64,000 nt of DNA, taken from assembly GCA_031280965.1 (NCBI GenBank), contig JAITFZ010000021.1, positions 1-64,000 of the forward strand, read 5' to 3'. The first letter of the stretch is position 1. Each line of letters opens with the position of its first letter. The position numbers and the translations under genes are program-made. The notes beneath the pieces are model-generated. The model did no database searches. It was not told the origin of the DNA and was given only the letters and a program-made list of their open reading frames with translations. This DNA is from Oscillospiraceae bacterium. Its GTDB lineage: Bacteria; Bacillota; Clostridia; Oscillospirales; Ruminococcaceae. Of the stretch, positions 1 to 64,000 are shown piece after piece.

Positions 1-108
1 AATGTGTTTATTCTGCCGCCCCTGTATAATCCGCGCCGGGTATGTACCGTCAAGAATTTTTTTACGTTCCGCCTCAATATCGAAGGCGGCATTTTTCGTT
101 TCAATCAT
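1..108 (-). CDS. Partial CDS, toxin-like protein (5' end only)
   Basis: The first 36 codons of a leftward gene that runs off the window edge. It starts MIETKNAAFDIEAERKKI and reaches a GRQNKHI motif. It has a GAGGG ribosome site and a consensus promoter just upstream, so the start is well supported. A short acidic helix followed by G-[KR]-Q-x-KHI resembles the entry to polymorphic-toxin nuclease domains (type 50 / BECR-like) found in phage and mobile-element proteins. That assignment is from memory of the motif and is weak, because the catalytic part lies outside the window. The neighbouring PIN/transposase debris fits a mobile or toxin-rich locus. Confidence 0.5.
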   Translation of the reverse strand, partial: MIETKNAAFDIEAERKKILDGTYPARIIQGRQNKHI

Positions 109-133
109 ATTTGTTTTTCCCTCGTTATTTTTT

Positions 134-162
134 ATTATACCACTCAAAGTTGTTTTTGTCAA
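134..162 (-). promoter_or_regulatory. Sigma-A promoter for the edge gene
   Basis: Read on the minus strand, TTGACA (157-162) and TATAAT (134-139) are separated by exactly 17 bases. It points at the start codon at 108. Both hexamers are perfect consensus. Confidence 0.8.
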
Positions 163-243
163 GCGTTTCCGCGTTCGCGTCCGTCAGCTCCATGCCCTCA
201 CCTTTCAGCTCATCGCGGCGTGTAAAGGCGGCAATGCGTCTAA

Positions 244-657
244 AATCATGGCACTCCAACATTGCCGTTTCACCACCGTGACCCGTTTGACAGATTATTA
301 ATTGCGACAGCAATTTCCGAAGACATGATTTTTTTGACCGCTGACGAAGAAGCATCCAAGCTCATTCCGCCGCGAACGCCGTGGCACAACGGTAAAGTTG
401 AACGCTCTCACCGCAACGACCAACGCTATTTTTACAACTGGGAAAAGTTCGGGAGCTTGGACGAATTTAATCGAAAATTAGCCGAGCATTTAGAATGGAG
501 CAACAACAAATTTATGCGTGTGTTGGGGAAAAGCCCTGTACAAAGGCTTTCGGAGCTGATGAACACGGAAACTCCACAACTTCCACAGAGAATTTCGCCC
601 TCTGCGGAGGACGACCAGCGGACGTCCGCTGGACTACGCAAGCGTGCGGACGCTTGA
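244..657 (+). pseudogene. Chimeric remnant: PIN-domain toxin tail fused to transposase integrase core
   Basis: One open frame joins two unrelated fragments. The first part, around 253-345, reads LPFHHRDPFDRLLIATA...FLTADE, the typical C-terminal end of VapC-like PIN-domain ribonucleases. From about 355 it reads PPRTPWHNGKVERSHRNDQR, the end of an integrase catalytic core of the IS481/IS3 type: the E of the DDE triad lies in KVERSH, followed by the usual F-x-S-L-x-E-F and P tail. Both partners lack their N-terminal halves and there is no proper start codon or ribosome site. The likely history is insertion followed by deletion. It is not expected to be functional. Confidence 0.7.
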
Positions 658-758
658 CCCCGGGAAGGGGGGTTTGGCATTTATCATATTTTTTAGGTGA
701 ATGTGTTACCTATGTCTTGACTTTTAACAAACGCAGGAAAAATTTATTTTAAAAGTGC

Positions 759-787
759 TTGACATTTTTTCCTGTTTATGGTAAAAT
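759..787 (+). promoter_or_regulatory. Promoter of the exporter leader
   Basis: TTGACA (759-764) and TAAAAT (782-787) with 17-base spacing, pointing at the leader ORF at 825 and the ABC exporter beyond. Confidence 0.75.
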
Positions 788-824
788 GAACAGGCAACAT
801 TATGTAGAAAGGCGGTGAAGGTCA

Positions 825-965
825 ATGAAATTAAGTGTTTTGTTCAGAATTATGGATATTTCGTCAGGTGCAGGGGGTAAGTATGCCCAAAATACCCTTA
901 TGAATACTCATTTTCTTATTCGGGATTGTTTTGACCGCAGTTCACCGTATTACATAAAGGCTTAA
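825..965 (+). CDS. Small leader ORF (46 aa) upstream of ABC exporter
   Basis: ATG at 825 follows the ribosome site AAGGCGGTGAAG and gives a 46-residue peptide beginning MKLSVLFRIMDISSGAGGKY and ending SSPYYIKA. It lies between a consensus promoter and an intrinsic terminator placed before the exporter genes, which is the arrangement of a transcription attenuator sensed by translating ribosomes. A 12-codon ORF (1028-1066, MPFSKYDTQLST) follows the terminator. No homologue is recognised. Whether the peptide itself acts, or only its translation does, cannot be told. Confidence 0.45.
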   Translation: MKLSVLFRIMDISSGAGGKYAQNTLMNTHFLIRDCFDRSSPYYIKA

Positions 966-990
966 TTAGTGCCGGAATACGTGTTGATGA

Positions 991-1027
991 ACCCTGTGCG
1001 GACGAAACGTCTGTACGGGGTGTTTTT
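991..1027 (+). terminator. Attenuator-type intrinsic terminator
   Basis: A 14-bp stem (991-1004 with 1008-1021, three G-U pairs, AAA loop) followed by GTTTTT. It sits 110 bases before the ABC ATPase start and after the leader ORF, so read-through would decide exporter expression. Confidence 0.65.
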
Positions 1028-1116
1028 ATGCCTTTCAGCAAATATGACACACAGTTGTCCACTTAATCGCGCTATACTCTTACTATACTACAGAGAAAAT
1101 TAAAAAGGAGACCATT

Positions 1117-1923
1117 ATGCAAATAATCAAAGTAGAAAATTTAAAAAAGCATTACGACTATTATCAAAAAGACCAGGGGCTGAAAAATTCATTAAAGAAT
1201 GTAATTAAACGTAAGAAGCTTGTCAAAGAAGCCGTGAATGAAATTTCTTTTAATGTGGAAGCGGGCGAAATCGTAGGTTTCATCGGACCTAACGGCGCGG
1301 GGAAAACCACAACGCTTAAAGTGCTGTCCGGCATACTTTTTCCGACGAGCGGTATTGCAACCGTCGGCGGCTTTACGCCGTGGGAGAGGAAAAAGGCGTT
1401 TAAGATGGGGTTTTCAATTGTAATGGGGCAGAAAACCCAGCTCAACTGGGACTTGCCGGCGGTCGAAAGCTTTAATCTTAACAAGTGCATTTACGAGGTA
1501 GATGACGCGCAGTACAGGAAAACGGTCGAAGAATTAACGGAACTGCTTGAAGTAAAGCCGCTTTTAAAAACGCAGGTACGCCGGTTGAGCTTAGGAGAGC
1601 GCATGAAGATGGAGCTGATTGCCGCTTTAATACACGAGCCGAAGATTATTTTTTTAGATGAGCCGACAATAGGGCTTGACTTCGTTTCGCAAAAAATTAT
1701 ACGCGATTTCATAAGGCGCTATAATGAGGAAACGGGCGCGACAATTCTACTCACGAGCCATTATATGAACGACATAGAAAGCCTGTGTAAGCGCGCAATT
1801 ATAATTAACGAGGGTCACATTGCGTTTGACGGGAACCTTGCGGACATAGAGCGCGACGAGAACACAACGATTGAAGAGGCTATTACGAAATTGTACGAGA
1901 ACAAGGAGGCAAAAGCTGAATGA
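1117..1923 (+). CDS. ABC-2 type exporter, ATP-binding subunit
   Basis: 268 residues, a cytoplasmic ATPase powering the two permeases that follow. Walker A GPNGAGKTT lies near residues 57-65, the signature LSLGE near 157, Walker B IIFLDEPTIGLD near 173-184, and the H-loop TSH near 206. The N-terminal extension with LKNVIKRKK and the pairing with two six-helix permeases place it with the COG4586-type ATPases, a family annotated as uncharacterised or viologen/daunorubicin-like exporters. The ribosome site AAAGGAG precedes ATG 1117. The stop overlaps the next start by four bases, so translation is coupled. The substrate is unknown. The attenuator upstream suggests induction, perhaps by a translation inhibitor (inference). 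Confidence 0.9.
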   Translation: MQIIKVENLKKHYDYYQKDQGLKNSLKNVIKRKKLVKEAVNEISFNVEAGEIVGFIGPNGAGKTTTLKVLSGILFPTSGIATVGGFTPWERKKAFKMGFSIVMGQKTQLNWDLPAVESFNLNKCIYEVDDAQYRKTVEELTELLEVKPLLKTQVRRLSLGERMKMELIAALIHEPKIIFLDEPTIGLDFVSQKIIRDFIRRYNEETGATILLTSHYMNDIESLCKRAIIINEGHIAFDGNLADIERDENTTIEEAITKLYENKEAKAE

Positions 1924-2729
1924 AAATAATCAAAAAATACATAACTGTCTACACCCTTGCGATACAAGGCGCAATGGAGTATAAGACAGACTTCCTCATA
2001 AGCCTTGTGAGCGGCGGATTCACGATTATCATACAGTTTTTCCTGTGGACGGCTATTTACGGCGGAAGCGCGGAAGCGGAGCTGTTCGGTTATGATTACG
2101 GTCAGATGGTGATTTATGTGGTTATGGCGGGGATAATGGGAAAATATGTGTCTACATGGTTCGAGTACGAAATAATGGAAGATATTATGGAGGGGAATCT
2201 TAATCGTTTCTTTGTGCAGCCAATCGGACATCTCGGATTCAGAGCCTTTGGCTTCTTCGGTGTAAAAACCCTTGAGAACTCTATGGTTATTATTATATCG
2301 GCAATCTTGCTGTGGGTAATCAGTTCTACGGCAGGAGTGACATTCAGCTTAATTAACCTCTTGATTCTGCTGTTAATTGCTCCTTTTTCGCTTATGATTA
2401 GCTTCATGCTGTCTTATTGCCTTTCCGTGGCGAACTTCTGGCTAACCTGGGGTTGGGGTGTCTTTAACGGCGCACGTGTTATCACCACTATCCTTAGCGG
2501 CGGAATTTTTCCGCTTGCCGTATTCGGAGACAGGATTGCTTCGGCGCTGATGTTTCTGCCTTTCCCGTATATTGTATATTTTCCGCTCAATGTCGCCGTC
2601 GGCAACATCGCAGGCTTGGATATTCTGTTCGGAGTTTCAATGCAAATTATGTGGATTGTGATATTATTCATCGTTTCACAGATAGTTTGGCCGATTGGCA
2701 TGAAGCGATATATTGCGGCGAGGGGATAG
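1920..2729 (+). CDS. ABC-2 family transporter permease (first)
   Basis: 269 residues with about six hydrophobic segments (for example SLVSGGFTIIIQFFLWTAIY and MVIIISAILLWVISS). It begins MKIIKKYITVYTLAIQGAMEYKTDF, the usual amphipathic N-terminus of the COG4587 / ABC-2 membrane family. It overlaps the ATPase gene by ATGA. It should form a heterodimeric channel with the second permease in the cell membrane and export an unidentified substrate. Confidence 0.85.
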   Translation: MKIIKKYITVYTLAIQGAMEYKTDFLISLVSGGFTIIIQFFLWTAIYGGSAEAELFGYDYGQMVIYVVMAGIMGKYVSTWFEYEIMEDIMEGNLNRFFVQPIGHLGFRAFGFFGVKTLENSMVIIISAILLWVISSTAGVTFSLINLLILLLIAPFSLMISFMLSYCLSVANFWLTWGWGVFNGARVITTILSGGIFPLAVFGDRIASALMFLPFPYIVYFPLNVAVGNIAGLDILFGVSMQIMWIVILFIVSQIVWPIGMKRYIAARG

Positions 2730-2737
2730 AATAATAA

Positions 2738-2836
2738 GTTTGAAACAAAATACAACCGAAACGGGGGAAATGTTGTTTTCGCTTCGTTTTAAAACGAAGC
2801 TATCCTCTATTGGTGAAGAAAGGACTTTATGAAAAT
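2738..2836 (+). repeat. Start-codon-proximal dispersed repeat, copy A
   Basis: About 99 bases beginning GTTTGAAACAAAA, containing the perfect palindrome GCTTCGTTTTAAAACGAAGC (2781-2800), and ending GGTGAAGAAAGGACTTTATG AAAAT directly before the permease ATG at 2837. The same block occurs at 14068-14148 and 15840-15941 (both minus strand) and at 51870-51945. It supplies the AAAGGA ribosome site. Confidence 0.85.
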
Positions 2837-3649
2837 ATGAAAGCAACTTTTAAAGAAATAATAAAACATCTGAGGGTTTATCGCTTGTTTGCGAAAAACA
2901 GCCTTATGCAACAACTGGAATACAGGGCAAACTTCATTATCGGGATTATTACAGAGTGTACATGGTTATGCACAAAATTGCTTTACGCATTCATCGTACA
3001 CAGAACAGACAGCCATGTCGGCGGACTAACGCCTGACCAAGTTACGTTGTTTGTGGGCACGTTCATAATACTTACTGCGATTTATACCGGCATTTTTATG
3101 AATAATCTCGGCAGTATTCCGTGGCGGGTGCGGCAGGGCGAACTTGATTTGATGCTTGTTAAACCGATTTCAACACAGTTTCACCTAACTATGCGTGAGG
3201 TTGAATACGCGATACCGATTCCCAACATAATCGGCGGCATTATAACTATCGCTGTTTCATGGAGCAGAATGGGGCTTCAAGCAGGCTTTGTAAATATCAC
3301 AGCGTATATTTATCTTATTATAAGCGGCGCCGCGCTCGCCTACTCGTTTTTCCTTATTCCCTGCCTCCTGACGTTTTGGATTGTAAAAATAAGGGCGCTG
3401 GTTGAAATCGTATATAATCTCTGGGACTTCAACAGTATGCCTATGCAAATTTACGGCAAGTTTATGCAACGGCTCGGGATTTTCCTTGTTCCTGTTTTTG
3501 TTATTGCAAACTTTCCTGTTATGGCGCTTTTCGAGAATTTATCGCCGCTCCTTTTAGCATGGGGAGTTGTTGTGCCGCTGTTACTGTTCTTTTCTGTGAG
3601 AAAGCTGTTTAATATCGCAATTAAACGATACAGCAGCGCAGGGGGGTAA
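2837..3649 (+). CDS. ABC-2 family transporter permease (second)
   Basis: 270 residues from ATG 2837. An in-frame TTG at 2810 would add the residues encoded by the repeat (MVKKGLYEN), which are not part of the family. The protein has about six membrane segments and the ending FSVRKLFNIAIKRYSSAGG typical of COG3694-type permeases. It is the third gene of the exporter. The repeat separates it from the first permease, and a terminator follows it. It should pair with the first permease to form the membrane pore. Confidence 0.85.
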   Translation: MKATFKEIIKHLRVYRLFAKNSLMQQLEYRANFIIGIITECTWLCTKLLYAFIVHRTDSHVGGLTPDQVTLFVGTFIILTAIYTGIFMNNLGSIPWRVRQGELDLMLVKPISTQFHLTMREVEYAIPIPNIIGGIITIAVSWSRMGLQAGFVNITAYIYLIISGAALAYSFFLIPCLLTFWIVKIRALVEIVYNLWDFNSMPMQIYGKFMQRLGIFLVPVFVIANFPVMALFENLSPLLLAWGVVVPLLLFFSVRKLFNIAIKRYSSAGG

Positions 3650-3652
3650 ATA

Positions 3653-3693
3653 AAAAAAGCAGGGAACGGTTATGAATCGTTCCCTGCTTTTTT
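3653..3693. terminator. Bidirectional intrinsic terminator
   Basis: Stem AGCAGGGAACG / CGTTCCCTGCT flanked by A7 and T6, so it can end both the exporter operon (plus) and the convergent membrane-protein gene (minus). Its right arm overlaps the end of that gene. Confidence 0.85.
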
Positions 3694-4149
3694 CTCCACT
3701 TTTCTGATGTATAATATCTCTATTAAATTACACACAGAAATTAATAAAAACATCAAACCGCATACCATTAGACCGCCGGTGTAGGTCAAACCCCACTCGC
3801 TTATAAATTCTGCGTCATATGAGATATGCCAATGCAACCCTCTGCACACCCAAATAACGGCACCGATGAATAGGGCAACGGGAGATATAAACTTTAAATT
3901 GTTATTAAACCTTTTTCCTACGCCTATACCCCGAAAACAACTTTCTACAGCGAAAAATGTAAAAACAAGAACCCAGGACACCATTAGCGACACAGAAGGA
4001 TATGCCCAATAAATACCATTTCTCATAAGCAGAAAGTTTGATAAAATAACTAACAGTGCGAACCAAAACCCATGCTTGTAACAACTGTTAATAATATTAA
4101 GCTGTCTTTCGTCAAAGCCGTCAAGGTTTTTCAGACTAAATTTCTTCAT
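3670..4149 (-). CDS. Four-helix membrane protein, XRE-associated
   Basis: 159 residues with four clear hydrophobic segments (around residues 31-45, 55-70, 92-106 and 127-147) and a basic tail RKVEKKAGNDS. It begins MKKFSLKNLDGFDERQLNI, resembling the small DUF6773/DUF3796-like membrane proteins that are regularly encoded behind an XRE regulator. Its start overlaps the stop of the upstream regulator (4146-4149), so the pair is translationally coupled. The function of such pairs is not known. Confidence 0.7.
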   Translation of the reverse strand: MKKFSLKNLDGFDERQLNIINSCYKHGFWFALLVILSNFLLMRNGIYWAYPSVSLMVSWVLVFTFFAVESCFRGIGVGKRFNNNLKFISPVALFIGAVIWVCRGLHWHISYDAEFISEWGLTYTGGLMVCGLMFLLISVCNLIEILYIRKVEKKAGNDS

Positions 4150-4352
4150 TTACCTTCCTCCTCCCAAAATAAATCGTTTAATGTCTTGCCGAGCGTTCGG
4201 CAAATTGCGACACAGAGCCTTACAGACGGATTATATTCGCCAAGCTCTATAGCGTTTATTGTCTGGCGGGTTACGCCCGCCGCGTTTGCAAGGTCGTTTT
4301 GCGTCATGTCCTTTGCCGCCCGTGCGGCTTTGAGCCGTAGATTCTTGCCCAT
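4146..4352 (-). CDS. XRE-family helix-turn-helix regulator
   Basis: 68 residues from ATG 4352, chosen because AAGGAGGTGG lies eight bases upstream. The helix-turn-helix is MTQNDLANAAGVTRQTINAIELGEYNPS, followed by LCVAICRTLGKTLNDLFW, the compact SinR/YozG-type fold with no effector domain. It probably represses its own promoter (inverted repeat at 4366-4401) and the coupled membrane protein gene. Confidence 0.85.
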   Translation of the reverse strand: MGKNLRLKAARAAKDMTQNDLANAAGVTRQTINAIELGEYNPSVRLCVAICRTLGKTLNDLFWEEEGK

Positions 4353-4365
4353 CAACACCACCTCC

Positions 4366-4401
4366 TTGACATATGATAACATATAAAATACATAATGTCA
4401 A
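4366..4401 (-). promoter_or_regulatory. Promoter and probable operator of the XRE/membrane pair
   Basis: On the minus strand, TTGACA (4396-4401) and TATCAT (4373-4378) are 17 bases apart. The whole promoter is bracketed by the inverted repeat TTGACAT (4366-4372) / ATGTCAA (4395-4401), a plausible autoregulatory site. Confidence 0.65.
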
Positions 4402-4446
4402 GTATATATTGCATTTTTATTTACAAAAATATTTCACAAAAAGGAC

Positions 4447-4475
4447 TGGCTTTTTATTCCATAATCTGTTATAAT
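4447..4475 (+). promoter_or_regulatory. Extended -10 promoter of ppdK
   Basis: TGTTATAAT (-10 at 4470-4475) with a weak -35 (TGGCTT at 4447-4452), followed by a GC-rich hairpin (GGGCGGT / ACCGCC) in the leader and the ribosome site AGGAGG before 4551. Confidence 0.6.
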
Positions 4476-4550
4476 TAAAATGTTGCGGCACGGGCGGTTC
4501 ACAGACCGACCGCCGATGCACGAAATATACTATCAGGAGGACAATTAAAA

Positions 4551-7193
4551 ATGAGCAAACAATTCGTTTATCTGTTTAAGGAAGGCGACGGTTCCCAAAA
4601 GAACCTGCTCGGCGGCAAGGGCGCTAACCTTGCCGAAATGACCAAGCTCGGGCTTCCGATTCCGCAGGGCTTTACGGTTTCGACAGAAGCCTGCACCCAG
4701 TATTATGAAGATGCCGAGGTAATTAATGACACGATTCAGGCTGAAATCATGGCAAACATCGTAAAGCTTGAAGAAATTGCAGGCAAGAAATTCGGCGACA
4801 AGGAAAACCCTTTGCTTGTTTCCGTGCGTTCGGGCGCGAGAGCTTCCATGCCCGGTATGATGGACACGATTCTTAACCTCGGACTGAATGATGAAGTCGT
4901 TGAGGTTCTTGCGAACAAATCCGGCAACGCAAGATGGGCTTACGACTGCTACAGAAGATTTATACAGATGTATTCCGATGTCGTTATGGAAGTCGGAAAA
5001 GCGTACTTTGAAGAATTAATTGACAAAATGAAGGAAAAGAAAGGCATTGAGCTTGACACCGACCTCACTGCCGATGACCTGAAAGAATTAGCTTGTCAGT
5101 TCAAGGCGGAATATAAGGGTAAGCTCGGCTCGGATTTCCCGGCAGACCCGAAAGAACAGCTTATGGGCGCAATCAAGGCTGTTTTCCGCTCATGGAACAA
5201 CGACAGAGCCAAGTATTACCGCAGAATGCACGATATTCCCGCTTCGTGGGGGACTGCTGTAAACGTACAGGAAATGGTGTTCGGTAACTTAGGCGATACT
5301 TCGGGTACAGGAGTTGCGTTCACACGGAACCCTTCTACCGGCGAAAAGAAACTTTACGGCGAATATCTGATTAACGCGCAGGGTGAAGACGTTGTTGCGG
5401 GTATCCGCACTCCTAATGACATTGAACAGTTAAGAAACGACCTGCCCGAAGCATACAACGAATTCGTGGCAATCTGCAATAAACTCGAAAACCATTACAA
5501 AGACATGCAGGACATGGAATTCACGATTGAAGACAAGAAGCTCTACATGCTTCAAACCCGCAGCGGCAAAAGAACCGCAGCGGCGGCTCTTAAAATCGCC
5601 TGCGACTTAGTTGACGAAGGCATGAAACCCGAAAAAGAAGCTGTTTGCATGATTGACCCGAAACAGCTTGACGCGCTTTTGCACCCGCAGTTTGATACAG
5701 CGGCTCTGAAAGCGGCGAAGGTAATCGGAAAAGGTCTTCCCGCTTCTCCGGGAGCGGCTTGCGGTCAGGCGGCGTTCACTGCCGAAGTTGCGGCAGCGTG
5801 GGGCAAAGAAGGCAAGAGCGTTATATTGGTGCGTCTTGAAACCTCTCCCGAAGACATTGAGGGTATGGACTATTCCAAGGGTATTCTGACCGCAAGAGGC
5901 GGCATGACCTCTCATGCGGCGGTTGTTGCGCGCGGAATGGGAACCTGCTGTGTTGCGGGTTGCGGCGATGTTAAGATTAACGAAAGCGCTAAAACTTTCG
6001 CTCTCGGCGGAAACACCTATAAGGAAGGCGACTGGATTTCATTAGACGGCTCAACCGGTAATATCTACGGTGAAGCGATTGCTACCGTTGAAGCGACTAT
6101 AGGCGGCGACTTTGACAGGGTAATGCAATGGGCTGATAAATACAGAAAGCTCGGCGTCCGCACCAATGCGGATTCCCCGAAAGATGCAGAAACAGCTATT
6201 AAATTCGGCGCGCAAGGCATCGGTCTTTGCCGTACAGAGCATATGTTCTTTGAAGCGGACAGAATCGCGGCTATTCGCGAAATGATTTGCTCCGATACAG
6301 TTGAAGAGCGCGAAAAGGCTCTCGCGAAATTAGAACCCATGCAGCAAGGCGACTTCGAGGGCATTTTCACGGCTATGGGCAAATACCCCGTAACCATTCG
6401 TTTCCTTGACCCGCCGCTTCATGAATTCTTAGCAGGTTTCAGCGATAATGACATCGCCGCTCTTGCCGATACTATGGGCAAGACGTCCGGGCAAATCAAG
6501 GAAATTATTGAATCTCTGCATGAATTCAACCCGATGATGGGTCACAGAGGTTGCCGTCTTGCGGTAACTTACCCCGAAATCGCAGCAATGCAAACACGTG
6601 CAGTAATCAAAGCCGCAATCGCTGTTAACAAAAAAGGCATGAGCGTTGTTCCCGAAATCATGATTCCGCTGATTAGCGAAGTTAAGGAATTAACCTTTGT
6701 AAAGGCTGTGGTAGTTGAAACTGCGGATAAAGTTATAAAAGAATCCGGCACAGACCTCAAATACATGGTGGGAACCATGATTGAAATTCCGCGGGCGGCG
6801 CTTACCGCCGATGAGGTTGCAGGTGAAGCCGAATTCTTCTCGTTCGGAACCAATGACCTTACGCAGATGACATTCGGATTCTCCCGTGATGACGCAGGTA
6901 AATTCCTTGATGCATACTACGAAAAAGGCATTTACGAGTTTGACCCGTTCGCGAAGATTGACTTCATCGGTGTAGGCGAATTGATGAAGATTGCTTGCAC
7001 AAAAGGGCGCGAAGCGCGTCCGGACCTCAAGCTCGGAATCTGCGGCGAACATGGCGGCGACCCTGCATCGGTGGCTTTCTGCCATACGATTGGGCTTGAC
7101 TATGTTTCCTGCTCACCGTTCAGGGTGCCGATTGCAAGATTGGCGGCGGCTCAGGCAGCAATTGAAGACGGAAATGTAAGTAATAAGGGTTAA
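4551..7193 (+). CDS. ppdK: Pyruvate, phosphate dikinase
   Basis: 880 residues, full family length. It interconverts pyruvate + ATP + Pi and PEP + AMP + PPi in the cytoplasm. Domains in order: an N-terminal ATP-grasp-like nucleotide-binding domain (GGKGANLAEM near the start; SVRSGARASMPGMMDTILNLG), the phosphohistidine domain with GGMTSHAAVVARGMG (His about residue 455), and the PEP/pyruvate TIM barrel with GICGEHGGDP and the catalytic Cys in YVSCSPFRVPIARLA. ATG 4551 has a strong AGGAGG site. It is monocistronic, with its own promoter and terminator. In Clostridia the enzyme is commonly part of PPi-linked glycolysis; the direction here is not shown by the sequence. Confidence 0.98.
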   Translation: MSKQFVYLFKEGDGSQKNLLGGKGANLAEMTKLGLPIPQGFTVSTEACTQYYEDAEVINDTIQAEIMANIVKLEEIAGKKFGDKENPLLVSVRSGARASMPGMMDTILNLGLNDEVVEVLANKSGNARWAYDCYRRFIQMYSDVVMEVGKAYFEELIDKMKEKKGIELDTDLTADDLKELACQFKAEYKGKLGSDFPADPKEQLMGAIKAVFRSWNNDRAKYYRRMHDIPASWGTAVNVQEMVFGNLGDTSGTGVAFTRNPSTGEKKLYGEYLINAQGEDVVAGIRTPNDIEQLRNDLPEAYNEFVAICNKLENHYKDMQDMEFTIEDKKLYMLQTRSGKRTAAAALKIACDLVDEGMKPEKEAVCMIDPKQLDALLHPQFDTAALKAAKVIGKGLPASPGAACGQAAFTAEVAAAWGKEGKSVILVRLETSPEDIEGMDYSKGILTARGGMTSHAAVVARGMGTCCVAGCGDVKINESAKTFALGGNTYKEGDWISLDGSTGNIYGEAIATVEATIGGDFDRVMQWADKYRKLGVRTNADSPKDAETAIKFGAQGIGLCRTEHMFFEADRIAAIREMICSDTVEEREKALAKLEPMQQGDFEGIFTAMGKYPVTIRFLDPPLHEFLAGFSDNDIAALADTMGKTSGQIKEIIESLHEFNPMMGHRGCRLAVTYPEIAAMQTRAVIKAAIAVNKKGMSVVPEIMIPLISEVKELTFVKAVVVETADKVIKESGTDLKYMVGTMIEIPRAALTADEVAGEAEFFSFGTNDLTQMTFGFSRDDAGKFLDAYYEKGIYEFDPFAKIDFIGVGELMKIACTKGREARPDLKLGICGEHGGDPASVAFCHTIGLDYVSCSPFRVPIARLAAAQAAIEDGNVSNKG

Positions 7194-7207
7194 TAATTAT
7201 AATAAGC

Positions 7208-7248
7208 AATTCCCCCGCTCGTAAAAATAACGAGCGGGGGAATTTTAT
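7208..7248. terminator. Terminator after ppdK
   Basis: A 15-bp perfect stem (7208-7222 with 7230-7244, core CCCCCGCTCGT) followed by TTTT. Confidence 0.9.
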
Positions 7249-7363
7249 GAGCGTGTTTTATTGCCGCAATGTGTAGGGCGTGACGCCTCGGCACGCCGTT
7301 ATTTTCGTATTTCGCAATTACCGATTTTGTTTTTATTATAACAATCTATATGAAAAGCAAGTC

Positions 7364-7392
7364 TTGACAAATTTCGACAAAACCGCTATACT
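7364..7392 (+). promoter_or_regulatory. Consensus promoter of a noncoding transcript
   Basis: TTGACA (7364-7369) and TATACT (7387-7392), 17-base spacing, with no gene of credible length downstream before galE. Confidence 0.8.
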
Positions 7393-7398
7393 TAATAC

Positions 7399-7683
7399 AG
7401 ACCGCCTGACGCTTCGGGCAATCGTGGTTCTCGGGCGGTCGGCAAATTATGATGACAGCATTGTTAACTCGTAGCCGAGGCAAGGGCTTTGCCGGCTAAG
7501 TGAGAAGGCGCGCGGACTTATCCATGCGAAAACTGCGCTGACGTAAGCTGAAACTCGGTGATGCCGCCGAAAGTTACGAACAATAGTGTGACAATTCAGA
7601 ATTGCCTGTAAGCCGGGATTTTTCCGGCTTTACTTTAAACTGTCGCTTCGGCGATAAAAAAACCGGCACTTTGCCGGTTTTTT
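7399..7683 (+). ncRNA. Structured noncoding RNA candidate (about 240 nt)
   Basis: Starts seven bases after a consensus promoter. A 5' hairpin closes GACCGCC (7400) with GGGCGGTC (7433-7440). ATTGTTAACT can pair with AGTT...AACAAT further on, enclosing a nested hairpin TAGCC-GA-GGCAA / TTGCC-GGCTA and a GC-rich junction. It ends at GTAAGCCGG / CCGGCTTTAC (7608-7633), and a second terminator with AAAACCGGCA / TGCCGGTTTTTT lies at 7659-7683. No ribosome site plus ORF explains it. The layout recalls large conserved Clostridia RNAs (raiA-type or 6S), but I cannot assign a class by eye. Confidence 0.6.
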
Positions 7684-7733
7684 ACATTTACGCACTAATT
7701 ATAGTATATTTAAAATTATTTTCACACAACCTG

Positions 7734-7762
7734 TTGACATTTGCATTTAATTGTGCTATTAT
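7734..7762 (+). promoter_or_regulatory. Consensus promoter of a short hairpin RNA
   Basis: TTGACA (7734-7739) and TATTAT (7757-7762), 17-base spacing. Confidence 0.75.
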
Positions 7763-7767
7763 GAAGA

Positions 7768-7852
7768 GGTGGTTTCTCCGCCACCGTCTGATTACAGACG
7801 ATAAGATTTATACTTCAGTAAATTCCCCCGAAAAAATCGGGGGAATTTACTG
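7768..7852 (+). ncRNA. Small RNA candidate of three tandem hairpins
   Basis: Directly after the promoter come GGTGG/CCACC (7768-7785), CGTCTG/CAGACG (7785-7800), and a perfect 16-bp stem (7816-7831 with 7837-7852) centred on CCCCCGA/TCGGGGG. Only weak T content follows the last stem, so it may be a processed leader of galE rather than a terminated sRNA. Confidence 0.45.
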
Positions 7853-7879
7853 TCATAAATGTATTATGTCTGCACCCTA

Positions 7880-7908
7880 TTGTATTTTGAGCCGAGTTGT
7901 GTTATAAT
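7880..7908 (+). promoter_or_regulatory. Promoter of galE
   Basis: TTGTAT (7880-7885), 17 bases, then TATAAT (7903-7908) preceded by the extended TG element. Confidence 0.65.
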
Positions 7909-7934
7909 GATGAAGCATATGATTTGTAACATGA

Positions 7935-7960
7935 CGTGAAGAAAAGACTTTATGGAAATA
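7935..7960 (+). repeat. Degenerate core of the start-proximal repeat (copy E)
   Basis: CGTGAAGAAAAGACTTTATG followed by GAAATA matches the 3' core of copies A-D with about three differences. Here an extra AGAAAGGTG ribosome site intervenes before the galE start. Confidence 0.5.
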
Positions 7961-7979
7961 AGAAAGGTGCCTAAATAAT

Positions 7980-8969
7980 ATGTCCATACTCATAACCGGC
8001 GGCGCAGGCTTCATCGGCTCGCACACCTGCATTGAACTGCTCAATTCGGGCAGAGAAATAGTTGTAGTTGACAACTTCTTCAACTCCAAGCCGAAAGCTC
8101 TCGAAATAATACGGGAGCTTACCGGCAGTGATTTCAAATTTTACGAAGCTGACATTTGTGATAAACAAGCATTAACGCGGGTTTTTGCGGAAAATGAAAT
8201 TACCGAAGTCATTCATTTCGCAGGTTATAAAGCTGTTGCCGAAAGCGTGAGATTTCCGCTTAATTATTATAACAATAATGTCGGCGGAACATCGGTTCTG
8301 CTTGAAATAATGAGCAGGCATAATTGTAAAAAGTTAGTGTTCAGTTCTTCCGCGACTGTCTACGGTATTCCAGAAAGCGTACCCGTGAACGAGGATTTTC
8401 CGCTTAGCGCGATTAATCCTTACGGTCGCACAAAGCTGATTATTGAGGAAATGTGCAGAGATTTGCACATTTCCGACAACGAATGGAGCATTGCGCTTCT
8501 GCGTTATTTCAATCCTGTCGGCGCACACGAAAGCGGAAAACTCGGCGAAGACCCCAACGGAATTCCGAATAATCTCATGCCGATTATTTTACAAGCGGCG
8601 ACAGGAAAAATCCCCGAAATCAATGTCTGCGGAAACGACTATCCCACCCCCGACGGAACCTGTGTCCGCGATTATATCCACGTTGTAGATTTGGCAAGGG
8701 GGCATATCGCCGCGCTTGAACACATGAAAAATGGCGTTCAAACCTATAACCTCGGAGCAGGCAAGGGGTACTCGGTGCTTGATGTAATTAACACTTTCAA
8801 GCGCGTGAACGGGGTTAACGTGCCTTATAAAATCGCCGAACGCCGTTTGGGCGATGCCGCCGAGTGCCGGTCTGACCCGTCTAAGGCGGAACGTGAACTT
8901 GGCTGGAAAGCGGAATTCGGAATCGAAAGAATGTGCGAAGATGCGTGGAGGTTTACGTTACTTTTATAA
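7980..8969 (+). CDS. galE: UDP-glucose 4-epimerase
   Basis: 329 residues, an extended SDR enzyme interconverting UDP-glucose and UDP-galactose with bound NAD. It starts with the Rossmann motif ITGGAGFIGSHT and has FSSSATVYG (catalytic Ser) and the YGRTK pair (Tyr/Lys) near residue 147. HFAGYKAVAES and GTCVRDYIHVVDLA are GalE signatures. The C-terminus ends RFTLLL and overlaps the end of convergent purK by 17 bases. It probably supplies UDP-galactose for envelope polysaccharide, consistent with the CapD-like enzyme nearby. Confidence 0.96.
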   Translation: MSILITGGAGFIGSHTCIELLNSGREIVVVDNFFNSKPKALEIIRELTGSDFKFYEADICDKQALTRVFAENEITEVIHFAGYKAVAESVRFPLNYYNNNVGGTSVLLEIMSRHNCKKLVFSSSATVYGIPESVPVNEDFPLSAINPYGRTKLIIEEMCRDLHISDNEWSIALLRYFNPVGAHESGKLGEDPNGIPNNLMPIILQAATGKIPEINVCGNDYPTPDGTCVRDYIHVVDLARGHIAALEHMKNGVQTYNLGAGKGYSVLDVINTFKRVNGVNVPYKIAERRLGDAAECRSDPSKAERELGWKAEFGIERMCEDAWRFTLLL

Positions 8970-10074
8970 TCTTCTTCGCGTTTTCGGCTCCTGCAATTGC
9001 GCCTTCAACCGTTTCGTCAATAACCGTAAAATGACCCATCTTACGCCCTTTTTTTGATTCTTCCTTTCCGTAAAGATGAACACGGATGTTTGAATTTTCG
9101 CGATACGCCTGTTCAAGCCCCGTGAGCGCAGGCACACCGCTACTTTCGCCGAGCAGATTTACCATTACGGTTGGCTGTTTCAGGCTGACATTGCCGAAAG
9201 GCAGTTCCGCGATTGCTCTTATATGATTCTCAAATTGATTGGCAAAGCATCCCTCGATTGTATAATGCCCTGAATTATGCGGTCTTGGCGCAATTTCATT
9301 TACATAAATACCGCCGTCCTTTGTAACAAACATCTCTACGCAAAAAGTCCCCACACCCTCGAAAATTTCCATGACCTTTTCTGTTATTGCCAATGCTTTT
9401 TTTGCAGTCTCCGCGTTAATCCTTGCGGGGACTATTGTTGTGTCTAAAATACTGTTTTGGTGGTAATTTTCGGCGATAGGATAAATTACGTTCGCGCCGT
9501 CGGTGGCGCGGCAGGCGATAATTGAAATTTCCTTATCAAAGTCTATGAACTGTTCAATCATAAGCTCTTTTTTACCGCCGCCGAGAGAATTATATGCAGT
9601 TTCTATTTCCGATTTGCTTCTGATTAAAGCAGTGCCTTTGCCGTCGTAGCCGCCTTTTGTGGTTTTAAGCATACCGACATCTATATCGCCTATGCTCTGC
9701 ACCCGCCTAAATTCAGGCACGGGAATTCCTGCATTTTTTAGCGCAAGCTTCTGCGTATATTTATCCTGTATTATTTCCAAACTGCGAACCGACGGATAGA
9801 TTACATGACCTTCTTCTTCAAGTTTTTTCAAAGCCGCCACGCTTATAAGCTCCCATTCATAGGTTATAACGTCCGTTTTGCTTGCGAGTTCCCTGTAAGC
9901 CGCCTCATCGTCCAAATCTGCAACAATAAGTTCGTCACTCATGCTGCGCGACGGACAATTCGGTTCGGGGTCTAAGGTTACGATGCGGAAGCCGAGCCGT
10001 TTCGCTTCTAAAATCATCATCTTGCCGAGTTGTCCGCCGCCTATAATGCCTATTCTTTTTTTAGTTACATCCAT
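8953..10074 (-). CDS. purK: N5-carboxyaminoimidazole ribonucleotide synthase
   Basis: 373 residues, an ATP-grasp enzyme of purine synthesis: AIR + bicarbonate + ATP gives N5-CAIR. It starts MDVTKKRIGIIGGGQLGKMM, the PurK dinucleotide-like motif. KTTKGGYDGKGT is the ATP-grasp lysine loop, and EMFVTKDGGIYVNEIAPRPHNSGHYTI the metal-binding and substrate segment. The ATG follows the purE stop with no gap (TAGATG), so the two are one operon. Confidence 0.97.
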   Translation of the reverse strand: MDVTKKRIGIIGGGQLGKMMILEAKRLGFRIVTLDPEPNCPSRSMSDELIVADLDDEAAYRELASKTDVITYEWELISVAALKKLEEEGHVIYPSVRSLEIIQDKYTQKLALKNAGIPVPEFRRVQSIGDIDVGMLKTTKGGYDGKGTALIRSKSEIETAYNSLGGGKKELMIEQFIDFDKEISIIACRATDGANVIYPIAENYHQNSILDTTIVPARINAETAKKALAITEKVMEIFEGVGTFCVEMFVTKDGGIYVNEIAPRPHNSGHYTIEGCFANQFENHIRAIAELPFGNVSLKQPTVMVNLLGESSGVPALTGLEQAYRENSNIRVHLYGKEESKKGRKMGHFTVIDETVEGAIAGAENAKKIIKVT

Positions 10075-10584
10075 CTACATGCCCTCCGGATATTTCTCGT
10101 ATCCAATATCGGCTAAACTGCTGATTTTTTCATGAACGGACTTATCTAAATTAACCTTGTATTCGTGCAGTTTTTCTGCTATTTCATCGTCACATACCGA
10201 CAATATCGATGCGGCTAAAATCCCGGCGTTCTTTGCGCCGTTTATTGCGACGGTAGCTACGGGGATTCCAGGCGGCATTTGAACGATTGAATACAGCGAG
10301 TCGATTCCGCTGAGCGTTTTGGTTTTAACAGGTACGCCGATAACGGGTAAAGTTGTCAGGGAAGCCGTCATGCCGGGCAGGTGCGCCGAACCTCCCGCTC
10401 CCGCGATAATCACTTTCAACCCCCGGCTTTTGGCTGTTTTCGCATATTCGTAAAGCCTGTCCGGCGTTCTGTGCGCCGAAACTATAGTGACTTCAAAGCC
10501 GATTCCGAGTTCTTTCAGGAAATCTGCCGCTTCTTTCATAACCGGCAAATCAGAATCACTGCCCATGATAATACCAACCTTCAT
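10075..10584 (-). CDS. purE: N5-CAIR mutase
   Basis: 169 residues from ATG 10584, chosen because GAGGAGG lies just upstream and the family begins [16 protein letters not shown]. It converts N5-CAIR to CAIR. Active-site signatures are [16 protein letters not shown] and [10 protein letters not shown]. It is the first gene of the purEK operon, driven by the left-facing half of the symmetric promoter at 10622-10664. No purine riboswitch is visible in the short leader. Confidence 0.97.
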
Positions 10585-10621
10585 AAACCATGCCTCCTCA
10601 TAATCAAAATGTAGTAAAATA

Positions 10622-10664
10622 ATTATAACATGTATTTGACAAAACGTCAAATACATGTTATAAT
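10622..10664. promoter_or_regulatory. Symmetric divergent promoter (purEK / capD-like)
   Basis: A perfect 19-bp inverted repeat, right arm GTCAAATACATGTTATAAT, with a 5-base centre AAAAC. Rightwards: TTGACA (10636-10641), 17 bases, TATAAT (10659-10664) with TG extension. Leftwards: TTGACG (10645-10650), 17 bases, TATAAT (10622-10627). The two -35 elements interlock at the centre. Confidence 0.85.
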
Positions 10665-10740
10665 ATCGTTGTTTGTTGCAAAAAATATCAAAAAAAGGCT
10701 TAATAAAACGAATAAGCCTGTATAAAGAAATGAGATATTT

Positions 10741-12600
10741 ATGAAGGGTCGCAGTATATTCAGGACAACACTGCTTATATTCGCGGATATGTTCATCCTA
10801 ATCGGTTCATGGTGTTTTGCCATTTATTTGGCGTCATATCTGTACATTTTTGACACTCCGTTAATCGGCGTTATCATAGACTACGGTTATTTCTGGCAGG
10901 TATATTGCCTTACGGCTTTTTGGTTATCGGGCGTATACCGCAGTTTGTGGCAGCATATAGGAATCGGAATGGTTCTGCGGCTGACTTTTGCGGCAGGGGT
11001 AAGCAATCTTGCCGTTTACTGCTCACTAAGACTACTTAGCGGCTTCGGCTGGCCCAATCCCGCTATCGGTATGCTGGCGTTCTTCTTTACGCTTATACTT
11101 TCCGGCGGTGTGCGCGTTTACAGTCTTGTGTGGCGGGCTGTAGTTCGCTGGTGGCGGCGGTTACGCGGACAGGCAATACGGGAGCAAACCGAGCCGATTC
11201 GTGTACTTATGATTGGAGCGGGTGAGTTCGCTTCTACAATGCTTTTAAATTTAAACAAACATACCCAGGGAACACGACCGAGGCGCGTTTATTCAATCGT
11301 TGATAAAAACTTGGACAAGCACGGCTACCACCTGCACGGAATCCCTGTAGAAGGCGATGATTCACTGATTCCCGCGCTTGTGGACAAGTATAATATAGAA
11401 GAAGTTTTAATAGCCGTCCCCTCAATTTCAAATCAGGATATGCGGGCGCTTGTCAAATATATTCCTATGGGACGCTGTAAGGTGCGGGTTATTAAGCCTT
11501 TCGCAAAACAAACTTCACTTCCTGAAGAAACGCTGAAAGACTTAGATATAAGCGACTTGCTGGGCAGACCGGAAACAATGCTTGACACCGAAGAAATTTC
11601 AAAATGGATAAAAGGCGGCACTGTCTTAGTAACGGGCGGCGGCGGTTCTATCGGCTCGGAATTATGTCGGCAGATTTTATTGTTTGAACCGTTGAGAATT
11701 ATTATATTTGATATTTCGGAAAACAACGCACATAACTTACAACAGGATTTATTAACACTTCACGGGCAATCAATACGCGAGATATTTCATATCCGTATCG
11801 GCTCGGTGCTTGATGAAAAGCGGCTCAATGAGGTTTTTAATGAGTTTAGACCGTCTGCGGTTTTCCATGCGGCGGCGTTCAAGCATGTACCGCTGATGGA
11901 AGAATGTCCGCGGCTTGCCGTTGAAAACAACGTAATCGGCACACGAACCCTCGGACTGTGTGCAATCAGGTACGGGGTTAAGCGGTTTGTGCTGATTTCC
12001 ACCGATAAAGCGGTAAATCCCGCAAATATAATGGGCGCAAGCAAGCGAATGGCGGAATTGGTAATACAATCATTGAATTCAAAACAAGCAACGGAGTTCG
12101 TGGCTGTGCGTTTCGGAAATGTCCTCGGCTCTAACGGAAGTGTGATTCCGATATTTCAACATCAAATTAAAGCGGGCGGACCCGTAACTGTAACGCACCC
12201 TGATATTATCAGGTATTTCATGACGATTCCCGAAGCGGCGCGGCTTGTAATTCAAGCGGGCGCAATCGCAAAGGGCGGCGAGATTTTTATATTAGACATG
12301 GGAGACCCCGTGAAAATTTCTGATTTGGCAGAGAATTTAATCCGTATGGCGGGATTTATTCCCGGTGTTGACATAAAAATAGAGTTTACGGGTCTGCGTC
12401 CCGGAGAAAAGCTTTTTGAAGAGCTTCTGCTTGAAGAAGAGGGCATTGAAAAAACCGCAAACTCTCAAATCTACGTAGCCCGTCCCGTGAATATTGAAGC
12501 GAGCCTTGAGCGCGAAATAGCGAATGATTATGCCAACTTTGAGGTGCATGGCGATGTTATGGCGCTGATTCATAAATACGTGCCTGAATACGAAAAGTAA
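10741..12600 (+). CDS. Membrane-bound nucleotide-sugar 4,6-dehydratase (CapD/FlaA1-like)
   Basis: 619 residues. Four N-terminal membrane helices (residues about 8-110), then a CoA-binding-like Rossmann domain ([14 protein letters not shown]), then an SDR domain with [14 protein letters not shown] near residue 300, [12 protein letters not shown] and [20 protein letters not shown]. The last carries the altered catalytic pattern of the UDP-GlcNAc 4,6-dehydratase family (WbpM/PglF/CapD). Such enzymes begin synthesis of diamino or deoxy sugars for capsule, O-glycans or glycoproteins at the inner membrane face. The start lacks a strong ribosome site. No glycan cluster accompanies it. Confidence 0.9.
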
Positions 12601-12626
12601 TTCCCGCCTGAAAGCGGGAATTACTT
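12595..12626. terminator. Bidirectional terminator between capD-like gene and phoU
   Basis: A 13-bp stem AAGTAATTCCCGC / GCGGGAATTACTT (12595-12607 with 12614-12626) ending in TTTT on plus. It serves both convergent units. Confidence 0.8.
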
Positions 12627-12645
12627 TTAATACTTTTTTAATATT

Positions 12646-13308
12646 TTACATGATTCTGCTGTCTTTATGCAAACCCGTGAGTGAAAAAACAACCCATTCC
12701 GCAATATTTGTGGCGTGGTCGCCGATTCTCTCAAAATACTTTGCAACCATAATTAAATCCATAGCCTGGTCGGTGTTTGCCGCATTTTCTTTAATTAACT
12801 CAGTCAGTTCTTCCTTAACCACGATAAAGAGATTGTCAACTATATCATCGTAAACAATTACCTCCTTTGCCAGTTCCAGGTCTTTCTTTACAAAGGCGTC
12901 GATGCTTTTAGTTACCATCTTCATGGTTTCCTCAGCCATCATCGGAATATGCGTCAGCTCTTTAATATACCGGCAATCCGCCAAAAGCAATGTAATCTCC
13001 GAAATATCGGCGGCATGGTCGCCGATTCGTTCTAAATCTGTTATGATTTTCAACACGGATGAAACAAGCCTCAAGTCATTAGCGACGGGCTGTTGTTGTA
13101 AAATTATTTTAAGGCAGAGGCGCTCGATTTCCTTTTCCTTATCGTCAATTTCGTTGTCAAATTCCACAGTTTTCTTCGCTAATTCAACATTTTTATCAAC
13201 CAATGCTTTAGTGGCGTCTTTAATAGCCTTTTCAACAATTTCGCCCATCTCGATTAAAGAGATGTTGAGCATTTCAAGTTGCTCATCAAATTTTGAACGT
13301 ACAGACAT
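12646..13308 (-). CDS. phoU: Phosphate transport system regulator PhoU
   Basis: 220 residues, all helical, with the two PhoU repeats. The metal-binding motifs are ERIGDHAADI (about residue 96) and ERIGDHATNIAEW (about residue 195). It normally links Pst transporter state to a PhoR-type kinase and restrains uptake. It is the last gene of the pst operon, three bases after the divergent second pstB. No phoBR genes lie nearby. Confidence 0.95.
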   Translation of the reverse strand: MSVRSKFDEQLEMLNISLIEMGEIVEKAIKDATKALVDKNVELAKKTVEFDNEIDDKEKEIERLCLKIILQQQPVANDLRLVSSVLKIITDLERIGDHAADISEITLLLADCRYIKELTHIPMMAEETMKMVTKSIDAFVKKDLELAKEVIVYDDIVDNLFIVVKEELTELIKENAANTDQAMDLIMVAKYFERIGDHATNIAEWVVFSLTGLHKDSRIM

Positions 13309-13311
13309 AAA

Positions 13312-14067
13312 TTAACCAAACCTCCCTGTGATATAGTCGCTTGTTCTGCGGTCTTTCGGGCTTGAAAAAACCTCCATATTCGCGCCTTCTTCTATAAGAT
13401 TTCCCATGAGCATGAATGCTACTCTGTCGGAAATGCGCGCCGCCTGCTGTGTGTTGTGCGGGGAAATAATAATAGTAAACTGTTTTTTAAGCTCTGTAAG
13501 TGATTCTTCGATTTTAGCTGTCGATATAGGGTCAAGTCCCGAGCATGGTCTGTCTAAAAGTATAACCTCCGGCTCCAAAGCTAATACCCGTGCAAGGCAT
13601 AATCTCTGCTGCTGTCCCCCCGACAGGCTCATAGCCTGAATCTTCAGCCTGTCCTTAACCTCTTCCCAAAGCGCCGCCTGACGCAAAGCCAGCTCAACAG
13701 TTTCGGCTAAAGCCTTCTTGTTTTTCTTACGGGCAAGACGCGGACCGTAAGCGATGTTATCGAAAATAGACATAGGGAGCGGGGTCGGCACATCGAAAAC
13801 AATACCCACCCTGCGCCTAAGTTCGGTTACGCTTACTTCCGGCGCATAAATGCTTTGGTTATCAAGCTGAATTTCACCCTCAATACGGATTCCCGGCGTT
13901 AGGTCGCACAGACGGTTCAATGTACGCAGAAGCGTTGTAATCCCGCTGTTTGCCGGCCCGATGACAGAGAAAATCTCGTTTGCCGGAATACTCATATTGA
14001 GATTATTAATAGCCTGCTTTTGATTATAATAAAAATTCAAATCATTTATTACTATTTTATCAGCCAT
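13312..14067 (-). CDS. PstB-like ATPase with degenerate catalytic motifs
   Basis: 251 residues from ATG 14067, directly after repeat copy B. It is homologous to PstB over its full length and ends in the same DYITGRFG as the other PstB. Key positions are changed: Walker A reads GPANSGITT (Lys replaced by Ile), the Q-loop reads VGIVFDVPTPLP (Gln replaced by Asp), and Walker B reads ILLDRPCSGLD (catalytic Glu replaced by Arg). The signature LSGGQQQR and the His in SPHNTQQA remain. It should bind ATP poorly and not hydrolyse it. It probably forms a heterodimer with the intact PstB (16765-17547), leaving one working site, or acts as a regulator. The reading frame is clean, so it is not a pseudogene. 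Confidence 0.88.
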   Translation of the reverse strand: MADKIVINDLNFYYNQKQAINNLNMSIPANEIFSVIGPANSGITTLLRTLNRLCDLTPGIRIEGEIQLDNQSIYAPEVSVTELRRRVGIVFDVPTPLPMSIFDNIAYGPRLARKKNKKALAETVELALRQAALWEEVKDRLKIQAMSLSGGQQQRLCLARVLALEPEVILLDRPCSGLDPISTAKIEESLTELKKQFTIIISPHNTQQAARISDRVAFMLMGNLIEEGANMEVFSSPKDRRTSDYITGRFG

Positions 14068-14148
14068 ATTATTTTCATAAAGTCCTTTCTTCACCAACAG
14101 GGAATGAAAACAACGTTTTCCTCGTTTCAGTTATGTTTTGTTTCAACC
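14068..14148 (-). repeat. Start-codon-proximal dispersed repeat, copy B
   Basis: On the minus strand, GGTTGAAACAAAACATAAC through GTTGGTGAAGAAAGGACTTT up to the pstB-like ATG. It lacks the GCTTCG palindrome found in copies A and C. Confidence 0.85.
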
Positions 14149-14150
14149 TT

Positions 14151-14987
14151 TTATCGCCCCTTTGCAACAAAGCGGTTTATAAGCATATTTGCGACAACAT
14201 TAATAAAGAATACCAATATTATTAATACCGCCGCCGTGCCGTAAGCGTTTCTTTCGGAAATGCCATCCATTACGAGGGTGTAAAAGTGAACAGCCAAAGA
14301 CCGCGACGAGTCAAAAACGGAACGCGGCATTATCAACTCATAACCCGCCGTCATAATAAGAGCGGCTGTTTCGGCTACGCACCGACCGACGCTTAATATA
14401 ATTCCGTTTGCGATGCCTCTTATGGCAGACGGAACTACAGCTTTGCGTATTGTCTGCCACTTTGTCCCGCCGAGCGAAAAGCTAACCTCACGGTAAGACT
14501 TCGGGACAGAGCGAATGGATTCCTCGGCAGTTCGGATTAAGGTAGGCAGTATCATAATCGCCACAGTAAGTCCGCCCGACAGAATCGACCAGCCCAAACC
14601 CAGCACATCCAAGAAAAATATAAATCCGAAAAGCCCGTAAATTATTGAAGGTATTCCTGCGAGTGATTCGGTGCAAAAACGTATAATACGGGTAATAATT
14701 CCGCCTTTGGTGTATTCTGCGAGATAAAATGCCGTCCCTACACCGAAAGGCATCGCTATTAATACAGCTAAAGCCGTAACCGACAATGTACCGATAATCG
14801 GGGAAGCAATTCCTCCCTCACGCCCTGAGCGGCGCGGAATTTCTGTAAGGAAATTCCAATTGATTACAGGTAACCCTCTGTACAGAATAAATATAATTAT
14901 AAATATAAGTACGGCAATTACCATCAGGGCGATTGTCCAAATCAGGATTTTGGCAGTTTTTTCGGCATTGCGGGCGGTAATTCTCAT
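14151..14987 (-). CDS. pstA: Phosphate ABC transporter permease PstA
   Basis: 278 residues with six membrane helices. The EAA-loop region reads LRTAEESIRSVPKSYREVSFSLGGTKWQTI, contacting the ATPases. It starts immediately after the pstC stop (TAGATG) and ends just before repeat copy B. With PstC it forms the membrane channel for phosphate. Confidence 0.94.
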   Translation of the reverse strand: MRITARNAEKTAKILIWTIALMVIAVLIFIIIFILYRGLPVINWNFLTEIPRRSGREGGIASPIIGTLSVTALAVLIAMPFGVGTAFYLAEYTKGGIITRIIRFCTESLAGIPSIIYGLFGFIFFLDVLGLGWSILSGGLTVAIMILPTLIRTAEESIRSVPKSYREVSFSLGGTKWQTIRKAVVPSAIRGIANGIILSVGRCVAETAALIMTAGYELIMPRSVFDSSRSLAVHFYTLVMDGISERNAYGTAAVLIILVFFINVVANMLINRFVAKGR

Positions 14988-15839
14988 CTATTTTACCTTC
15001 TTTCGGGTAATATACTGGGCAGAAATATTTAAAATCATGATAATCACAAACAACACAATACCCGTAGCGAAAAGCGCCTGCCGGTGCCTGCCGGCGGCGT
15101 AGCCCATTTCTAAGCCGATATTGGTGGTGAGGGTTCTTACAGAGTCTAAAATCGACTCAGGGAGAGCTACCGAGTTACCGAGAACCATTATAACTACCAT
15201 CGTTTCGCCGACAGCGCGACCGATTCCGAGAATAACGCCTGCGACAATTCCCGATTTCGCGGCGGGAAGCTGTACATGACGAATCGTCTGCCAATGAGTC
15301 ATGCCGAGCGCGAGCGCGCCTTCCTTGTATGTACGCGGCAGGGCGAGAAGCGAAACTTCGGAAATACTTATAATTGTAGGCAGTATCATAATGGCTAATA
15401 TAATCGAACCGGCGAGTATGCTCATTCCGACCCCGCCCAAGTGAGTGCTTATTGCGGGGACGATAAAAATCAACCCCCAAAAGCCGTATACTACCGAAGG
15501 TATACCCGCTAACAACTGAATCGCGGGTCTGAATATGTTTTTCATCATAGCGGGAGCGAATTCCGCCATGAATATACTACAGCAGATTCCGACGGGTATT
15601 CCGAGGAGAGCCGCCCCGAGCGTAACCGAAACAGTGCCGACAATCATTGGAAAAATTCCGAACTGCCCCTGTTCCGGAGCCCACGACATTCCGAAAATAA
15701 AGTTAAACAAGCCTACCTCGGCAATCAGGGGCATACCATTAACGAAGATAAACACGGTAATCAGCACTAATGCGGATATTGTGGAAAGGGCTAAGACGAA
15801 AAAAACCCGTCCCGACAACTTCTCTTTGAACTTTTTCAT
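14988..15839 (-). CDS. pstC: Phosphate ABC transporter permease PstC
   Basis: 283 residues from ATG 15839. The upstream in-frame residues MVKKGLYENN come from repeat copy C and are not family sequence. It has six membrane helices and the typical EAA loop SLLALPRTYKEGALALGMTHWQTI. It is the partner of PstA. The repeat lies between it and pstS, inside the operon. Confidence 0.94.
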   Translation of the reverse strand: MKKFKEKLSGRVFFVLALSTISALVLITVFIFVNGMPLIAEVGLFNFIFGMSWAPEQGQFGIFPMIVGTVSVTLGAALLGIPVGICCSIFMAEFAPAMMKNIFRPAIQLLAGIPSVVYGFWGLIFIVPAISTHLGGVGMSILAGSIILAIMILPTIISISEVSLLALPRTYKEGALALGMTHWQTIRHVQLPAAKSGIVAGVILGIGRAVGETMVVIMVLGNSVALPESILDSVRTLTTNIGLEMGYAAGRHRQALFATGIVLFVIIMILNISAQYITRKKVK

Positions 15840-15941
15840 ATTATTTTCATAAAGTCCTTTCTTCACCAACGGAGGACAGCTTCGTTTTAAAACGAAGCGA
15901 AAACGATGTTTTCCCCGTTTCAGTTGTGTTTTGTTTCAATC
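15840..15941 (-). repeat. Start-codon-proximal dispersed repeat, copy C
   Basis: On the minus strand it runs from GATTGAAACAAAACACAAC through the palindrome GCTTCGTTTTAAAACGAAGC (15879-15898) to GGTGAAGAAAGGACTTTATG before the pstC start. It abuts the pstS stop. Confidence 0.85.
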
Positions 15942-16760
15942 TTAACCAATCCTTCCGCTAACAGAAATCAATCCCTCGCCAATCAACAACTGCTGTCCTT
16001 CTTCTGAAAGAATATAATCTATAAAGTGCCCGACATAACCCTCGGGGGCTTCCGGCATAACAAACAAAAACGCTCTGTACAGACCGTAACTGCCGTTGAG
16101 AACGTTTTCCCGCGTTGGCGCAACGCCGTCTAATTGTAAAGCCTTTACCGGACGCAAGCCGGGTTGCGGCTCGGCAAGCCCGAGTGAAATAAAGCCGATT
16201 GTGTCCCGGTTACCCGAAACCAACTGTCTGACGGCGCCGTTAGAGTTTTGCACAATCGCCCGCTGATGTATTACCTCGCCTTCCATAACTAAGTCCTGAA
16301 ATGCGCTTCTCGTGCCTGAACCCGCTTCACGTGCTATAATGTGTATTCTCGCATCTCTGCCGCCTACTTCGCTCCAGTTGGTAATTCTGCGGGTGTATAT
16401 ATCGCGTAATTGCTGCATGGAGAGATTATCAACAGGGTTGTCCGGGTGTATAATAATAGCAAGTCCGTCCAAAGCGATTTCGGACGACCATAAGTCCCGC
16501 TCATCTTCATTTAAGGCGCGTGAAGACATTCCTATGTCCGCAAAACCGCTCACAGCCGCTAAGATTCCCGCCGAAGAGCCGCCGCCCTGAATCCCCACTC
16601 CGTATTCGGGGTACAGAATCCTGTACTCTTCCACTAAGATTTCAACATACGGCAGAACCGAAGTTGAACCGGAGACAATAACATTTGTCTCGCCTCTTGC
16701 GGCACAGGAGGACGCAAAGCCCGCCGAAAGAATTATTAAAGTAATAATTAAACGTTTCAT
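15942..16760 (-). CDS. pstS: Phosphate-binding lipoprotein PstS
   Basis: 272 residues from ATG 16760, four bases after the pstB stop. The protein begins MKRLIITLIILSAGFASSC, a lipoprotein signal with the lipobox Cys at about residue 19. Phosphate-binding segments are VSGSTSVLP, GGGSSAGI and REAGSGTRSAFQ. It captures phosphate outside the membrane for PstCA. A longer frame reaching 16874 overlaps pstB and has no signal peptide, so it was not used. Confidence 0.93.
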   Translation of the reverse strand: MKRLIITLIILSAGFASSCAARGETNVIVSGSTSVLPYVEILVEEYRILYPEYGVGIQGGGSSAGILAAVSGFADIGMSSRALNEDERDLWSSEIALDGLAIIIHPDNPVDNLSMQQLRDIYTRRITNWSEVGGRDARIHIIAREAGSGTRSAFQDLVMEGEVIHQRAIVQNSNGAVRQLVSGNRDTIGFISLGLAEPQPGLRPVKALQLDGVAPTRENVLNGSYGLYRAFLFVMPEAPEGYVGHFIDYILSEEGQQLLIGEGLISVSGRIG

Positions 16761-16764
16761 ATTT

Positions 16765-17547
16765 TTATCCAAATCTGCCTGTAATATAATCCTCGGTTCG
16801 TTTGTCCTTAGGGTTTGAAAACATATCGGATGTGGCGGAAAATTCAACCAATCTGCCGATTTTCTCATCGTCAATCATCATAAACGCCGATATATCTGAC
16901 ACCCGTATTGCCTGTTCCATGTTGTGTGTGACTATGATGATGGTGTATTGTTTCGCCAACTCAAGCATCAGTGCTTCGATTTTCATGGTTGATTCAGGGT
17001 CAAGAGCGCTGCACGACTCGTCCATCAGTATAACTTCAGGGTCTACCGAAAGAGCGCGGGCAATACACAGTCTTTGTTGTTGCCCGGAGGAAAGCTCTAA
17101 GGCGGGTTTTCTCAGAATATCTTTTACCTCGTGCCACAAGGCGACCTGCGTAAGGCACCGCTCGGTAATAGCGTTAAGGTCGGCTTTGTCTTTAATCCCG
17201 TGGCTCTTAGGGCCGATGACGATGTTTTCGTTAATACTCATCGGGAACACATTCGGCTTTTGAAAAACCATACCGATTCGTTTTCGCAGTTGTACAACGT
17301 CCGTATTTTTTCCGTAAATCGGCATGGCGTCAAGGAAAGCGTTCCCCTCAACCCGCACACCGGGAATTAAATCATTCATACGGTTAAAAAGACGCAAGAG
17401 AGAAGACTTTCCGCACCCCGACGGCCCTATAATTGCCGTAATGGCGCGTTCCGGGATTTCAGCCGTGACATCGCCCAAAGCATGAAAATCGCCGTAATAA
17501 AGATTGAGCGCCTTTGTTTCTATTTTACTTTTCCGGTGTCCAGCCAT
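16765..17547 (-). CDS. pstB: Phosphate ABC transporter ATP-binding protein PstB
   Basis: 260 residues with intact motifs: Walker [11 protein letters not shown]-loop MVFQKPN, signature LSSGQQQR, Walker [13 protein letters not shown] (Glu present, Pro replaced by Ser), and His in THNMEQA. It is the first gene of the operon, an unusual place for pstB, and is followed by pstS. It is expected to provide the ATPase activity, alone or paired with the degenerate PstB-like protein encoded downstream. Confidence 0.95.
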
Positions 17548-17611
17548 CTTTTAATCTACCGCCGTTCGTAGTATTTTGCGTACATTTTACATAATTTTTA
17601 CAACCAAAATA

Positions 17612-17640
17612 ATTATAGCAAAAAAAAAAGCATTATGCAA
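17612..17640 (-). promoter_or_regulatory. Promoter of the pst operon
   Basis: Minus strand TTGCAT (17635-17640), 17 bases, TATAAT (17612-17617). The leader to pstB is about 60 bases. No clear Pho box was seen. Confidence 0.7.
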
Positions 17641-17674
17641 GGGTTTTACAGAAAAACTATTTCACAAAAAACTG

Positions 17675-17703
17675 TTGACAAACTTGAAAAAATATGTTAA
17701 AAT
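17675..17703 (+). promoter_or_regulatory. Promoter of rplJL
   Basis: TTGACA (17675-17680), 17 bases, TAAAAT (17698-17703) with TG extension. Confidence 0.8.
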
Positions 17704-17710
17704 AACAATG

Positions 17711-17850
17711 CTGTTCTAAAGACAGCAGGTCGGCGAAAGCCGGTAATCCGCAGTACAGCGCGTACTGTCAGCCTGCCGAGGAATGGGACTTAATACATTA
17801 AAGTATTTCTCTGTCCTTTTCCTTTTAGGAAAAGGTCTTTGTTTTTATAC
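17711..17850 (+). promoter_or_regulatory. Ribosomal protein L10 leader
   Basis: The transcript contains GTCGGCGAAAGCCGGTAATC and CAGCCTGCCGAGGAATGGG, matching the L10-leader pattern with its kink-turn region bound by the L10(L12)4 complex. A terminator-like hairpin CCTTTTC / GAAAAGG followed by TCTTTGTTTTT (about 17817-17846) lies before the rplJ ribosome site. Confidence 0.75.
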
Positions 17851-17881
17851 GGACAGTAATATTCGTAATAGGAGGAATAAT

Positions 17882-18391
17882 ATGCCGAGTAAAAAGATTT
17901 TACACGAAAAACAGCAATTTGTGGATGAGCTCGCCGCAAGACTTAAAAAATCCATGTGCGGCGTTATGGTTGATTACAAGGGAATTGATGTAGCCGCCGA
18001 CACAAAACTGCGTAAATCCCTGCGTGAAGCGGGCGTTGAATATTTCGTAGTAAAGAATAAACTTTTGAAACTGGCGCTTGAAAAAGCAGGAATCAGCGGG
18101 CTTGACGAGCATCTTACGGGGCCGACCGCAATCGGGTTATGCGAAACCGACTTGATTACAGCGCCGAAACTGCTCTACAAGCAGGTTGAAGCGTCAAAAG
18201 GCGAATTCAAAATCAAAGCGGGCTTCATGGAAGGCGCGGCGGCAAGCGCCGAGCTGATTGAAGAATACGCGAAGCTTCCGAGCAAGGAAGAGCTTGTGGC
18301 GAAGTTGTTGTTTATGCTTCAGTCGCCAATGCAAAGAATGGCAATCGCAATCAGCGAAATTGCGAAGAAAAACGAAGATGGTGCTGCATAG
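17882..18391 (+). CDS. rplJ: Large ribosomal subunit protein uL10
   Basis: 169 residues from ATG 17882, chosen for the TAGGAGGAATAAT site and the family start MPSKKILHEKQ. It anchors the L7/L12 stalk on 23S rRNA and feedback-regulates through the leader. The longer frame from 17783 runs through the leader RNA. rplL follows after 37 bases with its own GGAGG. rplKA and rpoBC are not adjacent here. Confidence 0.97.
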   Translation: MPSKKILHEKQQFVDELAARLKKSMCGVMVDYKGIDVAADTKLRKSLREAGVEYFVVKNKLLKLALEKAGISGLDEHLTGPTAIGLCETDLITAPKLLYKQVEASKGEFKIKAGFMEGAAASAELIEEYAKLPSKEELVAKLLFMLQSPMQRMAIAISEIAKKNEDGAA

Positions 18392-18428
18392 TACCCATTT
18401 ACACAAACATTATTAGGAGGAAAATAAA

Positions 18429-18806
18429 ATGGCATCAGAAAAAGTAACCGCAATGGTTGAAGAAGTAAAAGCTCTTACGGTTTTAGAGCTTAATGAGTTG
18501 GTAAAAGCGCTTGAGGAAGAATTCGGCGTATCGGCGGCGGCTATGATAGCATCAGGTCCTGCGGCAGGTGGCGGCGCGGCGGCGGCTGAAGAAAAGACTG
18601 AGTTCGATGTAATGCTCATGAGCTTCGGCGAAGCAAAGATGAACGTTATTAAGGCTGTAAAAGACCTCTGCGGTCTTGGGCTTAAAGAAGCTAAAGACTT
18701 CGTTGAAGCGGCTCCGAAAGCTGTTAAAGAAGGTATTTCTAAGGCTGAAGCGGAAGAACTTAAAAAGAAGCTTGAAGAAGCCGGCGCAACTGTCGAACTT
18801 AAATAG
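18429..18806 (+). CDS. rplL: Large ribosomal subunit protein bL12
   Basis: 125 residues. An N-terminal dimerisation domain ([27 protein letters not shown]), an Ala/Gly hinge ([15 protein letters not shown]) and the C-terminal factor-binding domain (FDVML...[23 protein letters not shown]). It recruits translation factors to the ribosome. A strong terminator follows. Confidence 0.98.
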
Positions 18807-18821
18807 GCTGATAAAAGCAAT

Positions 18822-18849
18822 AAACCGCTCGTTCAAAAACGAGCGGTTT
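18822..18849. terminator. Terminator after rplL
   Basis: A 12-bp perfect stem AAACCGCTCGTT / AACGAGCGGTTT with CAAA loop. Confidence 0.85.
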
Positions 18850-18885
18850 TGTGTTGCCTGTGATAGCGATTAATTTTGTTTGCTT

Positions 18886-20754
18886 TCAGAACTTAATCGG
18901 TATAATATTAATATAATCCTGAAGCGGTGCATCATTCATCGCGCAGTCGAGAATTTTCTTGCCGATGGGGTTAAGTTCCGGCTTATCGAATTTAGCTAAT
19001 TCCTTCTTAAAGAACGCAGACAGGATTTTCGCGCCTTTGTCGTAGCCGTCAAGTCCGATTTCGGGCTGTTTTTCCGGCTGAAGGAACGCTTTAGGTACAA
19101 ACTGACCATCAACCTTTAAGCTTCCGAGGCAGTAACCGAGCAGGTCACAGCGCGCTTTTGAAAGGTTATCGGGTTTGAATTTCGCACTTCCGCGCCTGGC
19201 TATATACTCACGTGCAATCCACTGCGGCATAAAACCGACCTTATAGCATCCGATGTGTTGGTTGGGCAGTAAAACATAGCGCGTGTTCGGCGTTGAAAGC
19301 ACCTGTTCAAGCAACAGATTCGCCTGATTAACAACAGAACCGGTCAGGAAGTAACCGTATGAACCGATACCCTCGCTTGTCATGCCCTCGGTTTCAACTA
19401 TGCTCGGATTGGCGTGTCCGCGCGGTGCGACCAAGCGCCAAAGCCAGCCGAGTGCGGGCGGCAGAATGTGCATAAGTCCCATGATTCCGTATGTGGGGCG
19501 TTCTCTGGTACACGGCGGCGTCCTTACGCCGAAGCTTCTTATGTCAACTTCAACAGGGTCGTTGACGATATTCGTAATCAGTCTGCGCGGCATAACAACA
19601 CGCGGGTTGGGGCAGGGCTTGTTCGTATCTTCGTCAATTATATGCTCCCAAATCAAAACCGTGGAGTTAGGCTGAGCCTGCATACTCATGAATATCAGCG
19701 GTTCATCGGGCTGTATACAGGATTTTTCAAGATGCGGGTCGGTGCCGTATTCTTTTATATGGTCAACACGGACGAACCAACCGGCTTCAACGTCTTTGAT
19801 TACAAGCTTTTTGCTGTCATTCTGCATTTTCGGATGACAAAGCGCCATATCGTCTGCAACGGGGTGCAATTCACACGGCTCTTCAACACGCAGAAAGAAT
19901 TTTTCGTTAGTTTCAAGGTTCTGACCGACGAGCAGTCTTCCGTCCGGCTCACGGTGAACATGTTCGCTCATTTCACTCTTGCCGCCGCCCGACGCGCCTT
20001 CGTGCATCATGACGATTTCGTTGTCGTAAGGAGTCACGAGCTTAACTGCCGAGGTATGCACCGTTACCCAGCCTTCGCGCTCGCCAATATCAAGCAGGAA
20101 GCCGTAAATCCCTTTCTTGGCGCTCGGTCCGGGATAGAGGTTGTATGAAAGCAGTTCATACACTTCATCAAGGCGGTTATGTATAACAATCTGCTTGCCG
20201 TCGAAATGCGTGTGCCTGAAAGGCGGCGCAAGGTATATAATCACCTTGGGCTCAAAGATGCCTTCGTATTCGTTTATATTACAGAAATACTGTAAGTCTG
20301 CAAGCCCGCACGCAAAGAAGCCGGCGTTTTTCGGTGCGATTAAAGCCGCCGGATAGCCGTATTCACCTCCGCCCACTATAACAGGGACGAGGATTAGCTC
20401 CTGTTCTTTCAGCCATTCAAAGGTTTCCTTTCTTACAGGTTCAAAATCCCTGCCGAATCTTTCCTTGAACCTCGGTTTATCTGTGGGTTTATCATCGCCT
20501 ATAATAAGGCAGTCCGGGTCTCTCCTACGCATATATACATCAGCGTAATTAACCACCGCGCCGTTCTTGCAGCGGGTAACTGTTGCTTCAACATACGGTT
20601 TCTCATGAACATAGTATCCGACTGTGAAGACATCGGAACCGCCCAGTGCCAGTTCAACTAATTCTGACCTGCTTTCGGGAATTGTGACCTCCTTGCAGTT
20701 AGCGAGAATATCTGCGGCGTCCGGTGTAAATTTAAATTTTTGCAGCTTTGACAT
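18886..20754 (-). CDS. DUF4914 family protein, PEP-carboxykinase-like
   Basis: 622 residues. It contains a P-loop HEGASGGGKSEM (residues about 251-262) like the kinase-1 loop of ATP-dependent PEP carboxykinases, followed by MSEHVHREPDGRLL. A long C-terminal part carries ERPTYGIMGLMHILPPALGWLWRLVAP and GCYKVGFMPQW. The whole matches my recollection of the DUF4914 family of anaerobic Firmicutes, which is related to PEPCK but whose reaction is not established. A nucleotide-dependent role near the PEP/oxaloacetate node is inference. It has its own promoter, and the ribosome site AAAGGGGAC precedes the start. Confidence 0.75.
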   Translation of the reverse strand: MSKLQKFKFTPDAADILANCKEVTIPESRSELVELALGGSDVFTVGYYVHEKPYVEATVTRCKNGAVVNYADVYMRRRDPDCLIIGDDKPTDKPRFKERFGRDFEPVRKETFEWLKEQELILVPVIVGGGEYGYPAALIAPKNAGFFACGLADLQYFCNINEYEGIFEPKVIIYLAPPFRHTHFDGKQIVIHNRLDEVYELLSYNLYPGPSAKKGIYGFLLDIGEREGWVTVHTSAVKLVTPYDNEIVMMHEGASGGGKSEMSEHVHREPDGRLLVGQNLETNEKFFLRVEEPCELHPVADDMALCHPKMQNDSKKLVIKDVEAGWFVRVDHIKEYGTDPHLEKSCIQPDEPLIFMSMQAQPNSTVLIWEHIIDEDTNKPCPNPRVVMPRRLITNIVNDPVEVDIRSFGVRTPPCTRERPTYGIMGLMHILPPALGWLWRLVAPRGHANPSIVETEGMTSEGIGSYGYFLTGSVVNQANLLLEQVLSTPNTRYVLLPNQHIGCYKVGFMPQWIAREYIARRGSAKFKPDNLSKARCDLLGYCLGSLKVDGQFVPKAFLQPEKQPEIGLDGYDKGAKILSAFFKKELAKFDKPELNPIGKKILDCAMNDAPLQDYINIIPIKF

Positions 20755-20786
20755 TTATTTGTCCCCTTTCAAGTATAATTATTTCT

Positions 20787-20815
20787 ATTATACCAAAAAA
20801 ATAATGGCAAGTCAA
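20787..20815 (-). promoter_or_regulatory. Promoter of the DUF4914 gene
   Basis: Minus strand TTGACT (20810-20815), 17 bases, TATAAT (20787-20792). Confidence 0.75.
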
Positions 20816-20819
20816 CAAT

Positions 20820-21317
20820 TTAATCCTGCATTTTCAAGAAATTTCTCCTGAGCGCAAACAAAAACAACGCAATTAAATTCGGCGCCGCCATCAAGCCGTT
20901 AAAAATATCCGCCATGCCCCAAACGAATTCAAGCCTTGCTGTTGCGCCGATAAAACAGCAAAGTGTAAAAATAATCATGAAAGGTTTTATGAAGCGTTTC
21001 CCGAACAGGAATTCAACACAGACAGAGCCGAAAAGCGACCAGCCCGATGCCGTTGCAATCGCAAAAAGCGCAATACAGGCAGACAGAAACATATCGGCAT
21101 AACTCCCGAACGCGCTCCCGAACGCCGCCGACGCAAATACCGAGCCGTCGCCGCCTATTATGTCTGCGCCGGTCACAAGTATAGCTAAAGCTGTCAGTAC
21201 GCAGATTATTACAGTGTCGATGAAAACCGCTAAGGAAGCCCACATGCCTTGCTTTACAGCCGACTCTTCCGAGGACATGCAGTTTATTATCACGGTTGTG
21301 CCGAGTCCGGCTTCGTT
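20820..21317 (-). pseudogene. Alanine/glycine:sodium symporter, C-terminal part (split by insertion)
   Basis: About 166 residues beginning NEAGLGTTVIINCMSS and continuing through the last four to five helices of an AGCS-family carrier (for example FIDTVIICVLTALAILVTG and GWSLFGSVCVEFLFG). It lacks the N-terminal half, which lies 21.5 kb away at 42850-43691 on the same strand. The frame upstream of NEAGLG (MTQA) belongs to the inserted element. Rejoining the halves gives about 446 residues, the normal family length. Confidence 0.9.
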
Positions 21318-21345
21318 TGCTTGTGTCAAGTAAAAACCAAAAAAA
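21300..21345. other. Attachment site, left junction
   Basis: Host sequence CCGGCTTCGTTTG meets element sequence CTTGTGTCAAG. The CTTG-TGT-CAAG half is a short palindrome. The core common to both junctions is TTTG (21316-21319), read CAAA on the gene strand. Confidence 0.7.
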
Positions 21346-21389
21346 TATTACCCAATTTTTCGAGAGAAAAATTAGGCAATGTGTACAAG

Positions 21390-22829
21390 TTATCCTTTTA
21401 TAATATCTGCAAGCGAATACAGCGAAACATTTTTATTCTTCTCTAACCCTTTCGTAAACCCCGACTTTGAAAACAAGCTGTACATAATCTTTGCAGACTT
21501 CGCCGATGTGTATTTCCCAACTAACTTCTCATAATCGCCCTGCGTGACCTCTGAGCTTCTGAACTTACACTCGCCGAGCAGAATATTCTTTGCCGACTTA
21601 TCTGCCGCCATAATATCAATCTCGGTTTCATAAGACACTCGCTTGGTTTTACCCGCTGTTGTGATTTCGGTGCGGTACGCCTTACCCCACCACCGACCAA
21701 CCTTGCTCGCACGGAACGGCAGTCTGTCCTCACGGTTGAGCTTGCGGACAAATTCCCTGCATATATGTTCAAACACAGGCGCGGCGAATTCGTTCAACTG
21801 CGGACTGACAAAGTGTTTGTACACACCCTGCGAGTCACCTGCTTCTAAGTCCGACAAGTTCGTAAATACGAAAGCAAACCAAAAACGGAAAAAGTTATCA
21901 TTTATGCGGTAAACTCCACGGGAAGACGATGCTTTTTCTTTGTCGCCGGATAGCATGGGAAATTCCCGCTCGACAATTTCAAGCTCGATGAGGTTCTTGA
22001 TATACACGCTGATTTTTGCCTTGTCAATCTGTGTTTTGGTATAGATGTCGTTTAATTGCGTGTTTCCGAGTGCGATTGCTTCAATAATCGTGTTATACAT
22101 CGCCGTTTCACGGAGTTCTTGCCTTAGCAAAAATTCTACCTCGCTGTACAGCACACAGCCTTTTCTAAGTGTGTTCTTAACGATGTTCTCGCCGAGCGAC
22201 AGCTTTTGGTCAAACTGCCTTAGGTAGTGCGGAATCCCGCCTAAAATCGAATACGCAAGGACTTTTTCTTCGTAGGAATAGTTGGGGAAGAATTTAATCG
22301 CATCGTAAAACGGCATTTCGTTCATTTTATAAATCCCTGTAGCCCGCCCGTACAGCGGTTTTTCCTCGGAAAGCAGTTCTTTCTCGATAAAACTCATGGC
22401 ACTACCGCATAAAATTAACATGATGTTTTCGTTTTTGAGCGTTTCGTCCCATAAATTTTGCAAAATCGAGGGAATAGACGGATTTCCCTTGCACATATAC
22501 GGAAATTCGTCGATTATGAGCAGTTTCTTCCCGCCATTGGACGGCAGTTCTGTGATTGAACGGAACGCAGTTTCCCAATCGGCGAACACGTTGACGTACT
22601 TCGCTGCGGGGATTCCCGACGACAACACCCGCTCCGAGAATGTCTTGATTTGTTTTGCATCAGCGACTTCTCGGCATGAGTAGAACACATGGGGCTTGTC
22701 CTCGCAGAATTTGTGGAGTAGCTCGGTTTTTCCGACCCTACGCCGTCCGTAGAGTACGACTAACTGCCCTCCGCTTGCATTATACTTATCCTCGAAGAAT
22801 TGCAATTCATTTTCACGACCTAAAAACAT
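21390..22829 (-). CDS. AAA ATPase with DUF234 nuclease-like C-terminus
   Basis: 479 residues. Walker A VLYGRRRVGKTELL (about residues 25-38), Walker B KKLLIIDEFPYM (about 99-110), sensor LCGSAMSFIE. A winged-helix section follows (TKTQIDKAKISVYIKNLIELEIVERE), then a C-terminal PD-(D/E)XK-like segment E-T-E-I-D-I...LLGECKFR. This is the archaeal-type ATPase/DUF234 architecture (COG1672), widespread in bacteria and of unknown role. A perfect palindrome lies in its leader. It is the outermost gene at the left end of the element, beside the recombinases. Confidence 0.85.
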   Translation of the reverse strand: MFLGRENELQFFEDKYNASGGQLVVLYGRRRVGKTELLHKFCEDKPHVFYSCREVADAKQIKTFSERVLSSGIPAAKYVNVFADWETAFRSITELPSNGGKKLLIIDEFPYMCKGNPSIPSILQNLWDETLKNENIMLILCGSAMSFIEKELLSEEKPLYGRATGIYKMNEMPFYDAIKFFPNYSYEEKVLAYSILGGIPHYLRQFDQKLSLGENIVKNTLRKGCVLYSEVEFLLRQELRETAMYNTIIEAIALGNTQLNDIYTKTQIDKAKISVYIKNLIELEIVEREFPMLSGDKEKASSSRGVYRINDNFFRFWFAFVFTNLSDLEAGDSQGVYKHFVSPQLNEFAAPVFEHICREFVRKLNREDRLPFRASKVGRWWGKAYRTEITTAGKTKRVSYETEIDIMAADKSAKNILLGECKFRSSEVTQGDYEKLVGKYTSAKSAKIMYSLFSKSGFTKGLEKNKNVSLYSLADIIKG

Positions 22830-22848
22830 AAAAACACCTCTCGTTTCA

Positions 22849-22912
22849 TCAAATCACGATTTGTCAAATCGTGATTTGATATTATTATAGTATATAATTT
22901 CTACTTTGTCAA
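22849..22912 (-). promoter_or_regulatory. Promoter and leader palindrome of the DUF234 ATPase
   Basis: Minus strand TTGACA (22907-22912), 17 bases, TATAAT (22884-22889). Directly downstream is a 15-bp perfect inverted repeat with a one-base centre (22849-22863 / 22865-22879, arm TCAAATCACGATTTG), a probable operator. Confidence 0.75.
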
Positions 22913-22951
22913 GGGGGATTTTAAAACCTGCTTGTGGAATTTTAAGACCAA

Positions 22952-24499
22952 TTATGACACAATTCTGTTTTCATCGACATAATTAAGTATAATTTCAATA
23001 CGGTCGGAGGCAAAAACGTGAATCGAATCTATAAAAGCGTTCACGATTTCTTTGGAAAGTTCTTTTATTTCGAGCCGTTTATTATACTTTTCAATAAAGA
23101 CGTTCTCTTGCATAGATTCTGTTTCTTTTGATTCAAGTTCGGTAATGGTGCCTGCATACGCCAAGATTTGTGCGTTGAGCTTTTCGTTCTTGCCTTGATA
23201 CACTTCCCTCGAAATAGTGCCGATGTGTTGTTTTTCCCATAACGACAGCTTCTCGGATTCAATTTTTGAGATTAGCTTTTGTAGCGTTTTAATCTCGCCG
23301 TGTAAATTTTCAGACGACACAGAGTTTATCTGTGTTTTCTTATTATCGGCAAGCTGTATTTGCTGCCTAATCACAGTCAGCACGGTTTCGACTAAATCGC
23401 TTTCGCTGATACTATCCCTCGTGCAATCCAAACCGTCGATGTTTTTATGAGTAGTGCAACGATATACAACACCGCTTTTCAATTTCGAGCGGGTCAACGC
23501 TCTCCCGCAAGTCCCACAGAAGATTTTACGGTAAAACAGCAAGTTTTCGCCGAGGGGTTTGCTTGAAGAAGAAGTCGTTTTACCGCTCATAATCTCTTGC
23601 ACACGGAAAAACTGCTCATCGGTGATGATTGCGGGGAACGCATCGGGGACGACAATCCATTCATCTTTCGGGGCAGTTCTGGTGGGCATTTTCCGCAGTT
23701 CTATACATTTGAATTTCCCGCAGATGTGCTTTCCGGTGTAGCGTTCGTCTTTGAGAATCCGCTTGATTGCCCCCGATTCCCACATATTAACCTTGCCGTT
23801 TTTACCCCAGTCACGTTTTGCGCCTCTTTCTTTCTGACGTGAGCTTGCGGTCGGAACACCATCTGCGTTCAGCTTTTTCGAGAGTTGCCGAGTAGACAAA
23901 CCCTGCTCGTACAAATTAAAAATAAGCCGAACTGTTTCGGCGGCGGGTTCGTCGATTATGAGCTTGTGGCGATTGGCAGGGTCTTTACTGTACCCGAAGA
24001 AAGCATACGGCGCACAATTCTTACCACTAATGCTAAGTGTTCTTCTCGATGATTTTATTTTTTCAGATAAATCTTGACTGTACATTTCTGCAATGAGATT
24101 ACGGAAAGCTATGTCAATTCCACTTGTTGCACCCTTGTGATTCCCGCTGTCATACACATCGTTAATGCTAATAAATCGGACATTCCAAGCAGGGAAAAGC
24201 TGTTCTAAGTAGTTCCCGACTTCGAGATAATTACGACCGAAACGGGATAAATCCTTTACAACAATACAATGGATTTTCCCACGCTCGGCTAAGTCAAGCA
24301 CTTTTTGAATCCCCGGACGCTCGAAATTCGTGCCTGTCCGTCCGTCGTCAATCGCTTCCATGACCTCACAACCCTCGAATTCGGGCAGCTTCGATATAAA
24401 ATCGTCAAGCAAAGCACGCTGATTACCTATGCTGTCGCTCTCGTGATTATCGCCGTCCTCGTTTGATACACGGAGGTATTTCATTACAATATACTTCAT
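22952..24499 (-). CDS. Large serine recombinase 1
   Basis: 515 residues. The N-terminal resolvase domain has the catalytic Ser in KYLRVSNEDGD and the conserved VKDLSRFGRNYLE. Next come a recombinase domain (FFGYSKD...), a zinc ribbon (FCGTCGRAL...YRCTTHK) and a C-terminal coiled coil (about residues 395-460), as in TnpX/phiC31-type integrases. It is the last of three adjacent recombinase genes, separated from the second by one base. It should catalyse integration or excision, alone or with its neighbours. Confidence 0.93.
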   Translation of the reverse strand: MKYIVMKYLRVSNEDGDNHESDSIGNQRALLDDFISKLPEFEGCEVMEAIDDGRTGTNFERPGIQKVLDLAERGKIHCIVVKDLSRFGRNYLEVGNYLEQLFPAWNVRFISINDVYDSGNHKGATSGIDIAFRNLIAEMYSQDLSEKIKSSRRTLSISGKNCAPYAFFGYSKDPANRHKLIIDEPAAETVRLIFNLYEQGLSTRQLSKKLNADGVPTASSRQKERGAKRDWGKNGKVNMWESGAIKRILKDERYTGKHICGKFKCIELRKMPTRTAPKDEWIVVPDAFPAIITDEQFFRVQEIMSGKTTSSSSKPLGENLLFYRKIFCGTCGRALTRSKLKSGVVYRCTTHKNIDGLDCTRDSISESDLVETVLTVIRQQIQLADNKKTQINSVSSENLHGEIKTLQKLISKIESEKLSLWEKQHIGTISREVYQGKNEKLNAQILAYAGTITELESKETESMQENVFIEKYNKRLEIKELSKEIVNAFIDSIHVFASDRIEIILNYVDENRIVS

Positions 24500-24500
24500 A

Positions 24501-26174
24501 TTAAAAGCCGGACACCTCCGCTAATTTTATGACTTCCTCGTACTCGTCACGGAATTTGAATGTAATCGCTACCTTATTATAATCGCTGATTTCTACCCGC
24601 TCAACCATGGTTTGTGCTAATTCGGCGGTGAGTTCTTGTTCGCCTATGAATTTTGTGAAAGTCGTGAGCCATTTGTTCACCGTGGTTAGGTTCTTCTTAT
24701 ACTTTGCTTTTTCGGACTTTGCAAACTTCAAGCGGGTGTTGAGCCGTTCCGTGTCGGCGGTGTATTTCCCGACGGCGAATTGATATTCTTCTTTTGTGAG
24801 CTGTTTTGTGGCGTATTCTTCATAAATTGCTTGCCGTAGCGACGATATACGGCGTAACTCCCGCTCAATTGATTCAATCTCCGCTTCATAACCCGATAAT
24901 CTGGACTTTTGGCTATTCTCACGGTTAATTTTCTTTTGAACCTCACGGATATTTGCAAACTTCTGTATTTCAATGCGAATAGCCATGTAAACGGCATCAT
25001 ACAAGTCTTTTTCATGAATGTACTTATGGGAGCAAGTCATAAGCTCATTGTGTGTCGGGCATTGATACGTCCGGTAAACCCTATTATAACGGCTGTCTAC
25101 TTTCTTATACCTTATAAGTAACTTCCCGCAATCGGCACAGAATAGGAGGTCTTTCAACAACAAGTCCGGCTTGTTGTCGAGGTCTGCATATTTTCCTCTA
25201 TTGTCTTTGGACTGTACCGAACGTGTTTCTATTATTGCGTTTGCACGGTCGAATAAATCTTGTGAAACAATCGGTTCGTGGGTATTATACACGATTGGAA
25301 TAATTTCTTTACTGCTCCCTCCCTCAAACAACGCACCATTCTCTCGCCCTTGAACCATGTGACCGAGATAGACCTGCGAAGTCAGAATCCGCTTAATAAT
25401 CTTGCTTGTCCATTCGTTATCGGCGTAATTCTGAGATTTGACAATACCTTTCAAGAGCCTGTATTTATTCGGCGGCGGGATTCTCATTTCGTTCAAGCGA
25501 CGGCATATTTGAGCGTTACCAACTCCGTCGGCTTTCCATTCATACATTTGAACAACAATCGGGGCGGTTTCGTGGTCGATGACGAGCTTATTTTTATTAT
25601 TCGGGTCTTTCAGATAACCGTACTTAGCATAAGAACCGATGAACGCTCCCTGTTTCTGTTTCATACGCAGAGCTGCACTCGACTTTCGGGAAATATCCTT
25701 TGCGTAAATATCGTTTATAAGGTTTTTAAGGTTCGTTGCGATTCGCTCATTACTTGAAAGGTTAAGACTGTCATAGTTATCATTGATGGCAATTAGACGA
25801 ACACCGAGAAACGGCAGAATTTTTTCAAGATATTCGCCTGTTTCGATGTAGTTTCTGCCGAGCCTTGAAAGGTCTTTTATTATAATGCAATTAACTTTTC
25901 CCGACTTACATTTCCGTATAAGCTCATTCCATGCGGGTCGAGCGAAGTCAACACCCGATTCGCCGTTGTCGGTGAATACATCTTTTAATATAAGGTCGGG
26001 GCGTTCGGCGATATACCGCTCTAACATTTCACGCTGATTATAAATTGATTCTGATTCTTTTTTACCGCTATCCAATACTGAAAGGCGAACGTAAATCGCC
26101 GTGTTGTATGTTGCGGGAACGACTTCGGGAGCGATTTTAGCAAGGACTTCCGGCTTTCGACTAACTCGTGCCAT
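24501..26174 (-). CDS. Large serine recombinase 2
   Basis: 557 residues. An N-terminal extension of about 25 residues precedes the catalytic domain (AIYVRLSVLDSG with catalytic Ser; IIKDLSRLGRNYIE). Recombinase domain YGYLKDPNNKNKLVIDHE, zinc ribbon LFCADCGKLL...YQCPTHN, and a long coiled coil. Its start overlaps the stop of recombinase 3 by one base. It is clearly diverged from the other two, so this is not a recent tandem duplication. Confidence 0.93.
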   Translation of the reverse strand: MARVSRKPEVLAKIAPEVVPATYNTAIYVRLSVLDSGKKESESIYNQREMLERYIAERPDLILKDVFTDNGESGVDFARPAWNELIRKCKSGKVNCIIIKDLSRLGRNYIETGEYLEKILPFLGVRLIAINDNYDSLNLSSNERIATNLKNLINDIYAKDISRKSSAALRMKQKQGAFIGSYAKYGYLKDPNNKNKLVIDHETAPIVVQMYEWKADGVGNAQICRRLNEMRIPPPNKYRLLKGIVKSQNYADNEWTSKIIKRILTSQVYLGHMVQGRENGALFEGGSSKEIIPIVYNTHEPIVSQDLFDRANAIIETRSVQSKDNRGKYADLDNKPDLLLKDLLFCADCGKLLIRYKKVDSRYNRVYRTYQCPTHNELMTCSHKYIHEKDLYDAVYMAIRIEIQKFANIREVQKKINRENSQKSRLSGYEAEIESIERELRRISSLRQAIYEEYATKQLTKEEYQFAVGKYTADTERLNTRLKFAKSEKAKYKKNLTTVNKWLTTFTKFIGEQELTAELAQTMVERVEISDYNKVAITFKFRDEYEEVIKLAEVSGF

Positions 26175-27805
26175 TACGCCACCCCTTGTACTGCATTTAA
26201 TAAACTTTCAAACTCATTCTGATAACGGAAAACTATTTCAATTCTGTTCTTCTCAAACACTTTCACACTGTCGATTAACTCAGCGACTATACGGCGTTCA
26301 AGGGTTTCGGCATTACAGACTGCCTTAAACCGCTCAATCCAGTTTTGATTTGGTTCGGCAGAATGGCTTGATTTGATTTGTGCGATTTCTTCTCGGAGCA
26401 GTTTTTCTGCAGTCCCCGCTTCGGCGATTTTAACGTCATAACTCGCTTTGAAATTATTAAAATCATCTTTTGAAATAACACCCTCCTTGAAATTTTCATA
26501 GAGCGATAAACGGAAATCCTCGTACTTTTTTATTTCGTCTTGTTTAGCTTCAAGCCGTGCGGTCAGCTTATTTATATTGCTTTGAACATACACGGAAGTA
26601 TCTGCATAAGCGTACTCTTTTTCTATATCCAAGACTGCCACCGTGTGACAGCGTAAAGCGTTCAGCACGGCATCTTCACACGCAGTAAACGAAATTATAT
26701 GCGTGGTGCAAACACTAATGTCAGCGCGGTGCCGAGAACATACATAATAGGGGTATTTCTTCCCGTTTTTTGTATTAGTTTTCCGTGCCATTGATGCACC
26801 GCAGTCCCCGCAGATAATTACACCCGATAACGGAAAAACCGCCGTGCCTTTCTTGACCGCACGGGTGTCTTGTTTCAAAAGTCTTTGCACGGTATTAAAG
26901 ATTTCATGCTCGATGATTGCCTCATGTGCGTTTTCGTGTCGTATCCACTCTTCTTTCGGGACATCTACGCTCTCACGGACTTTATAATTCGGTTTTGTAG
27001 TTTTCCCCTGCTCTAATACCCCAGTGTAGACCGCGTTTTTTAATACTCTTAAAATCATTGTTGCTGCCCATTTAGAATTTTTATAGACTTTAAGTGACGT
27101 GCTGAGATTTAAACCGATACTTTTTTTATAATCCAACGGCGAAAGCACACCCGCTTTGTTCAGTTTGTCGGCTATGCTGTCGGCGTTTAGTCCTTCAAGT
27201 TTCCATCTAAAAATATCACGTACTACTTCTGCGGCGAAATCGTCAACAATGAGTTTATTTTTGTTATTTGGGTCTTTTATATAACCGTAGACGGCGAAAC
27301 TGCCTATGAAATCGCCTTTTTTCATTTTCGCTCCAAACGCCGAGCGGATTTTCATACTGATGTCAGCACAATAGGCATCATTTACCATGTTCTTAAAAGG
27401 CACGATTATATTATTCATATAACCCTGTACTTTTGTGCTGTCATAAAAATCGTTCACGGCGATGAACCGAATACCAGTGCGAGGGAAAATCACTTGTATA
27501 TATTTCCCCGCTTCAATGTAATTCCTACCGAACCTCGAAAAATCCTTAACGATTACGCAATTAACTATACCCGTATTTATATCGTTCATCATCTCGATAA
27601 ATGCGGGTCGGTTGAAATCAACACCGGAATAACCATCATCAATACGAATTTTATTTATGGTTATATCGGGTATTGACTTCAAAAAGTCTAATATTAGCGC
27701 ACGTTGGTTTCCTATGCTGTCGCTTTCTTCCTTATCGCCGTCCTCGTTTGACAGACGCAAGTATATATCGGCAATGTATTGTTTGTTTTCATTTAATTTG
27801 GACAT
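26174..27805 (-). CDS. Large serine recombinase 3
   Basis: 543 residues. Catalytic Ser in IYLRLSNEDGD, VKDFSRFGRNYIE, recombinase domain YGYIKDPNNKNKLIVDD, zinc ribbon ICGDCGASM...YVCSRHR and a C-terminal coiled coil. It is the first gene of the recombinase run, with the ribosome site TAGGAGGGC. The YGYIKDPNNKNKL block is nearly the same as in recombinase 2, marking these two as the closer pair. Confidence 0.93.
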   Translation of the reverse strand: MSKLNENKQYIADIYLRLSNEDGDKEESDSIGNQRALILDFLKSIPDITINKIRIDDGYSGVDFNRPAFIEMMNDINTGIVNCVIVKDFSRFGRNYIEAGKYIQVIFPRTGIRFIAVNDFYDSTKVQGYMNNIIVPFKNMVNDAYCADISMKIRSAFGAKMKKGDFIGSFAVYGYIKDPNNKNKLIVDDFAAEVVRDIFRWKLEGLNADSIADKLNKAGVLSPLDYKKSIGLNLSTSLKVYKNSKWAATMILRVLKNAVYTGVLEQGKTTKPNYKVRESVDVPKEEWIRHENAHEAIIEHEIFNTVQRLLKQDTRAVKKGTAVFPLSGVIICGDCGASMARKTNTKNGKKYPYYVCSRHRADISVCTTHIISFTACEDAVLNALRCHTVAVLDIEKEYAYADTSVYVQSNINKLTARLEAKQDEIKKYEDFRLSLYENFKEGVISKDDFNNFKASYDVKIAEAGTAEKLLREEIAQIKSSHSAEPNQNWIERFKAVCNAETLERRIVAELIDSVKVFEKNRIEIVFRYQNEFESLLNAVQGVA

Positions 27806-27947
27806 AAAATAGCCCTCCTAATGTAGATTCTCAAAAAATCCGCTATCAGAAGGGGCATTATAATAAGTTGGTTCTGCGTTTATTTTACCGCTCCTGTTTT
27901 GTTCATTCAATGCTGCGGAACCGCTTTTCTCAAATTGGGAAAAGCTC

Positions 27948-28184
27948 TCACCGCATACGCATATAACTCTCCATTCGGTCGTCGATGGTCGCCGATGTGT
28001 CGGCGTAACTCAGCTTTACCGCTATTTTTCCGCACTTAAAACAATAAGGATTACCTAACTGCTCTGCGACTTGCGCCATTCTCTGAGCTTTCGGTAAATT
28101 CATGTTGACAGTTACTATGCTTGCATCTACAAGCGTTTCAAGGTCAACTGTGCATATATCTATGTTTTTCATTTCTTTAAGCAT
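27948..28184 (-). CDS. DUF6870-like small protein
   Basis: 78 residues with a strong AAGGAGG site ten bases before the ATG. Features are VDLETLVDASIVTVNMNLPKAQRM, a CxxC pair (YCFKCGKIAVKLSYAD) and the tail DRMESYMRMR. It resembles the small DUF6870 proteins common in Clostridia conjugative and mobilizable elements. Function unknown. It lies upstream of the recombinase genes and may be cotranscribed with them. Confidence 0.6.
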   Translation of the reverse strand: MLKEMKNIDICTVDLETLVDASIVTVNMNLPKAQRMAQVAEQLGNPYCFKCGKIAVKLSYADTSATIDDRMESYMRMR

Positions 28185-28898
28185 AGTAGCCTGTCCTCCT
28201 TCTTTTTTAATAGCTCCGTTTCAATTTTATGATATGTACTTTATATATATGCTGATAATAAAATGTAATTTATTTACACTGTCGGGGAACTTGCTTAATC
28301 GCCTCCCGATTTGCCCGGGCGATATACATCTGCTAAACTGAACACGTTCAATCTGCTGACCGTAAATGTATAACGGTATATTCAATTTGTACCTTTTATC
28401 TTTTCCGTGACATAAGTTTATCACAGGAATTAAAAGCTGTCAAAACAGCATGATTAGAGGTTTTGCACAAATACCTGTCTTTCGGATGTTGGCGATTAAA
28501 GGTAATTGTTGGTCGTTTGCCGTAACTAAAATGAGAAGTTTGTCGAATAATCTGAAAGTGTACAGTTTTCACAAAAATCGGGAAATAATTCATGTTTTTG
28601 AAAATAATTATGGGAGCAGTTTTTTAAAATCAATGATAACATTTAAGACTGCATGACAGGCGACATCTTTTTCAATTTCCTATGTATATCGCCCATCGAA
28701 TTATATAAATTGGAAAACCGCCCCTTGCGGAGCGGTGAATATTGTAAATATATGATTCTAATTCTGTTTTCTTCTTTAAACAAGTGGCTTGATAATAAAG
28801 TAGTATAAATTTACCTTTATAATGCTCGACGGATTTTCAAGTTCATTCATGCCTTTGAATTGCATTGTTAGCCCTCTTCTCTAATCTTATCAACGCCA
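28185..28898. other. AT-rich intergenic region with structured repeats
   Basis: No convincing gene in 714 bases. An exact 13-bp inverted repeat GGGCGATATACAT (28317-28329) / ATGTATATCGCCC (28682-28694) brackets 352 bases. The hairpin ATCGCC...GGCGAT lies at its left edge. The right part carries the terminator of the HD-NTPase gene. The short frames inside have no ribosome sites. Confidence 0.5.
28713..28736 (-). terminator. Terminator downstream of the HD-NTPase gene
   Basis: On the minus strand, ACCGCTCC-GCAA-GGGGCGGT (8-bp stem with a GNRA loop) followed by TTTT. It lies 160 bases past the stop. Confidence 0.65.
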
Positions 28899-31800
28899 TT
28901 ATTTTTTATATGTTAATCTGCGTTTTTCAAATTGTTTAGCTCCAAAAATGAAACAATCATTATAATTTGAATTCTCAACAGATGTAATTGCAGAAATATA
29001 ATCATTATAAAGCCATCTGCTATTATGATAACTGAAATGGGGGGTTTTTAATAACGAGACATATTTCTTTAAAATAGGAGTTATTTTTTGATTATATATT
29101 TTTGCTTGATTAAAATCATTTTTTGCTTTACATTTTATTAACCACGTTCTATAACTTGAAATATAAGTAATAATTCTATGCAAAGCACGTTCTAAATGAA
29201 ACATCGAAGAATTTTTCTCTCCCGGGAAATGATATATAATTTCAGATTCGTGAATTTGCTCTTTTTCCAATCCCATTCTGCTAAACATTATGTCCTCAAT
29301 TTTACTTAATTTTTGCAAACCGTCCTCAAAACTTTCATAAACAGAGTTTAATAGCTCTTCAAATTTAAAGGTTGCAGAGTTTAAATCACTTGGCAGGAGA
29401 TTTGCTTCGCAAAATAGAGGTTTTGAAGAATTCAAAAAGCGCATAGAAAAAAACTCAAAGTGAGAGCAGATAAGATTTACATAAGCTCTCCCTGCACAAG
29501 TAATTGCAATTTTATGATTTTTTGGCTTTCCTTTTGTATTTTCATTTAAGCAATTGTTTGCTGTATCGAGAATTGCTTTTTTACTAACGAGTTCACCTTC
29601 CTCTAATTGGAGGGAGTCAAATGTAATTAGATGTCCCCATGTTTCCGAGTTTTTTAAATCGTACATTCCCCATAAAGCGTCAGTTATTAACTCAATAGTC
29701 TTTTCTCTTGATTCCCCAAATACTTTCTCGAATTTGCTTACTAATTGGGAAAATAAAACCATTCCTTCTGAATTGCCTTCAAGTTTACCAAAATGTTTAG
29801 GCATATGTTTAAATAGATAGAATAAAATGAGTCTAAATTTTGAATAATTTTCCGAAACACTATCTCCAAATGTTAAACCCAATTTTCCAAAATAACCATA
29901 AGTCCCATAATGCTTGTTGTTCTTGAAACTATCAAAAATTAATCTGTAAATGATTCCTCTCGCACCGTATTTAATACTGTCAAGAATATCGAATGGGAAA
30001 CTGTCTTTCTCTATTTTTTCAAGAATGTCTGTATATTCCATTAATATATCTTTATTATCTGGATTAGAGCATACTTCGCAAAGGCATTTTACAAAACGAA
30101 TATAATCGTTGTTAAAAATACCGACTAAATTATAATTGGCATATGGGTCGTCAATGATGTTTTTTATGAATTTAATGCTTCTTTCTGTTCTTGGAATAAT
30201 CTTAAAAGAATCTATTGTAGATAAAACGTAATCACATTTTTTATTTAAAACTACACTCTTATCAATATCAGTTGATATGTCGTGATTGTCAGAAAAAAAG
30301 TTAAATATTCCTTTGAAATGGTCGCAAGTGACATTTGCAGTTGTGTCCCTCAAAAAGAATATACAACAATAATTCTCGTGAAAATTAAAGTCTGAAAAAT
30401 CGTCGTGTTGCGCAATCACCGACATGATTTTCTCCATGTCAGTGATAAAGACATGATAATTGTCTATAAACATTTTGGTTGTAGTCGGATTGTCAATTGC
30501 ATCCATGTTGTCAAATATATAAATAATTTTATCTATATCTTCACGATTTGACATTTTTATAATATCTAAGAGAAGAATTATAATAAGAAGATTCTGTGTG
30601 TTGTAATCATCAAGATGACTACATAATAATTCATCGAAAATTCCGTTATTTGCTTTAAATTTAGAAACACAAAAATTCATAAATTTTTTTGCTACATCGT
30701 TAATGTTGAACTCAACATTACTGTTTAAAATGTCATTTATGCTTATAATTTTATTATAGGTATAATCATAATTATATGGTTCAGTATTAGATATTGTTTT
30801 TCGCATTATATTTCTTATAACGTGAATTAATTTGTTCTCAATTGGACGCGGGCTGTCTAAATTCATATTTGTTTCAAAATTTAAATAGAAACACATTCCT
30901 GTTAAATCTGAATTTAATTCGTCTATGCACCTATTAAAGTAATCATGTTTCCCGACTTTACTCAATGTTAGCTTGTCGACATCGTTAAAGTATTCTTCAA
31001 ACTCGCGAATTGTTTCATTTACAAATTCTGTATAATATAATTCATCTGCTTTCAAATGTGAATTATACCTTTTAAAAAATTCATCTTTGCTTATACGAGG
31101 AATTACTCTCTTGTTTTCTGCAATTTGTCTTATAAAATTAGCAAATGTAGTCTTTCCGCTACCACGGAAACCTGTAAAAAAAATCGAATTCTTGTTTTGG
31201 CTCTTTAAAACTTTACATATTGAACAAATTCTTTTATAAGTCAAAATACTTACAACATGAAATCTTGCGAAGAACAAATCGTCGGTAATTGTTTTGCTAA
31301 AATTTTTATTCGCTAAATGGTCGGGAAAAGGATTGCAAATTAAAAACATATCTAATTCATTTTTTCTTAGAATATCAATTAATTCGTCTTCCGATAAATA
31401 ATTCTTTGCGTTAGTGTTTTTAATCTCCCCTAATTCATCTAATTCTAATTCGGGAAATTTAGCAGGGAATAAATGACTCAAAATGTTTGTCGGAATATCA
31501 TCGCATTCAGAAATTGAACAAATACAATTTTGAACATTTCCAAAATCAATTAATAGCCCATTGTCCCTTAAAATTCTCAATAACACCTCGTTTTTTTGAA
31601 AGAGTTTTCTTAAATATTCAGTAAAATTTTCTTTATACTGAGAATAGTCATCTTCACTCAATAAAATATTAATTAATATTTTATTGTCTGCCATTACTAC
31701 TTTTGTTTGCGAATGTAAATACCAATATAATTTATTCTCGTCTTTATGATAAAATTCAAATATTGCATCCTTTCTAACTCTTTTACCATCAATATCGAGT

Positions 31801-32432
31801 TCATCGCCTAAACGTAAAATAGCAGCTAAAAGTCTAACTCTGACACGCTCCCCGGTTTTAGGAAAATCCATACAATCTTCAATATTTAGTTTTGAGTGAT
31901 ACTGGCATATCGTACACACTATATTTAATTCATCCGCTTCTATTTCTCTTATTGCATGATGCAATGAAGAGTCTTTAAGATTTTTGTATGCTTCCAGTAA
32001 AAAAGTTGCTGTAATAAAATGATGGTGTTTTCTAAGTTCCTTCATGTTAGTAGGGGTCAATTCTAAATCGCTTTGAAAGTTTGATTCAAAGATTATATTA
32101 TGCTTTTTCTCACAATTTTGTTTTACGGAAGGATACATTTTAAAGTCGCATTGCATACCTATATCGTGGAAAAGAACAGAAAGAATTAGCAAGTACAGTT
32201 CTTTCTGACTTAGAATACAATTATTGTTTTTCAAGAATCCCGGAAGTTCTAATATTTTATCAAGAACACGAATAGAATGGTCTCTTCCGTGGTCGGTATA
32301 TTGTCTGATTAATGTGTCGCCATCCCACAAGTGATATAAAAATTCTTCGCATTTTAATATAATTTGCTTTTGTTTTTCGTTTAAAAAAACGAATAAATCA
32401 TTATTGTTTTGTAATTTAGTTATGACTTCCAT
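28899..32432 (-). CDS. HD-domain / P-loop NTPase fusion, candidate defence protein
   Basis: About 1177 residues from ATG 32432 (GGAG nine bases upstream; an ATG at 32447 has no ribosome site). Numbering here is from 32447. Residues about 45-225 form an HD phosphohydrolase-like domain: DHGRDHS (52-58), LFHDIGM (92-98), RKHHHF (139-144), CQYHSK (181-186), LRLGDELDI (211-219), like the HD-CE type linked to nucleotide-signalling systems. A P-loop TGFRGSGKTT lies at about 425-434 and Walker B IIYIFDNMDAI at about 641-651. The remaining roughly 500 residues are helical, without recognised domains. The layout (effector, NTPase, large sensor-like tail) is that of STAND defence proteins. It is notably AT-rich and lies in an operon behind an XRE regulator. 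The function is inferred. Confidence 0.75.
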   Translation of the reverse strand: MEVITKLQNNNDLFVFLNEKQKQIILKCEEFLYHLWDGDTLIRQYTDHGRDHSIRVLDKILELPGFLKNNNCILSQKELYLLILSVLFHDIGMQCDFKMYPSVKQNCEKKHNIIFESNFQSDLELTPTNMKELRKHHHFITATFLLEAYKNLKDSSLHHAIREIEADELNIVCTICQYHSKLNIEDCMDFPKTGERVRVRLLAAILRLGDELDIDGKRVRKDAIFEFYHKDENKLYWYLHSQTKVVMADNKILINILLSEDDYSQYKENFTEYLRKLFQKNEVLLRILRDNGLLIDFGNVQNCICSISECDDIPTNILSHLFPAKFPELELDELGEIKNTNAKNYLSEDELIDILRKNELDMFLICNPFPDHLANKNFSKTITDDLFFARFHVVSILTYKRICSICKVLKSQNKNSIFFTGFRGSGKTTFANFIRQIAENKRVIPRISKDEFFKRYNSHLKADELYYTEFVNETIREFEEYFNDVDKLTLSKVGKHDYFNRCIDELNSDLTGMCFYLNFETNMNLDSPRPIENKLIHVIRNIMRKTISNTEPYNYDYTYNKIISINDILNSNVEFNINDVAKKFMNFCVSKFKANNGIFDELLCSHLDDYNTQNLLIIILLLDIIKMSNREDIDKIIYIFDNMDAIDNPTTTKMFIDNYHVFITDMEKIMSVIAQHDDFSDFNFHENYCCIFFLRDTTANVTCDHFKGIFNFFSDNHDISTDIDKSVVLNKKCDYVLSTIDSFKIIPRTERSIKFIKNIIDDPYANYNLVGIFNNDYIRFVKCLCEVCSNPDNKDILMEYTDILEKIEKDSFPFDILDSIKYGARGIIYRLIFDSFKNNKHYGTYGYFGKLGLTFGDSVSENYSKFRLILFYLFKHMPKHFGKLEGNSEGMVLFSQLVSKFEKVFGESREKTIELITDALWGMYDLKNSETWGHLITFDSLQLEEGELVSKKAILDTANNCLNENTKGKPKNHKIAITCAGRAYVNLICSHFEFFSMRFLNSSKPLFCEANLLPSDLNSATFKFEELLNSVYESFEDGLQKLSKIEDIMFSRMGLEKEQIHESEIIYHFPGEKNSSMFHLERALHRIITYISSYRTWLIKCKAKNDFNQAKIYNQKITPILKKYVSLLKTPHFSYHNSRWLYNDYISAITSVENSNYNDCFIFGAKQFEKRRLTYKK

Positions 32433-32489
32433 GTGATTTTTCTCCATTTCAAAATATTTTAGTTTAACTCATATCTTATACTCGTCATA

Positions 32490-32801
32490 CTATCCCTGCG
32501 ATTCCAAATACTTAAAATAATCCAAAGCAGAATCCCTCTGCTTCTCGTTCAAGTTCCGATACCGCACTACAAGCGACAGTTCATCGTTCGTCAAAGCATT
32601 ACCCAAGTCAACGCTATACAGGAAGTCTAACGAAACACCGATTGCACGAGCGATGTCAATCACTTTTGCGGTTTCCGGCACATACTTCCCTAAAATATAT
32701 CCGCTCAACGTAGACACGGGAATATCTAATTTGGCTGCAAGTTCGACTTGTGACATTTTCTTCAAGGAGAGAGCCTGCTTGATTCTATTCCCTAATTCCA
32801 T
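32490..32801 (-). CDS. XRE-family regulator of the HD-NTPase
   Basis: 103 residues from ATG 32801, with GGGGGTGA just upstream (a GTG at 32810 would lie within the ribosome site). The helix-turn-helix is MSQVELAAKLDIPVSTLSGYILGKYVPE, followed by IDIARAIGVSLDFLYSVD and a C-terminal helix. Its gene precedes the HD-NTPase gene by 57 bases on the same strand, so it probably controls it. Repeats of TTGTCGAA flank its promoter region. Confidence 0.85.
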   Translation of the reverse strand: MELGNRIKQALSLKKMSQVELAAKLDIPVSTLSGYILGKYVPETAKVIDIARAIGVSLDFLYSVDLGNALTNDELSLVVRYRNLNEKQRDSALDYFKYLESQG

Positions 32802-32817
32802 CTTACTCACCCCCGAT

Positions 32818-32914
32818 TTGTCGAACCGTGTCGATTCATAATACCTTCTTGTCGAAACATAGTGGTATTTTCGCCGTAATTCCTCTTGACAATTACGGCG
32901 AAATGGTTCATAAT
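32818..32914. promoter_or_regulatory. Divergent control region, XRE/HD-NTPase and SLOG gene
   Basis: Left part: two copies of TTGTCGAA (32818-32825, 32849-32856) with a related TGTCGATT between them. Right part: TTGACA (32886-32891), 17 bases, CATAAT (32909-32914) drives the SLOG gene. The -35 sits inside the inverted repeat TTTCGCCGTAATT (32869-32881) / AATTACGGCGAAA (32891-32903). Confidence 0.7.
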
Positions 32915-32968
32915 TATATACAGAACTTTGTAAAAAGAACAGGAATTATCAAAAAAGGGGTTGAAAAA

Positions 32969-33469
32969 ATGCTAAATTTAATGTATTATTGTACTATCGG
33001 AGGCAGTACGGTCTGGGAACTTCCATACGGTCAAAACGAATCTCATCCCGACTGCGTAGCACTCAAACTTGCTCTGTTAGAGCGGATTTCAGAACTTTGC
33101 AATAAGGGCTTGACCGACTTTGTGGTGAATTGCGAGTACGGTATACCCATGTGGGCTGCGGAGGCTATTGTGGCGATTCGAGGTTTTCGAGAGAACCCTC
33201 CCCGGTTACATATCCTCGCTCCCCATGAAAACCAAGCCGTGAAATGGCACGATGACGTTCACGAACGCTATTATAACCTACACGCTACCGCCGATTCGGT
33301 AACTGTGCTGCGAACACAGTATACCGATGACTGTTACCAAGAAGCTGACCGTTTTATGCTCAATCATAGTGTTATGCTTCTGACAGACGGCGGCAACGAG
33401 GGATTGACAGAGTATGCCAAATCCAAGAACAAGTACATTGAGCAGGTTTCAATCACAACTCTCCGATAA
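32969..33469 (+). CDS. SLOG-family protein (YpsA/DUF1273-like)
   Basis: 166 residues from ATG 32969, preceded by AAGGGG. A Rossmann-like fold begins MYYCTIGGSTVWELPYG, followed by KGLTDFVVNCEYGIPMWAAEAIVAIR, LHILAPHENQAVKW, and a final HSVMLLTDGGNEGLTEYAKSKNKYIEQV. This matches the SLOG (YpsA/DprA-like nucleotide or ligand-binding) layout. Such proteins are frequent cargo in Clostridia mobile elements and are proposed to sense nucleotide-derived ligands. It diverges from the XRE/HD-NTPase operon. Confidence 0.7.
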   Translation: MLNLMYYCTIGGSTVWELPYGQNESHPDCVALKLALLERISELCNKGLTDFVVNCEYGIPMWAAEAIVAIRGFRENPPRLHILAPHENQAVKWHDDVHERYYNLHATADSVTVLRTQYTDDCYQEADRFMLNHSVMLLTDGGNEGLTEYAKSKNKYIEQVSITTLR

Positions 33470-33568
33470 CTCGTCCGTCTATAAATACATGGATTTTCGA
33501 CAGCGAAATTCTACAATATGTCGGTATTATTGGCATAATGCTATTGTAAATAGCAATCGGGGTAAAAT

Positions 33569-33865
33569 ATGGAATTTAAAAGAATACTTAAACGGCTGAG
33601 AGGGGACAAGTTCTTATCGCAAGTCGATTTAGCAAATAAACTCAACATCTCTCGGCAGCTTGTCACAGCCTTAGAAAACGGGAAATCCGCTCCAAGTGTC
33701 GCTACTTTGGTGGCATTAGCGGATTTTTTTGACGTGTCGGTCGATTTTCTTGTCGGACGCACCGAGAGGAAGCAAGTATCATTACCGAAAGAGTTCACAG
33801 ATGAGGACTGCGACCTCGTTCGTGACTTCGCTCGTTTAATACACGAACGGAAAAATCGTAAATAA
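33569..33865 (+). CDS. XRE-family regulator (second)
   Basis: 98 residues. The helix-turn-helix is LSQVDLANKLNISRQLVTALENGKSAPSVATLVALADFFDVSVDFLVGRTE. The C-terminal helix DEDCDLVRDFARLIHERKNRK is typical of phage-type and element repressors. The ribosome site is CGGGG. It lies between the SLOG gene and the secreted-protein gene, which share an operator-like inverted repeat that it could recognise. Confidence 0.85.
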   Translation: MEFKRILKRLRGDKFLSQVDLANKLNISRQLVTALENGKSAPSVATLVALADFFDVSVDFLVGRTERKQVSLPKEFTDEDCDLVRDFARLIHERKNRK

Positions 33866-33942
33866 ACCGCCACTGATAATAGCGATTCGCTAAACATATT
33901 AACATAATGTAGAATTTTGTCGCCTCCGAAACCATATATTAA

Positions 33943-33989
33943 TAATTACGGTTTTCATTGCCGTAATTCCGTAACACAATTACGGCAAT
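33943..33989 (+). promoter_or_regulatory. Operator-like inverted repeat before the secreted-protein gene
   Basis: ATTGCCGTAATT (33957-33968), nine bases, AATTACGGCAAT (33978-33989), plus an extra half-site AATTACGG about 17 bases upstream. The GCCGTAATT-N9-AATTACGGC core is the same as at 32869-32903 before the SLOG gene. Confidence 0.65.
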
Positions 33990-34014
33990 ATTAAACTTTT
34001 GGAGGAATCAGTAA

Positions 34015-34431
34015 ATGAAAAAGGTAATTACGGCAGTCTTGGCGGTGAGTATGTTATTATGCGGCTCACTAACGGTAACGGCAGGGGCATCGGTATCGGT
34101 GAACGACCCAATCATCGAGATTATTATTGATGACGGCAGTGGTGATATGGTAATCATGGCTTCACCGCATTTAACAGGGTGGTCACCTTTATTATCAAGA
34201 ACCATGTATGGTGCAAGTATCAGCTTTAATGGCAATTACAGCGGAACAGCGGTCATTGAATTGCATAACACTTCCGGCAGAATTGCAAGTTTCTCCCATT
34301 CGTTCACAAATAGAAACAGCATCGCTCCTGTGACAAGCCGCACTACTGCTGCCGGAACATATAAAATCGTGATTAAAGTCACGATTAGCGGTACTACAAC
34401 CGAGCGTGAATCAAGTTTTATTAACATCTAA
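34015..34431 (+). CDS. Small secreted protein
   Basis: 138 residues with a GGAGG ribosome site. A classical signal peptide MKKVITAVLAVSMLLCGSLTVTAGA (cleavage near residue 25) is followed by about 110 residues rich in Ser, Thr and beta-forming residues, for example YSGTAVIELHNTSGRIA and AAGTYKIVIKVTISG. This suggests a single immunoglobulin-like beta domain. It has no cysteines or anchor. No function recognised. The gene lies just before the ECF sigma pair, so it may be their target or their signal. Confidence 0.6.
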   Translation: MKKVITAVLAVSMLLCGSLTVTAGASVSVNDPIIEIIIDDGSGDMVIMASPHLTGWSPLLSRTMYGASISFNGNYSGTAVIELHNTSGRIASFSHSFTNRNSIAPVTSRTTAAGTYKIVIKVTISGTTTERESSFINI

Positions 34432-34509
34432 CAGTTAAAATTAACACTATAATATAACCAAGGGCGGGGGAATCCCGCCCATACTCTTTAAGAAGGGGGG
34501 GTGCTTAGA

Positions 34510-35028
34510 ATGAAAATGAGCAATGCTCATCGTGATTTCGTCGATAAAATTTATCGAGGAGAATATTTAGATATTGTCAGAAACACAATAAAATTTGTAG
34601 CTCGCAATATCGACACGAACGACTTGAAAGACTGCGTTAGCGAAGTTTATATGATAGCGATGCAGAAACATGACATTGATAAGCACCCTAATATCAAGGG
34701 TTGGCTGACAGAAACTGCAAAGAACATAGCCAAAGATTATAAGAAAAGACAGGGAATCCAAATGAATAGACGAGCACCCTCATTTGAGGAGTCCGTTGAC
34801 CCTGTAAGTCCCGAAGAACTCATCGAAAAACAGGAATCGGACGAAGAATTTCTCGATTTCTTGGAAGAAAAGCTGAAGCCGCAAGAGTTCGCTCTCTACA
34901 AATTAAAATTCAAACAGCACCGAACGAACGAGGAAATAGCGGAGAAAATAGGCATAAAAAAACATTCTGTTGATGTAAAAATAACTCGGCTGAACAAGAA
35001 ATTAAGAAATATTTTAGAAAAACCCTAA
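34510..35028 (+). CDS. ECF-type RNA polymerase sigma factor
   Basis: 172 residues from ATG 34510, with AAGGGGGGG nine bases upstream. The sigma-2 region reads DIVRNTIKFVARNIDTNDLKDCVSEVYMIAMQK...IKGWLTETAKNIAKDYKKRQ. The sigma-4 helix-turn-helix reads LKFKQHRTNEEIAEKIGIKKHSVDVKITRLNKKLR. It directs RNA polymerase to special promoters. It is followed by an anti-sigma-like membrane protein gene after 91 bases. Confidence 0.88.
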   Translation: MKMSNAHRDFVDKIYRGEYLDIVRNTIKFVARNIDTNDLKDCVSEVYMIAMQKHDIDKHPNIKGWLTETAKNIAKDYKKRQGIQMNRRAPSFEESVDPVSPEELIEKQESDEEFLDFLEEKLKPQEFALYKLKFKQHRTNEEIAEKIGIKKHSVDVKITRLNKKLRNILEKP

Positions 35029-35119
35029 AAAGTGTAGAATTATTGCCCCTAAAAACCATATATAAGTAAGCGGATAAATAATCTGCACCGAAAAATATTC
35101 AAGAAGGAGGTGAATATCA

Positions 35120-36022
35120 ATGCAAGGCAAGTATAACAATCTGACAGCGTTAGAATTGCGAGAAATGTTCTTGGATAACACGTTAGATACGGACTTAATG
35201 GAACAAGATGATTTTGAAAAGCTGTTCGGCTACGAAATCGAACTTGGCGAACCGAGTGCCGATGTGATTTCCTTTTGTTCAAACGGTTTAAACGAATATG
35301 AATATTACGGCAAAGATATTCAAATGCCTCCTTTGAGCGACATTTACAAAGAACTTGAACGCAGAACTCGCCGAAACCGTGGCAGGGCTTTCGCAAAAGT
35401 GACACAAGTGGCAGCTTCGATTGTATTAGTCATCGCACTAACCGCATTGTTAGCACAGGGAGTTGCAATGGCATTAGGGTTTGACCTATTCGGGTATATA
35501 TTTAATTGGTTTAGACCCGATACGGTCGAAATCACAAATATGGAGCAACAGCCTGATGGTTCGTTTGATTCACCACACCTCAATGCCACCACAACCGACA
35601 CCGACCCCGCCGAGCCAGACGATGGCACGGAAATCGAAGATGAGTTTGTTTTCTTAGACTTCGAGCGGATTGAAGATATTGACGATGAGTGGTTGAGTAG
35701 AGTATCGCCATGGTTGGTGGAGCGGTATGAGTTTAGTAGTGGGGATTATATAAGTTTCTTTGGAGAGCAGAAGTTTGAAATATATTTCTTAGACGAAAAC
35801 AACGACTTCATCTCGTTACTTATTCAAAATTTATCTATGCACTACGCAGAGATAGACGATGAAAAACTTGTAGAAAAAATAACGGTAAACGGCATAACGT
35901 TCAAAGTATTCAATAATATGGAAGATTTTCAGGTCGTTTGGGAGTTTGGTGAACATCTATATAGATTGAACACATTTTTGCCGATTGAAACGATGAAAGA
36001 GATTATACGGAATTATTATTAG
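35120..36022 (+). CDS. Anti-sigma factor-like membrane protein (DUF4367-like)
   Basis: 300 residues, AAGGAGGTG ribosome site. An N-terminal cytoplasmic part of about 93 residues is followed by one membrane helix (VAASIVLVIALTALLAQGVAMA), an acidic Pro/Thr linker, and an extracellular domain ending VNGITFKVFNNMEDFQVVWEFGEHLYRL, as in DUF4367 proteins. Together with the preceding sigma gene it fits a membrane anti-sigma that releases the sigma factor on an external cue. Confidence 0.75.
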   Translation: MQGKYNNLTALELREMFLDNTLDTDLMEQDDFEKLFGYEIELGEPSADVISFCSNGLNEYEYYGKDIQMPPLSDIYKELERRTRRNRGRAFAKVTQVAASIVLVIALTALLAQGVAMALGFDLFGYIFNWFRPDTVEITNMEQQPDGSFDSPHLNATTTDTDPAEPDDGTEIEDEFVFLDFERIEDIDDEWLSRVSPWLVERYEFSSGDYISFFGEQKFEIYFLDENNDFISLLIQNLSMHYAEIDDEKLVEKITVNGITFKVFNNMEDFQVVWEFGEHLYRLNTFLPIETMKEIIRNYY

Positions 36023-36100
36023 AAAGAGGAAGTTGATATTTCTCGCTCTCTTGTTGATTTTTGGAGTGGGGTTTAGTATAATATGTGGAGGAATAAAAGT

Positions 36101-36934
36101 ATGGATTATTACAAAGACCGAATTGGATATTGCCCTGTGCAAGACAAAAATTATAAAATCAAAGTGAGATTTTGCGGCATCAATACGATGGGAGCTCCAT
36201 CGACACAGTATAAACCTATTTTAGATTATTGTGAGTATGCAATAGAGAATAAAGGTTGCTCTGAACGTCCGTGTCCGATACTTAAAAATGTAAAATTCCA
36301 AGATGATGAACCACAAGGAGTCAATATTATGTTTAAAAAATTGCCTAAAGAGTGTCATGAACTATTAAAGACATTAGTTAATTCAAAAAGTGCAGTCGGC
36401 ACGGCGAGTGAATTATTTGACAATCTTTCTTCCCAAGAAGACGAGAGATTGCGTGGTAAATTCCGCAGATTAAAAGAAGAAGGATATATTGATACGGTTT
36501 GGGCAGATAATATTCCTTATAAAATTATCTTTCAGAATAAGGCATATACATACGAGGAAGATGAAGCAGAATACGAACGTCACTTTTCTTCTGCTGTTAA
36601 TAACACGACCAATATTAATGCAACAAATGTACAAATGCAACAAAATACTATCGGTTCATCTCAAAATATGAGCATAGAACAGTTTGTTGATTTTGATAAA
36701 GCATTAGAGATTTTTAATCATGTTGTTCAGAACATCGACAACTTTAATTTATCAAACACAGATAAAGATAAACTTGTTGAAACCGTAACACAAGCTATAT
36801 CGAAAGCAAAATCAAAAGAAGATGGTGAATTTATACAAAACGCTCTTTCAATTGTTCGTAATTTTCTTGTTGGTGTGTCGGGAAATTTAGCGGCTGCCGG
36901 TATATTACACATGATAACACAAATATTCTCTTAG
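36101..36934 (+). CDS. Unrecognised Cys-rich / winged-helix-like protein
   Basis: 277 residues from ATG 36101 (GGAGG upstream; the ATG at 36083 has none). The N-terminal 65 residues have a Cys pattern (GYCPVQDK...DYCEYA...[10 protein letters not shown]) suggesting a small metal site seen in other Clostridia hypotheticals. The middle ([16 protein letters not shown]...[16 protein letters not shown]) looks like a winged helix. A polar stretch [20 protein letters not shown] leads to a helical C-terminus with a hydrophobic end ([20 protein letters not shown]). Such N/Q-rich linkers occur in some abortive-infection proteins. Function unknown. Confidence 0.55.
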
Positions 36935-36962
36935 CAGTATAAGGAAATCCGAAGCAATACAA

Positions 36963-37115
36963 ATGATTAATGAATTTTCATCAGAGGTTATAAACGAAGT
37001 TGGCTTCTATGTTTACAGGCTCATCGACCCACGGAACGGCAACACGTTTATTTCGACAAAGGAAAAATGTTGGTTGAAAGCTCATAAAAAGCGAAAAATC
37101 CGCTTACCTAACTGA
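36963..37115 (+). pseudogene. Truncated GIY-YIG nuclease fragment
   Basis: A 50-codon frame starting [20 protein letters not shown] and continuing IDPRNGNTF, the N-terminal strand of GIY-YIG-type proteins (usual form F-x-x-E-V-I-x-x-L-G-x-Y-V-Y-x-L-I-D-P-R). It then diverges to a basic tail and stops before the catalytic Arg/Glu region. It is a 3'-truncated remnant beside the terminator. Confidence 0.55.
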
Positions 37116-37197
37116 AAAGAAAAATGCCCGCTCAAACTTAAAAATAACAAAAACAACGACAACGGGCGGAAATATATGGCGAATCGGTCTACCGCTC

Positions 37198-37221
37198 AAA
37201 GTTATCACGCGTGATAACTTT
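37198..37221 (+). terminator. Palindromic terminator between cargo and mobilisation genes
   Basis: A perfect stem AAAGTTATCACG / CGTGATAACTTT with no loop, followed by TTT on plus. It separates the rightward cargo genes from the leftward mobilisation operon. Confidence 0.65.
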
Positions 37222-37222
37222 T

Positions 37223-38053
37223 TTACGATAAAAGCCGCACTCCCATGAAAATGTTATCATCAGTTGTAATTTCCCGCTGCCTTGAATTTTTCTTTTCAGT
37301 TTTGTAATCCCCCGTAAAATGTCTACCTTTTTGAGTAATATATAGAGCCGTAAAATCACACCCTACCCCCTCAGTCATAAAAGAAAACTCATTAAAACCC
37401 GCTATACGATAGATATTATCAACGAATACACCTTTAATCCGGCGAACGGTCTTTTTCAATAATTCGCACTTCACCAAACCACCGATGAGCCGCACAACTT
37501 CCGACCGCTGACCCTTGTTAAACCCCATTTTCTCGCATAAATCGCTGTAACTATTCCACGATTTCTCGTACTCGAAGTGCCGTGATTTACACATAAATAT
37601 ATACATTACAAACATTTTCGCTGATACCCCGGTGTAACGGAAGATACAGCGAGGTACGAAGAAGTAACCGCTCCCCGGTAACGATTGAAGATGATATACG
37701 GTTGTTTTATACTTCATGCCGTTTCTTTCGATTATAACATTCTTGGTTAAACCGCATGAATACAGACGGAACACACTCGCCGACACAGTTTTCTCGGTAA
37801 TTCCGCACATAATTGCTAATCGCTTCTGACCGACCCGAACACCGTCAAATTCCCGCCGTAGACTGCACAAAGCGGAATACACCGCAACATCAACCGCCGA
37901 AATTTCTCTCCGACGGTACCGCTCCATGACCTCGTTAGACATAACAAAGTAACTCAATCTGCCACGTTTCTTAAATTTGTGAGAGAACCGACGGTCACGC
38001 CGATTCTCCCCGCAAAACGAATAAATATAATTGCTTGATAAAATAGTTCTCAT
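37223..38053 (-). CDS. Helix-turn-helix protein, possibly replication-related
   Basis: 276 residues. A basic N-terminus (ENRRDRRFSHKFKKRGR) precedes a winged-helix region (ISAVDVAVYSALCSLRREFDGVRVGQKRLAIMCGITEKTVSASVFRLYSCGL) like that of plasmid RepA_N or element HTH proteins. A second helix-turn-helix-like segment is SYSDLCEKMGFNKGQRSEVVRLIGGLV. Its start overlaps the relaxase stop by ATGA. It may assist replication or control of the excised element. Confidence 0.6.
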   Translation of the reverse strand: MRTILSSNYIYSFCGENRRDRRFSHKFKKRGRLSYFVMSNEVMERYRRREISAVDVAVYSALCSLRREFDGVRVGQKRLAIMCGITEKTVSASVFRLYSCGLTKNVIIERNGMKYKTTVYHLQSLPGSGYFFVPRCIFRYTGVSAKMFVMYIFMCKSRHFEYEKSWNSYSDLCEKMGFNKGQRSEVVRLIGGLVKCELLKKTVRRIKGVFVDNIYRIAGFNEFSFMTEGVGCDFTALYITQKGRHFTGDYKTEKKNSRQREITTDDNIFMGVRLLS

Positions 38054-40038
38054 TTCTTTCTCCCTGTATAAATTGTCTGAGCCGGTTTTTCCGGTTCTTT
38101 TGGTTGCGTTTTAGGCGATTCTGTGAGTTTTACTCGATGTTCTTTTGTAGCTTCTTTTATAATCTTATCCACACGCTTTAATTCGCCCGAACCTGCATCT
38201 GCCGATTTCAAGCCGTTTTTGAGTAAATCTGACTGTCGCCGATGCTTTTCTGCTTCAACCAACGAATTTACATAAGTAGTCGCCATGACTTTATCTATAA
38301 CGACGAGCATTTCGGAGGTTTTTCTGCGATTTATGCGTTCTTCATCCAACAAACTTTTTAATTCAAAGATTTCGGCTTCATCATCAGCTATAAGTTTAGT
38401 GATTCTCTTATAACTTGTTATAGTTATTTCATGCTTATCTAAAAGGTCTATATCAGCTTGATTTACCCCACCTTGTTCAAAATAACGAACACCCGCGTTA
38501 TACAAATCTCTGAACAAGTTTAGTTCCACTTTCAGCTTATTGAATTTATCTTCAATTTCGGGTATGGATTTATTAAACCGCTCTAAATCGTTATGCAAAT
38601 CAGTAATGGTTGCACCGGCATTGAGTTTTCTATTCAATTCCGAAAGCCGGTCAAGTTGCTCGCAATTCTCCCAACTAAACGGTTTACCCTTTCTGATTTT
38701 GTGCATAGGTAATAAACCCTTTACAAAAACAACAGTGTACTGTCTGATAGTTTTTCGGGTAATGCCTTCAAGAGAATCCTTGTTTTTGAGCGCATGGTAT
38801 TTACTCAAATTGTCGTTCTCAAATTTATATTTGTCAAATAGCCTGTTGCGAATCGCCTGTTCAGAGTATTCCTCACCGAGCGACTTCAACCGAATATACT
38901 GACTACTATGCTTCGGCAAAAAGGAGATATATTTTCCGTGTTTGATTTTATAGTCTGAATCGCTTAACTTCCGCAAAACTTCATTAAAATCTTTCGATTG
39001 TAAAACGAACATATCAATCTTATCCCGTAAATCATCACGGAAAGATGTCGAAGGTGATTTGAACGTCTTTTCAATCTTACGGATTTCCTTGACGTAACAC
39101 TCTTTCGCTTCAAGTCCGTTGTCCGTTTCGCGAAACGGGATTTGCAATCGTTCAAGTTCCGCAACCATAAACGACTGTTTATTTCGGTCGCTAAAATAAA
39201 ATGATTTATAAGGTGAGTGTTCACGAGCTGTCGCTTTTTCTTTCTCGATTTCGAGCAGAGAATTCTCCCGCTTCAACCTATCGACGTTCTCGGCGTTGAT
39301 TTCATTTCTCGGAACACCGATTTGCATAAGCTCACGCAGTCGCTTGGCGTCCTGTGATTCTTTATAATCCGGCACAGACTGGTGAGCGTAGTCAGCATCT
39401 TTAATATCTCGCTTGAAATTATAACGGCGTAATAATTCCTCCATCTCTGCTTTCTCGCTCTCTTGCCATAAATATAATTGATTCTGTGTTTGGCTCTTTG
39501 GCTTGAACCCCTGCTCGATTAGTGCAGCTTTCATCGACACACCTTTCGACAAGCCGTTCTTCCGACCCTCTGTATAGAACGGAATAAAGTTGATGTGGAG
39601 GTGAGGACTCGCTTCGTCCATGTGTAAATTTCCGGAAAATATGTGCAGATTTTTATTCCTCGCCTTGAACCCCCGCATATAATCGTCGAGCATCTTTTTC
39701 GCAATTTCGCCGTTCTCGCTCCCGACCCCCGCCGTTTTCATGTCGCCGAATTGAATCACTAATTCATAGAAGGCTTCCTCACGGCTACCCTCAAAAATAT
39801 GTTCGTAATAATCGTGAATCCGCCGACACGGTTGTTTCTGTTTCGCATTATACGCATCCAACGCATCGCCGAAAAGCTCGTCATACGCTTCCCGCACATC
39901 TTGGTTTGCATAAATAATGTTGTCCTTGATTCTGGTCACGTCAACATTATCGGCGAAAAATTCCCGATTATTATGTTCGAGGTTCGCGCTCCCAGTGCTG
40001 ACTTTTCCGAGCGTAAAGCTCATACTTAATGCACTCAT
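38050..40038 (-). CDS. MobV-family relaxase (Pre/Mob)
   Basis: 662 residues from ATG 40038, placed by GAAGGAGA. It starts MSALSMSFTLGKVSTGSANLEHNNR, the MobV motif I (H near LEHNNR). Motif III is HMDEASPHLHINFIPF with the metal-binding histidines. A long coiled-coil C-terminus follows. It should nick an oriT and pilot the DNA strand to a helper conjugation system. At 662 residues it is longer than the roughly 400-500 of plasmid MobV proteins. Confidence 0.92.
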   Translation of the reverse strand: MSALSMSFTLGKVSTGSANLEHNNREFFADNVDVTRIKDNIIYANQDVREAYDELFGDALDAYNAKQKQPCRRIHDYYEHIFEGSREEAFYELVIQFGDMKTAGVGSENGEIAKKMLDDYMRGFKARNKNLHIFSGNLHMDEASPHLHINFIPFYTEGRKNGLSKGVSMKAALIEQGFKPKSQTQNQLYLWQESEKAEMEELLRRYNFKRDIKDADYAHQSVPDYKESQDAKRLRELMQIGVPRNEINAENVDRLKRENSLLEIEKEKATAREHSPYKSFYFSDRNKQSFMVAELERLQIPFRETDNGLEAKECYVKEIRKIEKTFKSPSTSFRDDLRDKIDMFVLQSKDFNEVLRKLSDSDYKIKHGKYISFLPKHSSQYIRLKSLGEEYSEQAIRNRLFDKYKFENDNLSKYHALKNKDSLEGITRKTIRQYTVVFVKGLLPMHKIRKGKPFSWENCEQLDRLSELNRKLNAGATITDLHNDLERFNKSIPEIEDKFNKLKVELNLFRDLYNAGVRYFEQGGVNQADIDLLDKHEITITSYKRITKLIADDEAEIFELKSLLDEERINRRKTSEMLVVIDKVMATTYVNSLVEAEKHRRQSDLLKNGLKSADAGSGELKRVDKIIKEATKEHRVKLTESPKTQPKEPEKPAQTIYTGRKK

Positions 40039-40098
40039 GCCTGTATCTCCTTCCATTTTTCATAAATTTTCGTGCAGAGGGGATAATATGACCCAAAA

Positions 40099-40135
40099 TC
40101 TGTTCTGCACGCCCCGTTGGGACTTGCAGAACAGA
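40099..40135. other. Candidate oriT region
   Basis: A perfect 11-bp inverted repeat TCTGTTCTGCA (40099-40109) / TGCAGAACAGA (40125-40135) lies immediately upstream of the relaxase gene, where MobV oriT sites normally lie. A second imperfect repeat around GGGGTGGGG...CCCCTGCACCCC follows at about 40155-40190. Confidence 0.5.
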
Positions 40136-40185
40136 CCGTTTCGTTCCACTCCACTTTTTGGGGTGGGGAAAATCCCCTGCACCCC

Positions 40186-40557
40186 TTATTGTTTCTCCGA
40201 AGTCGGGAGAATCCGAACCCCTCTTTGTGGCTGTGTCTTTTTATTCACACAGATTTTAGTGAAGAAATCCGCACTCGGATTCTCACGCAGGCTCGTATAC
40301 ATCACGAATAATTTCATAATCTGAACAACCTCCTTATCGAAGTAGTAGATTATAAACATATTATTTTCGGTGTTATCTTTTTCGATGAACCGACCGTATC
40401 TGTCAATCTGCTCTTTGAGTTTTATCGCTGTTTTACTGAACGTCGTTTCACCCGCTTCCTTTTCGCTTGCGATAAAAAACCGCAACATTGTATACAGCGA
40501 ATTGAACAAGGCGGGTGAGAGGACGATTTTCTTGTTAGGTTTTTGATTCTTAGTCAT
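40186..40557 (-). CDS. Hypothetical protein of the mobilisation operon
   Basis: 123 residues, basic N-terminus MTKNQKPNKKIVLSP, helical (FNSLYTMLRFFIASEKEAGE, IKLKEQIDRYGRFIE). No family recognised. Its start overlaps the stop of the DUF3991 gene (ATGA), so it is cotranslated. Its position between the primase-like and relaxase genes suggests a mobilisation accessory protein. Confidence 0.6.
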   Translation of the reverse strand: MTKNQKPNKKIVLSPALFNSLYTMLRFFIASEKEAGETTFSKTAIKLKEQIDRYGRFIEKDNTENNMFIIYYFDKEVVQIMKLFVMYTSLRENPSADFFTKICVNKKTQPQRGVRILPTSEKQ

Positions 40558-41594
40558 TTCGGCTCATCTCTTTTTGTAAATTTTTGCGGCTTAATATCGG
40601 GAACGAAGTCTTTTACCTTATCGGGGACGGCGATTTTCATTTTTAATAAATCGTTCCAGTCCTTGACCCCCGCAGTTTCGAGCAGTCGGCTTTCGGGTCG
40701 CTTGAATTTGTTACTGCTCTCGAACCGCCTACCCTCATCATCGTTGCCAACGCATGACAAAACATTCACACCCTGCGACTGCATTATTTTCGGAGCGTTC
40801 GGTTTCAGCCCCGCCATCGAAATCAATGTTACACCCTGCATCTTTTCCGGTTTGCAAAAAACGTAAAAACTCATAAGGTCGATTGCCGACTCGAATAAAT
40901 AAGCGGTTTTGGTTTTACCATCACTTGCAGGGCATGGCGTGAACATGAACACCGAATCGCCTGTCCCTACGACTACACCCTTGTACCTTTTATAAGAGTT
41001 CACCCCTTGAATTTCGCCACCGATTTCATTTCCGCTTTCGTCCCGATGAACGAACACGGCGTTCGGCGGTCTGCTGACTTGCGGGATTCCGTTTACGCTC
41101 GTGTTGATTCTCTCGGCAGATTGGTACAGCAATTTCTGATGAGCTAATTCCTCAACGATTGCGGGAGGGATTTTCCGCTCCTTGCAGAAATAAGCGAACA
41201 CACGCCGCATATTCTCGCCTCTCTCCGGCATTTGCAATATCTTCTCCGGCTTTTCAACGGCGAGCTGTGGCGGGGAGGTGTGCAGAGGTGCGTATATTTT
41301 CGGATACTCGCTTGAACGCATGGTACTGATGTCCTTTCCGGTAAGCTCGTAGACTGCTTGATTGAAAGTTCGACCGCAGATTTTCACAAGGCAGTCGATG
41401 GAATTGTTACCGCCGACACCTCCATAATGGTAGTACCAACTGTTAGTGTTACGATTTATACAGAGTGTGGGAAATTCCTCGATATAAATCTCGTTTCCGA
41501 AGCGTTTCGTGGAATAATTGGACTTAATAAAATAATCGGCGAGATTTGCCTCCCTCGCCGACTGCACGATATAATCGAATTGTTGTTTGTTCAT
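40554..41594 (-). CDS. DUF3991/Toprim primase-like protein
   Basis: 346 residues. The N-terminal part (LADYFI...FGNEIYIEEFPTLCINRNTNSWYYHYGGVGGNNSIDCLVKICGRTFNQAVYELTG) resembles the primase zinc-binding fold but without the Cys cluster. The DUF3991 middle has HRDESGNEIGGEIQG. The Toprim core is TAYLFESAIDLMSFY...LISMAGL...VLSCVGNDDEGRR. It may prime the complementary strand after transfer or during rolling-circle replication. The AAGGAG ribosome site precedes ATG 41594. Confidence 0.85.
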   Translation of the reverse strand: MNKQQFDYIVQSAREANLADYFIKSNYSTKRFGNEIYIEEFPTLCINRNTNSWYYHYGGVGGNNSIDCLVKICGRTFNQAVYELTGKDISTMRSSEYPKIYAPLHTSPPQLAVEKPEKILQMPERGENMRRVFAYFCKERKIPPAIVEELAHQKLLYQSAERINTSVNGIPQVSRPPNAVFVHRDESGNEIGGEIQGVNSYKRYKGVVVGTGDSVFMFTPCPASDGKTKTAYLFESAIDLMSFYVFCKPEKMQGVTLISMAGLKPNAPKIMQSQGVNVLSCVGNDDEGRRFESSNKFKRPESRLLETAGVKDWNDLLKMKIAVPDKVKDFVPDIKPQKFTKRDEPK

Positions 41595-41623
41595 TTTTTG
41601 CTCCTTTTATAATTTAAGGCATA

Positions 41624-41660
41624 AAAAAACGCCGACTGCTTATGCAATCGACGTTTTCTT
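41624..41660 (-). terminator. Terminator after TnpV
   Basis: Stem 41626-41639 with 41644-41657 (core AACGCCGACTGC, two mismatches), ending in a run of T on the minus strand. Confidence 0.75.
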
Positions 41661-41663
41661 GTT

Positions 41664-41957
41664 TTAAGGTTTTGTGTAAGGGGCTAACACCCGCTCACGC
41701 ATTACTTCACCGTCCGTGTAGTAATCCCTCGTAAATGTCCATTTTCTAAGTTTCTCAGAATCATACGGTCGAGGATTCGCTTGCTCATATTGTCGGTCTA
41801 ACAAATCCTTATAATCCCGCGCGTACTTGTCCACCGACTCGGCTACCTCTATAAGAGTATCATTTTTCTTCAACTCACGGAACAGTTTTTTATGATTATT
41901 CTCCATAAAACTTAGCCACCGAGTACCATATACTCCAAGAGTTTCAATAGTAGTCAT
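41664..41957 (-). CDS. TnpV-like transposon protein
   Basis: 97 residues from ATG 41957 with AAAGGAG upstream; the start overlaps the parB stop (ATGA). LGVYGTRWLSFMENNHKKLFRELKKNDTLIEVAESVDKYARDYKDLL follows the pattern of the TnpV family (YGRMR-x-x-[YF]L-x-x-x-x), small helical proteins of clostridial transposons with no known activity. Confidence 0.6.
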   Translation of the reverse strand: MTTIETLGVYGTRWLSFMENNHKKLFRELKKNDTLIEVAESVDKYARDYKDLLDRQYEQANPRPYDSEKLRKWTFTRDYYTDGEVMRERVLAPYTKP

Positions 41958-42754
41958 GCTTTCACTCCTTTCCACTCGGTCAGCAACCTGATAATCACCG
42001 CTTCCATCTGCTTCGGGGAATAACTCTGCGGGAAAAATCCGCTGAACCGTGTATTTTCCGGTGTTTTAGTCTGCTCCTTGACCTCGGCGAGTACGGATTC
42101 AATCATTTCTGATGTCAACATACCGTACTGTTTCATCTTTTTGAGCCGTACCGCCTGTGATAATGAGGGTTTAACTTGGTATTTCGTCATAAAATCGACG
42201 ACTGCCGCCTGTTCTTTCCGTGACAGGTACGAAAGAGCCACGGCGGGATTAAACGCCAACTGCCGAGCATCAACCTTGTCCATAAGTGAGGGAACAAGCT
42301 CCGTCAGCCGAATTAGGCGGTAAATCTGATTTTTGCTTTCACCGGACTGCTCGACCATGACCTGCCACGAATACCCCTCTCTCTCACCGTAAGCGGACTT
42401 TAACGCTTCCATTTTGACCCGATAAGCCCACGCTTTCTCGCTGAACAACAGCTTGTCCCGCTGTTGCAAGTTGGAATCCACCATAGCGATTACCGCATTA
42501 TTATCGTCCAATTCACGGACAATCACAGGCATTGCCGGGATTTCGGCGATTTCACAGGCTCTTTTCCGACGGTTCCCGCACAAGAGTTCGTAACCTCCTT
42601 CTTCTCGTTTTCTCGCCAATCCGGGTTCCCGAACGCCATACTGCCGAACACTTTCGACAAGAATTTTCATAGAATCATCGTCGTTGACTTGGAAGGGGTG
42701 AAAGTCCGGCGGGTGGAGTTCCTCCAATCGGATTTCTGTAATTTTTACGTCCAT
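41954..42754 (-). CDS. ParB/Spo0J-family protein
   Basis: 266 residues from ATG 42754, placed by TTGGAGGAAA. The ParB N-terminal domain has GVREPGLARKREEGGYELLCGNRRKRACEIA (GxRR-type motif) and VDSNLQQRDKLLFSEKAWAYR. A helix-turn-helix follows with EQSGESKNQIYRLIRLTELVPSLM. No ParA partner is present, as is common in mobilizable elements, where such proteins act in stability or control. It is the first gene of the leftward operon at the right end. Confidence 0.85.
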   Translation of the reverse strand: MDVKITEIRLEELHPPDFHPFQVNDDDSMKILVESVRQYGVREPGLARKREEGGYELLCGNRRKRACEIAEIPAMPVIVRELDDNNAVIAMVDSNLQQRDKLLFSEKAWAYRVKMEALKSAYGEREGYSWQVMVEQSGESKNQIYRLIRLTELVPSLMDKVDARQLAFNPAVALSYLSRKEQAAVVDFMTKYQVKPSLSQAVRLKKMKQYGMLTSEMIESVLAEVKEQTKTPENTRFSGFFPQSYSPKQMEAVIIRLLTEWKGVKA

Positions 42755-42829
42755 AGGCACTATTTCCTCCAAAAATTAAAATTAGAACCAACCCACAAAC
42801 CCGCTTAAACACAGCGATTTATTGAGTTG

Positions 42830-42870
42830 GTTTAATTATACAATAGATTTTTGAAAATATCCCGCGCCGA
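42830..42870. other. Attachment site, right junction
   Basis: Element sequence GGTTTAATTATACAATAGAT meets host sequence GAAAATATCCCGCGCCGAAA through TTTG (42850-42853). Joining the outer sides of both junctions recreates a continuous symporter gene. Joining the inner sides gives a candidate attP with GGTTT...AAACC ends. Confidence 0.7.
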
Positions 42871-43691
42871 AACCCCCAGCTCATACCTTTTAGCATCGCC
42901 GTTCCAAAAAGCCCGCCGCCCACAGCTCTAAGGTCAAACGCCTCGTATATAATACGCATAAGCGCGTCCGGGACAGCTGTGAAATTCATGGCGATTACAG
43001 CCAAACAGCCCGTTATATATATCACAGACAACGCGGGAATTACCTTTTCCGTGACCTGACCGAACATCACAGCTCCGCCGAAAACAAGAAGTCCCACAAG
43101 CGCTGTTCCCATCAAACCCGAAGTCCACAGCGGCACGCCGAAACCGCGTTCGAGCGAAACAGCAAGTGCGTTCATCTGCGTCATATTGCCCATGCCGAGG
43201 CTCGCTAATATGCAACAGAGTGCAAAGAATTTCGCCCAGCCGCTTCCGAACACTTTCCCGATATAAAAAAACGCCCCGCCGAAGCGTGTCCCGTCGGGCT
43301 TCACGCGGCGGAATTTCATGCCGATATAGGTTTCTGCGTATGCCGTTGCCATCCCGAAAAATGCCGACACTACCATCCAAAAGACGGCGCCTGCTCCTCC
43401 GAAAGCAATCGCCGTTCCGAGGGCTACTATGTTTCCGGTGCCGAGAGTTACGGCAAGGGTTGAGGTTAATGTTTGTAACGGCGAAAGACTCTTCCCGTCG
43501 GAAGTTCTGCTTCCGCCGAGAAGAGTCTTTTTTATTATGCGCGGCAGATTTAATTGAAAAAAGCCGAGTTTTACGCTCAGAAAAATCCCTGTACCAAGGA
43601 AAAGAAAAAGCGCGGGTATGCCCCAAATGAGCTTTTCATTCAAAAAGTCGATAAAATTAATAAACAGACACCGCCTGTCCTTTTTATACAT
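42850..43691 (-). pseudogene. Alanine/glycine:sodium symporter, N-terminal part (split by insertion)
   Basis: About 280 residues of an AGCS carrier: FLNEKLIWGIPALFLFLGTGIFL, TLTSTLAVTLGTGNIVALGTAIAFGGAGAVFWM, AETYIGMKFR, ending KGMSWGFRRGIFS. Beyond that, element-encoded residues follow to a stop at 42838. The start is uncertain: ATG 43691 lacks a ribosome site, and a longer frame reaches 43739. No promoter was identified. Loss of function is expected unless the element excises. Confidence 0.9.
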
Positions 43692-43844
43692 TGTATTCGG
43701 AGGACGCGGAAAATAGTATAAAGGTTGACTTTCGGGCATTTTATTGTCTTCGTGCCCGGAGTGTGGGTTTAGAGCCGCGAAAATTTAAATTTAGGTTTTG
43801 AATTTATAACAATAAAAATTTACCTGAAACGTCTTACGAAACAC

Positions 43845-43873
43845 TTGCAAAAGAAAGCAAAATGTGATATACT
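43845..43873 (+). promoter_or_regulatory. Promoter of the glycosyltransferase gene
   Basis: TTGCAA (43845-43850), 17 bases, TATACT (43868-43873) with TG extension. Confidence 0.65.
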
Positions 43874-43907
43874 ATGTGATACTGAAATTTTGATTATGGT
43901 GGTTAAT

Positions 43908-45107
43908 ATGAAAATTGCACTCTTTACTGAAACCTATCTCCCTGTAATAAACGGCGTGGTTACGCATGTCAAGACGCTCAAAGAAGGACTTGAAGAACTT
44001 GGGCATAAGGTCTTGATTGTCACAGCCGATTCAACCGTCAAAAAACACGAAATTGACGGTGATGTAATGTACTGCCCGGCTGTCCGAATCCGCAAGATTT
44101 ATAATTACGACGTAGCCTCACCCCTAAGCGCAAAGCGGCTAAAGCACATCAGAGACTTCAACCCTGATATAATCCATATTCACAATGAATTCGGCATAGG
44201 TATGTCGGGTATACTCATCGCTAAAATATTAAAGATTCCGTTGGTTTATACCTTGCATACAATGTACGATGATTACGTTTATTATGTCGCGAACAAACAT
44301 TCCGCAAAATTCGTCACGAGCTTAACGCATAATTACGCACGGGCTTTGGCGAGTGCATCGGCGGCTATTACGGGCCCGTCGAAAAAAGTCGAAGATTTTT
44401 TCAGGAAGTGCGGCGTAAAAAAGCATATCAACGTAATCCCCAACCCTGTCGAAGCAGACATTTTTGACCCCGCTCTTGTTGACCGGAATTATGCAAAGGA
44501 ACTTCGCAGGCAGTTTGGATTTACTGATGAAGATACAGTCTTTTGTTTCTGCGGGCGGCTCGGAAAAGAGAAAAACATTTCGTGGCTTCTTAATGAATGG
44601 GCGCACCATGTTAAACCCGATGACAGGCTGAAACTGCTTATTATCGGGGACGGACCTTTTTACAATAAGCACGAGAGCGAAATCAGGGAATACGGTATTT
44701 CGGATTTGGCAGTTCTCGCAGGCAAGATTGAGCATGATTCTTTACCGCCTTATTATGCCGCCTGTGACGCTTATATAACCGCCTCTTTAAGCGACACCAA
44801 CTCTATTTCAATGCTTGAGGGTATGGCGATGAAGCTTCCGGTACTGCATATACGCGATGAACTGAACGCCGGGCAGGTTGTGGACGGTGTAAACGGTTAT
44901 AACTACAACAACGGAACCGAAATGTACGAACTGCTTAAAAAGCTTCGGGACATGCCCGCAGAAAAACTCGCCGAATTCGGTGAATCGGCGCGTAACTCCA
45001 TTATTCACGCTAATTCCGCTAATATGGCGCGGGATATTCTCAATATTTATGAATCGGTCATCAGGGTTTACGCTTTTAAAAGGCGTAAACGCCGCCGGTT
45101 ATTATAA
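43908..45107 (+). CDS. Glycosyltransferase family 4
   Basis: 399 residues from ATG 43908 (GGTGG upstream). The N-terminus MKIALFTETYLPVINGVVTHVK and PDIIHIHNEFGIGMSG are typical of GT4 enzymes acting on membrane lipids (1,2-diacylglycerol glucosyltransferases and PimB-like). The donor site is FCGRLGKEKN and the E-x7-E region SDTNSISMLEGMAMKLPVLH. The first Glu of the usual E-x7-E is replaced (SDTNSISMLE). The basic C-terminus RRKRRRLL suggests membrane association. The cardiolipin synthase gene follows after eight bases, supporting a role in glycolipids. Confidence 0.85.
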   Translation: MKIALFTETYLPVINGVVTHVKTLKEGLEELGHKVLIVTADSTVKKHEIDGDVMYCPAVRIRKIYNYDVASPLSAKRLKHIRDFNPDIIHIHNEFGIGMSGILIAKILKIPLVYTLHTMYDDYVYYVANKHSAKFVTSLTHNYARALASASAAITGPSKKVEDFFRKCGVKKHINVIPNPVEADIFDPALVDRNYAKELRRQFGFTDEDTVFCFCGRLGKEKNISWLLNEWAHHVKPDDRLKLLIIGDGPFYNKHESEIREYGISDLAVLAGKIEHDSLPPYYAACDAYITASLSDTNSISMLEGMAMKLPVLHIRDELNAGQVVDGVNGYNYNNGTEMYELLKKLRDMPAEKLAEFGESARNSIIHANSANMARDILNIYESVIRVYAFKRRKRRRLL

Positions 45108-45115
45108 TAAAAATT

Positions 45116-46642
45116 ATGAACAAAGTATTAAAACTACTGACAAGCAGAGCTTTTATCGTCAGTGCGCTGATGTTTATTGAAATCGTGCTAATCGCTTCCG
45201 TATTGATTTTTTTAGCTCATCTTTTCCTGCCGATTTTCTTTCTTTTTCTGCTGTCGAACATCATCATAGTCATAGGTATAATCAACCGAAACTATAATCC
45301 TATGTTTAAAATCGCGTGGCTTATTCCGGTGCTTGCGATTCCTGTTTGCGGCGCGTTGTTTTATATTATGTTCGGGCGAACCCGCCTTAACAGAAAAAAC
45401 ACCAAACGGCTCACCTTGGCATATAACAGCGCAGGCGGATTCCTTTCGGCGGACAACGAGCTTTTAACGCGCCTGGGTGCGAGAACCCCGCATATAGCAA
45501 GGGAGGCATTATATATTATGCAAAGCTCCCGCACAGATATATTTGAGTTTACCGAAACCGAGTACTTGTCCCCGGGGATTGCGTTCTTTGAAAAATTGGT
45601 TTCCGAACTTAAAAAGGCGAAAAACTTCATCTTCATTGAATATTTCATTATAAACGAAGGTGAAATGTGGGAAACAATCAAGCACATTCTCTCTGAAAAG
45701 CAGAACTGCGGCGTTGAAATCCGCGTCATGTACGATGATATGGGTTCTGCCATAAGCGGCGTTCCCCCGGCTTTTCAGCAGGATTTACGCAAACTCGGCT
45801 TTAATGTCGCAGTATTTAATCCGTACAAGCCGTCGCTCGACAAGTTTCTCAACTACCGCGACCACCGAAAAGTCTGTATAATCGACGGTAAAGTAGCTTT
45901 TACGGGGGGAATTAACATCGCGGACGAGTATATCGGTATTAACGACCGCTTCGGGCATTGGCAGGACAGCGGAATCATGCTTCGCGGCGATGCGGTAAAC
46001 CGGATTACTGTCATGTATTTGCAAATGTGGACGTTCACAACGAACCAACCGCCGGAATACGAAGATTACATGGTCGATTTCCGCGCAAATCACGACGGAT
46101 ACGTTATACCTTTTTCGGACGAACCGCTGATTCAGGACCTCATATGCGAGAGCGCGTACATCAACATAATCGCAAACGCAACCAAGTACGTTTATATCTG
46201 TGCGCCTTATCTAATCATAGACCAAAACGTGTCCTCCGCGCTTATTCGTGCGGCGAAAAGCGGAATCGACATAAAAATCATAACCCCCGGCACCCCCGAT
46301 AAAAAATTAGTCTACTATATGACGCAGTCGAATTACAGGGATTTAATTGCAGCGGGCGTTAATGTCTACGAGTTTACACCCGGCTTTATCCATAATAAAA
46401 CCATAGTTTCCGATGATGAAAAGGCAATCGTCGGTACTGCCAACTTTGATTACCGCAGTTTTTATATGCACTTCGAGAACGGCGTGTGGCTTTACGGCTC
46501 GAAAGCTGTTATGCAGGCGAAAAGCTCTTTCGAGAATGCGCTCGCGCTCTCCCGTAAGGTTACAAGAGAGCAAATCGAGGAAACGCCGTTCGGGAGAAGA
46601 CTGATGTGTTCGCTGTTAAAGGTGTTTGCGCCGTTGTTGTAG
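45116..46642 (+). CDS. cls: Cardiolipin synthase
   Basis: 508 residues. Two or three N-terminal membrane helices are followed by two phospholipase D domains with HKD motifs: YRDHRKVCIIDGKVAFTGGIN (about residue 245) and FIHNKTIVSDDEKAIVGTANFD (about residue 425). It joins two phosphatidylglycerols to form cardiolipin at the membrane. It is in an operon with the glycosyltransferase gene. Confidence 0.93.
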   Translation: MNKVLKLLTSRAFIVSALMFIEIVLIASVLIFLAHLFLPIFFLFLLSNIIIVIGIINRNYNPMFKIAWLIPVLAIPVCGALFYIMFGRTRLNRKNTKRLTLAYNSAGGFLSADNELLTRLGARTPHIAREALYIMQSSRTDIFEFTETEYLSPGIAFFEKLVSELKKAKNFIFIEYFIINEGEMWETIKHILSEKQNCGVEIRVMYDDMGSAISGVPPAFQQDLRKLGFNVAVFNPYKPSLDKFLNYRDHRKVCIIDGKVAFTGGINIADEYIGINDRFGHWQDSGIMLRGDAVNRITVMYLQMWTFTTNQPPEYEDYMVDFRANHDGYVIPFSDEPLIQDLICESAYINIIANATKYVYICAPYLIIDQNVSSALIRAAKSGIDIKIITPGTPDKKLVYYMTQSNYRDLIAAGVNVYEFTPGFIHNKTIVSDDEKAIVGTANFDYRSFYMHFENGVWLYGSKAVMQAKSSFENALALSRKVTREQIEETPFGRRLMCSLLKVFAPLL

Positions 46643-46733
46643 GTTGCGCTCAATATGAAAGGCGAAAGAAAGCCCCCGCAGTAGTATAAACATTATACGT
46701 AATAGGTAATTGCGAAATAAAAAGGAGTACGAC

Positions 46734-47174
46734 ATGACAAAGCGCGAAGCCGCAAAACCTGACCTCCCCGCTCTGCTTGAGCTTTACAAGCACCTGAATG
46801 CAGACCCGATTCCCGATAACAACGAGCGAATCACCGCAATTTGGGAGGAGATTTTAGCCGATAAAAATCATCGAATACTTTTAATTGAGGTCGAGGGAAA
46901 AGCAATCGCCACCTGTGTGCTTATAATTGTACCGAATTTAACGCGGGGAGCGCGCCCCTACGCTATAATTGAAAACGTTGTCACCCGCCCCGAAGCCCGA
47001 AGGAAAGGCTACGGCAAAGCGGTTTTGGATTACGCGAAAGAAATTGCCGCCGCCCATAACTGCTATAAAATCATGCTTATGACGGGCAGAAAAGACGAAG
47101 CCACCCTGCGCTTCTACGAAAACGCAGGTTATAACAGAACCGATAAGACGGCGTTCATTCAGTGGCTGTTATGA
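46734..47174 (+). CDS. GNAT-family N-acetyltransferase
   Basis: 146 residues from ATG 46734 with AAAGGAG. The acetyl-CoA motif is VTRPEARRKGYGKAVLDYA, and the closing motif is MTGRKDEATLRFYENAGYNRTDKTAFIQ. The substrate cannot be inferred. Its stop overlaps the next gene (ATGA). Confidence 0.9.
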   Translation: MTKREAAKPDLPALLELYKHLNADPIPDNNERITAIWEEILADKNHRILLIEVEGKAIATCVLIIVPNLTRGARPYAIIENVVTRPEARRKGYGKAVLDYAKEIAAAHNCYKIMLMTGRKDEATLRFYENAGYNRTDKTAFIQWLL

Positions 47175-47908
47175 AATACAGAGCAGAAATAACCGCACGG
47201 GAACAGCTCTCGGAAGCTTTGGCAATTGATGTGTTCGAGCGTGTTTATGTGCCGATGGAGTTTTTAAACGCGAATACTTTCAATAAACGCGAAAAATACC
47301 GAATAATCGCCGTTCCGCCTGTATTTCTCGGCGGGAATGAGCCCGTCATTGCCCGGGAACTGCGAAATTTAAAACAAGCAGGTTTTGAAAGCGCGCTCGC
47401 GCATACCCTCGGGCATATCAAGTTAATCAAAAACGCGGGACTTACGCCGCATGGCGGCTTTCGCCTGAACATAACGAACAGCCTTTCCCTGAAGCAGTAC
47501 GAAGATTCAGGGCTGACGGACGCGACTTTCTCGGTTGAGATGCCGTTAAAGCGTATGAATAAAATTAAACGCAATATTTACACGGGAATGATGGCGTTCG
47601 GGAAACTGCCTTTAATGCTTCTGCGCCGCTGTCCGGTCAGGGACGGCAAGCCTTGCGGAGACTCCGGCTGTAACGCGCTCACAGACAGGCTCGGAAACAA
47701 GCTCATTACTTTGTGCCGTTATGGCGAGGTTGAAATTCTAAACCCCGCTCCTCTTGTTCTCGGCGATAAAATTAATGATATAACCGCAGATTTCTGCACT
47801 CTTCGCTTTACGAACGAAAAAATCGCAGAAGTCTTACGTTTGTACGGGCAGGGCTTGCCTTACGAAGGCAAATTCACACGGGGATTATATTACAAGGGAG
47901 TAAGGTAG
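47171..47908 (+). CDS. U32-peptidase-like short protein
   Basis: 245 residues from ATG 47171, overlapping the GNAT stop. The sequence LPLMLLRRCPVRDGKPCGDSGCNALTDRLGNKLITLCRYGEVEILN matches the Cys-containing region of U32 proteins (C-P...C...C-x-LTDR-x-G), which carry iron-sulfur or metal sites in RNA-hydroxylating members. It has a front part like the second half of a TIM barrel (ELRNLKQAGFESALAHTLGHIKLIKNAGLTPHGGFRLNITNS). It is much shorter than the usual 400-800 residues, so it is a reduced or partial homologue. Confidence 0.6.
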   Translation: MKYRAEITAREQLSEALAIDVFERVYVPMEFLNANTFNKREKYRIIAVPPVFLGGNEPVIARELRNLKQAGFESALAHTLGHIKLIKNAGLTPHGGFRLNITNSLSLKQYEDSGLTDATFSVEMPLKRMNKIKRNIYTGMMAFGKLPLMLLRRCPVRDGKPCGDSGCNALTDRLGNKLITLCRYGEVEILNPAPLVLGDKINDITADFCTLRFTNEKIAEVLRLYGQGLPYEGKFTRGLYYKGVR

Positions 47909-47954
47909 GGCGGGGAATATGAGAAAAGCAATAATTCACAAAAAGGAGAGCAAT

Positions 47955-48389
47955 ATGTTCGTAAAAATCAAAAAACTGAACAACGGCGCGCAGGCGCCTT
48001 TCCGCGCAACTTCCGGGAGTGCGGGAGCGGATTTGTGTGCGTGTTTAGAAGCGGATATTATCATAGAACATGGTGAGCGCCGCCTAATCCCCACGGGAAT
48101 CGCGGCAGAAATTCCTGCAGGATACGGCGGATTTATGTTTGCACGAAGTTCTTTGGGTAAGCGCGGAGTTTCGCTTGCAAACGGAGTTGGTGTAATAGAC
48201 TCGGATTACCGCGGAGAAATGCAGATGTTGCTTATTAATCATAGCGGCGAGCCTTATATCGTCAAGAACGGCGACAGAATTGCTCAGCTTGTGATTATGC
48301 CGGTATGCAATGCCGAATTTATCACAGACGGCGAGCTTTCACAAACCGAAAGAGGAGAGGGCGGATTTGGCTCTACAGGAAAAAAATAA
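47955..48389 (+). CDS. dut: dUTP diphosphatase
   Basis: 144 residues from ATG 47955 (AAAAGGAGAG upstream). All five trimeric dUTPase motifs are present: SGSAGADLCA, RSSLGKRGVSLANGVGVID, DYRGEM, NGDRIAQLVI and the C-terminal arm RGEGGFGSTG. It hydrolyses dUTP to dUMP + PPi, keeping uracil out of DNA and feeding dTMP synthesis. Confidence 0.97.
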   Translation: MFVKIKKLNNGAQAPFRATSGSAGADLCACLEADIIIEHGERRLIPTGIAAEIPAGYGGFMFARSSLGKRGVSLANGVGVIDSDYRGEMQMLLINHSGEPYIVKNGDRIAQLVIMPVCNAEFITDGELSQTERGEGGFGSTGKK

Positions 48390-48408
48390 AAAAATTAGCA
48401 AATTATTG

Positions 48409-48437
48409 TTGTAACATTGTAAAGTTCGTGTTATAAT
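48409..48437 (+). promoter_or_regulatory. Promoter of the mre cluster
   Basis: TTGTAA (48409-48414), 17 bases, TATAAT (48432-48437) with TG extension. Confidence 0.7.
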
Positions 48438-48470
48438 ATATAGGCAATCATAAAAAAGCGAGGAAGAAAA

Positions 48471-49490
48471 ATGTTTTCAAAAGACATCGGAATTGACTTA
48501 GGGACGGCTAACACATTAGTTTACATGAGAGGTAAGGGCGTAATTATCCGTGAGCCGAGCGTGGTGGCGGTAGACGTAAAGCACGACCGTGTGCGTTATG
48601 TCGGTCAGGAGGCTAAGGACGTCATAGGCAGAACCCCGGGTTCTATTATCGCGGTCAGACCGCTCAAGGACGGCGTAATCGCCGACTTCGACATGACGAC
48701 GAGTATGCTTCAGGCTTTTATTAAGAAAGCCATGCGGGGACGCTCGTTTGCACGCCCCCGCGTCATCATCTGCATACCTTCCGGCGTTACGGCGGTGGAA
48801 CGCCGGGCGGTTAAGGAAGCTACGCAGAACGCAGGCGCAAAGCGCGTTTCTATAATAGAGGAGCCTATGGCGGCGGCAATAGGCGCGGGGCTTCCTGTTG
48901 CCGAGCCGACCGGCAGTATGATAGTAGATATAGGCGGCGGCACCACCGAGGTTGCCGTTATATCGCTCGGCGGCATTGTCACCTCAAAGTCAGTCAGGGT
49001 CGCGGGCGACGAGTTCGATTCGGCAATTATCAACTATATCAAGAAAAAGTACAATCTCCTGATTGGTGAGCGCACGGCGGAAAATCTCAAAATAGGCATA
49101 GGCTCCGCATTCCCTCTTTCCGATAACGAGCCCGTAATGGATATAAAAGGTCGCAACCTCCTGAACGGCTTACCCGAAAACATCACGGTTACAAGCGAAG
49201 AAATCCGCGAAGCGCTTCACGAACCGCTTAGTCATGTTGTTGAAGCGGTCAAGGTTACGCTTGAAAAAACCCCGCCGGAGCTTTCGTCGGACATTATTGA
49301 TATGGGAATCATGCTTGCGGGCGGCGGCGCAAACTTAAAAGGTTTAGACCTGCTGATTCACGCCGAAACGGGTATGCCCGTGAAAATAGCCGAGCGGCCT
49401 ATTGACTGCGTAGCCGAGGGTACGGGAAAGGTACTCGAAAATATAGATAAATTAATCGATGTGCTTAACGAGGAAGATTCGAGGTATTAG
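48471..49490 (+). CDS. mreB: Rod-shape protein MreB
   Basis: 339 residues, the bacterial actin. Phosphate-1 loop [14 protein letters not shown], phosphate-2 [17 protein letters not shown], adenosine region [13 protein letters not shown]. It forms membrane-bound filaments that guide the elongation machinery, together with MreC, MreD and PBP2 encoded just downstream. GAGG ribosome site. Confidence 0.96.
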
Positions 49491-49511
49491 ACGACGAGTT
49501 TTTATAGCTTA

Positions 49512-50342
49512 ATGAAAAAATTAAAGTTCAGGAAAAAATATTTTTTCTTAGCCGGAGGAGGTATCTTAGCCGGCGTGTTTTTGTTGATTGTTAAGGGTCA
49601 AAGCCTTACCGTTACAAGCTATACGATTGAAACCGAAAAGCTTGAAAATCCCGTCAGAATCGCACATATAACTGATTTACACAGCAACTTCTACGGCAAA
49701 AACCAAAAAAAATTAATTTTAAGGATAGATGAGCAAAATCCAGATATTATTGTAATGACAGGCGATATAGCCGACGACAGGGTAAAACATGACGGAACCA
49801 TAAAACTGCTTGAGGGTATTGCGGACAGGTATCCGTGTTTTTATGTAAGCGGAAACCATGAAATGCGAAGCGGTGAATTCGACTCAATAAAAGAAATCTT
49901 TTTAGAATATGGCGTAGTTGTTTTAGAGGGTGAAAACACAGTCACCGAAATCAACGGGCAGTTTATTAATATCTGCGGTATTGACGACCCCGGAATAGGT
50001 AAGAAAAAACTTGAAAAGCAGATTGAAAGCGCATTTGCGGATATAGACGAAAGTTTATATACCATATTGTTGTTTCACAGACCCGAACATTTCCCGAAAA
50101 TGGCTGAAAACCATTTCGACCTTATGCTGACAGGTCACGCGCACGGAGGGCAATGGCGTATACCGTACATATTAGAAGGCGTTTATTCGCCAAACCAAGG
50201 TTTATTCCCGAAATACACAAACGGCATATACACGCTAAATGACAGGACGATGTTAGTCAGCAGAGGATTGGGACGAATGTCGCCGCCTGTCAGGTTTTTT
50301 AACCCGCCGGAACTTGTAATCATTGATATTTTACCCAAATAA
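49512..50342 (+). CDS. Membrane-anchored metallophosphoesterase
   Basis: 276 residues. An N-terminal membrane segment (FFLAGGGILAGVFLLIV) is followed by a calcineurin-type fold with ITDLHSN, VMTGDIADD, VSGNHEM, LFHRPEHF and LTGHAHGGQW, all five metal-binding blocks intact (YkuE/COG1408 type). It sits between mreB and mreC, where no phosphoesterase is usual. The substrate is unknown; a phospholipid or cell-wall precursor is conceivable from the context. Confidence 0.87.
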   Translation: MKKLKFRKKYFFLAGGGILAGVFLLIVKGQSLTVTSYTIETEKLENPVRIAHITDLHSNFYGKNQKKLILRIDEQNPDIIVMTGDIADDRVKHDGTIKLLEGIADRYPCFYVSGNHEMRSGEFDSIKEIFLEYGVVVLEGENTVTEINGQFINICGIDDPGIGKKKLEKQIESAFADIDESLYTILLFHRPEHFPKMAENHFDLMLTGHAHGGQWRIPYILEGVYSPNQGLFPKYTNGIYTLNDRTMLVSRGLGRMSPPVRFFNPPELVIIDILPK

Positions 50343-50364
50343 ACACCGAAGGGAGCTGCGGAAA

Positions 50365-51213
50365 CTGAAAGATTTCATCAAAAGCGTCAGATTTAAAATA
50401 CTGCTTTGCGTTTTTGCACTGCTTTTCGGACTTATGCTTCACGCGGCGATGAGCGCAGGTATCGCCAACCTTCCCGAAACCGCGCTCAGAACAATAACCC
50501 GTCCTTTTTCGTTCGCGGCGACTTCAATTTCAAACTGGGTCGGCGGTACTCTTGATAAAATTATAAACGCCAATCAATACAAAGCCGAAAATGATGAACT
50601 CCGCCGCCGGCTTTCTGAAATGTACGCACAATTAATGGATAAAGAAGCTATTATAGATGAAAACGCACATCTTCATGAAATGCTCGGAATTATCGCCGAG
50701 CGCGAGGACTTGACGCTTTCTCTGCCGGCGGCGGTGATTGCGCGCGAGGCTATGAGCGTTTCGGGCAATTTTACTATTAACAGAGGCTCGAACCACGGCA
50801 TAAAAACTAATGACCCCGTAATTACAAGCGTGGGGCTTATCGGTATAATTTCAGAAACCGCACCTACTTATTCAAGGGTAAGGACTGTTCTTTCAACCGA
50901 AATTAACATAGGCGTAAAAACTACGCCCGGCGGTATTGTGGGAATCATTGAAAATGATTTTTTATATTCCGCGGACAGAAAGTGCCTGATGAGGTATATT
51001 CAAACGGACAGCGGCATGAAAATCGGCGATATTGTGGTTACTTCGGGCGGGAGCATGTATCCGCCCGGACTTATCGTGGGCACTGTAACCGAAATCTTTC
51101 CCGATATAAGCGGGCTTTCCCTCCACGCTGTAATCGAGCCGACTGAAGATGTGCTGAGAGTCGCCGATGTATTCGTAATCACCTCGTTCGAGGGTCAGGG
51201 GGTGACACCATGA
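50365..51213 (+). CDS. mreC: Cell-shape protein MreC
   Basis: Membrane helix FKILLCVFALLFGLMLHAAM, coiled coil (QYKAENDELRRRLSEMYAQLMDKE) and two beta domains (VIAREAMSVSGNFTINRGSNHGIKTNDPVITSVGLIGII). No ATG is available. CTG at 50365 has GAAGGGAG nine bases upstream and is the best start. TTG at 50323 is in frame but lacks a ribosome site and lies inside the previous gene. It scaffolds MreB to PBP2. Confidence 0.9.
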   Translation: MKDFIKSVRFKILLCVFALLFGLMLHAAMSAGIANLPETALRTITRPFSFAATSISNWVGGTLDKIINANQYKAENDELRRRLSEMYAQLMDKEAIIDENAHLHEMLGIIAEREDLTLSLPAAVIAREAMSVSGNFTINRGSNHGIKTNDPVITSVGLIGIISETAPTYSRVRTVLSTEINIGVKTTPGGIVGIIENDFLYSADRKCLMRYIQTDSGMKIGDIVVTSGGSMYPPGLIVGTVTEIFPDISGLSLHAVIEPTEDVLRVADVFVITSFEGQGVTP

Positions 51214-51788
51214 TGCTTCCCGGTTTTGGCTTCGGGCGAAAGCGCAGGGCGGATAAGAAAGGCGTTTTGCGCTGGCTGTGCTACTTTTTTATTCTGTTGT
51301 TTTTTTATATGCTTATGAGCGGCGGCTTCTTTCCGCGATGGCAACCGATTTTTATTATTCCGTTTGCTATTGCCGTGAGCATGTTCGAGCGGGAATTCGG
51401 CAGCGCTCTTTTCGGCGCGTTTTGCGGGCTGATGATTGATACAGCGTGTGGGAATCTTTTCGGCATGTCGAGCGTGTGGCTTATGCCGTGCGCTTTAGCG
51501 GCTTCCCTGCTTATAATGCACCTCATACGTCTTAACTTCATCAATCATTTATGGATGGTGACCGGAACCTGCCTTATAATGGCGTTCATGGAATATTTTT
51601 TCAACCATCTTATATGGGATAAGCCCAACTCCGATATAATTTTATTAATGTATATTATACCATCGTACTTATCGGCGATTTTATTTTCACCCGCTGTATA
51701 TTTTTTAGTAAGGGTGGTGTCGGTGAAATTCAGGGATAAGGAAAACGGACAGCTCCCGGAAATAGGGGATTCGGATAACGACGACTAA
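51210..51788 (+). CDS. mreD: Rod-shape protein MreD
   Basis: 192 residues, starting MMLPGFGFGRKRRADKKG, with five to six membrane helices (LCYFFILLFFYMLMSGGFF, LFGAFCGLMIDTACGNLFGM and others). The start overlaps the mreC stop by ATGA. It is an integral membrane partner of MreC. The C-terminal tail is acidic (LPEIGDSDNDD). Confidence 0.88.
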   Translation: MMLPGFGFGRKRRADKKGVLRWLCYFFILLFFYMLMSGGFFPRWQPIFIIPFAIAVSMFEREFGSALFGAFCGLMIDTACGNLFGMSSVWLMPCALAASLLIMHLIRLNFINHLWMVTGTCLIMAFMEYFFNHLIWDKPNSDIILLMYIIPSYLSAILFSPAVYFLVRVVSVKFRDKENGQLPEIGDSDNDD

Positions 51789-51869
51789 TCCGTCCTGTTT
51801 TTTGTAATGAGAAAGCTGTTATTGCGTAAAGCAAGAATTCATGCACAGTTAAACGAAGAAGAGAACAAA

Positions 51870-51945
51870 GTTTGAAACGAAATGCAATTGAAACGGGGGA
51901 AATGTCGTTTTCGCTTCGTTGGTGAAGAAAGGACTTTATAAAAAT
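51870..51945 (+). repeat. Start-codon-proximal dispersed repeat, copy D
   Basis: GTTTGAAACGAAATGCAAT through TTTTCGCTTCGTTGGTGAAG and AAAGGACTTTATAAAAAT to the PBP2 ATG. Compared with copy C it lacks 21-23 bases between two CGTT direct repeats, which removes half of the palindrome. Confidence 0.85.
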
Positions 51946-54078
51946 ATGAACCTGCCGAAATTACCCGGTGAAAAAAAGCTTGAAAAGCTTAATTTTATAT
52001 TCAGATTTGCGGTATTAATCGCCGTAATGCTCGTTTTCGGTTTCTTGGGTCTTACACAGCTCATGAGAATCCAAATAGTTGACGGCGCGTATTACGTAAG
52101 TCTGACCGAGCGGAACTTCACGGCTAACCAGTCGATTCAGGCGGCAAGGGGACAGATTGTCGATTCCGAGGGCAGACTGCTCAACACTAATCAAACGGTA
52201 TATAAAGTGATTGTTCAGCGGGCGTTTTTCCCGATTGGCGGAGAAAACGAGGTTTTAAGACAGACGCTCGCCATTCTGCGCGAACACGGCGAAACATGGA
52301 TGGACAGTGTGCCTGTTTCCATGACTGCACCGTTTGAATTCTTAGATGTTAGCGAACGGGAGCTTGAAGAGTTCAAGCATAAGATTGGGGTTAATCTTGA
52401 TGCAACCGTGGAAAACTGCATAAGAGCGCTGTTTGATAACTTCAACATCAGCGAGGAATACGGCGCGGAAACCGCACGGGCTGTCGCAGGTGTGCGTTAT
52501 GAAATGAGATTGCGCGATTTCTCGTTCCATAACCGCTTTACCTTGGCTGAGGATATTTCCTTTGAAACCTTAGTCAGTCTTAAAGAACGAAGCATGAGTC
52601 TGCCCGGTATTGATATGGTTGAAGAACCGATGAGGGTTTATTTGGACGGCGGGGTCATGGCGCATACACGCGGCGTAATCGGACGTATTTCGGCAGAGGA
52701 GTTCAGCGAATTCGGGGAACACGGCTACAGCTTTAACGACACAATCGGCAAAACAGGAATCGAGTTTTCGATGGAAAGCATACTTCGCGGTGATAACGGC
52801 ACACGCACTATTGTACGGAATTTGCAGGGAGTTGCAGTTTCCGATGAGGTAACGGTTTCCGCACGTCCCGGAAACAGCATCCGCCTAACCATAGACAGCC
52901 GCTTTCAGCAGGATTTGCAAATAATGTTGCAAAATCACATATACTGGCTCCGCACACTCGACCAAACCTGGAATAACGAAAGATTTAATTACCGCGGTTT
53001 AAACACAGAGGGCGGCGCGGTTGCCGTAATTGAGGTGAAAACCGGGAAAGTTCTCGGCTTGGCGTCTTATCCGACCTACGACTTAAATGATTATATCAAT
53101 AGTTATGAAGCTGTTTTGAACGCCGAGCTTACCCCTCTGCTCAACCGTGCGGCGGCGGGATTGTACCGTCCGGGTTCAAGCTTTAAGCCCATCACGTCTG
53201 TCGCCGGACTTAATAACAATATAGTTAACCGCGGTTCTACCGTTCCTTGCGGCGGCACATACACCTTCTTCCCCGATTTTCATCCGCACTGCCACCTCAG
53301 AAGCGGACACGGCTCGCTGAATGTAGTCAACGCGCTCCGGCTCTCCTGCAACATCTACTACTATGACATAGGCAGGAGAATGGGCATAGATGCGTTAGTT
53401 GAAGCCACTCACGCCCTCGGAATCGGCGTAAACTTAGGGCTTGAAACCGGCGGTCCCGCCGGCAGAATGACCACGCCCGAGATTTACGAGCATCTGTTTG
53501 CCCGCCCGCTGACCGCCGGCGATACTGTTCAGGCGGCAATCGGACAGTCGGAAACGTTAGTGACCCCGCTGCACCTTGCTGTTTCGGCGGCGACAATCGC
53601 CAACCACGGCGTAAGATACAAGCCTTATTTGGTCGATTCTGTTTGGAATTACGACTTCACAGAGCTTGTTTATCAGACAGAGCCGCAAATAGTCAGCACA
53701 TATGCAACCGACCGCCCTGATGTTTGGGAAGCGGTTCATGACGGCATGGTATCGGTAAGCGACTACATTGTCTGGCCTCTCGGAGGACCGTCGGAATTTT
53801 CTTTTCTGCCCTCGGTAGCGGCAACAAAAACCGGTACGGCTCAAGCCGTCAATGACACTTATAACTCAGTAATTATGGGCTATTATCCCGAGGATAATCC
53901 TGAAATCGCCTTTGCCGTTATACTTGAAAACAGCGAGTTCAGCCGCAACTTAGTCCGCAATATAATAGACTCGTACTTCTATGACGCATACGAGCCGGAT
54001 ATAAACGAGGACGGGCTGATTGCCTCCCCTTGGAAGCGTTGGGACGAAGAAAAACGGCTTAGTATTATGGGCGAGTAG
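51946..54078 (+). CDS. mrdA: Penicillin-binding protein 2 (elongation transpeptidase)
   Basis: 710 residues from ATG 51946; the TTG at 51919 only adds repeat-encoded residues. N-terminal membrane helix AVLIAVMLVFGFLGLTQLM, dimerisation domain with SLTERNFTANQSIQAARGQIVD, transpeptidase domain with SSFK (Ser about 411), SCN, and KTGTAQ (about 628). It cross-links peptidoglycan during elongation with MreBCD. It sits right after mreD, with repeat copy D as its leader. Confidence 0.94.
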   Translation: MNLPKLPGEKKLEKLNFIFRFAVLIAVMLVFGFLGLTQLMRIQIVDGAYYVSLTERNFTANQSIQAARGQIVDSEGRLLNTNQTVYKVIVQRAFFPIGGENEVLRQTLAILREHGETWMDSVPVSMTAPFEFLDVSERELEEFKHKIGVNLDATVENCIRALFDNFNISEEYGAETARAVAGVRYEMRLRDFSFHNRFTLAEDISFETLVSLKERSMSLPGIDMVEEPMRVYLDGGVMAHTRGVIGRISAEEFSEFGEHGYSFNDTIGKTGIEFSMESILRGDNGTRTIVRNLQGVAVSDEVTVSARPGNSIRLTIDSRFQQDLQIMLQNHIYWLRTLDQTWNNERFNYRGLNTEGGAVAVIEVKTGKVLGLASYPTYDLNDYINSYEAVLNAELTPLLNRAAAGLYRPGSSFKPITSVAGLNNNIVNRGSTVPCGGTYTFFPDFHPHCHLRSGHGSLNVVNALRLSCNIYYYDIGRRMGIDALVEATHALGIGVNLGLETGGPAGRMTTPEIYEHLFARPLTAGDTVQAAIGQSETLVTPLHLAVSAATIANHGVRYKPYLVDSVWNYDFTELVYQTEPQIVSTYATDRPDVWEAVHDGMVSVSDYIVWPLGGPSEFSFLPSVAATKTGTAQAVNDTYNSVIMGYYPEDNPEIAFAVILENSEFSRNLVRNIIDSYFYDAYEPDINEDGLIASPWKRWDEEKRLSIMGE

Positions 54079-54186
54079 CATTGTGCAATACCAACAAATA
54101 TCCCTGCGTAAAATATAAGAATCTTACAAAATTTATAGTATACTTATAATATATTTCCTTTTGCTATTTAAAAACAAAAAGTTTTA

Positions 54187-54195
54187 TGCTATAAT
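54187..54195 (+). promoter_or_regulatory. Extended -10 promoter of mgsA
   Basis: TGCTATAAT, with -10 at 54190-54195. The -35 region is poor. It is the only promoter-like element close to mgsA. Confidence 0.5.
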
Positions 54196-54240
54196 TAAAT
54201 CAAGACTTCTTAACTTTAAAATGATGAAAGCGAGAGCAGT

Positions 54241-54639
54241 ATGAATATAGCGTTAATCGCTCACGACTCAAAAAAAGAATTAATGGTTCAGTTCTGCATA
54301 GCGTACAGCGGTATTCTGTCGCGGCACAGCCTTTGCGCCACGGGAACAACGGGAAAACTCGTGGGTGAAACCACGGGGTTGCAAATTCAAAAGTATTTAA
54401 GCGGTTCGCAGGGTGGCGCGGAGCAGATTATTGCGCGTATTTCCTGCAATGAAATTGATGTGCTTTTTTTCTTCCGCGACCCGATAAGCGCGAAGTCGAA
54501 CGAACCTAACGACATAAACATACTTAGGGTATGCGATGTGCGCAATATCCCTGTCGCCACTAATATAGCCACGGGCGAGGCGCTTATACACGCGCTTGAA
54601 CGCGGCGATTTGGACTGGAGGGAAATTGTCAAGGTGTAA
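54241..54639 (+). CDS. mgsA: Methylglyoxal synthase
   Basis: 132 residues. IALIAHDSKKELM (catalytic region with HD), ATGTTGKLV (phosphate loop), LSGSQGGAEQI, FFRDPISAKSNEPND (catalytic Asp) and PVATNIATGEALI all match MgsA. It converts dihydroxyacetone phosphate to methylglyoxal + Pi, an overflow bypass of lower glycolysis. It is a single-gene unit. Confidence 0.96.
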   Translation: MNIALIAHDSKKELMVQFCIAYSGILSRHSLCATGTTGKLVGETTGLQIQKYLSGSQGGAEQIIARISCNEIDVLFFFRDPISAKSNEPNDINILRVCDVRNIPVATNIATGEALIHALERGDLDWREIVKV

Positions 54640-54666
54640 AAAACCTTTGGTGTTTCCGATAAGTTC

Positions 54667-54715
54667 CGCACTATCGGCGGATAGTGCCGCCGTGCAGAAT
54701 TAAGCGCGGCGTTTT
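54667..54715 (+). terminator. Double hairpin terminator after mgsA
   Basis: GCACTATC / GATAGTGC (54667-54686), then CGCCG / CGGCG ending in TTTTT (54687-54715). The bases from there to the yunB start contain no gene. Confidence 0.65.
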
Positions 54716-54881
54716 TATGTTTAAATCAGCTTGACCTTTTTTTATGCAGTTTCGTGCAGTCAGCTGTTTTCTGCAAACAAGTGCAAATAAATCCATTTGC
54801 TGTCTTTAGCCGCGCCCCCTGTCCTATTCACCTCCCGCTCCTCATAAACATATAATATAGTTTATGACGGGAGCGGAAACT

Positions 54882-58607
<3,726 letters not shown>

Positions 58608-58627
58608 AATATACCTCAATTTTTATA

Positions 58628-58656
58628 TTGTATTTTCTAATAATATGTGGTAAAAT
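58628..58656 (+). promoter_or_regulatory. Promoter of the LCP-like gene
   Basis: TTGTAT (58628-58633), 17 bases, TAAAAT (58651-58656). It lies in the divergent gap with alr. Confidence 0.55.
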
Positions 58657-58722
58657 AATAACATAACACGTTTAGTATACACTTTTTTGCAGGAATTTGC
58701 AATAGCCTTTTGGAGGAAAGCA

Positions 58723-59619
58723 ATGTCGCTAAAAAAATCAATAAGAAAAAGAAGCAACTGGTACATTTACCTCTTGACTTTTATGATAATGTCTTTAATT
58801 TGCACTTTTGTCGTGTATAATATGTGGGACTTTCTTTTTCCTGCGAAGAATCTGCCGTCGATGGCGAGTACGTCGGGAGATTTTCTGCCGGATGCGTCTT
58901 TCAACACAACTTTTTTGCTTATGTTATCGGAAAACAAAGGTTCTGTTCCCGAATATTATATGCTTTTAAATTATCGGCCGCGTGACGAGGTAATCGTGCT
59001 CGTACCCATAAAAAAGAACCTCTATGCCGAGGTGGGCAACGTAAGGGGGGCGCTGACCGAGCATTATGTTCAGGGCGGTGCGGGCGGCGTGATTCTTGCG
59101 CTCAGGAATTCGATTGGCGTGGGTGCGGAGCGCTATATAAAGTTCGATAAAGACTCTTTCATAGGTTTTTTTGACGAGGCGGGCAATACTCCCGTTAATA
59201 TCCCCTATGACCTGCGTGGCGGCATAATAGAGTTCTTCGCGGGCTCGCATGAGCTTACAGGCGAAGAACTGTACAATTACATAACCTTCCACGAGTATAA
59301 TCAGGGTGAAGATTACCGCTTCATGATTCACGGACTGGCAGTTTCAAACTTCATAAACAAAAACAGCAATAATCTCTTAGTGTCGCAGATGCAAATACTG
59401 TTCAGCCGGATTTTAAACACCACCGACACTAATCTTGAATTCGCGGATTTCCTGAGAAATCAGCAGGCTTATCTTTTCACAACCCAAAACAGCTTCAATA
59501 TCGCCGATTATTATATTCCAACCGGAAACACGGACGAGAACGGCAACTTTATCATCGCAGAAACTGCCGCAGCGACGATTCGGGACAGATTCGGAATGAG
59601 CGGTGAGCAAATAAACTAA
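58723..59619 (+). CDS. LytR-CpsA-Psr-like membrane protein (divergent)
   Basis: 298 residues from ATG 58723 with TTGGAGGAAAGC. A basic N-terminus and one membrane helix (YIYLLTFMIMSLICTFVVYN) precede an extracellular domain with the LCP order: MLLNYRPRDEVIVLVPIKKNLYAEV, GGAGGVILALRNSIGVGAERYIKFDKDSFIGFFDEAGNTPVNIP, then LTGEELYNYITFHEYNQGEDYR. The usual Asp/Arg residues of the pyrophosphate-lipid site are only partly kept, so ligase activity for cell-wall polymers is uncertain. Confidence 0.65.
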   Translation: MSLKKSIRKRSNWYIYLLTFMIMSLICTFVVYNMWDFLFPAKNLPSMASTSGDFLPDASFNTTFLLMLSENKGSVPEYYMLLNYRPRDEVIVLVPIKKNLYAEVGNVRGALTEHYVQGGAGGVILALRNSIGVGAERYIKFDKDSFIGFFDEAGNTPVNIPYDLRGGIIEFFAGSHELTGEELYNYITFHEYNQGEDYRFMIHGLAVSNFINKNSNNLLVSQMQILFSRILNTTDTNLEFADFLRNQQAYLFTTQNSFNIADYYIPTGNTDENGNFIIAETAAATIRDRFGMSGEQIN

Positions 59620-59623
59620 AACA

Positions 59624-59644
59624 ACGCCGCTCGAACAGCGGCGT
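59624..59644. terminator. Terminator after the LCP-like gene
   Basis: ACGCCGC / GCGGCGT stem followed by T-rich sequence. It is shared with the convergent comFB-like gene. Confidence 0.6.
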
Positions 59645-59658
59645 ACGTTTTCTTTTTA

Positions 59659-59922
59659 TCAGTGGCGCGGGTTTTTATGTACGAACTCAATGGCATTAAG
59701 AACCGCCACATCTATGTCAAGCACGTTCTGCCTAACCATCTGTTGGTCTATTTTTGAGAAAAGCTCACCCTTTGTAGTACTTACATATTTCGGCGGAAGT
59801 TTGTTTAGGGCAATGCATTTAATATCTTCCATGCACTGCTCACATTTGCAATAATCATCTGTTTTCATGCGTTCTTCCATGCGGACTTCAACCATTTTTT
59901 CCATCATATTAATAAAAGCCAT
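59659..59922 (-). CDS. ComFB-like late competence protein
   Basis: 87 residues. The CKCEQCMEDIKCIALNKLPPKYV motif (Cys pair and LP-x-x-Y) and the final VLNAIEFVHKNPRH are typical of ComFB proteins, some of which bind cyclic di-nucleotides in other bacteria. That is notable beside a diguanylate-cyclase regulator. It has its own promoter and a GGGGGAG site. Confidence 0.85.
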   Translation of the reverse strand: MAFINMMEKMVEVRMEERMKTDDYCKCEQCMEDIKCIALNKLPPKYVSTTKGELFSKIDQQMVRQNVLDIDVAVLNAIEFVHKNPRH

Positions 59923-59948
59923 AAATAACGCTCCCCCTTTATACGTTA

Positions 59949-59977
59949 ATTTTACACCTTTTTAAGGGGTTTGTCAA
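59949..59977 (-). promoter_or_regulatory. Promoter of the comFB-like gene
   Basis: Minus strand TTGACA (59972-59977), 17 bases, TAAAAT (59949-59954). Confidence 0.75.
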
Positions 59978-60018
59978 CATAAATTTATTTATATCCACGC
60001 TATAAGTCAAGAATTTTT

Positions 60019-60936
60019 TCATAAAGCGGTGCTTTCGTACACACACACCCTGTTCTTACCCGCCGCCTTCGCATTATAAAGTGCTTTATCAGCCCCTTCT
60101 ATGAAGTCGTTCATCGATTGCTCATTATCGGGGACAAGCGTGTTTATGCCTACGCTTACCGTAACTGTTTCGGCTTCACTGTCAGCGCAGGAAATCACGG
60201 TGCCTTTAATGTTCCCTCGAATCAGTTCGGCAACTTCCATTGCGCCCGCCTCCGAAGTTGCCGGTAAAAGCACAACGAATTCCTCTCCGCCCCATCGTGC
60301 GGTAAAATCATTTGAGCGCCTAAGTGATTGTAAAATAGTTTTGGCTATGAATTGTAAGGCGACATCTCCCTGCAAGTGACCGAATCTGTCGTTATAATGC
60401 TTAAAATTATCAACGTCTATTATAAAAATAGAAAGCGGGATTTTATTTCTTTTTGCGTGGTTCCATTCAAGGCTCATCCGATAATCAAAGTTTCGCCTGT
60501 TAGGTACGCTCGTGAGCTGGTCTGTCATGCTCAACTGCCTTATCATTTTAATTTGGTTTTGTATCTGAATCTGATTGTTAACCCTAAGTTTGATAATCGC
60601 AGGTCTGAACGGCTTGCTGATATAATCAGCCGCGCCCACCCTAAGACCTTTTTCCTCCTCATCGCTGTTTGCAAGCCCCGTTACAAATATAACGGGGATG
60701 TCGCAGGTTTCGTCATAACTTTTCAATGCCGCAAGCACCTCATACCCATCCATATCAGGCATGAGAATATCTAACAGTATGACGTCCGGTGAATGTTCTT
60801 TCGCGACCTCGATGGCGCCTGTGCCGTTCTTTGCCGCGTACACTGTATATTCGGGACTTAATATCAATGTCAGCGCCATGATATTAGCTCTTTCATCGTC
60901 AACAATCAGTACGCTGTTTTTTTTGTCTTCCATCAT
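60019..60936 (-). CDS. Response regulator with diguanylate cyclase domain
   Basis: 305 residues. A receiver domain (VLIVDDERAN, phospho-acceptor in ILLDILMPDMDG at about residue 56, VGAADYISKPFRP) is followed by a GGDEF domain (MTDQLTSVPNRRNFD, IIDVDNFKHYNDRFGHLQGD, ARWGGEEFVVLLP). The RSND five residues before GGEEF is an intact inhibitory c-di-GMP site. Phosphorylation by the upstream hybrid kinase probably controls c-di-GMP synthesis. Its start overlaps the kinase stop (ATGA). Confidence 0.94.
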   Translation of the reverse strand: MMEDKKNSVLIVDDERANIMALTLILSPEYTVYAAKNGTGAIEVAKEHSPDVILLDILMPDMDGYEVLAALKSYDETCDIPVIFVTGLANSDEEEKGLRVGAADYISKPFRPAIIKLRVNNQIQIQNQIKMIRQLSMTDQLTSVPNRRNFDYRMSLEWNHAKRNKIPLSIFIIDVDNFKHYNDRFGHLQGDVALQFIAKTILQSLRRSNDFTARWGGEEFVVLLPATSEAGAMEVAELIRGNIKGTVISCADSEAETVTVSVGINTLVPDNEQSMNDFIEGADKALYNAKAAGKNRVCVYESTAL

Positions 60937-63900
60937 GAAATGTCCATCCTTTTCTTTAGTTTATCCAGAGCCTGCATTGCTTTTTTAAATTCAAAATCCT
61001 CAACATAACCTATCAGCTCTTCCGCCTCGGGAACGGCGCTGAGTTGGTCAAGCAACATCATACATTCGGGATTATTGCTCGCCAGCATTGTTTCAAGCCG
61101 CCCGAGTAAATCCCGTACCGCGCCCGGTTCCGAACTGCCGGATTTACCCTCTTTTCCAAACTCGGAGAGCAGGGGCTTCAACTCTGCGAGAACCAGTTTC
61201 AATTCAGCGTCAAGAGCGGCGATATGCTTTTCACTCAAGCGGTTTTCGCCGCCTTTTAACATGTCCTCCGCCGTCCCCGCCGCTTGCTGAAGCCGATGCT
61301 TTCCGATTTGCCCCGCGTTGCTTTTAAGGGTATGCACAAGCCTGTGCGCCATTCTGATATCGCCCGATTCAACGTTTTCCATTATTTCTTTAAGTTTGGT
61401 TTGATTGTTTTTAACGAAGTTAAGCTTCAGATACTTCTGCATCTTTTCATCGTCCGATTCTTGTCGGCGCTTATCGGTGTCGGTCAGTTTAACCACGGGA
61501 ATGTACTTGGTTAAGCACTTCCACAGTTCCTGTGATTTGAACGGCTTGCCTATATAATCAAGTATGCCGTTCTTTTTATAAAGTTCAAGGTCGTTGGACA
61601 TAATATTCGCTGTCATCGCGACTATAGGCGTTTTGCAACCTAAGGCAACGATTTTAGCTGCGGCTTCCATGCCGTCCATTACCGGCATGTGTATATCCAT
61701 GAAAATCAAAGCAAAGGGCTGAACCCCGTCGCTCATACGCTTTTGAATTATTTCCGTACCTTCTTTTCCGTTAGTGGCTACCACTGATTTTAACCCCACT
61801 CGTGTAAGATGACCGCAGATTACCTGCTGATTCATAGAATTATCTTCGCAGACCAAAACTTCCCCCTCGAATTCAGGCTTTTTCATTTCGTCAATTACGA
61901 TGCTTTCAACCGGCAGCTCCACAGCTTCATTGATGGTTTCAAACGTCAGGTCAAACGAGAACTTACTGCCGATGCCGGGAGTGCTTTCCACCAAAAGCTT
62001 GCCGCCCATCATTTCTATGATGTTCTTAGTTATGGACAAACCGAGCCCCGTGCCGCCGAACTTGCGGGTAATGCTGTTATCTGCCTGTAAAAACGGCTCG
62101 AATATATTTGAAATCTGTTCCGAAGTCATGCCTATTCCGCTGTCTTTTATTTCAAAATGTATATTCACGCTGTTTGTATCCAAACTGTTCACGGACGCCA
62201 AAAGCTTTACCGTGCCGATGTTCGTAAATTTAACTGCGTTAGAAAGCATATTAGTCAGCGCCTGACGCAGTTTTATCGGGTCGCCGAGAAGCCGCTTGCC
62301 TATTGACGGCTCGGCGTAACAATACAGTGCGATTCCTTTTTCGGTTGTCTTAGGCATAATAGCCGCCTGGCAATGTGTAAAGATGTCGTGTAGATTGAAA
62401 GGTATATGCTCAAGCACCATCTTGCCCGATTCGATTTTAGAAATGTCAAGAATATTATTTATTATGTGCAAAAGCAATTCGCCGTTATCCATGATTTTAC
62501 CGATATAATCGTTGGTTTCGAGCGAAATGTCGCCGTCTAAGGCAAGCTCCGAAAACCCTATGATGCTATTAAGCGGCGTCCTTATTTCATGGCTCATGTT
62601 GGCTAAGAAAATAGATTTCGCAAGGTTTGCGGCTTCCGCCGCTCTAAGTGCGCTCCTCAGGTCTTCCTGCGCCCGGTTCATTTCCTCAAGGTGCGCCGTC
62701 TGTTCCCTTAAATCCCGTATATAGCTTACGATTAAATAATTATCTTTATACTTCATGCGAACGAGCATAACTTCACAAGGGATAATCTCGCCGTTTTTGT
62801 TTTTGTGAGTCCATTCAAATTTAACATAACCTTCATCAAACGCTTTTTTAACCCAATACATCGTCATTTCTCTGCTTGGTTTACTGTTTTTTTGGAACTT
62901 TGGCGACAGCAAGAAAAACTCTTTTCTGTATTCTTCTTCGGAGCTCATTCCGAATAAATTTAAGGTTTCGGGGTTACAGCTTATGAAATTGAAGTCTTCA
63001 TCCCATAAACTGCTGCTCATCGGTAAAGCGTCAAGCATGAGCTTCAGGCGCACGTCCGCTTCACGCATTTTATTAACGGCTTCCTTAGCTTCGGTAATGT
63101 CCTCGCACTGCTCAATGAACACCTTTGTGCCGTCCGGCCAGTCGATGAGGCGGCTTATGATTTTAAAATGCCTGCACAATGCCGAGTTGTAAAACTCCCA
63201 CTGATACGGTTTACCCTCTTTGAATTCCGGGTCATTCTTAGGGCAGAAAGAGCATCTGCCGGTTGCGCCCGGCGCAAAAACCTTCCAACATTCCTTACCC
63301 ACAACATCTTCATCAAAACCGAGCCCTTTAATCATAGTTTCGTTTATAAACGTGATTATATCCGATTCAAGCTCGGTTATTACAATCATGGTATCCATTG
63401 ATTGCAAAAGCCGTTCCATATTGTCAAGCTGAACGGTTTTTGCGGTTAATTCCTGAAGTGTGCGCGAATAACGGCCGGAAGCAAATACAAACGCCCCCAT
63501 TATAATTATGCAGAAAATCGTCACGATAAAAATCCAGAAATTCATATCGCGGCGGCTTTCAATAACCGAATCAACCTGCACTCCGGTAAACATCATGCCC
63601 ACTATTTCGTCCTCAAATATAAGCGGCGAATACTGAGCGGCGTATGTATGACCGTATATCTCGAACATTCCGGTATAACTGCCGGCTTTTTGATTAAAAA
63701 TAGTGTCTACGGCTTCTTCGCTAATAATATGATAACCTTCCGAATTTTTGATTGTTGTGGCGGTTCGCGTAGTACCTATAAAAAGCGAGGCATCGCAACC
63801 CGTTCTGTCTTTGAATGTGTTTAAGTGCCTGCTGTCCGTAATATCAAAATTACAATTAACAATTGCAATTATGTTGCCGTCATTATCGAAAACGGGGGCG

Positions 63901-64000
63901 GATGCATTAATAGCAAGCCTGCGGTCGGGGCTTTTGCTGTCGGGGATAAACGACATACCGCTTGCGTTCTTCTCGGTTTCAAGCACAATCGCAACTTCTC
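60933..64000 (-). CDS. Hybrid sensor histidine kinase, 5' end beyond the window
   Basis: More than 1020 residues; the frame is open to the right edge (codons for EVAIVLETEKNAS), so the start is missing. Order: extracellular Cache-type sensor (MSFIPDSKSPDRRLAINA), membrane helix (FWIFIVTIFCIIIMGAFVFA), two PAS domains, the first with Cys residues (CSFCPKNDPEF), HisKA (FLANMSHEIRTPLNSIIGF), ATPase (FGGTGLGLSITKNI), receiver (FMDIHMPVMDG) and a C-terminal Hpt (AHRLVHTLKSNAGQIG). A four-step phosphorelay to the linked GGDEF regulator is likely. Confidence 0.93.
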   Translation of the reverse strand, partial: EVAIVLETEKNASGMSFIPDSKSPDRRLAINASAPVFDNDGNIIAIVNCNFDITDSRHLNTFKDRTGCDASLFIGTTRTATTIKNSEGYHIISEEAVDTIFNQKAGSYTGMFEIYGHTYAAQYSPLIFEDEIVGMMFTGVQVDSVIESRRDMNFWIFIVTIFCIIIMGAFVFASGRYSRTLQELTAKTVQLDNMERLLQSMDTMIVITELESDIITFINETMIKGLGFDEDVVGKECWKVFAPGATGRCSFCPKNDPEFKEGKPYQWEFYNSALCRHFKIISRLIDWPDGTKVFIEQCEDITEAKEAVNKMREADVRLKLMLDALPMSSSLWDEDFNFISCNPETLNLFGMSSEEEYRKEFFLLSPKFQKNSKPSREMTMYWVKKAFDEGYVKFEWTHKNKNGEIIPCEVMLVRMKYKDNYLIVSYIRDLREQTAHLEEMNRAQEDLRSALRAAEAANLAKSIFLANMSHEIRTPLNSIIGFSELALDGDISLETNDYIGKIMDNGELLLHIINNILDISKIESGKMVLEHIPFNLHDIFTHCQAAIMPKTTEKGIALYCYAEPSIGKRLLGDPIKLRQALTNMLSNAVKFTNIGTVKLLASVNSLDTNSVNIHFEIKDSGIGMTSEQISNIFEPFLQADNSITRKFGGTGLGLSITKNIIEMMGGKLLVESTPGIGSKFSFDLTFETINEAVELPVESIVIDEMKKPEFEGEVLVCEDNSMNQQVICGHLTRVGLKSVVATNGKEGTEIIQKRMSDGVQPFALIFMDIHMPVMDGMEAAAKIVALGCKTPIVAMTANIMSNDLELYKKNGILDYIGKPFKSQELWKCLTKYIPVVKLTDTDKRRQESDDEKMQKYLKLNFVKNNQTKLKEIMENVESGDIRMAHRLVHTLKSNAGQIGKHRLQQAAGTAEDMLKGGENRLSEKHIAALDAELKLVLAELKPLLSEFGKEGKSGSSEPGAVRDLLGRLETMLASNNPECMMLLDQLSAVPEAEELIGYVEDFEFKKAMQALDKLKKRMDIS

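Follow-up and report, generated by a model that had tools for sequence, protein, structure and literature searches.

Our analysis of a 64,000-nucleotide window (the whole stretch of DNA analysed) from a gut bacterium of the Oscillospiraceae revealed a gene for an HD-CE/P-loop NTPase protein at positions 28899..32447 on the reverse strand. The open reading frame is intact, with no interruption. Its first ATG yields a protein of 1182 aa, and a GGAG motif read in the sequence 9 nt ahead of the second ATG (32432) marks a possible start that would give 1177 aa, which agrees with the size of about 1177 residues given by the initial annotation. The N-terminal HD domain described there was found as a match to the HD-CE family PF24391 over residues 48-255 (31683..32306, reverse strand; E 6.6e-26, 92 bits against a cut-off of 27), and carries H53, H57, H94, D95, R139, H142, H184 and D215. 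The central NTPase was likewise located, by a Walker A motif, GFRGSGKT (residues 426-433; 31149..31172, reverse strand), and a Walker B-like stretch, IIYIFDNMDAID (residues 641-652, with IIYIFDNMD at 641-649; 30492..30527, reverse strand), both of which are kept in the Treponema homologue L010. Past residue 255 no Pfam family scored above its cut-off, as expected from the claim of a long C-terminal part without a recognised domain. A candidate winged helix after the NTPase was read by eye and no Pfam profile matched there, and a conserved C-terminal part at residues 816-1110 (29118..30002, reverse strand), also without a Pfam family above cut-off, may be the sensor. A PADLOC search with the protein matched no model at E≤1.

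The gene is cargo of an integrated, mobilizable element of ~21.5 kb (21320..42849), the edges of which are fixed by the AGCS symporter gene that it splits. The two halves of this gene end at ~21320 and ~42849, and intact relatives aligned up to the same residues. The element carries three tandem large serine recombinase genes (22952..27805) and a Mob_Pre-type relaxase gene (38050..40056), all on the reverse strand, together with TnpV-like, ParB_N and Toprim genes. The GC content of the HD-CE/NTPase gene is 0.29, compared to 0.40-0.44 in the three recombinase genes and 0.44 in the adjoining XRE and SLOG genes, which upholds the description of the segment as AT-rich. A search for repeats flanking the AT-rich patch yielded short AT-rich partial matches only, and Rfam gave no match at the gathering threshold across 20000-44000.

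The XRE-type HTH regulator (32490..32810, reverse strand; HTH_3 E 4.6e-12) ends 42 nt upstream of the HD-CE/NTPase gene on the same strand, and the two probably share one transcript. The initial annotation paired the two genes, and a dedicated partnership was not borne out: the XRE gene differs in composition, has no match at E≤1e-15 in 290 other sampled genomes of the class and a single relative in viral contigs (L100, 38% identity), and no XRE gene adjoins the homologue in the Treponema locus. The YspA-type SLOG gene (32969..33469, forward strand; PF06908 E 6.3e-19) was read by us from ATG 32969 in a frame open from 32828. Its divergent position was confirmed, but no evidence was found for a functional link to the HD-CE gene.

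One full-length homologue was found, the Treponema protein L010, at 43-46% identity; judged by sequence, the whole architecture is conserved in a second phylum. Beyond this the family is a near-singleton in the genomes sampled. Of 295 genomes sampled from the host order one matched the ATPase/tail profile, and of 391 from the class one matched the whole protein, in each case the bacterium's own genome. Among 398 phylum genomes the whole protein found two, its own and G108, where the end of a contig holds a fragment of the HD domain; these samples, and that of the Treponema phylum, in which the ATPase/tail profile was found in 1 of 198 genomes (that of L010), overlap in part. A first scan of genome contigs with the protein alone as query gave no match. 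Plasmids and phages gave no tblastn match for the protein, plasmids none for L010, and the protein was not found in viral contigs. Taken in its entirety, the HD-CE family is also sporadic (6/199 phylum genomes and 0/14 control genomes). Six plasmid records were matched by the HD domain of L034 and none by that of L011. The initial annotation had named a mainly core, metabolic distribution as the finding that would count against it. The homologues are instead sporadic, and a core metabolic gene was rejected on these samples, such a role being unlikely because the family is rare among the sampled genomes.

Alignment of 26 HD-CE domains revealed T51, H53, H57, R139, H142, H184, D215 and D218 to be invariant in all 26. 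HDIGM is invariant as well, but these letters had been a requirement of the search that supplied 24 of the 26 rows. The metal-site residues of the domain are intact and phosphohydrolase activity is predicted. Further invariant histidines, as at H53, H142 and H184, are typical of two-metal phosphodiesterases. When the HD profile was compared to the PDB, phosphodiesterases made up 7 of the 9 listed sequences, with a best E of 0.02 that is not significant, and second place was taken by 2o6i, named 'HD domain protein' (E 0.081). The combination of HD domain and NTPase proved to be a recurring architecture, as had been claimed. HD-CE, again as the N-terminal domain, occurs above cut-off with NACHT in L011 and with NB-ARC in L012, L031 and L040. 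In the HD tree a group of eight with 100/99 support holds the query domain and those of L002, L010-L014 and L016, and a split with 97/77 support separates the query domain from the HD-CE/Hsp90-like class. On this tree the domain groups with some of the NACHT- or NB-ARC-linked HD-CE domains and not with the large Hsp90-like class, which, assigned by motif, makes up 51 of the 78 tree rows and so the majority of HD-CE relatives retrieved. No described role for HD-CE/Hsp90-like ATPase proteins was found, and the open-licence papers surveyed gave no description of HD-CE acting as an effector. The term 'HD-CE' appears in 12 of them, none of which concerns this domain to judge by its title, and the HD terms sought are absent from PMC7159879, PMC12839542 and PMC13092281.

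The suggestion that the protein is of STAND type was not established. Walker A and Walker B motifs are present, but no NACHT, NB-ARC or nSTAND profile was matched by the NTPase and tail, which gave P-loop matches below cut-off only, and C-terminal repeats were not seen. Profile-profile alignment by hhalign gave probabilities of 33.8% for NB-ARC and 17.8% for NACHT, with the P-loop side alone aligned. Neither a Pfam repeat nor a self-match was found in the C-terminal part, a search that strongly diverged repeats might escape. The tail ranks among the better conserved parts of the protein, whereas a fast-evolving sensor would differ. Matches to zeta-toxin, kinase and helicase families were rejected as below cut-off and confined to the P-loop side. 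A match to RNA 2'-phosphotransferase at residues ~872-936 was judged to be chance (E 0.0017 in NCBIfam, with 17.9 bits where the cut-off is 231; E 0.17 in the PDB).

Within 8 kb of L010 the Treponema locus carries a Mrr-type nuclease, an EcoRI-type methylase adjoining a GmrSD_N/HNH gene, RelB, DUF3990 and IS genes. The proteins scanned from this locus included neither a relaxase nor a serine recombinase. The neighbourhood test took the nearest ORFs of 22 loci, including L023, which is Hsp90-type by motif, and excluded L030, L037, L049, L062, L064 and L065, which lack the Hsp90 motif. Of the 134 neighbours listed 125 were scanned, with eight dropped at locus ends and one for overlapping an IS gene. 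The control was a random draw of 125 of 224 ORFs from 38 stretches of 21 relatives' genomes. At E≤1e-30, 71 PADLOC models were matched near relatives and 37 in the control, a comparison that is weak because a single gene matches many models. Among the 25 matches listed for each set were JetA-D of Wadjet, DpdF, PsyrT, Orf5, two mad3, PDC-S02 and PDC-S13 near relatives, and Cas5c, Cas7b/c, SspH, RT_UG29, PDC-M11A and PDC-S05 in the control. The restriction genes near L010 would suit the predicted defence-island setting, but defence genes occur in the control too and the wider survey is a weak comparison. RT_UG24 was not found in 178 genomes of another phylum, and the query matched nothing anywhere.

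Taken together, these data lead us to favour, tentatively and at a probability of about 45%, an immune receptor made of a single protein, with effector, NTPase and sensor in one chain and an HD effector of phosphodiesterase-like kind, carried as cargo of the mobilizable element. The C-terminal part would sense something produced or altered by an invading phage or plasmid, upon which the P-loop NTPase would switch or oligomerise and the N-terminal HD-CE domain would be released or assembled. HD-CE, a predicted metal-dependent phosphohydrolase whose residues resemble those of phosphodiesterases, would then hydrolyse a nucleotide, cyclic nucleotide or nucleic acid, and growth or replication would be halted. 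A broader and more doubtful proposal is that HD-CE is an effector cassette common to bacterial and archaeal immune receptors on NACHT, NB-ARC, Hsp90-like and perhaps reverse-transcriptase scaffolds. The protein would then be the founder of a new family of receptors, spread among gut bacteria by mobile elements, whose phosphodiesterase-type HD effector is controlled by an NTPase of no assigned class and by a sensor that is conserved and free of repeats.

In the same receptor architecture the HD domain might instead be a dNTP triphosphohydrolase and deprive the invader of nucleotides, in the manner of Clover and the dGTPases. That HD dGTPases act as anti-phage effectors is proven (PMC12265719), and 2o6i stands second in the PDB list. 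We consider this rather unlikely, as the extra invariant H53, H142 and H184 and the preponderance of phosphodiesterases in that list point the other way, neither being statistically decisive. Less probable again is a role in regulation or stress signalling and none in defence, with HD-CE turning over a nucleotide messenger under NTPase control; HD phosphodiesterases are frequent in signalling and HD-CE is common on Hsp90-like ATPases by the motif count above, but in the genomes sampled the protein is sporadic, mobile and nearly a singleton, which argues against it. The position of the gene inside the element, adjoining a regulator and between the recombinase and relaxase genes, would also suit a service to the element itself, whether by keeping out competing elements, by stabilising it or by controlling its transfer. 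With a GC content far below that of the element's genes and neither relaxase nor serine recombinase among the scanned proteins of the Treponema locus, this is the least likely of the explanations considered.

If the immune-receptor reading is true, an uncharacterised enzyme domain joins the effector repertoire of NLR-like receptors, and P-loop and Hsp90-like switches may have exchanged one and the same effector. Were that effector phosphodiesterase-like, a question open to direct test would follow, namely which nucleotide or nucleic acid is destroyed in infection; the HD-CE and Walker residues for mutation are already defined.

Among known systems, the element resembles Tn4451-type mobilizable transposons, the gene set of which comprises large serine recombinase, TnpV-like and Mob_Pre genes. 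The likeness is one of gene content, and the present element differs in its three tandem recombinases and its ParB_N and Toprim genes. An N-terminal HD domain is shared with Clover CloA and the anti-phage dGTPases (PMC12265719). CloA joins its HD domain to a helical bundle at the C-terminus and is kept in check by the nucleotidyltransferase CloB, whereas here the HD domain is fused to a P-loop NTPase, and Pfam scans of 17 other proteins of the window matched no nucleotidyltransferase family. HD-CE/Hsp90-like proteins also place an N-terminal HD-CE before an ATPase by motif reading, but theirs is Hsp90-like where the query has a P-loop ATPase. STAND/NLR-like bacterial immune receptors such as Avs and bNACHT are built in the order effector, NTPase and C-terminal part; the query shares this order, although sequence does not establish membership. 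Compared to HD-CE-NACHT/NB-ARC proteins (PF24391 with PF05729 or PF00931), the query NTPase falls below the NACHT and NB-ARC cut-offs and its tail is without TPR or pentapeptide repeats. The query protein and these proteins all begin with an HD-CE domain that has identical invariant residues, and continue with a P-loop NTPase and then an extended C-terminal part.

The predicted gene was confirmed to be real and intact, occupying 28899-32447 on the reverse strand (1182 codons), although our reading of the sequence also revealed an alternative start at the second ATG, with a GGAG 9 nt upstream, giving 1177 codons. A Pfam scan of its product (the window protein) placed HD-CE (PF24391) at residues 48-255 and found no family above its own cut-off beyond residue 255. 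Walker A lies at residues 426-433 and a Walker B-like motif, DNMDAID, at residues 646-652, a spacing of approximately 210 residues. The protein is likely to be soluble and without repeats, as every 19-residue Kyte-Doolittle window averages ≤1.4 and self-comparison found no internal repeats.

Relatives were sought with the pattern S[AVI][YLF][FL]HDIGM in a genome collection spanning 84,980 species, a scan blind to relatives with different letters at those positions; tblastn yielded 88, of which 80 were kept. Among the loci retrieved, one gave a full-length match (L010, a Treponema MAG; 43-46 % identity). Identity between the pair was 47 % in HD-CE, 61 % around Walker A (residues 386-460), 36 % across 461-635, 50 % across 636-705 and 55 % across 816-1010; judged by these sequences, the tail is not fast-diversifying in this pair. 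The Treponema gene is likewise AT-rich (28 % GC vs 32 % for its locus), and within 8 kb of it are genes for a Mrr-type nuclease, an EcoRI-type methylase adjoining a GmrSD_N/HNH gene, RelB, DUF3990 and IS66/IS110. A Clostridiales MAG (L016, 7498-8390) encodes a 297 aa HD-CE protein, ended by the contig end, that groups with these two (support 99/89; 27 % identity) on a long branch of unsure placement, and it may be a third member of the family.

Ten positions were invariant in all 26 aligned HD-CE domains: T51, H53, H57, S90, R139, H142, H184, D215, L217 and D218. H94-M98 was also invariant, but a search demanding those letters had supplied 24 of the 26 rows, the window's own domain and L002 being free of this requirement; L009, found by profile and outside the alignment, has HDMGM. 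When the HD profile was compared with the PDB, seven of the nine sequences listed were phosphodiesterases, the best being cone cGMP phosphodiesterase (E 0.02), and none was significant alone; nor was the 'HD domain protein' 2o6i (E 0.081). The order T-x-H-x3-H, then HD, then H, H and D is that of two-metal phosphodiesterases, unlike the H-HD-D dNTPases, and for this reason phosphodiesterase chemistry is favoured for this HD-CE.

By motif reading, HD-CE in the relatives is followed by an Hsp90-like ATPase or a P-loop. The HD tree had 78 rows (51 Hsp90-like, 14 P-loop and 13 other) once six that were duplicates or fragments and two that lacked the HD expression had been removed. Its P-loop and Hsp90 sides were separated with 97/77 support, the Hsp90 label needing 3 changes vs a shuffled mean of 22.7, and the window domain was one of eight grouped at 100/99 support, the others being L010, L011, L012, L013, L014, L016 and L002. 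Eight P-loop proteins, L010 included, were scanned with Pfam and all carried HD-CE; NACHT was above cut-off in L011 and NB-ARC in L012, L031 and L040, while L010, L013, L021 and L022 had a P-loop and no STAND family above cut-off. At one P-loop locus (L020, 10016-16663), the HD-CE gene is followed by four ORFs of 488, 196, 1136 and 401 aa that fit Wadjet JetA-D matches, their size and order suggesting a JetABCD operon.

The integrated element proposed in the initial annotation was demonstrated by the interrupted AGCS symporter gene, the halves of which stand 21.5 kb apart and align with intact symporters of three genomes from the same genus (L093-L095, out of seven others that matched), stopping at identical residues. 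The insertion point (21320/42849) lies mid-gene, between codons of the conserved FS|NEAGLG. The element carries genes for three serine recombinases (22952-27805, reverse strand), a Mob_Pre relaxase and one Toprim and one ParB_N protein, together with a TnpV-like gene. GC content is 29 % for the HD-CE/NTPase gene, 44 % for XRE and SLOG (32969-33469, forward strand) and 40-44 % for the recombinases. At the element edge, an ATPase_2/DUF234 protein (21390-22829, reverse strand) matches the PADLOC candidate PDC-S27 (E 2.9e-54). A 283 aa protein (36083-36934, forward strand; 34 % GC), whose C-terminal 107 residues match AbiTi of PADLOC (E 1.1e-20), is the product of a second defence-like cargo gene. 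A sigma-factor-like gene (sigma-70 regions 2 and 4, slightly below cut-off) followed by a DUF4367 protein (34501-36022, forward strand) is a possible sigma/anti-sigma pair.

The XRE gene (32490-32810, reverse strand), put forward initially as the regulator, sits 42 nt upstream of the HD-CE/NTPase gene, and the two are probably on one transcript. The base composition of the XRE gene is the element's own. The 290 other genomes sampled from the class gave no match to it at E≤1e-15, viral contigs yielded one relative (38 % identical), and no XRE adjoins the homologue in Treponema. The XRE gene more likely represents the local context where the cargo landed.

Neighbourhood evidence for a defence role was mixed, with 71 PADLOC models matched among 125 neighbours of 22 HD-CE loci vs 37 among 125 control proteins, a few genes accounting for the matches in both sets. 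Pfam already names HD-CE as a family, whereas none of the PADLOC 2.0.0 models covers the window protein, and no description of HD-CE as an effector was found in the portions of the literature searched, passages of PMC8195603 and PMC12265719 included. HD-CE of L034 (7974-8780) matches the C-terminal part of the PADLOC reverse-transcriptase model RT_UG24 (positions 699-882; E 2.4e-16), which matches L018 and L011 more weakly; a CARF7-HD match was weak. HD-CE may thus also occur on reverse transcriptases of the defence type, a suggestion drawn from the RT_UG24 model; a UG24 search of 178 genomes found none, and neither model matches the window protein.

In the most likely mode of action, the C-terminal part would sense, the NTPase would switch and the HD-CE effector would then become active; what the sequences show is the order of these parts and their conservation. 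The window protein has the Walker motifs of STAND proteins, and neither a STAND family profile above cut-off nor repeats were found. Inspection by eye suggested a possible winged helix after the NTPase, which no profile matched. Without claiming STAND membership, we favour a protein that works like STAND.
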